Position numbers and translations under genes: made by a program | The notes under the pieces: generated by a model | Told to the model about the DNA's origin: nothing | The model's database searches: none | What the model saw: the letters and a program-made list of their open reading frames with translations, nothing else | Shown here: one piece after another, positions 1 through 21,222 of the stretch | Numbering within the stretch: position 1 is the first letter of the stretch | How the letters are laid out: each line of letters starts with the position of its first letter | IMG/VR virus record: IMGVR_UViG_3300037493_004352 | Span: 1 to 21,222 of that record | Source: a virus | Length of the DNA stretch: 21,222 bases | Direction: 5' to 3' (one strand)

Positions 1-576
1 TTTGCATGTAGACATACCATCATTTTGCGTAACAAAAAAATAACCGTCATCAGTGCTTCTGCTCTCTAAAACCGTGCTAAACATGCCTTCAATAGTTATC
101 TTTTCATCTAACAATTTTCCAATTGTCTTTATTTTAGACACGCCATTATTATCGACCTCATTGTGCGAAATAAATATTGTAACTAAATCATCTCTACAAC
201 TTTGGGCGGCATTAATAATTTGCCAATAATGATTAGCTAATTCAGAATATTTTGCATAACCATTTTCAGCTGAGCGCCTCATAAACTCTGAAGCCAAAAC
301 ATATTGCATATCATCAAGCACAAGCACTTTTATTTCAGGCCGTCTTTCATTAACCATGCGTATGCATTTAATAATGCGCTGCCAATCGTCGGTGGCATAA
401 TAGTTGCCTTCGGTGTCATCCCAGTTTTTAATAGGCTTGTAATGCTTCCTGTAGCCTTTAAATGGCAAAGGTTTATCTAAAACAGAAAGACAAAATGTTT
501 CTTTGTGATTTAGATTGCGCATACTGCTTGATTTACCTGAGCCCGAAGGCCCAATAATAAGAATCGAATTTGCCAA
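1..576 (-). CDS. Phage P-loop ATPase, partial (runs off left edge)
   Basis: The first 192 codons of a nucleotide-binding protein are visible; the C-terminus lies outside the window. The N-terminus reads LANSILIIGPSGSGKSS, with a Walker A motif (GPSGSGKS) about ten residues in, and a Walker B-like stretch VLVLDDMQYV follows around residue 88. This layout fits the RecA/AAA-like ATPases common in phage recombination or replication modules. The start is a TTG with a GGGGA Shine-Dalgarno about 8 nt upstream; no ATG in this frame precedes the Walker A motif. The gene begins 2 nt after the stop of the 132-residue gene, so both are probably cotranslated on the leftward early transcript. A role in recombination (Sak4-like) is only an inference; the fold class is clear, the exact function is not. 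Confidence 0.8.
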   Translation of the reverse strand, partial: MANSILIIGPSGSGKSSSMRNLNHKETFCLSVLDKPLPFKGYRKHYKPIKNWDDTEGNYYATDDWQRIIKCIRMVNERRPEIKVLVLDDMQYVLASEFMRRSAENGYAKYSELANHYWQIINAAQSCRDDLVTIFISHNEVDNNGVSKIKTIGKLLDEKITIEGMFSTVLESRSTDDGYFFVTQNDGMSTCK

Positions 577-577
577 T

Positions 578-976
578 TTATATCCCCGCAGTAATTCTCA
601 AATGTAACTTAGCGGGACGCTTAGAAATCATGCTATTAAATAATTCCAATTCTTCCTCGCTACAATAACGCTCAGCATCTCTAATAATTTGTTTATTAAG
701 GTGATACGTAGTCTTTTTCTCAACAGGATTAAATCGAGCGGGCAATCTACCGCCCATGCATTCATATTCATCTTTATCAAGCGAGTAATTGTATTTTGTA
801 GTCACAGTCACTTTGTATTTGTCGATAGTATAAGTCTGTGAGCCGTCGTCACCATGCTCAAGCAATGCAGATACACGAGCTTCTAACTCTTCTTTTATCC
901 TGCATAATTCTGCAATCTGATAATTAATTAAATTAAGCGTCGTCACATTGTCTTTTAACTCATCTTCTTTATTCAT
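578..976 (-). CDS. Small phage protein paired with the ATPase
   Basis: A 132-residue protein that I do not assign to a characterised family. The first 45 residues are predicted helical and charged (possible coiled coil, LNLINYQIAELCRIKEELE). The C-terminal half is mixed alpha/beta with a conserved-looking GGRLPARFNP segment. It starts at an ATG with a good GAAGGA Shine-Dalgarno and is the first gene of the leftward unit, 43 nt from the proposed -10 at 1019-1024. Its stop lies 1 nt from the TTG start of the P-loop ATPase, which suggests the two act together, perhaps in DNA recombination or replication. That functional link is inference from position only. Confidence 0.75.
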   Translation of the reverse strand: MNKEDELKDNVTTLNLINYQIAELCRIKEELEARVSALLEHGDDGSQTYTIDKYKVTVTTKYNYSLDKDEYECMGGRLPARFNPVEKKTTYHLNKQIIRDAERYCSEEELELFNSMISKRPAKLHLRITAGI

Positions 977-1018
977 TTGTCATCCTTCGCTAATTAGCAC
1001 GGCGGCTGCCGAACCTGC

Positions 1019-1047
1019 ATATTACCAAACCAGGTAATTAATGTCAA
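1019..1047 (-). promoter_or_regulatory. Leftward early promoter with palindromic operator
   Basis: On the minus strand there is a perfect -35 TTGACA (1042-1047), a 17-nt spacer and a -10 TAATAT (1019-1024), pointing at the 132-residue gene. A palindrome ATTACC-N6-GGTAAT (1021-1038) covers the -10 and most of the spacer, as expected for a repressor site. A longer inverted repeat, CAATTAT (1045-1051) with ATAATTG (1074-1080), lies next to the -35. Promoter activity is inferred from the match to the sigma-70 consensus. Confidence 0.65.
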
Positions 1048-1082
1048 TTATTGGTAGCAATTAATAATTAATGATAATTGCG

Positions 1083-1103
1083 TATGTCACGCTTTACACA
1101 TAT
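1083..1103 (+). promoter_or_regulatory. Operator copy 1 (shared 21-bp site)
   Basis: The site reads TATGTCACGC-N3-ACACATAT and is an imperfect inverted repeat (TATGT/ACATA arms). The same 18 defined bases recur at 7705-7725 in the only other divergent intergenic region. It covers the -35 of the proposed rightward promoter of the Cro-like gene, so a repressor bound here would block that promoter. The Cro-like product of the next gene is the obvious candidate ligand. Confidence 0.6.
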
Positions 1104-1121
1104 AAGTCTTTGATGCATAAT
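1093..1121 (+). promoter_or_regulatory. Rightward early promoter upstream of cro-like gene
   Basis: A -35 TTTACA (1093-1098), a 17-nt spacer and a -10 CATAAT (1116-1121) give good sigma-70 geometry. Transcription would start near 1128, leaving a very short leader before the GGAGG Shine-Dalgarno (1135-1139). The -35 lies inside operator copy 1. It probably drives the rightward early operon that includes the replication genes. Confidence 0.6.
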
Positions 1122-1144
1122 AATTTCTGACTTTGGAGGCGAGC

Positions 1145-1354
1145 ATGACATTGGAAGAAGTAAAAGCTTATTTTGGGACAAGTTATAGATTTAGCATGAT
1201 TACTGGATTTGCACACACTAACTTTTCAAATTGGGAAAAGAAGAAATACATACCTTATTTAACACAAAAAAGATTAGAGGAATTTACGGACGGCGTATTA
1301 AAGGCTGATTGGAATGACGGCGAGGGGAAGGTTGAAGATGTCGATAAAGCGTGA
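1145..1354 (+). CDS. Cro-like helix-turn-helix repressor
   Basis: A 69-residue protein beginning MTLEEVKAYFG, the usual opening of short Cro/YdaS-type phage repressors. It continues with a probable helix-turn-helix (roughly residues 14-40, with FSNWEKKKYIP resembling the recognition helix and the following turn of Cro proteins). The start at 1145 is chosen over an in-frame TTG at 1133 because GGAGG lies 5 nt upstream of the ATG and overlaps the TTG region. It is first in the rightward early operon, directly behind a promoter whose -35 lies in a palindromic operator, as lambda cro sits behind pR. The 3' end overlaps the next gene by 17 nt. Autorepression and control of the second operator at 7705-7725 are inferred. 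A YdaS-type antitoxin-like role is the main alternative. Confidence 0.75.
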   Translation: MTLEEVKAYFGTSYRFSMITGFAHTNFSNWEKKKYIPYLTQKRLEEFTDGVLKADWNDGEGKVEDVDKA

Positions 1355-1643
1355 GATTGATTTGTTACTACGGAATAGGGAGAAATTAATGCCGGATCAA
1401 TGGGTGCAGAAAGAGGCGGAATCGTGGGATTTGGAGAAATATAAAATATCCGCGCAGAAGATAGCAACAGTTTATAGTTTTATGAAAAATAAATATGAAC
1501 CTAATTTTACACTCATGGAGATGGAGCGCATTACAGGCATTTGGTGTGATGGGATTGCTATTGCATTAAAAGCATTAGAAGCGCATGGATATATAGCAAT
1601 TAGCCGGAGTAGCCGCCCACATATATATACGGTGATTAAATGA
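1338..1643 (+). CDS. Small early protein, possible winged helix
   Basis: A 101-residue protein of no family I can name. The stretch NFTLMEMERITGIWCDGIA followed by ALKALEAHGYIAIS looks like a winged helix: a helix, a turn, a recognition-type helix, then a beta hairpin ending in PHIYTV. Such domains are frequent in small phage transcription factors, so a regulatory role is plausible. The ATG at 1338 has GGGAAGG upstream and starts inside the cro-like gene; the stop overlaps the next start (ATGA). It is part of the rightward early operon. I am confident that it is a gene but not of its function. Confidence 0.65.
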   Translation: MSIKREIDLLLRNREKLMPDQWVQKEAESWDLEKYKISAQKIATVYSFMKNKYEPNFTLMEMERITGIWCDGIAIALKALEAHGYIAISRSSRPHIYTVIK

Positions 1644-1837
1644 CAGCTGAAGACGAATTAAAAGAGCTCAGAGCGTTTAAGGCGGCTTATGAGGGCAAAG
1701 CCATTAATCGGGCATTTGCGCGTCTTGAAGAGCTTCTTAGCAATGCTTGTTTTGAGCCCGTTATGTCAGCCCGAGCATTTAGAGCCTTAGCAGATTGTTT
1801 ATTGGCATTAAAGGATCGAACAGATGAACAAGCATGA
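1640..1837 (+). CDS. Small early protein, unknown function
   Basis: A 65-residue, largely alpha-helical protein, acidic at the N-terminus (MTAEDELKELRAFKAAYEG) and with a second helical stretch rich in Ala and Leu. No motif or membrane segment is visible. Its ATG overlaps the stop of the preceding gene (ATGA), and its own 3' end overlaps the next gene by 14 nt, so it is translated within the early operon. No function can be proposed. Confidence 0.55.
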   Translation: MTAEDELKELRAFKAAYEGKAINRAFARLEELLSNACFEPVMSARAFRALADCLLALKDRTDEQA

Positions 1838-2075
1838 AACGAACATATTAATGCTGTGTGCATTTCGTTATGCGCTAGGCCGTCGAAGCTATATTGTTGA
1901 TGACATGGCTAATTTATTAATTAAATACAAGTCTACGCTCGATGAATATTCACGTGTTTTAATAATTAAAGAAATAAAAACGGCATTTGAGACGAATAAT
2001 TATGGCATGGAGATGGACAAAGACATTTGGCAAATAGTTTTAGATCATTATGAGAGGAAAATAGATGAAGACTAA
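1824..2075 (+). CDS. Small early protein, unknown function
   Basis: An 83-residue, predominantly helical protein with no recognisable motif. A good Shine-Dalgarno (AAAGGA) lies 8 nt before the ATG, inside the previous gene. The 3' end overlaps the next small gene by 11 nt. The overlap chain shows it belongs to the rightward early operon between the cro-like gene and the replication genes, where lambdoid phages keep accessory and host-takeover genes. Function unknown. Confidence 0.6.
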   Translation: MNKHETNILMLCAFRYALGRRSYIVDDMANLLIKYKSTLDEYSRVLIIKEIKTAFETNNYGMEMDKDIWQIVLDHYERKIDED

Positions 2076-2202
2076 AGGCATTTTATTATTTACGGTTATG
2101 TGGTTTTCGGGCTTAGGCTTGGCGTTAACAGCTCAGAATTTATATGATGACTGGGTATATCCTGAGCACCCCAAAGAACAATGGGAGGGAAATAATGACT
2201 AA
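2065..2202 (+). CDS. Tiny membrane or secreted protein
   Basis: A 45-residue protein. Two basic residues (MKTKG) are followed by about 18 hydrophobic residues, ending ALTAQNLYDDW, which could be a signal peptide with cleavage after LTA or a single membrane anchor with an acidic tail. GAGAGGAAAA upstream of the ATG is a strong Shine-Dalgarno. It overlaps both neighbours (11 nt upstream, 8 nt downstream), which supports translation despite its size. Function unknown. Confidence 0.5.
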   Translation: MKTKGILLFTVMWFSGLGLALTAQNLYDDWVYPEHPKEQWEGNND

Positions 2203-2380
2203 TTGCGCTCATTTATGGATTTACCCTGAAACTTTAGACCCTCCTTATTGCGCCGTATGTGATATTAACTTTGATGAAATTATGACAAACAATCTTTGCG
2301 AGCATAATTATGCTTCTGTAAATTCAGATTATCTTTTTTGTACAGACTGTAAATTATATTTTAGAAAAGATGAAATTTAA
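2195..2380 (+). CDS. Two-module CxH/CxxC zinc-ribbon-like protein
   Basis: A 61-residue protein made of two copies of one metal-binding pattern: C4-x-H6 with C19-x2-C22, and C35-x-H37 with C49-x2-C52. The repeated spacing (12 and 11 residues between the halves) points to an internal duplication, each copy binding one zinc. The start at 2195 is chosen because GGGAGGG lies just upstream; an in-frame ATG at 2144 lies inside the preceding gene. The same CxH...CxxC pattern occurs four times in the 294-residue protein at 5950-6834. It is the last gene before a 246-nt gap. Zinc binding is inferred from the ligand pattern; the partner is unknown. Confidence 0.65.
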   Translation: MTNCAHLWIYPETLDPPYCAVCDINFDEIMTNNLCEHNYASVNSDYLFCTDCKLYFRKDEI

Positions 2381-2430
2381 AAAATATTATTGGTAAGTTG
2401 TTGTTTTTTAATTAGTTGTACTATAGAGTG

Positions 2431-2595
2431 ACGGCTTAGGAATGTATCTAGCACTCCTAAGCCGTAGGGCGTGGCCCTGAGGCATTTTAACCTATTACGA
2501 GTAGGCCAAAATATGTGTAGGATGTTACATACCAGCGTAAAAAAAGTCAAGAAACAAGAGCCAATTTTTATACCAATTTCTTTGGTAGGCTTTTT
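2431..2595 (+). ncRNA. Candidate structured small RNA
   Basis: The 246 nt between 2381 and 2626 have no convincing gene but clear secondary structure. A perfect 11-bp stem (ACGGCTTAGGA at 2431-2441 with TCCTAAGCCGT at 2455-2465) is directly followed by a second hairpin (AGGGC-GTG-GCCCT, 2466-2478). A third AT-rich hairpin spans 2484-2512 (ATTTT/AAAAT outside, CCTA/TAGG inside). The stretch ends with a terminator-like hairpin and TTTTT at 2591-2595. A TACTAT box at 2419-2424 would place a transcript start near 2431, but the -35 is poor. It could instead be the structured leader of the replication gene mRNA. No match to tRNA or a named riboswitch was recognised. Confidence 0.35.
2571..2595 (+). 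terminator. Weak Rho-independent terminator
   Basis: A 6-bp stem TACCAA (2571-2576) with TTGGTA (2582-2587) and a 5-nt loop is followed by GGC and five T residues. The stem is AT-rich, so termination may be partial. This would suit an attenuator between the small early genes or candidate small RNA and the replication genes that start at 2627. Confidence 0.4.
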
Positions 2596-2626
2596 ATCGT
2601 TTAAAATTTAATAAGGACAGCGACAA

Positions 2627-3460
2627 ATGAGCGTAGAACGGATAACTAAAAATGTATTAACTCATGAGCCATTTCCATTTACTAGCATTTTTAATGAGAT
2701 GTTACAGGGGATTACTAATACGGCTGCTTTAGGTGTTTATTGTTATTTGGCGAGCAAGCCTTCTGGTTGGATAATTTGCAAAAAAGAAATTCAAAAGCAT
2801 TTTAAATGCGGTCGAGATCACATCAATAGTTGTTTTAAATACCTTAAAGAAATAGGGGCAATTGAAATTCAGCCTGCCCGTGGGGAGAATGGCAAAATTA
2901 GTTGCTGGAACACATTGCTGAAGCGACATTTACCCACAATACGGGAAACCCACATTGTGGATAATCCACATTGTGGAAATACAGCACCTATAAAAGAAAG
3001 AATATTAGAAAAGAAAGAAGATAATAAAAACACAAACAAAAGCGCGCGTGAGAAAGTTGTTTCTGTCGACCCCGAATACCAATATCCTGATACCTTATTT
3101 CCTAAACCACAAACCGCATTAGAATTACTTAATGCAGAAAACAATTACAAACAAAAAGAAAAAAACGGCTTAGTAAAAGTTAATTATGAACAGAAAATAA
3201 ACGATGCAATATACGTTTGTAAGACAGACATGGAGTGCAGGCGCATACATATAGAAAAATTTCCCGCTAATGAAATTCTTTTTGAGCGTCTTTTGGAAGA
3301 ATGCCGATCGCATTATGTCTCTAAAGACCAGGTTTTTGATAAATATAAATTTATAAAATGGATTGAAAACGCCCGCATATTTAAGAAGAGCGAGAAAAAA
3401 TCATTTTATGATAATAACAGCACAAAATGGATAGAGAATATAAGCGAGGACATGTTTTAA
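2627..3460 (+). CDS. O-like replication initiator
   Basis: A 277-residue protein. The first 95 residues look like a winged helix-turn-helix of the kind found in phage initiators (ALGVYCYLASKPSGW, then KKEIQKHFKCGRDHINSCFKYLKEIG, a helix, turn and recognition helix). Residues 100-165 form a charged, low-complexity linker, and a separate C-terminal domain follows. This two-domain layout resembles lambda O, in which the linker-coding DNA holds the origin; here the linker carries three 16-bp iterons and an A-rich tract. The next gene is a lambda P-like helicase loader, and the TAATG junction couples the two. The Shine-Dalgarno (AAGGAC) before 2627 is good. The initiator role is inferred from domain layout, iterons and neighbour rather than from strong sequence identity. 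Confidence 0.7.
   Translation: MSVERITKNVLTHEPFPFTSIFNEMLQGITNTAALGVYCYLASKPSGWIICKKEIQKHFKCGRDHINSCFKYLKEIGAIEIQPARGENGKISCWNTLLKRHLPTIRETHIVDNPHCGNTAPIKERILEKKEDNKNTNKSAREKVVSVDPEYQYPDTLFPKPQTALELLNAENNYKQKEKNGLVKVNYEQKINDAIYVCKTDMECRRIHIEKFPANEILFERLLEECRSHYVSKDQVFDKYKFIKWIENARIFKKSEKKSFYDNNSTKWIENISEDMF
2934..2981 (+). repeat. Three 16-bp iterons with DnaA box: candidate origin
   Basis: Three direct repeats start at 2934, 2950 and 2966, exactly 16 bp apart. Repeats 2 and 3 share CCACATTGTGG, a near-palindrome (CCACA/TGTGG arms), and repeat 1 begins CCACAAT. TGTGGATAA at 2956-2964 is the exact complement of the DnaA box TTATCCACA. An A-rich, purine-biased tract follows (about 2992-3040). 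Iterons inside the linker of an initiator gene with an adjacent AT-rich strand bias is the arrangement of lambda ori. Confidence 0.6.
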
Positions 3461-3915
3461 TGAAAAGGATTAATGAAATTTTAGAGAGCTCTACTTTGAA
3501 GCCAGCATGTAAATATCAATACCAGGAGCCTTTTGTGAATACGCATGACATCCAGACAGCTAGAATTGTAAATAAATTATTCGCCACATTCCAAGGGATA
3601 TTTCCTGCTTTTAGACAAGCATGGCCAACGGAGGGTGAATTTGAGCGGGCTAAAAAAGAGTGGATAAAAGCGTTCCAACAAATTGGTTTAAGCGATGTCG
3701 ACCTTATTAAAAAAGGGGTAGAAAAATACAGGCTACTTGAATCGCCTTTTGTTCCATCTCCTGGGCAATTTATTGCGTTATGCAAAAAGATAGAAATAAA
3801 ACCACAATCAGACACACGAAATCTAGAAGATTTTGCATTGCCAGCACCTGAAAGAACACGTAGATTAGAGTACGGAAGAGAACAACTTCAAATGCTTAAG
3901 GATATGCTAAGGTAA
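3460..3915 (+). CDS. P: Replication protein P-like helicase loader
   Basis: A 151-residue protein matching the lambda replication protein P pattern. NKLFATFQGIFPAF is followed by a KKEWIKAF segment and the family hallmark PFVPSPGQF at residues 96-104 (lambda P has PFLPSPGQF). P proteins carry the host DnaB helicase to the O-bound origin. I start it at 3460, where TAATG couples it to the stop of the initiator gene; an in-frame ATG at 3427 lies inside that gene and lacks a Shine-Dalgarno. It is shorter than lambda P (233 residues), mainly at the C-terminus. The pairing with an O-like gene and iterons supports the call. Interaction with DnaB is established for lambda P and inferred here. Confidence 0.85.
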   Translation: MKRINEILESSTLKPACKYQYQEPFVNTHDIQTARIVNKLFATFQGIFPAFRQAWPTEGEFERAKKEWIKAFQQIGLSDVDLIKKGVEKYRLLESPFVPSPGQFIALCKKIEIKPQSDTRNLEDFALPAPERTRRLEYGREQLQMLKDMLR

Positions 3916-3917
3916 TT

Positions 3918-4175
3918 ATGACTATTAGCTGGGTAAACATGACATTCAAACCCTACTGCGATAGAAGCGGCATAGAATTATTGCCCGATGATTTACGTTT
4001 TATTGTCAAATATCTAAGCTACATCCCAGCGGACAGGCGCAAATTTGTCATGAAGCAATATTGTGAAGAATGGAAGCAAGGAATGATTGATGAAAAGTCG
4101 CAATTAGCTAAAATGAATAGCGGTAGAAGACGCGCAAATAGCTATCTGAGAGAAGCCGTTGGTGATAAAATGTAG
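3918..4175 (+). CDS. Small early protein after the P-like gene, unknown
   Basis: An 85-residue basic protein. The segment DRRKFVMKQYCEEWKQGM is helical and the C-terminus is Arg-rich (NSGRRRANSYLREAVG), which could bind nucleic acid. AAGGTAA lies upstream of the ATG, 2 nt after the P-like stop, so it is cotranscribed with the replication genes. It ends in TAG, which shows that this phage uses amber as a true stop. No family was recognised; the position after P suggests a replication or late-control accessory. Confidence 0.6.
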   Translation: MTISWVNMTFKPYCDRSGIELLPDDLRFIVKYLSYIPADRRKFVMKQYCEEWKQGMIDEKSQLAKMNSGRRRANSYLREAVGDKM

Positions 4176-4199
4176 GTCTACAAAAACTAAGAGAGCAAA

Positions 4200-4406
4200 A
4201 TGGCAACAGGTACAGTGAAGTGGTTTAATGACCAAAAAGGATTTGGATTTATAACCGATGGCAAAAGTGATTTTTTTGCTCATTTCAGAGCCATTCAGAC
4301 CCCAGGCTTTAAAACTTTAAAAGAAGGCCAGAAAGTTAACTTTGATTCTAACTTACAATCTTCTAAAGGACCCGTAGCTGAAAATATTGTTATATTAGGC
4401 GATTAA
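4200..4406 (+). CDS. Cold-shock domain protein (CspA type)
   Basis: A 68-residue protein with the complete CspA fold signature: [13 protein letters not shown]1 KGFGFI at residues 13-18, RNP2-like DFFAHF at 24-29, then the [15 protein letters not shown] segment typical of bacterial Csps. These proteins bind single-stranded RNA or DNA and act as RNA chaperones or antiterminators. RNP2 has FFAHF where cellular Csps usually have VFVHF or VFVHY; its aromatic face is kept. It lies 24 nt after the preceding gene at the end of the early rightward operon. It was probably acquired from a bacterium; the benefit may be mRNA unfolding or antitermination during infection, which is inference. Confidence 0.93.
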
Positions 4407-4492
4407 AAGCGATTTGAGCCGCGCATAAGCTGCGATTACAGCAAATTGGTATCTTTGTCGCGGTCAAAAGAAAAGCGCCTTAAAACGCAAAT

Positions 4493-4720
4493 TTAGGCCT
4501 TGGTTTCAGCAAGATTATTTATTAGCATCAAAAGCTGTTTATTTATTACTAGTAAATCAGGGTCGGAAAAACGGTATACTTTTCTGTTTCTGGTTAAAAC
4601 GATAGTTGTATGGCCTGAATCTGGTGATGGACGAGGATTTCTGACTGTGATTTCGTAGTCATGAAGCTTGAGTATAGTGCACAGCCATTTCATTTGGTCG
4701 CGTAATTGATTTTTAGCCAT
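4493..4720 (-). CDS. Small protein coupled to csrA, unknown
   Basis: A 75-residue protein starting MAKNQLRDQMKWLC, with a mixed alpha/beta middle (YEITVRNPRP, TTIVLTRNRKVYRF) and a C-terminal helix. No family was recognised. I start it at the ATG at 4720, which overlaps the csrA stop by 8 nt. An in-frame ATG at 4744 has its purine-rich tract only 1 nt away, which disfavours it. It is the last gene of the leftward accessory operon, and no clear terminator was found in the 86 nt to the convergent csp gene. Tight coupling to csrA suggests joint expression. Confidence 0.6.
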   Translation of the reverse strand: MAKNQLRDQMKWLCTILKLHDYEITVRNPRPSPDSGHTTIVLTRNRKVYRFSDPDLLVINKQLLMLINNLAETKA

Positions 4721-4886
4721 TGGATTCCAAAGCAGGCAATCCATGCCTTTCTTTGCGATGAATTTTTATATGACTTGGGGCTTTGACGCTAAATTTTACT
4801 TTGCCATTTTCAAAATCTAAGACTGTGACAATGATGTCATCACCAATTATGATTGATTCATTTTTTCTGCGGGCTAAAGATAACAA
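4713..4886 (-). CDS. csrA: CsrA/RsmA-type translational regulator
   Basis: A 57-residue protein, close to the usual CsrA length of 60-70. It opens MLSLARRKNESIIIGDD (E. coli CsrA: MLILTRRVGETLMIGDE), continues ITVTVLD-like beta strands and VKAPSHIKIHRKE, which matches VNAPKEVAVHREE. The RNA-contact residues of CsrA are kept: Leu4, Arg6, Arg7 and Arg44 in IHRKE. The start is TTG with AGGAG 6 nt upstream. CsrA dimers bind GGA motifs in mRNA leaders and block or stabilise messages. The gene lies in the leftward phage accessory operon and overlaps the next gene by 8 nt. The C-terminal tail (HGLPALESNG) differs from cellular CsrA. It may redirect host translation or control phage late genes; both are inference. 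Confidence 0.9.
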   Translation of the reverse strand: MLSLARRKNESIIIGDDIIVTVLDFENGKVKFSVKAPSHIKIHRKERHGLPALESNG

Positions 4887-4901
4887 ATTAAACTCCTAAA
4901 T

Positions 4902-4938
4902 TATCGGACATTTATAGAAATGCTGTAACCGTCCGATA
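4902..4938 (-). promoter_or_regulatory. Hairpin in csrA leader
   Basis: An 8-bp perfect inverted repeat (TATCGGAC at 4902-4909 and GTCCGATA at 4931-4938) with a 21-nt loop lies just upstream of the csrA Shine-Dalgarno on the leftward mRNA. One GGA is in the stem and another is the Shine-Dalgarno itself (AGGAG). CsrA-type proteins often repress their own message through such sites, so this may be an autoregulatory element. It does not have a terminator U-tract directly after it. Confidence 0.4.
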
Positions 4939-4942
4939 TCTT

Positions 4943-5137
4943 TTACAAAAATGCATTAAGCTTTCTATAAAGCATGTAGGCATTATCTTTTAGAATTTTC
5001 ATTTGTTCAAGCGAGATATTGTTTTGTGTTTGGTGTGTACCTGTTTCGTTTATGAAGGTTATTAGGTGCAATAACGTATCGTGTTTGGTTATTGATGGTT
5101 TGTAGTTTTCGTTCATTAGGTCTAATAGGTCAATCAT
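4943..5137 (-). CDS. Small accessory protein, unknown
   Basis: A 64-residue, mostly helical protein starting MIDLLDLMNENYKP. No motif or membrane segment is visible. The Shine-Dalgarno is weak (AAAAGA), so expression may depend on coupling or be low. It lies between a tiny membrane-protein gene and the csrA leader in the leftward operon. Other small proteins here also begin with MID (MIDYEKL, MIDSYKL, MIDYENK), which may reflect a shared N-terminal design or just similar ribosome loading. Function unknown. Confidence 0.5.
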   Translation of the reverse strand: MIDLLDLMNENYKPSITKHDTLLHLITFINETGTHQTQNNISLEQMKILKDNAYMLYRKLNAFL

Positions 5138-5186
5138 TTTTGTCTTTTGTTAATATGTATTTGCATTAAATAGCCTAATTAGTATG

Positions 5187-5324
5187 TTATGAGAATATTT
5201 GGCCAAGTAAAGCATATAACCCGCCGCAGAAAAAGCAGCCAGAAAGCAAGGTCATTCTTAATTTTGATGCTAATGGGAGCCCTAGTGTTATTGCTATAAA
5301 TATTAATGCTAATTCGTGTGTCAT
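5187..5324 (-). CDS. Tiny membrane protein with two hydrophobic segments
   Basis: A 45-residue protein with two hydrophobic stretches (about residues 5-19 and 24-43) separated by a short basic turn (SKLR). This is the layout of a small two-pass membrane protein. Its ATG overlaps the stop of the upstream gene (ATGA), which supports real translation. Small holin-like or membrane-modulating proteins look like this, but lysis genes usually sit elsewhere in P22-like phages, so I make no functional claim. Confidence 0.5.
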   Translation of the reverse strand: MTHELALIFIAITLGLPLASKLRMTLLSGCFFCGGLYALLGQIFS

Positions 5325-5500
5325 TGTTTTACCTTGATGCAAGTTGCTTTACGGACATCGACTGAGCATGTCATACAATTGGCTAATTCTGTTAGGATTG
5401 CTTTTTTATTTTGTTGGCATAGAGCCCAGGTTTCCATGGGAATGCTGTAGGCTGATGTGCCGCCTTGTAGGTGCATGAATAGGATTAGGGCGTATTTCAC
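5321..5500 (-). CDS. Small secreted cysteine-containing protein
   Basis: A 59-residue protein that starts with GTG (AAGGAAAT Shine-Dalgarno, overlap GTGA with the previous stop). MKYALILFMHLQGGTSAYS resembles a short signal peptide. The mature part holds four cysteines (C28, C42, C45, C54), suggesting disulfides in the periplasm. Small phage proteins of this layout, with a signal peptide, a PME segment and several Cys, occur in early phage operons without known function. A role at the cell envelope is inferred only from the signal-like N-terminus. Confidence 0.5.
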   Translation of the reverse strand: MKYALILFMHLQGGTSAYSIPMETWALCQQNKKAILTELANCMTCSVDVRKATCIKVKQ

Positions 5501-5688
5501 TTTATTTCCTTTAGTTCTTCGGATTGTTGGTTGTATATTGAGTTAAGTAAATCAATAGCATTATTAAGATTTTCTTTTCCGTGCTCCGATATACTTAGTC
5601 CATTCGTCTCTTTTAATGTTTTTAAATTATCAATATAATTATGAACATGAACTATTAAAGAATGAATTTGTTTTTCACTGATTATCAT
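5497..5688 (-). CDS. Small helical accessory protein, unknown
   Basis: A 63-residue protein, charged and predicted all-helical (HSLIVHVHNYIDNLKTLKE, then NLNNAIDLLNSIYNQQSEELKEIK), possibly a coiled-coil hairpin. Its ATG overlaps the stop of the zinc-ribbon frame upstream (ATGA), and its stop overlaps the next GTG. A GGGG tract lies 11 nt upstream of the start. It is part of the leftward accessory operon. No function can be assigned. Confidence 0.5.
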   Translation of the reverse strand: MIISEKQIHSLIVHVHNYIDNLKTLKETNGLSISEHGKENLNNAIDLLNSIYNQQSEELKEIK

Positions 5689-5832
5689 TGCGTTTCATCC
5701 CCTGTTTTTTTGCCGCATTTAGTGCACATCCAAGTCCAGCCGCCAGTGCATTTTCGGTTTTCAATTAAACATTCATTTTTCGGCCAAACGCCTGTCGTTG
5801 TAATAATCGGTTATGCGTTTAATCCATTTCAT
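5685..5832 (-). pseudogene. Zinc-ribbon gene split by a frameshift
   Basis: An ATG at 5832 opens MKWIKRITDYYNDRR and then runs into TGA after 19 codons. In the +1 frame the sequence continues WPKNECLIENRKC, then TWMCTKCGKK, and ends at a TGA that overlaps the next start (ATGA). This second part has four Cys in zinc-ribbon spacing but no start codon before its first Cys pair. Removing one T from the TTT run (plus-strand AAA at 5786-5788) would join both parts into a 48-residue protein. It may be a true mutation, a homopolymer error or programmed frameshifting. Confidence 0.5.
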
Positions 5833-5953
5833 CTTTACGCTTCTCCAATTTCTCTATTTTTTCACTAAGCTCTCGAATTATTCGCCATAGCGTTGGAATT
5901 TCAAATAACATGGATTCAAGCAGGATTTTATGCTTGGCTGTAAATATTTTCAT
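5819..5953 (-). CDS. Tiny helical protein, unknown
   Basis: A 44-residue protein (MKIFTAKHKILLESMLFEI start) whose second half is a charged helix likely to form a coiled coil (RELSEKIEKLEKRKDEMD). A GGAG tract lies 9 nt upstream, and the ATG overlaps the stop of the zinc-module protein (ATGA). The 3' end overlaps the frameshifted zinc-ribbon gene. The overlap chain is the main evidence that it is translated. Function unknown. Confidence 0.5.
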   Translation of the reverse strand: MKIFTAKHKILLESMLFEIPTLWRIIRELSEKIEKLEKRKDEMD

Positions 5954-6834
5954 TTATAGAATTCTCCGCATTTTTTGCATCTTGACGCTGGGAATTCAAG
6001 ACCTTCTGAGCCTGGATTCATGATGTATTTTATATTGTCGCTTTCGTGCTGGCATTCTTCTTTGGCTGGCTTATTACCACAAATTTCGCAATACATACGA
6101 ACGTTTTCAGTTTCGTAGCAAATTACTCCATGCGGACATCTGTGATATGGTGTGGGGGCTAGTTTGCTTACAGATTCAACCGCGGGCTTTAATAAAGCTA
6201 TCGGATATTGATGGCCGCACTTATGACACATATTGATAAAACACATGCCCGACTTATCCAATGTTTTTTGATATTCGTGGTCGCATTGTGGCTTTGGTTT
6301 CGGATTACAATCTATTGACCACTGAAAAGGAATTTCTTGCTTGCAATCTAGGCAAGAATTTGTACCTGACGTATGGCCGGTCATTGAAATTGATTGATTT
6401 AAGTGTTTGCATTCTGGCTTTAGTAATGATTGCCAATAGGTTATTTGTGCCTCTATGAGGGCTTGCTTTGTGGGGTGTAAGTCGGATTCTTGCGCCCAGT
6501 CTTTTCCTGTAGTCATAGAGCCGTCGATAGGCCTGCAATCACTAATTTTATATTCATCGCCTTCATATTTAACTATTTTAGCAACACATATACAATCACA
6601 GTCGACAAGCCATACTTTTTTACCTACTTCGTATTTCGGCTTTGGCTCGGTTAATTCTTCAAGCTTTTTAATTAGGTCGTCTATATTTAAAAATCCATAG
6701 CCGTGCGGCTCATTTAAATTATGAATTGAATATTTATATCCGGTGTCTTTGCTCCATGACACAAGCAAAGCATAATCACCGCTTAATTTTTCAAGTAATA
6801 AGTTCATTAATTTTAGTTTTTCGTAATCAATCAT
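5950..6834 (-). CDS. Four-module CxH/CxxC zinc-type protein
   Basis: A 294-residue protein. Residues 1-135 form an apparently separate domain (KYEVGKKVWLVDCDCICVAKI resembles a small beta-barrel). Four metal-binding modules of the form C-x-H...C-x2-C follow: C142/H144/C161/C164, C184/H186/C203/C206, C233/H235/C249/C252 and C261/H263/C286/C289. The start at 6834 is chosen because AAGGA lies 7 nt upstream; an upstream in-frame TTG is less likely. It is the largest product of the leftward accessory operon and overlaps neighbours at both ends. Four tandem modules suggest nucleic-acid or protein binding, but the target is unknown and no family name can be given. Confidence 0.7.
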   Translation of the reverse strand: MIDYEKLKLMNLLLEKLSGDYALLVSWSKDTGYKYSIHNLNEPHGYGFLNIDDLIKKLEELTEPKPKYEVGKKVWLVDCDCICVAKIVKYEGDEYKISDCRPIDGSMTTGKDWAQESDLHPTKQALIEAQITYWQSLLKPECKHLNQSISMTGHTSGTNSCLDCKQEIPFQWSIDCNPKPKPQCDHEYQKTLDKSGMCFINMCHKCGHQYPIALLKPAVESVSKLAPTPYHRCPHGVICYETENVRMYCEICGNKPAKEECQHESDNIKYIMNPGSEGLEFPASRCKKCGEFYK

Positions 6835-6997
6835 CAAGTTTTCCTTCAATGTAATCTAGCACTCTTGCATAAGCATCATGCATACCTATAGCCATTGCCA
6901 TTCCTGGGGAATTTTGATTATCGCATAGTGTCATAAATCTTTTTTCTGCGTCCATTTCTTCGTATAGCCATTGCTTTAGTTTGTAGGAGTCAATCAT
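6827..6997 (-). CDS. Small helical protein, unknown
   Basis: A 56-residue protein starting MIDSYKLKQWLYEEMDAEKR, with a Met-rich middle (SPGMAMAIGMHDAYARVLDYIEG). It is predicted to be two helices. It starts in a TAATG overlap with the upstream gene and overlaps the zinc-module gene by 8 nt, so all are read from one leftward message. It has no recognisable motif; function unknown. Confidence 0.5.
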   Translation of the reverse strand: MIDSYKLKQWLYEEMDAEKRFMTLCDNQNSPGMAMAIGMHDAYARVLDYIEGKLDD

Positions 6998-7167
6998 TAA
7001 TGCCGCTCCATAAACTCTTTAAGCAAATCAAAAAGCTCGTAATCAGCAATCATCAACCTTCTATCGCCGTAATTTAGGTAAGTATCTAGTAGGTCAAACT
7101 CTATTGATAGCTCTTCATCATTGTCGGCAACAGTTAGCCGAATAGAAGAACCATGTCTAATCTTCAT
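6997..7167 (-). CDS. Small acidic protein, unknown
   Basis: A 56-residue acidic protein: a beta hairpin-like N-terminus (MKIRHGSSIRLTVADND, then ELSIEFDLLDTY) and a C-terminal helix (DYELFDLLKEFMERH). The Shine-Dalgarno GGGAGAA lies upstream inside the preceding gene, and the stop overlaps the next ATG (TAATG). High acidity in such a tiny early-operon protein would suit a mimic or a binder of a host protein, but that is speculation. No family was recognised. Confidence 0.5.
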   Translation of the reverse strand: MKIRHGSSIRLTVADNDEELSIEFDLLDTYLNYGDRRLMIADYELFDLLKEFMERH

Positions 7168-7309
7168 CACATTCTCCCACTATTAAATCATAAATCCATT
7201 CGCAAAAAAGTTCGTTATAATCTGAATGCTTAACTTCCTCTATTTGCTCATATATCGGATTATAAATCGCCATAAGCTCACTTATTGTTTTATTTTCGTA
7301 ATCAATCAT
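7157..7309 (-). CDS. Small acidic protein, unknown
   Basis: A 50-residue strongly acidic protein (MIDYENKTISELMAIYNPIY start, CEWIYDLIVGECDED end). It is predicted helical, with no motif. The ATG is within 1 nt of the stop of the upstream membrane-protein gene, and the 3' end overlaps the next gene by 11 nt. It ends in TAG. It belongs to the leftward accessory operon; function unknown. Confidence 0.45.
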   Translation of the reverse strand: MIDYENKTISELMAIYNPIYEQIEEVKHSDYNELFCEWIYDLIVGECDED

Positions 7310-7447
7310 TTATTTGCACCCCATAAAAACTACTAAGCCGTGAATACCTAAGCACAATAATCCAGTCATAATTCCACCAAGATTAAGTTTATAGCCTATA
7401 GGTGCGCCCAATCCTACGGCGATAATTGTTGGTAACCATTCATGCAT
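7310..7447 (-). CDS. Tiny membrane protein
   Basis: A 45-residue protein with two hydrophobic, glycine-rich stretches (LPTIIAVGLGAPIGY and GGIMTGLLCLGIHGLVVFMG), consistent with a two-pass inner-membrane peptide. GGAG lies 7 nt before the ATG, and TAATG overlap joins it to the upstream gene. Small glycine-rich membrane proteins in phage early operons can affect superinfection or the membrane potential, but nothing in the sequence proves this here. Confidence 0.5.
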   Translation of the reverse strand: MHEWLPTIIAVGLGAPIGYKLNLGGIMTGLLCLGIHGLVVFMGCK

Positions 7448-7659
7448 TAAAACAACTCCTTCTGTATTTTCTTATCTTGATCTAATACCATTTTAGCGAA
7501 TGATACTAGTGATTCCCAGGCAAAATGATGGCTTGCTTGGCTGAAGACCACATTGTCGTCGGAGTTCCAGACTTCTGTCTCTACTTCGCCGTCTTTGCGT
7601 AGTCTTGCGAATATTGTGTGGTCTGAGCCCATTAGGTCGTATAGGGTTAGGTCTTTCAT
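7447..7659 (-). CDS. First gene of the leftward accessory operon, unknown
   Basis: A 70-residue protein starting MKDLTLYDLMGSDHTIFARL. The ATG at 7659 has AAGGA 7 nt upstream; the alternative ATG at 7680 lacks a Shine-Dalgarno. The sequence suggests a small alpha/beta fold with a C-terminal helix (AWESLVSFAKMVLDQDKKIQKE). As the first gene behind a TATAAT promoter overlapped by a repressor operator, it should be the most strongly expressed of the operon. Function unknown. Confidence 0.6.
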   Translation of the reverse strand: MKDLTLYDLMGSDHTIFARLRKDGEVETEVWNSDDNVVFSQASHHFAWESLVSFAKMVLDQDKKIQKELF

Positions 7660-7689
7660 GTTAATTCCTTTTGTTGTCATTTGTTGCCA

Positions 7690-7718
7690 ATTATATATTA
7701 ATCATATGTCACGCGCAA
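7690..7718 (-). promoter_or_regulatory. Promoter of the leftward accessory operon
   Basis: On the minus strand, a consensus -10 TATAAT (7690-7695) lies 17 nt from a -35 TTGCGC (7713-7718). The -35 is weak, but it falls exactly inside the palindromic operator at 7703-7726, as in the cro promoter. Transcription would begin near 7683 and read the whole cluster down to 4493. Confidence 0.55.
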
Positions 7719-7726
7719 CACATATG
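7703..7726 (+). promoter_or_regulatory. Operator copy 2 (shared 21-bp site)
   Basis: A perfect 7-bp inverted repeat CATATGT-N10-ACATATG. Positions 7705-7725 match operator copy 1 (1083-1103) in the pattern TATGTCACGC-N3-ACACATAT. It overlaps the -35 of the leftward promoter and sits between divergent gene sets. The same regulator probably binds both copies; this copy is the better palindrome and could be the stronger site. Confidence 0.6.
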
Positions 7727-7779
7727 TAAAATTTATTGGGTATATTTTGGCATGCATATAGATATTGGGTTAGAATGGC

Positions 7780-7814
7780 TTATGCACAGAGTTTTCCACA
7801 GGAATTGGGGATAA
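7780..7814 (+). promoter_or_regulatory. Cluster of DnaA-box-like sites
   Basis: Three sites lie within 35 bp: TTATGCACA (7780-7788) and TTTTCCACA (7792-7800) both fit the relaxed DnaA consensus TTWTNCACA, and TGGGGATAA (7806-7814) is one mismatch from the reverse box TGTGGATAA. They sit directly before the Shine-Dalgarno and start of the gene at 7817. They could be a second replication element or a DnaA-controlled promoter region. Chance is possible in AT-rich DNA but less likely for three together. Confidence 0.4.
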
Positions 7815-7816
7815 AG

Positions 7817-7933
7817 ATGATCAATCTGTATACAATATGTCCAATTGAATTAGAATCATTGCGAGAATATCTAGAACAAGTTAATATTTGGATCGAACAA
7901 CTTAAGCTTAAATTGGAGATAGACGATGAGTGA
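7817..7933 (+). CDS. Tiny protein at head of rightward unit, unknown
   Basis: A 38-residue helical protein ([20 protein letters not shown] start), probably a single coiled-coil-like helix. The ATG at 7817 is preceded by a GGGGAT Shine-Dalgarno. Longer starts (TTG 7736, ATG 7775) would place the DnaA-like cluster and likely promoter inside the gene, so I prefer the short form. The 3' end overlaps the next gene by 8 nt. Function unknown. Confidence 0.45.
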
Positions 7934-8120
7934 AGACAGACCTGTAGAGAATGAAGCTTACTGTATGCCAAGCGCATATAAAAGCGTTGTTGCTGATATG
8001 AATGCTGGAAGCAAATATCCTTCTTGGAATTCTAGAGCTGACAATCAAACTAAATACCCTCTTGAAGGCATGAAAGGTGCTAAGGTTCGTAAGCAAGAGA
8101 TGGGTGGAAAAGGCTTGTAA
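7926..8120 (+). CDS. Small structural or accessory protein, unknown
   Basis: A 64-residue hydrophilic protein starting [20 protein letters not shown] and ending in a basic [15 protein letters not shown] tail. It looks unstructured at both ends. It overlaps the preceding tiny gene by 8 nt and is followed 7 nt later by the methyltransferase gene, so the three are one transcription unit. I did not recognise the family. Confidence 0.5.
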
Positions 8121-8127
8121 TATATAT

Positions 8128-9375
8128 ATGAATAGGAATTATAAAGACGTTTTGGTCGAGGATTTAAAGGAGTACAAGTTAAATTCTCGGCTGCATAGTG
8201 ATCAACAAATCAAGCAAGTAGTTAACTCTATAAACGAATTTGGCTTTACTAATCCTTTATTAATTGATGAAAACAACGAGATAATTGCAGGTCATTGTAG
8301 GCTTAAAGCTGCTATTAGTTTAGGCATGACAAGCGTTCCTTGCGTTGTTTTAAGTCATTTAACCTCATCACAAAAAAAAGCTTATGTTATTGCTGACAAT
8401 AAATTGGCTTTAAATGCTGATTGGGATATATCTATATTGCAAGCTGAGTTTGAATCATTAAAGTTTGATGATTTTAATCTTGAGCTGACAGGATTTAGTC
8501 TTGAGGAATTGATTGATATCTTTCCTCATGAAGAGCCAGAAGTGTTTTGTGATGAAGATGATTGTCCTGATGTACCTATTGAGCCCACCTCAAAACTTGG
8601 TGATGTTTGGGTGCTTGGTGAGCATCGGTTGATGTGTGGTGACAGTACATCGATTGATGTTATTGATAAGTTAATGCAAGGCAATAAAGCTGATATGGTA
8701 TTTACCGACCCTCCTTATAACACAGGGATGACCGCTGAATCACAAAAGGGTTCGGGAGGCCTGTGGAAAGGAACAAAAGGATCCAAGTCAGGTAGGCTAT
8801 CAAATATGTTTGACGATGCTTACACAGATGATGAATGGCAAGAATTTATGTCATTGTTTACTACTAATTATTATATGTTATTGAAGCCTGATTCCGTTGC
8901 TTATATATGCCTTGATTGGCGTAGAAATCATGAGTTAATACCTCATATTGATAAAGCAGGGTTTAAGCGATCTAACTTAATTGTTTGGGACAAGATGGTT
9001 CATGGTCTTGGGTCGGATTATAAATATTGCCATGAATTTATTAACGTATGTAAGAAGGGAAAGCCCACATTGCATACCAATCAAGGTGGCGAAAAAGAAT
9101 ATTATGACATTTGGCATATACAAAGAAAAATGGGAACGGATAAAGACCACGCAACAAAGAAGCCTATAGAGTTAGTTGAAAGAGCCATTAATCACTCAAC
9201 AATTTACGATGACCTGGTTGTTGATTTGTTTGGTGGATCTGGATCTACTTTAATAGCATGTGAAAAACTAAAGCGTAAATGCTTTATGATGGAGCTTGAC
9301 CCAAAATATTGTGATGTCATAATTAAACGATGGGAAAACTATACTAATAAAATAGCCACATTGGAGGGTGCATGA
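8128..9375 (+). CDS. ParB-domain/DNA methyltransferase fusion
   Basis: A 415-residue protein. Residues 7-100 form a ParB/Srx-like nuclease domain (ending of its core: EIIAGHCRLKAA, residues 51-62). A class-beta DNA methyltransferase domain follows: motif IV DPPY at 194-197 comes before the SAM-binding motif I DLFGGSGST at 366-374, the order of beta-class N6-adenine or N4-cytosine enzymes. DPPY favours adenine. This fusion is widespread in phages, where it modifies DNA, perhaps against host restriction. I start it at the ATG 8128, 7 nt after the previous stop; a GTG at 8077 lies inside that gene. The Shine-Dalgarno is weak. The 3' end overlaps the next gene (ATGA). No cognate restriction gene is nearby, so it is probably solitary. 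Confidence 0.92.
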   Translation: MNRNYKDVLVEDLKEYKLNSRLHSDQQIKQVVNSINEFGFTNPLLIDENNEIIAGHCRLKAAISLGMTSVPCVVLSHLTSSQKKAYVIADNKLALNADWDISILQAEFESLKFDDFNLELTGFSLEELIDIFPHEEPEVFCDEDDCPDVPIEPTSKLGDVWVLGEHRLMCGDSTSIDVIDKLMQGNKADMVFTDPPYNTGMTAESQKGSGGLWKGTKGSKSGRLSNMFDDAYTDDEWQEFMSLFTTNYYMLLKPDSVAYICLDWRRNHELIPHIDKAGFKRSNLIVWDKMVHGLGSDYKYCHEFINVCKKGKPTLHTNQGGEKEYYDIWHIQRKMGTDKDHATKKPIELVERAINHSTIYDDLVVDLFGGSGSTLIACEKLKRKCFMMELDPKYCDVIIKRWENYTNKIATLEGA

Positions 9376-9731
9376 GCGGCAAAGGAAATAGAACTAATCA
9401 TCCAGGTCATGAGCCTACTGACAAAACCAGAGCAGAAGTATATGCATTGACTAGCTTTGGCAATACTCAAGAAGAAATAGCCAAATACCTTGGTATTACT
9501 GTTGATACAATGGCAAAGCATTATAGAGCCGAAATGGATAGTGCTGTCATACGTGCAAACGCTGCTGTAGCAAGAGCTTTATATAACAAAGCCACCGCTC
9601 AAGACGACTTAAGCGCGCAAATATTCTGGTTAAAGACTCGGGCACGATGGCGCGAAAGAGATAAAGATGATATTGATTCTAAAACAGCCGTGGAAATGCT
9701 ATTAAACTTACTAGTCGAGAAGAACAAATGA
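9372..9731 (+). CDS. Terminase small-subunit-like HTH protein
   Basis: A 119-residue protein. Residues 32-55 form a helix-turn-helix (TQEEIAKYLGITVDTMAKHY). A helical ANAAVARALYNKA stretch and AQIFWLKTRARWRERD follow. This pattern is common in small phage proteins encoded upstream of large terminases and often proposed as the small terminase subunit, which binds the packaging site. A good GGAGG lies before the ATG. Between it and the large terminase are four small genes, which is further than usual, so the assignment is likely but not certain. A generic transcription-factor role is the alternative. Confidence 0.6.
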   Translation: MSGKGNRTNHPGHEPTDKTRAEVYALTSFGNTQEEIAKYLGITVDTMAKHYRAEMDSAVIRANAAVARALYNKATAQDDLSAQIFWLKTRARWRERDKDDIDSKTAVEMLLNLLVEKNK

Positions 9732-9925
9732 AACTCTTAGATTTTGTTGATACATTGCCTGACGACATACAGAATGTGTATAAACAAATTGATAAGAAAT
9801 ATGAATATAGATTGTTGCTAGAAAGATTAAAGAAAATAAAAGATGTGCCTGAAAATTATCAAATCTATATAAAGCTTGGTTACATTGCAGGCCAATTTGA
9901 TACGACTGATGAGAGACGAAAATAA
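9728..9925 (+). CDS. Small protein, unknown
   Basis: A 65-residue charged protein (MKLLDFVDTLPDDIQNVYKQ start), predicted helical, with a Tyr- and Lys-rich middle. It overlaps the TerS-like gene by 4 nt (ATGA) and is followed directly by the coiled-coil gene (TAATG). It belongs to the packaging operon; function unknown. Confidence 0.55.
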   Translation: MKLLDFVDTLPDDIQNVYKQIDKKYEYRLLLERLKKIKDVPENYQIYIKLGYIAGQFDTTDERRK

Positions 9926-10323
9926 TGACTGACACCACTACGGTAGTTGAAACAGAAATAGAACCTACAAATAAATATGAACTTGCAGAATGGATACAGA
10001 AGACCGTATTAAAACGCGTTAATGAGAGTTTAAAACAAGAAAAAGCCCAATTAGATTCATATAAAGAGAAATTACAAAAGAAATACGAGGCTGTTAGTGA
10101 GTCATTAAGGCAAATACAATCTACTACAGAAGCGTATTCTAGATCACTGAAAGCTCATGAAGATAAAATAACTACTCAAGAAAAAGCATTATCAGATAGG
10201 CGTGGCAATTTACAGCATATCTACGATAAAATGATTAGAATAGAGCAAATGCTTCAAAGAGGTGAGTGGCCTGGAATTCTGCCACCACTAGACCTCAACT
10301 TTGAGGATGAAAAAGATGATTGA
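9925..10323 (+). CDS. Coiled-coil protein in the packaging operon
   Basis: A 132-residue protein that is mostly one long predicted coiled coil (about residues 20-110, rich in Lys, Glu and Gln: KRVNESLKQEKAQLDSYKEK and onward), ending GEWPGILPPLDLNFEDEKDD. It has no enzyme motif. Coupling is tight on both sides: TAATG at the start and an 8-nt overlap at the end. Its position between the TerS-like protein and TerL may mean a scaffold or accessory role in packaging, but that rests on context only. Confidence 0.6.
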   Translation: MTDTTTVVETEIEPTNKYELAEWIQKTVLKRVNESLKQEKAQLDSYKEKLQKKYEAVSESLRQIQSTTEAYSRSLKAHEDKITTQEKALSDRRGNLQHIYDKMIRIEQMLQRGEWPGILPPLDLNFEDEKDD

Positions 10324-10495
10324 ACAACAAGATATTGTAAAAGTATTAACTGCTGACGAAGAAAAGATGATTGAGATACTGCAATCACATCTAACCTTGC
10401 AAGACCAATTTCGACAACTAACAGAGCATGTAGAGAAATGCTATTCGCGAATCGCGAATCTAGAACACATACTTGCTAACAAGGTGTTGTCGTGA
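10316..10495 (+). CDS. Small helical protein, unknown
   Basis: A 59-residue helical protein starting MIEQQDIVKVLTADEEKMIE. GAGG lies 9 nt before the ATG at 10316, which is preferred over an in-frame ATG at 10307. Both ends overlap neighbours (8 nt and GTGA). Heptad-like spacing in LQDQFRQLTEHVEKCYSRIA suggests a short coiled coil that might pair with the preceding coiled-coil protein. Function unknown. Confidence 0.5.
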   Translation: MIEQQDIVKVLTADEEKMIEILQSHLTLQDQFRQLTEHVEKCYSRIANLEHILANKVLS

Positions 10496-10725
10496 AAGAT
10501 AAGCTAGGCAGACAAATAATTAAAACAGGCCCTGAAGAAAACTATACTGCACCAACACAAAAAGAAGCCGAATTTAATCTACGTCAACACTTGCTAATGA
10601 TGCTAGAAGCTATGCAATACAAAGGGCCTACAAGATTTATGCCTAATAGCACATTGCGTGATTTAGTAGAGCACGAGAAGATACAGTTCTTACGTAAATT
10701 ACAGGCTAATGATGCTGACAAATGA
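10492..10725 (+). CDS. Small protein preceding TerL, unknown
   Basis: A 77-residue protein with a GTG start (AAGGTG upstream; overlap GTGA with the prior stop). It begins MKDKLGRQIIKTGPEENY and is helical toward the end (LRDLVEHEKIQFLRKLQAND). It overlaps the TerL start by 17 nt. No family was recognised; the location suggests a packaging accessory. Confidence 0.5.
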   Translation: MKDKLGRQIIKTGPEENYTAPTQKEAEFNLRQHLLMMLEAMQYKGPTRFMPNSTLRDLVEHEKIQFLRKLQANDADK

Positions 10726-13402
10726 TGGGCAACGAGCACTCCTAGAGTCAAGCCTAATGCGCCTAAAAGAGTTCCAATACTTCGCTGAAACATTCTTTAA
10801 GATTCGTACTAAGAACGGTTCTGTAATCCCTTTTGAGCTTAACAGAGCGCAGCTATATATCCATGACAGGCTAGAAGCTCAGCTAAAAGAAACTGGCAAG
10901 GTTCGGGCAATATGTCTAAAAGGAAGGCAGCAAGGCGTGTCTACTTTGATACAAGCGCGCTACTTTCATAAGACTGTTACTAATCGGGGAATGAAGACAT
11001 TTATTCTTACGCACGAAACAGCGGCAACTAAAAACTTATTTGATATGACGCGCAGATACTATGAGTATTTGCCCGCAGGCTTAATTCCTAAAGCTAATCG
11101 TGACAGCCAGAAAGAACTTAAGTTTGAATCCATTGACTCTGGATACGCTATTGGAACTGCGGGCGCAAAAGGCACTGGCCGCAGTCAAACAGTACAGTTG
11201 TTGCATGGATGTCTTGGGGCTGGAACGCGAATCTACGATCCAACAACGGGCGGATTGAAATTAATAGAGGACTTTATTGTTGGCGATCGAGTTCAAACTC
11301 ATACTGGTGCAATAGCAAATATATCTTATATATCATCCCAAAAAAAAGAATGCCTTTCAGTTGTTTTTAGGGGTTTAACAGCGTTTCCTTTAATCGCCAC
11401 CCCTGAACATAGGTTTTGGACTAAGCAGGGCTGGAAAGAGCTAAGGCATTTAAATATTGGTGACTCTATTGGTTATCCGGTGGGAACCATTCATAATGTT
11501 TTAACAACTGAATTGTTACCAAAAGCCACCGTTCGTGCTCATGGAGGCGGCAGGCAATTTTTATGCCCAGATGAAATAAATTGTAATTATGAATTTGGAA
11601 GGCTGCTTGGCCTATATCTTGCTGACGGCCATATTGCGCTTCAATATAAATCCCCGCATTACCCGTCAAGATTGGAGTTTGCGGTTCATAGAAAAGAAGT
11701 AAATAGAACGATCGAATGGCTGCTTCCTTTTAGCAGCTATTATTCAAGCATGAAAGTTAATCATCGAGAAGACAGCCTTACCTCTATTATTACAATATAT
11801 GGAAATAGATTTATTAGGCTTATAAATCGCATGTGCGGTCGAACTAAAGAAAAAAAATTCCCATTTGATTGGAGCTTGAAAGGCCGTGAGTTTTGCCTTG
11901 GTTTATTGCATGGTTATTTGGCCGGTGATGGCAGTTCATACGCAGAAGATAGAAGGATTCGCGCAACATCTATTTGCTCGTCGCTAACAATTACTTTAAG
12001 AGACATTTGTGCTTCATTAGGATTTGGGTGGGCCGGTATAGAACACAAAAAATCAGCAGTCAGGCATGGAAGAAATGAAAAAGAAGCTTACATTTTCAGT
12101 CTATGCGGAGAAGGTGTAAATGATATTGCGCGCTCATTAGGGAAGCCTGCACCACCTATATTACGAATCAAAACAAAATCAACCAAGAACAACGCAGCCA
12201 ATACTACTGAAATAAGCGAAGGATATGCCTGGGTTAGAATTAAAGAAATGGAAGACGTTGGAGAAAAGGTTGTTTATGACTTTGAAGTAAACCATGACGA
12301 TCATTCATATTGCACGATTCATGGCGCAACACATAACAGCGAATGCGCCTTTTGGCCCAACGCTGCTGAACATGCCCAAGGTTTAATGCAGGCAGTAGGC
12401 GACCAAGACGGCACCGAAATCATATTAGAGTCCACGGCCAATGGCATTGGCAATTATTTTCATTCTGTATGGGTTGCGGCTGAGCAAGGCAAATCTGATT
12501 TTCAAGCTATTTTTGTTCCTTGGTACTGGCAGCCAGAGTATAGAGCGTTTCACAATCAATCGCATGATGAAATATCGCTAACCGAAGAAGAGCAGCGATT
12601 GATGGATGCTTATGGCTCCGATGGCATGACGCGTGAACATATTTACTGGCGGCGATTTAAGATAGGTCAGTTTAGCAATGATCATGACGTTGGCGTTAGA
12701 TTGTTCCAGCAGGAATATCCGTGTTGCGCTAGTGAGTCGTTCCTCAACCCAATTGACGATACATTTATACCATCAGTCCATGTGTCTAAAGCACGCAAAG
12801 TTAAAATTGATATAGCAAGAACCACTCCGTTATACATAGGTGTTGACCCAGCCATTGGTGACAACGATAGATGCGCTATCATTAAACGCAAAGGGCGAGT
12901 AGCATATGACCTAGAGTTCTTACGTAATCACAATACTATGGAGCTTGCAGGTAGGTTAAAGACAATGATTGATAAAGAGAAGCCGGCTAAAGTGTTTATA
13001 GACTGCATTGGAATTGGTGCTGGAGTTGTTGATAGACTACAGGAGATGGGCTATGAATGTGTCGTGGGTATTAATGTTGCTAGGACTGCTAACAATAAAG
13101 AGCGCTTTGGAAATCTTCGCGCTGAGCTATGGTCCGAAATGCGCGACTGGCTTATGGGAGAAATCCCTGTCCAAATACCTGATAGCGATGAACTTCATAC
13201 AGATTTGTGTGGTTTGGGTTATAAGCATCGTTCTAATGGGCAATTATTAATAGAGTCTAAGGATGATTTAAGAAAGCGTGGGATGCCATCGCCAGATGCT
13301 GCAGATGCACTTTCGATGACCTTTGCATTCGGTATGTATGCAGGAGAATCTAACTTTGCACCTAATTTTATGCCCGATCAACACCGAGGGATGTTTACAT
13401 AA
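10709..13402 (+). CDS. terL: Large terminase subunit with intein
   Basis: An 897-codon gene; removal of the 376-residue intein leaves a 521-residue TerL, a normal size. The ATPase domain shows a Walker A-like KGRQQGVST (residues 71-79) and, after splicing, LLHG joined to SECAFWPNA, the Walker B region with its catalytic Glu. The nuclease domain (RNase H fold) has D713 in YIGVDPAIGD, D765 in VFIDCIG and D863/D866 in PDAADAL, the metal-binding acids of phage headful nucleases. TerL pumps DNA through the portal and cuts it. The start at 10709 overlaps the previous gene by 17 nt; ATGATG leaves one alternative start. Without splicing the ATPase core would be broken, so splicing should be essential for packaging. 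Confidence 0.95.
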   Translation: MMLTNDGQRALLESSLMRLKEFQYFAETFFKIRTKNGSVIPFELNRAQLYIHDRLEAQLKETGKVRAICLKGRQQGVSTLIQARYFHKTVTNRGMKTFILTHETAATKNLFDMTRRYYEYLPAGLIPKANRDSQKELKFESIDSGYAIGTAGAKGTGRSQTVQLLHGCLGAGTRIYDPTTGGLKLIEDFIVGDRVQTHTGAIANISYISSQKKECLSVVFRGLTAFPLIATPEHRFWTKQGWKELRHLNIGDSIGYPVGTIHNVLTTELLPKATVRAHGGGRQFLCPDEINCNYEFGRLLGLYLADGHIALQYKSPHYPSRLEFAVHRKEVNRTIEWLLPFSSYYSSMKVNHREDSLTSIITIYGNRFIRLINRMCGRTKEKKFPFDWSLKGREFCLGLLHGYLAGDGSSYAEDRRIRATSICSSLTITLRDICASLGFGWAGIEHKKSAVRHGRNEKEAYIFSLCGEGVNDIARSLGKPAPPILRIKTKSTKNNAANTTEISEGYAWVRIKEMEDVGEKVVYDFEVNHDDHSYCTIHGATHNSECAFWPNAAEHAQGLMQAVGDQDGTEIILESTANGIGNYFHSVWVAAEQGKSDFQAIFVPWYWQPEYRAFHNQSHDEISLTEEEQRLMDAYGSDGMTREHIYWRRFKIGQFSNDHDVGVRLFQQEYPCCASESFLNPIDDTFIPSVHVSKARKVKIDIARTTPLYIGVDPAIGDNDRCAIIKRKGRVAYDLEFLRNHNTMELAGRLKTMIDKEKPAKVFIDCIGIGAGVVDRLQEMGYECVVGINVARTANNKERFGNLRAELWSEMRDWLMGEIPVQIPDSDELHTDLCGLGYKHRSNGQLLIESKDDLRKRGMPSPDAADALSMTFAFGMYAGESNFAPNFMPDQHRGMFT
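11210..12337 (+). mobile_element. LAGLIDADG homing-endonuclease intein in TerL
   Basis: An in-frame insert of 376 residues starting with Cys (block A: CLGAGTRIYDPTTGG) and ending ATHN before the extein Ser. Block B is ATPEHRFW with the conserved T-x-x-H, and block F is VYDFEVNHDDHSY. The splicing residues Cys1, the TPEH His, the C-terminal His-Asn and Ser+1 are all present, so it should be active. The middle holds two LAGLIDADG motifs, LLGLYLADGH (Asp139 of the intein) and LLHGYLAGDGSS (Asp240), typical of a homing endonuclease. It interrupts the Walker B motif, a favoured conserved insertion site. Both catalytic Asp residues are intact, so homing may still work. Confidence 0.93.
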
Positions 13403-13428
13403 GTATTAATACATGAGTTCCATAAAGG

Positions 13429-13438
13429 AACATATGTT
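13429..13438 (+). promoter_or_regulatory. Palindrome upstream of portal promoter
   Basis: AACATATGTT is a perfect 10-bp palindrome in the 98-bp gap between terL and the portal gene. Its core resembles the ATATGT/ACATAT arms of the two operators, but with no spacer. It may be a related regulator site or coincidental. Confidence 0.25.
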
Positions 13439-13463
13439 AGACATACACCGTTTAATGTTTACA

Positions 13464-13472
13464 TGATATACT
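13464..13472 (+). promoter_or_regulatory. Extended -10 promoter for head genes
   Basis: TGATATACT is an extended -10 element (TG-n-TATACT, five of six matches to TATAAT). No good -35 is found at 17-18 nt, as is common for extended -10 promoters. It lies in the gap before the portal gene; transcription would start near 13479, just ahead of the GAGGG Shine-Dalgarno. Confidence 0.4.
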
Positions 13473-13500
13473 TTTTGCATCATATCTGAGGGATGACCAT

Positions 13501-15558
13501 ATGGCACGCAAAGACCCTGAATTAGCAACAGAGATTCAACATTGGATTGAAACCTGGGAAAATTATTGGAAAGACAATAAAAACACTTACGATGAATATC
13601 TACAGTTTGTCTTCGGCAACCAATGGCTAGACGAAGAAGCTAGAGTATTTGCGTCATATAAAAAGATACCACTCACATTTAATAAATTAGCCCCAATGGC
13701 TAATCACTTGCTCGGCGAACAAAGACAAAACACTCCAACACTACAATGTGAACCAGATGAGTCTGTTCCCGAGCAAACTGCTGAGGTACGCACAGCTTTA
13801 GTTAAAGATATCACCCTTAACTCTGATACCAATGTGGTATTTCAAACAGCATTTCAATCTGCTATTACTGGCGGATTTGGGGCGTTTACTGTAGATACTG
13901 AGTATGAAAATGACTACTCATTTAATCAAGTGATTAGAATTAAGAAAGAATCTATTCCTACACGTTGCTATTGGGATGTGTCGGCAATGAGCCCGTGTAA
14001 AACTGATGGTTCACACTCAGGGTTTCGCACACGTATGTCACGTGATAAATTTAAATCTATTTACGGCAAGAAGATTGAGCAAGATATACCGCCATCTAAC
14101 ATTGAACAAGGCACTGTGTTTAATGATGATGAGTCGGTTACTATAGTTACTCATTACAGGCGCAAGTATCATCAAGAAACTATTTATAGACTATCTAATG
14201 GGCGTGTGTTGGATAGCAAAGAGTTTAAAATGCTTGAGCGCATTATGGTTGGTGATGATGAGATGCTTTTAGATGGTGAAGAGTTAGTAACTATTGAAGA
14301 AAAGAGAGCGGCACCTCGTTATAAAGTTGAAAAGACAATGATGGCTGGTGATTATGTATTGGAGGAGGGAGAGTTTCCTTCTGAGCAATTACCAATTATA
14401 TTTGTTGATCAGAACTCGTTTTACAATAAGCAGGGCTCACAAGTTACTCGGCCATTCTTTAAGGACACTAAGGATGCTCAGCGTTATATTAATTACTTGG
14501 GCACTCAATCAGCATACCTTGTTAAGATTGGAAGGTATGATCAATTTCTCATTGCTGCTGGAAATGCACGCTCAAATGACACAGCGCAAATATGGCGAGA
14601 TCCGTCTAACATTCAAGGAGGTCTAAAGTTTGATGAGGTGCCATCTGGATTTATACCTCAACAACTAAAGCCGCCAGAGTTATCTGTATCACTAACCCAG
14701 CAATATGAACGTGCAGAACGCGACTTACAGTCATGTACTGGTATGTATAATACGATGATGGGAGAGCAAGGCAATGAAACTTCCAAGCTTGCTATTGACG
14801 CTCGGACTAAGCGTGGTAATTATAATACTCACCTACCTTTCGATTCACTCAACCGAGCTATTGCAGTTTGTGGCCAAATCGTCAATGAAATGATACCCAA
14901 AGTTTACGATACCGAGCGCACATTAATGCTAAATATGAAAGAAAAAGGCATGACTCCGGTAGAAGTTAACAAGCCAATGGACGAGTACGGCGGTCAAATG
15001 CAAAATGACATGACTAAAGGCCGATATACCATCCGTTTACAACCAGGACCAAGCTGGGAAGGACAAAAACAAGAAGCATTAAACTCTATGCAACTTATTT
15101 TGCAAGCCAACCCACAGCTTTTTAACTTAATTGCAGACTTATACGTTGAGAACCTGCCACTAATGAACAATTTAGAGCTCAGAAATAGGTTGAAAACGAT
15201 TGTTCCACCTGAAATTATTGAAGCAGGCAAGACTGGTGAGCCGGTTCCACCTAAACCACAAGCTCCAGACCCAATGATTCAAATTAAAATGCAAGAATTG
15301 CAGCTTAAACAGCAACAATTGCAGATGGAGCAACAACGATTACAGATGGATGCGCACGAGAAAGACCAAGATATTCAGATGCGTTGGCAAGAATTGGAAG
15401 CCAAAAAGCAAGAAGCGGCAGCTGAATTACAAGAAATGGAGCTACGCTATTTGGCTGAGACACAACGCACCTCTTCTAACGAACAAATAGCTCATGCTGA
15501 TAACTTAATTAAACTGTTGACAGTTGCGCACAAACAACAAAAACCACCACGAGAGTAA
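13501..15558 (+). CDS. Portal protein (P22 gp1-like)
   Basis: A 685-residue protein of the P22-type portal family (P22 gp1 has 725). The N-terminus WETWENYWKDNKNTYDEYLQF-type helices, the FGNQWL motif and LTFNKLAPMANHLLGEQRQN are family features. From about residue 590 it has a long Gln- and Glu-rich coiled coil (KMQELQLKQQQLQMEQQRLQ), comparable to the helical barrel at the portal's inner end. Twelve copies would form the ring through which TerL moves DNA and to which gp4-like subunits attach. A Shine-Dalgarno (GAGGG) precedes the ATG by 8 nt. It is directly followed by the scaffold gene. The family call rests on size, order and the matching segments; residue-level identity was not computed. 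Confidence 0.9.
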   Translation: MARKDPELATEIQHWIETWENYWKDNKNTYDEYLQFVFGNQWLDEEARVFASYKKIPLTFNKLAPMANHLLGEQRQNTPTLQCEPDESVPEQTAEVRTALVKDITLNSDTNVVFQTAFQSAITGGFGAFTVDTEYENDYSFNQVIRIKKESIPTRCYWDVSAMSPCKTDGSHSGFRTRMSRDKFKSIYGKKIEQDIPPSNIEQGTVFNDDESVTIVTHYRRKYHQETIYRLSNGRVLDSKEFKMLERIMVGDDEMLLDGEELVTIEEKRAAPRYKVEKTMMAGDYVLEEGEFPSEQLPIIFVDQNSFYNKQGSQVTRPFFKDTKDAQRYINYLGTQSAYLVKIGRYDQFLIAAGNARSNDTAQIWRDPSNIQGGLKFDEVPSGFIPQQLKPPELSVSLTQQYERAERDLQSCTGMYNTMMGEQGNETSKLAIDARTKRGNYNTHLPFDSLNRAIAVCGQIVNEMIPKVYDTERTLMLNMKEKGMTPVEVNKPMDEYGGQMQNDMTKGRYTIRLQPGPSWEGQKQEALNSMQLILQANPQLFNLIADLYVENLPLMNNLELRNRLKTIVPPEIIEAGKTGEPVPPKPQAPDPMIQIKMQELQLKQQQLQMEQQRLQMDAHEKDQDIQMRWQELEAKKQEAAAELQEMELRYLAETQRTSSNEQIAHADNLIKLLTVAHKQQKPPRE

Positions 15559-15561
15559 TAT

Positions 15562-16443
15562 ATGAGCCTGACAAATGTAGATGACAAATTATTAAATATA
15601 CCTTCACCCGAAAAGGTGCAATTAGACACACCGGAAACAAGAAGCTTTGCACCTGAGCCTGAACCTGTTCCAGAAGTTGCTGAGTCAACTACTTCTGAAA
15701 GGGAAGCGGTCGAAGCCGAACCAGTTTATGCAGACATTAGCCCTGAGCCAGCATCTGAAGACACCAATGTAGACGAATATGGCACAGAAATAGCAAAGCA
15801 AGAAAAGGTTTATACTCAAGCCGAAGTGGACGCACGTATAAATGAAGCCATTCGTAAACGACTAAAAGAGCGGGCAGAGACACCAGCTGAGCCGCAATAT
15901 CAACCACAATACCAACCACAAGCTGAAGTACAACCAGCGGCCAGTGATGATTGGGAAGTGCAATTAGAAAGTTTTATTGAAACCGCAATATCTAAGCGTG
16001 AACAAAAAGCTCAAGCTGAACAATGGCAAAGACAAGAGCAAGAAGCGCAAGCTAATTTTGAGATACGATTTAATCAAGGCATGTCGAAGTACCAGGACTT
16101 TGAGCAAGTTGTAATGGGCAAACCTCTTACACCGCAGATGGTTATAGCTACTCGCGGCATGAGTGACCCTGCTGCATTTATCTATGCCGCTGCTAAGACT
16201 CAAGCTCCAGAGCTAGATAGAATATCTAAGATTGGTGACCCGTATGCTCAGGCTATTGAACTAGGTAGACTTGAAGAGCGCATGAGGAAGGCCAGAAGCA
16301 CAGTTAGCAAAGCTCCTCGTCCTATTGAGGCTCCTAAGGGTGACGTTAGCGAGAAGGTGCAGAGGACTTGGTCTATAGATGAGAAGTTACGCCATGCTGA
16401 GAGTGAGTCTAAGAAAGAAAGAATGCGTGGGAAGACAATGTAA
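15562..16443 (+). CDS. Scaffolding protein (P22 gp8-like)
   Basis: A 293-residue, highly charged, low-complexity protein (P22 gp8 has 303). The first 120 residues are Pro/Glu-rich and probably disordered, with a short QPQY repeat around residues 112-121. Residues 130-190 are a Gln-rich helix. The C-terminus is basic and helical (RTWSIDEKLRHAESESKKER), as in P22 scaffold, where the C-terminal helix-turn-helix binds coat. Scaffold directs procapsid assembly and then exits. It lies 3 nt after the portal stop and two genes before coat, in the canonical place, with an HNH gene inserted between. The call depends on position and composition because scaffold sequences diverge quickly. Confidence 0.8.
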   Translation: MSLTNVDDKLLNIPSPEKVQLDTPETRSFAPEPEPVPEVAESTTSEREAVEAEPVYADISPEPASEDTNVDEYGTEIAKQEKVYTQAEVDARINEAIRKRLKERAETPAEPQYQPQYQPQAEVQPAASDDWEVQLESFIETAISKREQKAQAEQWQRQEQEAQANFEIRFNQGMSKYQDFEQVVMGKPLTPQMVIATRGMSDPAAFIYAAAKTQAPELDRISKIGDPYAQAIELGRLEERMRKARSTVSKAPRPIEAPKGDVSEKVQRTWSIDEKLRHAESESKKERMRGKTM

Positions 16444-16453
16444 TAAATAAAAA

Positions 16454-16484
16454 TACCGTAAGACAAAATATTAGTCTTACGGTA
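16454..16484 (-). terminator. Terminator of the inserted HNH gene
   Basis: An 11-bp perfect stem (16454-16464 with 16474-16484, core CCGTAAGAC/GTCTTACGG) with a 9-nt loop is followed on the minus strand by TTTTTATTTATTA. The U-tract lies on the minus side, so it terminates the leftward HNH transcript. In the plus direction the tract is absent, so scaffold transcription may continue into coat. Confidence 0.7.
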
Positions 16485-16512
16485 AGCAGATATTATGCGT
16501 AGGTTTTTTTGG

Positions 16513-17079
16513 TCATGATTGGTGCTCTATTAAATATGCAATTAATTGCTGTAATCGCTCTATTGAGTCCTCAGCATATCCAAGGCATGAATTGCATGCG
16601 CCACAAAGTAATTTTCGTACTTTCCCTGTGGCATGGTTATGGTCAACAGCGAGCTTTTTAATCGTTTTACTATTATTTGATTTTTGCGTGCTCGGCTTTT
16701 TGCAAATGTAACAAAGACCTCCTTGGGCATCCCACATCTTTTGATAGCACTCCATACTATTCATGCCTTTATAGTTGCGTCTAATATTTCCGTCTCTAGC
16801 GCATTTTTTGCAATGATATTGAACTCCATCGCCACCTTTTTTCTTAAAGTCTTTTCTTATATATACATCATCAATTGTTAACAGCCCATGATTTTTTGTG
16901 CATTTATGGATGATGCCTACAGGCCATTTTTCGTGAATATAATAACTTGTTTGACCCTCATGAGATGGCAAGTCATACGATCCATATTTAGTCATGCGCC
17001 ATTTATGCGTGCCACAAACAGTACCCTTGTATGTAATAATGTTTTTGCAATTAGAAATACTACATTTATCGCCTTTCAT
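16513..17079 (-). CDS. Endonuclease VII-type HNH endonuclease
   Basis: A 188-residue protein. The C-terminal part holds the recombination endonuclease VII signature LAVDHNHATGKVRKLLCGACN: D146-H147-N148-H149, the metal ligand N163 and a zinc site formed by C123/C126 and C159/C162. The N-terminal half has further Cys pairs (C6/C11, C22, C60, C90/C93), possibly a second zinc-binding DNA-reading domain. I start it at the ATG 17079 because AGGAGG lies 4-5 nt upstream; the longer frame upstream contains the proposed promoter. It runs against the head genes between scaffold and coat, with its own promoter and terminator. This suggests a homing-type mobile nuclease rather than a needed resolvase, although Holliday-junction cleavage is the other possibility. 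Confidence 0.88.
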   Translation of the reverse strand: MKGDKCSISNCKNIITYKGTVCGTHKWRMTKYGSYDLPSHEGQTSYYIHEKWPVGIIHKCTKNHGLLTIDDVYIRKDFKKKGGDGVQYHCKKCARDGNIRRNYKGMNSMECYQKMWDAQGGLCYICKKPSTQKSNNSKTIKKLAVDHNHATGKVRKLLCGACNSCLGYAEDSIERLQQLIAYLIEHQS

Positions 17080-17172
17080 TTCGCCTCCTATAGCGTTACT
17101 CCTTGGATTAGACAAATCAGGAGGGCAAGGAAACCCCCCGTTCGTGCTGCAGGCACTAGATTTGATTTTCAT

Positions 17173-17181
17173 ATTATAGCA
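17173..17181 (-). promoter_or_regulatory. Extended -10 promoter of the HNH gene
   Basis: On the minus strand this reads TGCTATAAT, a perfect extended -10 element. Transcription would begin near 17166 and give an 87-nt leader with two small hairpins (GTGC/GCAC and GGGGGG/CCCTCC) before the AGGAGG Shine-Dalgarno at 17084-17089. Confidence 0.5.
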
Positions 17182-17301
17182 TAATTGTAGCAACAGATGT
17201 GTAGCACCATTACTCCATCAGTTACAAGTGGCAAGTATCGTCTTCTGCCGGACAAAAAAGGCGCTCATAGGAGCAATAATTTTGTTTAACAGGAGATCAA
17301 A

Positions 17302-18567
17302 ATGGCGAATTCGTTTGCTACCACAAGCTATATACTTGACGAAGTTTTTATACGGTACATTAATTATCTCGGGTTTGCCAAAGTGGCCAACCGTAACTTA
17401 GAAGCAGATTTCAAAAACTTAAAATACGCAACTGGTCAAACCATTAACTACCGTTTGGAAGAAAGATTCCTAGGTGGATATGGGGCTACTGCAACTGACG
17501 AAGCTGTGGTGCAAGTTGTTCGTCCATTAACCATTGATACTCAGTTCAACTCTTTAGTATCTTTCAATGGCATGGAATTAACATTCGATCGCGCTCGTGA
17601 CCAACCATATCTTGACATGATGTTAAAGCCTCGTGCTAAACGTCTTGCAAATAACGTTGAGTCATTTATTTGTGCGCAAAATTTCCAACCAGCTGTTTAT
17701 CAAACTACTGGTACACCAGGCGTGCCAATTGACTTCCAAACTGTACTTAATACTGATGCTTACATGACAGAATTAGGTATACCAGAAGATGGCAACCGTT
17801 ATTTTGCTAATAGTCCTGCTGTTTCTGCAGCTCTATCTAACGACCTATATACAGTGTTCAACATGACTGTAAATCGTGGCGCGTTGATGGATGGATTCAT
17901 TGGTCACTTAGCAGGCTTTGACTTCTTCAAGACCAACTTCCTTGTTCGTCAAATTGCTGGTGTTGGTCAAGCAGGTGGTTCACCTCCTACTGGATTTAAA
18001 TTAGCTGGTACTATTACCAATGGTCCAATTAGCTCAGGAAGTACTTTTGTATTGACTGGTTTAGTTGCTAGCCAAGCATCTCCATTTTTTCCTGGTGATA
18101 AGCTTCAGTTTGCAGCTTCTGCTGGTGTATACATGGTTAATCCATTAGCATCTGCATCACAAACTGGTGGATATATTCCTTTATCTACTGCAGCGCAATT
18201 TGTTGTTGTGTCTTCTACTGCTTCTGATGGTTCAGGCAATGCTACCGTTACAGTTAGCCCTGCTGTCGTTGTTAGTGGAGCTCGCCAAAACATTAGCGGT
18301 GCAATTCCAAATGGTGCTCAATTGTTATTAGCACAAAGTCATAACGAGTCACTTGCGTTCCACAATCAATCTATTGTGTTCGCGGCTCCTCCAATTACAG
18401 AGTTAAAGGGTGGTGTTGAAGCTGTTACCACTTATTCTGATCTGTATAAGATGGCAATGACCTATACTCTTGGTGCTGATATTCGTAACTATGTTCAGTT
18501 AGATAGACTGGATATTATTGCGGGTGTTTCAATCAACCCAGAGTTCTCGGTTTGCGTAATGAGCTAA
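17302..18567 (+). CDS. Major coat protein (P22 gp5-like)
   Basis: A 421-residue protein, close to P22 gp5 (430). Family-like segments include RPRAKRLANNVE-type helix (here PRAKRLANNVESF, like ARKLANNVE in gp5), GIPEDGNRYFANSP, and GHLAGFDFFKTNFLV before a Gly/Ser/Ala-rich insertion (about residues 220-345) that corresponds to the gp5 I-domain. The HK97-type fold is expected from the family. The Shine-Dalgarno CAGGAG is well placed before the ATG. Codon use shows many GCT, GTT and CGT codons, as expected for a very highly expressed product. It lies after scaffold and the HNH insert, and before the gp4- and gp10-like genes. The I-domain region is the least certain in detail. Confidence 0.92.
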   Translation: MANSFATTSYILDEVFIRYINYLGFAKVANRNLEADFKNLKYATGQTINYRLEERFLGGYGATATDEAVVQVVRPLTIDTQFNSLVSFNGMELTFDRARDQPYLDMMLKPRAKRLANNVESFICAQNFQPAVYQTTGTPGVPIDFQTVLNTDAYMTELGIPEDGNRYFANSPAVSAALSNDLYTVFNMTVNRGALMDGFIGHLAGFDFFKTNFLVRQIAGVGQAGGSPPTGFKLAGTITNGPISSGSTFVLTGLVASQASPFFPGDKLQFAASAGVYMVNPLASASQTGGYIPLSTAAQFVVVSSTASDGSGNATVTVSPAVVVSGARQNISGAIPNGAQLLLAQSHNESLAFHNQSIVFAAPPITELKGGVEAVTTYSDLYKMAMTYTLGADIRNYVQLDRLDIIAGVSINPEFSVCVMS

Positions 18568-18573
18568 TAAGGT

Positions 18574-18645
18574 GTGCTCCTCTGCGAAAGCACGAGCGCA
18601 TTATCTAGTGAATGGGAAGGGCTCGTTACGTAGTGGGACGAGCCC
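18574..18645 (+). promoter_or_regulatory. Two hairpins after the coat gene
   Basis: Between coat and the next gene lie a 5-bp hairpin (GTGCT 18574-18578, AGCAC 18589-18593) and an 8-bp GC-rich hairpin (GGGCTCGT 18619-18626, ACGAGCCC 18638-18645). Neither has a U-tract. They may protect the 3' end of abundant coat mRNA or reduce downstream transcription by pausing. Confidence 0.35.
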
Positions 18646-18662
18646 AACTTAAAGGACAAACA

Positions 18663-18908
18663 ATGATAGTAGACAATCAAGTTTTATATCTAGGCAGATG
18701 GGTCTCTCGCGAGCACTTTAAAGCTTTTGTATATAATTCAACTGGCGAAAAACTAGCAAACGACTACGACGAATTTAGTGAAATGATATCTTCTGGCACA
18801 TGGTTTGCCGAGAAATCAGATATTCCTGCTCTTCATAAAGAATCTAATATTGTATTAATTAAGCAAAAGAAGAGGGCTAACAAATGTCAGAACCTCAACA
18901 AAGCGTAA
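18663..18908 (+). CDS. Small protein between coat and gp4-like gene
   Basis: An 81-residue protein (MIVDNQVLYLGRWVSREHFK start). AAAGGA lies 7 nt upstream of the ATG at 18663; an earlier in-frame ATG (18612) lies ahead of the GC-rich hairpin and has a poorer context, so I use the later one. It is basic at the C-terminus (IVLIKQKKRANKCQ) and overlaps the gp4-like gene's first codons by 25 nt. Many P22-like phages have a small gene here. Function unknown; a head-completion or decoration accessory is possible. Confidence 0.6.
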   Translation: MIVDNQVLYLGRWVSREHFKAFVYNSTGEKLANDYDEFSEMISSGTWFAEKSDIPALHKESNIVLIKQKKRANKCQNLNKA

Positions 18909-19624
18909 GAGCTTTCGTAAACGATTCATAGCAAATTATATCAGCAGCTACTCCTACTGTGCCATTGCAAGGCAATGATTTAAGCATAGGAATTGCCACG
19001 CTTAATAGATTGATGAATCAATACTCAGCAACTGGGTTAATGATTACTGTTTCACAACAGGTAGATTATCAATTAACTGTAGGCCAAGGGACTATTACGA
19101 TAGGCGACTCGGATTATGTGCCCACACCTAATTTAACGCCTCCTGCTTGCCCTGGCAGGTTAGCTAATCTTCTTAATGCTTGGATTACTTTAGACAACGT
19201 TACTTATCCTTTGATTGACGAGTCACGCACAGAGTTTTTTAGTAGCTATAAATACGCGCCATTAATGGGGTTGCCTCGTTATGTAATTGTAAAGCCCGAG
19301 ACTAATTTAACTCGCTTGCAGGTGTATCCTGGGCCTAGTCAGGGGTATTTGCTGTCTATTTATGGTAAATGGCAGTTGCAATCCCTTACTGCTAATGACG
19401 ACATGAGTTCTTTGCCTTCTTATTACTATATGTATTTGCAATTTGCTTTGGCTAAGTATTTGGCTGTTTATAAAGCTAGAATGGCCGCATGGACTCCTGA
19501 ACTTGAGTCTATGTATAGAGAGCTTCAGAAGGACATGGAAGCCACTAGCAGCCAGAACTTAGATGTCAATATTAATAACGAATCGTACTTAAATGGAGCA
19601 TATAGAGTCAAAGCTGGAATTTAG
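18884..19624 (+). CDS. Tail accessory factor (P22 gp4-like), amber at codon 16
   Basis: The frame from ATG 18884 (AGAGGG upstream) encodes MSEPQQSVRAFVNDS, then TAG at 18929-18931, then QIISAATPTVPLQGNDLS and on to 19624. In gp4-type adaptors the N-terminal helix has an ALRLI-like segment where this gene has S-stop-QII, so the amber replaces a likely Leu (TTG to TAG is one change). The rest is intact: LNRLMNQYS helix, a beta-rich middle and a C-terminal helix. P22 gp4 attaches under the portal and closes the head. A GTG at 18959 could start a shortened protein but has no Shine-Dalgarno and would lose the first helix. The gene itself ends in TAG, so amber is not generally recoded. Confidence 0.75.
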
Positions 19625-19652
19625 TTTTGCAGGCTATAGCGTAAGGATATAA

Positions 19653-21222
19653 ATGACAATCAAAGAGCTGCCTATAATAAGTCACTATGATCAACAAAGG
19701 TTCAAACAGTTCAGTCCTATGTCAGCTTCGAACTGGTATCAAGTCGACGCGCCATCAGGAAAGAAGGGTAAAGCCTTATATCCTGCCATGGGCAGAAAGC
19801 ATTTTACAGATGACTTTGGCAATGCAAGATTTGTATTTGACGCATATCCTAGAAAAATATTTCGTTCGGTAAGTTATGTATATGTAGTCATAGCATCGAC
19901 TATATATCAGATTGATATTAATTTTAATATTAGACCTATATCTGACTCTACATTCACAAGATCATCTGGTGATTTAAATTTCGCTTATTTGGCCACGACT
20001 CAGGTTAGTAGCTCGACTACTTTTGCCACATTTTGTATGTGGTGCGATGGCAATAACATATTTGTATTTGACGAGGCTACTAATGCATTTAGCCTAGTAA
20101 CTGATACTAATAGGCCACAATATCCTTTGTATCCCGCAGCTTTTGGTAATAGGTTTGTAGTTTCTAGTCGTGGAAGCACACAATTTCAGCTGACCCAGTT
20201 TAACTTAGGCGCACCATATAGCGCATCTGCCGTATTTACTATTAATGGGCAAGCAATATTTGCTCAAGCTTCTGGTCTTATTCGTCAGATGTGTGTTCTT
20301 CATCAACAATTGTATATATTTACCGATTACACGACAGACATTTGGTCAAATACGGTTAGTACTTTTAATACAACTACGTTCCCATTTAAAAAGAACACAT
20401 CTTATGACTTCGATTATGGCATAGCTGACCCTGATTCACTTGACGTTGACTTTGGTAGGATGACTTGGCTTGCGCAAAATAGAAATGGGCTTGTAACTTT
20501 TATGGCTAGCAATGGTCAGTTGCCAGAATCTATTTCTACTCAAGCAGTAAATGTATTAATTCAAGAGTTAGCAAATGCATCTGTGGCGACATCTGGCTCG
20601 GTTTTAGCTTTAGATGTAGAAGGGTTTTTGTATCAATATGAAGACACGGTTTTCTATAGAGTTTCGTTTGGTAATTACAATAATGACCAACGATTAAATA
20701 ACGAATCTTTATCAGACTGCTTGGAGTTTAACTTTAATACGCAGACCTGGAGTAAATGCATTGAACTCAACGGACAGCGCAATATTATTCAGGGCCATGT
20801 GTTCTTTGCTAACGTACATATGGTTACGGCTCAAGGGCAAAACTGTTTATATCAGATGGGTGGCAATATATATTATAACGAACTACAAGATTCTGCCTCT
20901 TCTACTGGTTTTGTGGCTTATCCGTTTAGGTATGAAAATATTACTCAAATAATTGCCGAACCTGATTACAGTGAATTTATTACTGATTACATACAAATAG
21001 ACTTTGTATGGGGTAATCAAACGCCAAGCTATAGCTCTAGTCCTGTATTTGCCAATACCGTATTTATTGTAGCTGAGACATCTACTTCGTCTGTTCCTGT
21101 GTATGTTATCTCTGAAGACGGAGTTACTTTTGTTATTCAGGATGGCACTAACACGCCTGGCTTAAATGAGACGGTTTATAATGCATTATTTAACCCGCAC
21201 ATAGAACTTTATTGGTCTGACG
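19653..21222 (+). CDS. Head-stabilisation/tail protein (P22 gp10-like), partial
   Basis: An open frame of 523 codons runs off the right edge, so the C-terminus is missing. It starts MTIKELPIISHYDQQRFKQF (AAGGATAT upstream). The position right after the gp4-like gene and the MTIKELP/SPMSASNWYQVDAP opening fit the packaged-DNA stabilisation protein gp10 of P22 (472 residues), which binds below gp4 and holds the tail hub. The body is a series of beta-rich segments with repeated aromatic patterns (NNIFVFD, QLYIFTDYTTDIW, GFLYQYEDTVFY), compatible with a beta-propeller. It is already longer than gp10, so the family may be a larger variant. The call rests on order and fold pattern. Confidence 0.75.
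   Translation, partial: MTIKELPIISHYDQQRFKQFSPMSASNWYQVDAPSGKKGKALYPAMGRKHFTDDFGNARFVFDAYPRKIFRSVSYVYVVIASTIYQIDINFNIRPISDSTFTRSSGDLNFAYLATTQVSSSTTFATFCMWCDGNNIFVFDEATNAFSLVTDTNRPQYPLYPAAFGNRFVVSSRGSTQFQLTQFNLGAPYSASAVFTINGQAIFAQASGLIRQMCVLHQQLYIFTDYTTDIWSNTVSTFNTTTFPFKKNTSYDFDYGIADPDSLDVDFGRMTWLAQNRNGLVTFMASNGQLPESISTQAVNVLIQELANASVATSGSVLALDVEGFLYQYEDTVFYRVSFGNYNNDQRLNNESLSDCLEFNFNTQTWSKCIELNGQRNIIQGHVFFANVHMVTAQGQNCLYQMGGNIYYNELQDSASSTGFVAYPFRYENITQIIAEPDYSEFITDYIQIDFVWGNQTPSYSSSPVFANTVFIVAETSTSSVPVYVISEDGVTFVIQDGTNTPGLNETVYNALFNPHIELYWSD

Follow-up and report, generated by a model that had tools for sequence, protein, structure and literature searches.

A probable phage replication origin within the linker codons of its own initiator gene

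Positions 2934 to about 3041 of the virus record IMGVR_UViG_3300037493_004352 are very probably the replication origin of this phage, lying within the linker codons of its own initiator gene. The window analyzed here is the whole record (positions 1 to 21,222; 21,222 bases), in which profile searches identified a P22-like portal and coat, a P22-Cro-like regulator, and a replication gene pair. A preliminary description of this DNA had called the region a lambda-ori-like origin. The layout, with the origin inside the initiator gene as in lambda, is well supported because relatives conserve the repeats at the DNA level, whereas the implied membership of the initiator in the lambda O family did not stand.

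Repeat units and the encoded initiator

The features of the region are as follows.

2627 to 3460, plus strand: initiator gene (277 aa), with a winged helix-turn-helix (wHTH) N-terminal domain, a disordered linker, and a helical C-terminus (profile matches and AlphaFold)
2648 to 2926, plus strand: codons of the folded DNA-binding domain, residues 8-100, most of which has a pLDDT of about 95
2934 to 2944, no strand assigned: iteron 1, CCACAATACGG (16-bp unit to 2949; leave-one-out score 18.2)
2950 to 2960, no strand assigned: iteron 2, CCACATTGTGG (16-bp unit to 2965; leave-one-out score 17.8)
2966 to 2976, no strand assigned: iteron 3, CCACATTGTGG (16-bp unit to 2981; leave-one-out score 17.2)
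2956 to 2964, minus strand: exact DnaA box TTATCCACA, overlapping the right half of iteron 2 (top-strand complement TGTGGATAA)
2982 to 3041, plus strand: A-rich tract, proposed unwinding element (A = 0.65; codon bias in family tracts)
2989 to 3022, plus strand: two 17-bp A-rich repeats, TATAAAAGAAAGAATAT and TAGAAAAGAAAGAAGAT, in different reading frames
3460 to 3915, plus strand: lambda P-like helicase loader (PF06992, 6.4e-21; phrog_109, 1.3e-25)

The three units (starts 2934, 2950, and 2966) have a period of exactly 16 and each contains an 11-bp near-palindrome; in full they read CCACAATACGG GAAAC, CCACATTGTGG ATAAT, and CCACATTGTGG AAATA, respectively. This repeat structure, with two units alike, had been noticed beforehand and was borne out: the lag-16 periodicity score was reached in none of 2000 synonymous-codon shuffles that kept the protein. 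Twin perfect palindromes alone are weaker evidence, as they arose in 226 of the 2000. The 11-mer CCACATTGTGG is translated as (T)HIV(D) in the second unit and as (N)PHCG in the third, and this reading of identical DNA in two frames means that the constraint acts on DNA. The DnaA box and the A-rich tract named in the preliminary description were also found. The box is the sole exact one of the 21-kb record and, because it overlaps iteron 2, is partly forced by the iteron. The 60-nt tract after the units is 65% A, which places its A content in the top 0.5% of gene windows, and TRF reported a 17-bp tandem repeat in it at 2990-3029. GC skew within the window had no switch at the iteron region; the skew follows gene direction here and is uninformative.

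The iterons occupy nt 308-350 of the initiator gene. AlphaFold predicted a disordered linker at residues about 103-163, and therefore the origin-like DNA encodes the linker, as had been proposed; the helical C-terminus was modeled with less confidence. The best PDB fold match of the N-domain was 5wtn, the N-domain of Geobacillus primosomal DnaB. Profile matches of the initiator were to phrog_270 (3e-8), phrog_428, phrog_186, and weakly HTH_36, for which the single-sequence score was 14.7, below the Pfam cutoff of 25. A profile comparison of the N-domain with Rep of Staphylococcus phage B122 gave 97.7% over 70 residues. Judged by these sequence comparisons, the N-terminal domain matches the HTH_36/Staphylococcus-phage Rep type. 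The initiator had no match to PF04492 (Phage_rep_O) at E 0.1, whereas lambda O matches it at 5.7e-36, and the hhalign probability against the lambda O profile was 0.1; by these comparisons it does not belong to the lambda O family. PDB sequence searches with lambda O or with the family profile returned no match. The earlier label "O-like" thus applies to function only.

The expected lambda P-like gene does follow, its start at 3460 overlapping the initiator stop as TAATG. A P-like gene also lies 3' of the initiator in relatives L092, L100, L101, L102, and L103. By inspection, no P-like neighbor was recognized in L095, L098, L099, and L108, of which only the L099 neighbor was scanned.

Several other features of the window were recorded. 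A strong hairpin (2430-2465; CGGCTTAGGA...TCCTAAGCCG) lies in the non-coding stretch 5' of the initiator gene without a T-run after it; it had no Rfam match, nor did anything else in the window. Shortly 3' of the replication genes, 4200-4406 encodes a cold-shock domain protein (PF00313, 5e-23). One ORF at 8077-9375 encodes a fusion of a ParB-like N-terminal domain with an N6/N4 DNA methyltransferase. The large terminase ORF (10709-13402) carries a Hint/LAGLIDADG-like insertion with weak profile matches (Hint_2, 0.006; LAGLIDADG_3, 0.002), which begins CLGAGT, ends VHN-like before S, and judging by its position is probably an intein. An Endonuclease VII-type gene on the minus strand (16513-17193), flanked by the ORF at 15562-16443 and by the coat gene, is possibly a homing endonuclease.

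Conservation among relatives and competing explanations

Direct searches of viral and genome contigs with the initiator or P returned no close relatives, and a search for the exact twin-iteron pattern had no match. Relatives were reached through the terminase, whose own relatives gave access to two homologues of the initiator (L035 and L024); the resulting three-sequence initiator alignment then found 21 viral loci. The same alignment found no relatives in genome contigs. C-termini differ widely among the relatives.

The family motif is CC[AG][CG]A[AT]T[ACG][CT]GG followed by AAAAN. A 16-bp model trained on the other loci, with the window left out, ranked the window's three units first in the gene, the next-best site reaching 9.0 bits against 18.2, 17.8, and 17.2. 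Whole-locus scans showed that high-scoring sites concentrate in the linker. A site scoring 14.5 at 17777 (coat gene, minus strand) looks like an isolated palindrome and was set aside. Three loci found later and outside the training set (L125, L126, and L131) have 16-bp pairs in the same place. Neighboring units in 16 genes give 43 spacings, of which 26 measure exactly 16 and a further four 17; the relatives share common ancestry and such counts are not independent, although the spacing and frame evidence is less affected. Gaps between unit pairs vary among relatives, units occur in all three codon phases across the family, and in one relative (L094) only one unit reaches the score. The motif model was needed because paired units are not the same in sequence, so that a generic score for two-copy repeats fell short of significance in some relatives. 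Conservation of the repeats in relatives, proposed at the outset as a check, was thus found, with the 16-bp spacing kept at the DNA level where the encoded protein differs.

The A-rich tracts of the relatives have their own repeats. From shuffled tracts, 0.73 occurrences of the sequence ATAAAAGA would be expected; the tracts have 18, often as two copies 17 bp apart at a near-fixed distance from the last unit. The second copy mostly lies in a single frame (Ile-Lys), and peptide constraint may contribute there; in L035 and L102 two identical copies sit in different frames. Synonymous choice in the family tracts is strongly A-biased, with ATA used for 35 of 41 Ile codons versus 90 of 238 elsewhere (P 1e-8). 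The tracts are also nearer than shuffles to the consensus of the E. coli oriC 13-mer.

Exact DnaA boxes were present in five of 22 linkers, whereas the number of CCACA/TGTGG half-sites would predict 0.31 (P 2e-5). Among the first 19 loci (192 kb), five of the six exact boxes fell within linkers, and the later loci L126 and L131 have one each outside the linker. Most relatives have no exact box in the linker, and therefore DnaA use, if real, is limited to a subset.

The foremost alternative to an origin is an operator with no origin function, which the initiator would bind to control its own gene, at the level of transcription or translation, or the downstream P. A winged-helix domain and palindromic sites would suit a regulator, and binding sites by themselves do not prove an origin. 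We nevertheless consider an operator improbable: the units lie 300 nt inside the gene, away from its start, the relatives have the A-rich element with its own repeats at a near-fixed distance after the units, DnaA boxes are enriched in linkers, and the layout equals that of lambda ori (PMC7466680).

The repeats could also work as mRNA hairpins in attenuation or a translational pause, and the RNA fold z-score is indeed -4.1 in the window and negative in most relatives. Any inverted repeat yields such scores, however; lambda ori, which binds the O protein, has a z-score of -7.1. Single units have a one-base loop and are unable to fold alone. Folding is ordinary in L092, L094, L100, and L102 (z -0.9 to +0.8), and L092, L100, and L102 still keep the 16-bp pairs, leaving this explanation with little probability.

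The explanation that the repeats simply follow from a repetitive or low-complexity linker peptide fares slightly worse. This peptide is indeed of low complexity and conserved in part (TENPxxGK), but the period of 16 is not a multiple of 3, no synonymous shuffle reproduced the periodicity, and codon choice in the tract is biased. The translation of identical units in different frames already contradicts a peptide origin, and peptide repetition cannot account for the repeats.

It is equally doubtful that the origin is mainly DnaA-driven, with the CCACA units as degenerate DnaA boxes and no initiator binding. The exact box at 2956-2964 and the near matches TTACCCACA (2930) and TAATCCACA (2962) speak for this reading, but most relatives keep 16-bp pairs without an exact box, and the half-sites of several are unlike DnaA boxes (CCGTATTCTGG, CCACCTTGTGG).

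Comparison with lambda and with HTH_36-type and plasmid initiators

Lambdoid origins combine iterons with an AT-rich region and lie midway within O, as described in a paper that covers Stx-phage origins (PMC7466680); according to work cited there, two iterons and the AT-rich tract are enough for unwinding. The origin-like region resembles lambda ori in that linker codons mid-way in the initiator gene carry iterons and an A/T-rich tract, and a P-type loader gene with an overlapping start comes next. Both systems have palindromic CC...GG units with A-rich 5-mers between them. The annotated lambda iterons are 18 bp long (O nt 349-433) and spaced 20, 24, and 23, whereas the window has 11-bp units at a 16-bp pitch. 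The iterons are unrelated in sequence to those of lambda, as first described, although they share the style of CC...GG inverted repeats with A-rich 5-mers between them. The window differs further in its initiator outside Phage_rep_O, an exact DnaA box within the iterons, and 17-bp repeats in the A-rich tract. The lambda-type arrangement was already known, and the window carries a further example of it with another initiator family.

By inspection, CC...GG units recur every 15-16 bp at the corresponding linker position in the initiators of B122 and of plasmids from A. kunkeei and B. carboniphilus. In these HTH_36-type initiators of Staphylococcus phages and related Firmicutes phages or plasmids, an A/T-rich stretch follows the linker units as it does in the window, although the half-site sequences differ; the annotated downstream gene of B122 is DnaC-like rather than P-like. 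The pattern CC-N6/7-GG at a 15-16 bp pitch occurs in the window as two overlapping pairs (0 of 500 shuffles). The strict pattern was found in 14 of 31 initiators against 3.2 expected, these having been picked as relatives of the window protein or P or for comparison and not as a survey, and 24 of the 25 matches fell at gene nt 296-402. The A. kunkeei initiator alone was not significant against its own shuffles, and the strict pattern found no such units in PAJU2 O, among the nearest P relatives. A different initiator beside a DnaB-like helicase ORF (L017:1594-1667) carries three larger repeats in its linker (GGGGTGTCACCCACGACACC; spacing 25 and 23) and is apparently another origin with the same layout.

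An origin inside the initiator gene is also known from RepA_N plasmids. In pSK41 the origin is central in rep, the N-domain binds it, and the linker codons are dispensable as protein, while in pPR9 Rep the RepA_N domain and the origin region have jointly given way to a pfam13730 (HTH_36) N-domain (PMC5703833). According to the same review, DnaA boxes have not been detected on plasmids of staphylococci. RepA_N is a plasmid system and, unlike the window initiator, has a C-terminal DnaG primase interaction domain.

Proposed mechanism and implications

For the origin in the window, we infer a sequence of steps in which N-terminal winged-helix dimers of the initiator would bind the 11-bp CC...GG units at their 16-bp pitch and assemble a nucleoprotein complex on them. 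The complex would melt the adjoining A-rich tract with its 17-bp repeats, and the initiator C-terminus and the P-like loader would deliver the host DnaB helicase to the opened strand. Host DnaA may help through the box at 2956-2964.

More broadly, we see roughly even chances that phages and plasmids of Gram-negative and Gram-positive hosts share a common origin code. A winged-helix domain would move together with its own CC-N6/7-GG units at a 15-16 bp pitch, with an A-rich element for melting at a near-fixed distance, and in some cases with a DnaA box, all as one domain-linker cassette, whose C-termini and helicase loaders would be swapped freely. The exact DnaA boxes in a subset of relatives point to a possible direct use of host DnaA by some origins of the lambda layout. 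The combination of 16-bp CC...GG pairs and an A-rich element at a near-fixed distance in linker codons offers a rule for predicting origins in phages known only from metagenomes, and the diverged initiator/site pairs are a natural set for studying DNA recognition by winged-helix initiators.

What the first reader, a model, noticed from the sequence alone, without database searches (positions are those of the whole stretch)
4713..4886. Phage-borne CsrA homologue hidden as a TTG-start, 57-residue gene
The frame encodes MLSLARRKNESIIIGDD ... VKAPSHIKIHRKE, matching CsrA at its RNA-contact residues (Leu4, Arg6, Arg7, Arg44). It starts with TTG after a clean AGGAG and is easily missed by length filters. 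CsrA is a global post-transcriptional regulator; mobile-element copies are known in Legionella. Inside a phage accessory operon it could retarget host translation or time phage genes. The link to a particular host is inference.
Basis: partly seen in the sequence, partly recalled or inferred. Interest (0 to 1): 0.75.

Follow-up and report, generated by a model that had tools for sequence, protein, structure and literature searches.

The report
Phage-carried CsrA regulator with overlapping partner
A bacterial virus from the environment carries its own small version of CsrA, a protein that bacteria use to switch messenger RNAs on and off; such copies are already known in other phages, but here the gene is kept in a group of related phages and often overlaps an undescribed partner gene.

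Summary
Window 4713-4886 (minus) encodes a 57-residue CsrA-family protein (PF02599, E 2.4e-18; fold matches CsrA structures) that must start at TTG, because an in-frame TAG ends 9 nt before it. Nine of ten RNA-contact positions examined are kept or conservatively changed; Ile47 is Arg, and no C-terminal helix is predicted. The element is a P22-like podovirus fragment. Phage csrA is not new: a 2020 survey listed 30 phages, and knock-down of the coliphage PTXU04 copy shrinks plaques. New here: (1) among records over 30 kb brought in by the terminase, csrA was found in 7 of 7 close relatives and 0 of 19 more distant ones; in 14 of 15 csrA+ records it lies antisense to and 2.4-8.5 kb upstream of the terminase gene; (2) it differs far more between relatives than the structural genes do; (3) in 9 of 10 records that hold a 75-residue gene of an undescribed family, csrA lies directly upstream of it, overlapping in 6 of 9; a cold-shock gene faces them. 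One relative inside the clade has the partner but no csrA. Most likely a GGA-binding translational regulator of lytic growth; targets and host are unknown.

The parts
4713..4886 (-). csrA homologue, 57 aa, TTG start
   Evidence: PF02599 E 2.4e-18; phmmer to PDB CsrA chains; AF2 model and Foldseek; TTG forced by in-frame TAG at 4896-4898
4893..4897 (-). AGGAG Shine-Dalgarno sequence of csrA
   Evidence: sequence
4902..4938 (-). 9-bp hairpin just upstream of the Shine-Dalgarno; a GGA lies in its 5' arm (possible autoregulation site, weak)
   Evidence: fold; the whole 111-nt stretch is no more stable than shuffles (z -0.32)
4493..4720 (-). partner ORF, 75 aa (likely ATG at 4720, 8-nt overlap with csrA); alpha-beta-beta-beta-alpha model, family with K-x-[YW]-[RH]-[FL]-[SC]-D-P-D motif
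   Evidence: homologues directly downstream of csrA in 9 of 10 partner-bearing records, window included; AF2 pLDDT 85.7; no Pfam match at E 10, best PHROG E 0.12
4475..4488 (-). terminator-like hairpin with T tract, just past the partner stop codon
   Evidence: 4 such sites found in 3900-8100, 3.0 expected by shuffling
4200..4406 (+). cold-shock-domain protein, convergent with csrA and partner
   Evidence: PF00313 E 5.3e-23; same place in several relatives, but csp also occurs in relatives without csrA
3918..4175 (+). small gene before csp at the end of the rightward replication genes; conserved in G001
   Evidence: 51% identity to L012
4943..5137 (-). 64-aa gene upstream of csrA; look-alikes lie upstream of csrA in some relatives
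   Evidence: by eye only
13501..15558 (+). P22-like portal protein, identifies the element
   Evidence: PF16510 E 1.1e-103; PHROG 156
17302..18567 (+). P22-like coat protein
   Evidence: PF11651 E 4.9e-18
10709..13402 (+). terminase large subunit with an intein at about residues 167-541; used to place the phage among relatives
   Evidence: homologues without the insert in L012, L015, L017; tree

Best explanation
The gene makes a genuine CsrA/RsmA-type protein that this phage lineage keeps as its own post-transcriptional regulator, most likely for lytic infection. Inferred mechanism: it forms the usual dimer, binds A(N)GGA motifs in mRNA leaders with strands beta1 and beta5, and blocks ribosome access or changes mRNA stability of host transcripts (and perhaps of some phage transcripts, its own leader included). 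Because the C-terminal helix is missing, it may escape antagonist proteins that grip that helix. It is made from the end of a leftward gene set, probably translationally coupled to a 75-residue alpha-beta3-alpha partner that helps or restrains it. Shown: family membership, predicted fold, contact residues, start, gene order, retention among close relatives, overlapping partner. Inferred: dimer, RNA binding, targets, timing, coupling, the partner's role.
For: PF02599 and PDB matches. Of ten positions that passages of PMC6692469 name as important for RNA binding in E. coli or C. jejuni CsrA, L2, L4, R6, R7, A36, R44 and E46 are identical and 40 and 42 conservative. Retention: records over 30 kb, 7 of 7 with csrA at terminase identity 77% or more to L017, 0 of 19 at 58-64%; one change on the terminase tree, 0 of 500 shuffles as low, undecided rows not counted. 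14 of 15 csrA+ records (three near-duplicate pairs among them) have it antisense to and 2.4-8.5 kb upstream of the terminase. Partner directly downstream in 9 of 10 partner-bearing records. Precedent in an isolated phage: knock-down of the csrA homologue of coliphage PTXU04 (a 'Semi-fit' gene) reduces plaque size, and complementation was prevented because its expression was toxic or interfered with infection (PMC11879866, passages); PTXU04's terminase is 36.5% identical to L017's. Plasmid RsmQ shows that a mobile-element CsrA can rewire a host (PMC9928087, passages). PF00589 and PF00239 recombinases not found at E 0.01 in the window or 7 relatives, which fits a lytic role.
Against: Ile47, among the strongest RNA-binding positions of E. 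coli CsrA (PMC6692469), is Arg; the C-terminal helix is not predicted. It falls below NCBIfam's csrA equivalog cut-offs. Three clade sequences have lost R44 and E46 (L052, L064, L065), so classical RNA binding is not kept in all. G024 (L068), inside the clade, has partner and csp but no csrA. csp also stands in 13 csrA-negative records of the terminase set, so it is not tied to csrA. No target could be named: GGA in phage leaders is not enriched, and a hint of depletion is not GGA-specific.
Confidence: 0.6

Rival explanations
1. Dominant-negative or decoy: the phage CsrA no longer binds RNA well (I47R, no helix) and instead forms mixed dimers with host CsrA, or titrates its sRNAs, so switching off host CsrA control.
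For: I47R and missing helix; three clade sequences (L052, L064, L065) lost R44 and E46.
Against: Most contact residues are kept in the window copy. The host is unknown, and in the one candidate host family csrA was found in only 1 of 8 genomes.
Confidence: 0.17
2. It regulates the phage's own genes (timing or autoregulation), not the host.
For: The 12 csrA leaders carry more GGA upstream of the Shine-Dalgarno than 154 other leaders of the same loci (mean 0.67 against 0.32; resampling p 0.028, uncorrected).
Against: Other phage leaders are not enriched for GGA (49 seen, 85 expected by mononucleotide shuffling); the contrast with csrA-negative phages is not GGA-specific, and the window phage shows no depletion.
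Confidence: 0.15
3. A passenger copy recently picked up from a host, without function.
For: Short gene with a weak start codon; csrA is common on mobile elements (PMC7366521, passages). Bacterial genomes were not scanned with this CsrA itself, so a close host version is not excluded.
Against: Found in all 7 close relatives over 30 kb, nearly always at the same place, often with an overlapping partner; in a set of 36 other CsrA rows (18 of them bacterial) the best identity is 42% over 57 columns, and the ten viral relatives are 44-52% over about 46 residues.
Confidence: 0.05

Closest known systems
CsrA homologue gp28 of Escherichia phage PTXU04 (relatives in Pondi and HelliStehle/Bas95)
   Same: CsrA family protein in a podovirus with a distantly related terminase (36.5-37.3% to L017); knock-down shrinks plaques (PMC11879866, passages)
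   Different: In PTXU04 and Bas95 it lies after the lysis genes, with no partner or csp homologue in the stretches fetched; 46-49% identical to the window over 43 residues
RsmM-type CsrA of Pseudomonas phages (F116, H66 and others)
   Same: Phage-borne csrA, 45.7% identity over residues 1-46
   Different: Different phages and host; reported as an RsmM subfamily (PMC7366521, passages)
CsrA gp47 of Burkholderia phage JC1 (Bcep22-like podoviruses)
   Same: CsrA in a podovirus with a P22-like portal; shared by its group in similar places (PMC9144972, passages)
   Different: Numbered between portal (gp45) and capsid (gp48); one peptide seen in virions, not confirmed by the authors; temperate phage
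RsmQ of plasmid pQBR103
   Same: Mobile-element CsrA that acts globally on the host; plasmid copies are more divergent than chromosomal ones (PMC9928087, passages)
   Different: Plasmid, not phage; no such partner gene in the passages seen
T7 Gp1.2 (bound to E. coli dGTPase), for the partner protein only
   Same: Best structural match of the partner model, Z 9.3, rmsd 3.1 over 74 residues
   Different: 8% identity; Foldseek had nothing at E 0.001 or better; dsRNA-binding domains and hibernation factors follow at Z 5-7; a common fold, so no function follows

Membership tests
CsrA/RsmA family (PF02599) | Profile match above the curated cut-off | tested here: met
   66.2 bits against 27, E 2.4e-18
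CsrA/RsmA family (PF02599) | CsrA fold | tested here: met
   Predicted model matches CsrA chains such as 1vpz, 2bti and 5z38 with Foldseek probability 1.00, rmsd 0.7-0.8 A over 37-44 columns
CsrA/RsmA family (PF02599) | RNA-contact residues of beta1 and beta5 (L2, L4, R6, R7, A36, V40, V42, R44, E46, I47) | tested here: inconclusive
   9 of 10 identical or conservative; I47 is R; positions taken from PMC6692469 passages
CsrA/RsmA family (PF02599) | C-terminal alpha helix after R44 | tested here: not met
   No helix in the model, mean pLDDT of the last block 47; not needed for the Pfam match, which ends at 46
CsrA/RsmA family (PF02599) | Homodimer that binds A(N)GGA hairpins | not testable with these tools
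   Only a monomer was modelled; binding needs the bench
Chromosomal CsrA equivalog (NCBIfam NF002469 / TIGR00202) | Score above the equivalog cut-off | tested here: not met
   62.2 against 73 and 59.9 against 70.1 bits
P22-like podovirus | P22-type portal and coat proteins | tested here: met
   PF16510 E 1.1e-103, PF11651 E 4.9e-18
Integrating temperate phage | Tyrosine or serine integrase | tested here: inconclusive
   PF00589 and PF00239 not found at E 0.01 in the window or 7 relatives of 34-39 kb; records may be incomplete and other integrases were not sought

The most novel reading that the evidence does not exclude
P22-like podoviruses carry a two-protein RNA-control system: a fast-evolving, helix-less CsrA, translationally coupled to an undescribed alpha-beta3-alpha partner that binds it (a phage counterpart in function to FliW or CesT) or shares its RNA, set beside a cold-shock gene. 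It would take over host post-transcriptional control during lytic growth, also in hosts that have no CsrA of their own.
Probability: 0.2. Interest if true: 0.72.

Novelty: new variant of a known kind. Interest (0 to 1): 0.48.

Why it matters
Phage csrA genes have been listed with almost no function attached; the authors of the PTXU04 knock-down (2025) say that the role had not been tested before (PMC11879866, passages). This locus says that in one podovirus clade csrA is close to a core gene, changes fast while its place is kept, lacks the helix that the antagonist CesT needs to bind CsrA, and is tied to an unannotated partner. That turns a stray accessory gene into a testable two-protein system. 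As a phage CsrA alone it is ordinary.

Tried and rejected
Legionella host: nothing found ties the window to Legionella; the best 25 of 92 portal matches in the phage collection are only 26-28% identical. Host by genome scan with the terminase profile: 28 loci; only L022 (80%, a 13-kb contig binned in an Alphaproteobacteria MAG) is close, the rest are 51% or less (the scan looks for two short peptide patterns, so it is not exhaustive). The contig may be mis-binned. In that MAG's family csrA was found in 1 of 8 genomes, there beside flagellar-looking genes (by eye); in its order in 28 of 42, 27 over the cut-off; no other of the 8 genomes has the terminase. Genome completeness is not known. Host left open.

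Recent transfer from a known host, or a single-origin CsrA tree: the CsrA tree (37 rows) is unresolved; one clade for the 12 phage rows has p-AU 0.047 with long branches (window end branch 3.56), so one origin with fast change and repeated replacement cannot be told apart.

Self-targeting by GGA enrichment: not found. Leaders upstream of the Shine-Dalgarno held 49 GGA against 85 by mononucleotide shuffling in 12 csrA+ loci and 132 against 147 in 19 csrA- loci; per phage p 0.016, but AGG and GAG fall too, GGA is only fourth of 64 triplets by difference, and the window does not show it (1.17 of expectation). Gene starts were guessed by a simple rule and the phages are related, so no claim is made.

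Regulatory hairpin upstream of csrA: present in the fold, the stretch is not more stable than shuffles. Promoter-like sites: 16 found, 16.6 expected. Rfam: no match at gathering scores.

A csrA-csp tie: csp stands beside csrA in 8 of 15 csrA+ records, but 13 csrA-negative records of the same set also hold a csp, so I do not claim a tie.

L019, found with the partner as query, is a chance hit in a G+C-rich phage with an unrelated 276-aa frame; dropped.

Partner in isolated phages: no match for the window's or L068's copy; in plasmids: no match for L068's copy (E up to 0.1). Partner profile against PDB sequences: best E 0.045, a designed protein. Foldseek for the partner: nothing at E 0.001.

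Full report
What is there. The window is a 21.2-kb virus record of a P22-like podovirus: portal PF16510 (E 1.1e-103), coat PF11651 (E 4.9e-18), an N6/N4 DNA methylase with a ParB domain, a P-like helicase loader (PHROG 109) and a terminase large subunit with an intein. On the minus strand, 4713-4886 encodes MLSLARRKNESIIIGDD...IHRKERHGLPALESNG. The TTG start is forced: an in-frame TAG overlaps the AGGAG, and the only other usual start codons of the frame are codons 50 and 53. Pfam, PHROGs, PDB sequence and PDB fold comparisons all say CsrA.

How good a CsrA is it? Of ten positions that passages of PMC6692469 name as important for RNA binding, the window protein keeps L2, L4, R6, R7, A36, R44 and E46, has Ile at 40 and 42, and has Arg at 47 in place of Ile. 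Residues after 46 do not match the Pfam profile, and the model shows no C-terminal helix (mean pLDDT 47 for the last block). Passages of PMC5864733 say that CsrA cut after R44 no longer binds the antagonist CesT; loss of the helix could free the phage protein from such control. That is inference. NCBIfam's equivalog cut-offs are not reached, so it belongs to the family but is not shown to be an equivalent of chromosomal CsrA.

Relatives. A terminase profile (A1: L017, L012, L015, L016) brought in 80 viral loci, the best 80 of 287. PF02599 searched in their whole records at E 0.01 finds csrA in 14 of 50 and 0 of 30. Among records over 30 kb, csrA was found in 7 of 7 with terminase identity 77% or more to L017 (G001, G006, G009, G011, G014, G017, G021) and in 0 of 19 at 58-64%; none lies between (identities and lengths). 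Completeness of these records is not known. A further record, G154 (31.9 kb, terminase 75-84% to the window), has csrA too, but was found through the partner gene and is not in the count. On a terminase tree of 46 rows (15 with csrA, 19 over 30 kb without, 12 undecided; the other 35 of 81 rows, short records of undecided state under 65% identity, were left out before the tree) the two states are parted by one branch with support 100 (SH-aLRT only, quick method), one change, 0 of 500 shuffles as low. L098 had an extreme branch and odd letters there, probably a wrong frame picked by my script. Against a perfect picture: L068 (G024, 19.2 kb) lies inside the csrA clade and has none in the whole record, and L062 (10.7 kb) has none with 8.4 kb upstream of its terminase held; both were 'undecided' in the tree. 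In 14 of 15 csrA+ records (window included; three near-duplicate pairs) csrA is on the strand opposite the terminase, 2.4-8.5 kb upstream; in L070 it is on the same strand.

Fast change. Between the window and G001 the portal is 87% and the coat 89% identical, the terminase 83%, csp 58%, csrA 43% and the partner 35%. Clade CsrA copies differ in loop length (L017, L056, L057, L058, L070), and three sequences (L052, L064, L065) have lost R44 and E46. The CsrA tree does not resolve their origin.

The partner. Directly downstream of csrA lies a 75-residue ORF whose ATG (4720) overlaps the end of csrA by 8 nt. An HMM scan of the loci held at that point, made without regard to csrA, and two viral scans with only partner alignments as query (the scans need a short motif, so this is no census) gave ten records with this family: the window, G001, G011, G015, G016, G024, G152, G153, G154 and G155. 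In 9 of 10 csrA lies directly upstream; the exception is G024. With inferred start codons, the two genes overlap in six (window 8 nt, G001 14 nt by the sequence, G152 28, G153 52, G155 17 nt; G011 by about 23 nt if a TTG seen in the sequence is the start) and are 3 nt (G154) or 36 nt (G015; G016 alike) apart in three. A csp gene faces them in 9 of 9 records whose contig reaches far enough, overlapping the partner's end or up to 1.3 kb beyond it; G016's contig ends too early. G152, G153 and G155 are far relatives (portal 23-26%, no terminase match in the stretch held), so the arrangement is wider than the close clade. The family has no Pfam match and no convincing PHROG match, and no match among phage records (window and L068 copies) or plasmids (L068 copy). 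Its model is alpha-beta-beta-beta-alpha (pLDDT 85.7, five sequences). The best structural match is T7 Gp1.2 (Z 9.3, 8% identity); dsRNA-binding domains and ribosome hibernation factors are among the rows at Z 5-7; Foldseek's best rows are dsRBDs at E 0.05 or worse. The fold is common; no function follows.

Among the 15 csrA+ records of the terminase set, csp stands next to csrA, convergent, in 8 (window, L052, L054, L056, L058, L060, L065, L081); in 3 the contig ends first (L053, L059, L064); in 4 it is not there (L051, L057, L061; in L070 it lies elsewhere). But csp was also found in 13 csrA-negative records of the set, so it is a wider gene of these phages.

Known work. PMC7366521 (2020, passages) reports csrA in 30 of 2517 phage genomes and notes hosts without chromosomal csrA. 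[quoted passage not shown] Phage JC1's CsrA gave one peptide in virions (PMC9144972, passages). Plasmid RsmQ acts globally on the host (PMC9928087, passages). So the kind is known. The literature searches were made, listings in an open-licence library only; none of the titles or abstracts listed points to this clade or the partner, but a family without a name cannot be searched by words.

Verdict. A real, diverged CsrA in a probably lytic podovirus; known kind, new setting. Interest is moderate: the surprise lies in the retention with fast change and in the overlapping, undescribed partner, not in the presence of csrA.

Noticed in passing
window 10709-13402, residues about 167-541; L013 and L018: Intein in the terminase large subunit. 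L013 and L018 carry an intein-like insert at a different site of the same protein; L012, L015 and L017 have none.
   Followed up: partly
window 16513-17193 (-): Recombination endonuclease VII family gene (PF02945) just before the coat gene; a homologue (35%) sits at the same place in L015. Perhaps a homing endonuclease.
   Followed up: no
L052, L064, L065: CsrA copies without R44 and E46, with IDHPKK and a new basic tail: perhaps a changed binding function.
   Followed up: partly
genomes G094 (uncultured Oceanospirillaceae MAG, L030) and G101 (uncultured Microbulbifer, L038): 15 and 9 PF02599 matches in one genome; several of the weaker ones in G094 are in open frames of about 147-209 aa.
   Followed up: no
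L017:7139-7223: tRNA-Tyr (GTA) gene in the csrA+ relative from IMG genome 2651869534; none in the window.
   Followed up: no
leaders of csrA+ phages: GGA, AGG and GAG are rarer upstream of the Shine-Dalgarno than in csrA- relatives; weak and not specific.
   Followed up: partly
window 8077-9375 (+): A ParB N-terminal domain and an N6/N4 DNA methylase in one protein.
   Followed up: no
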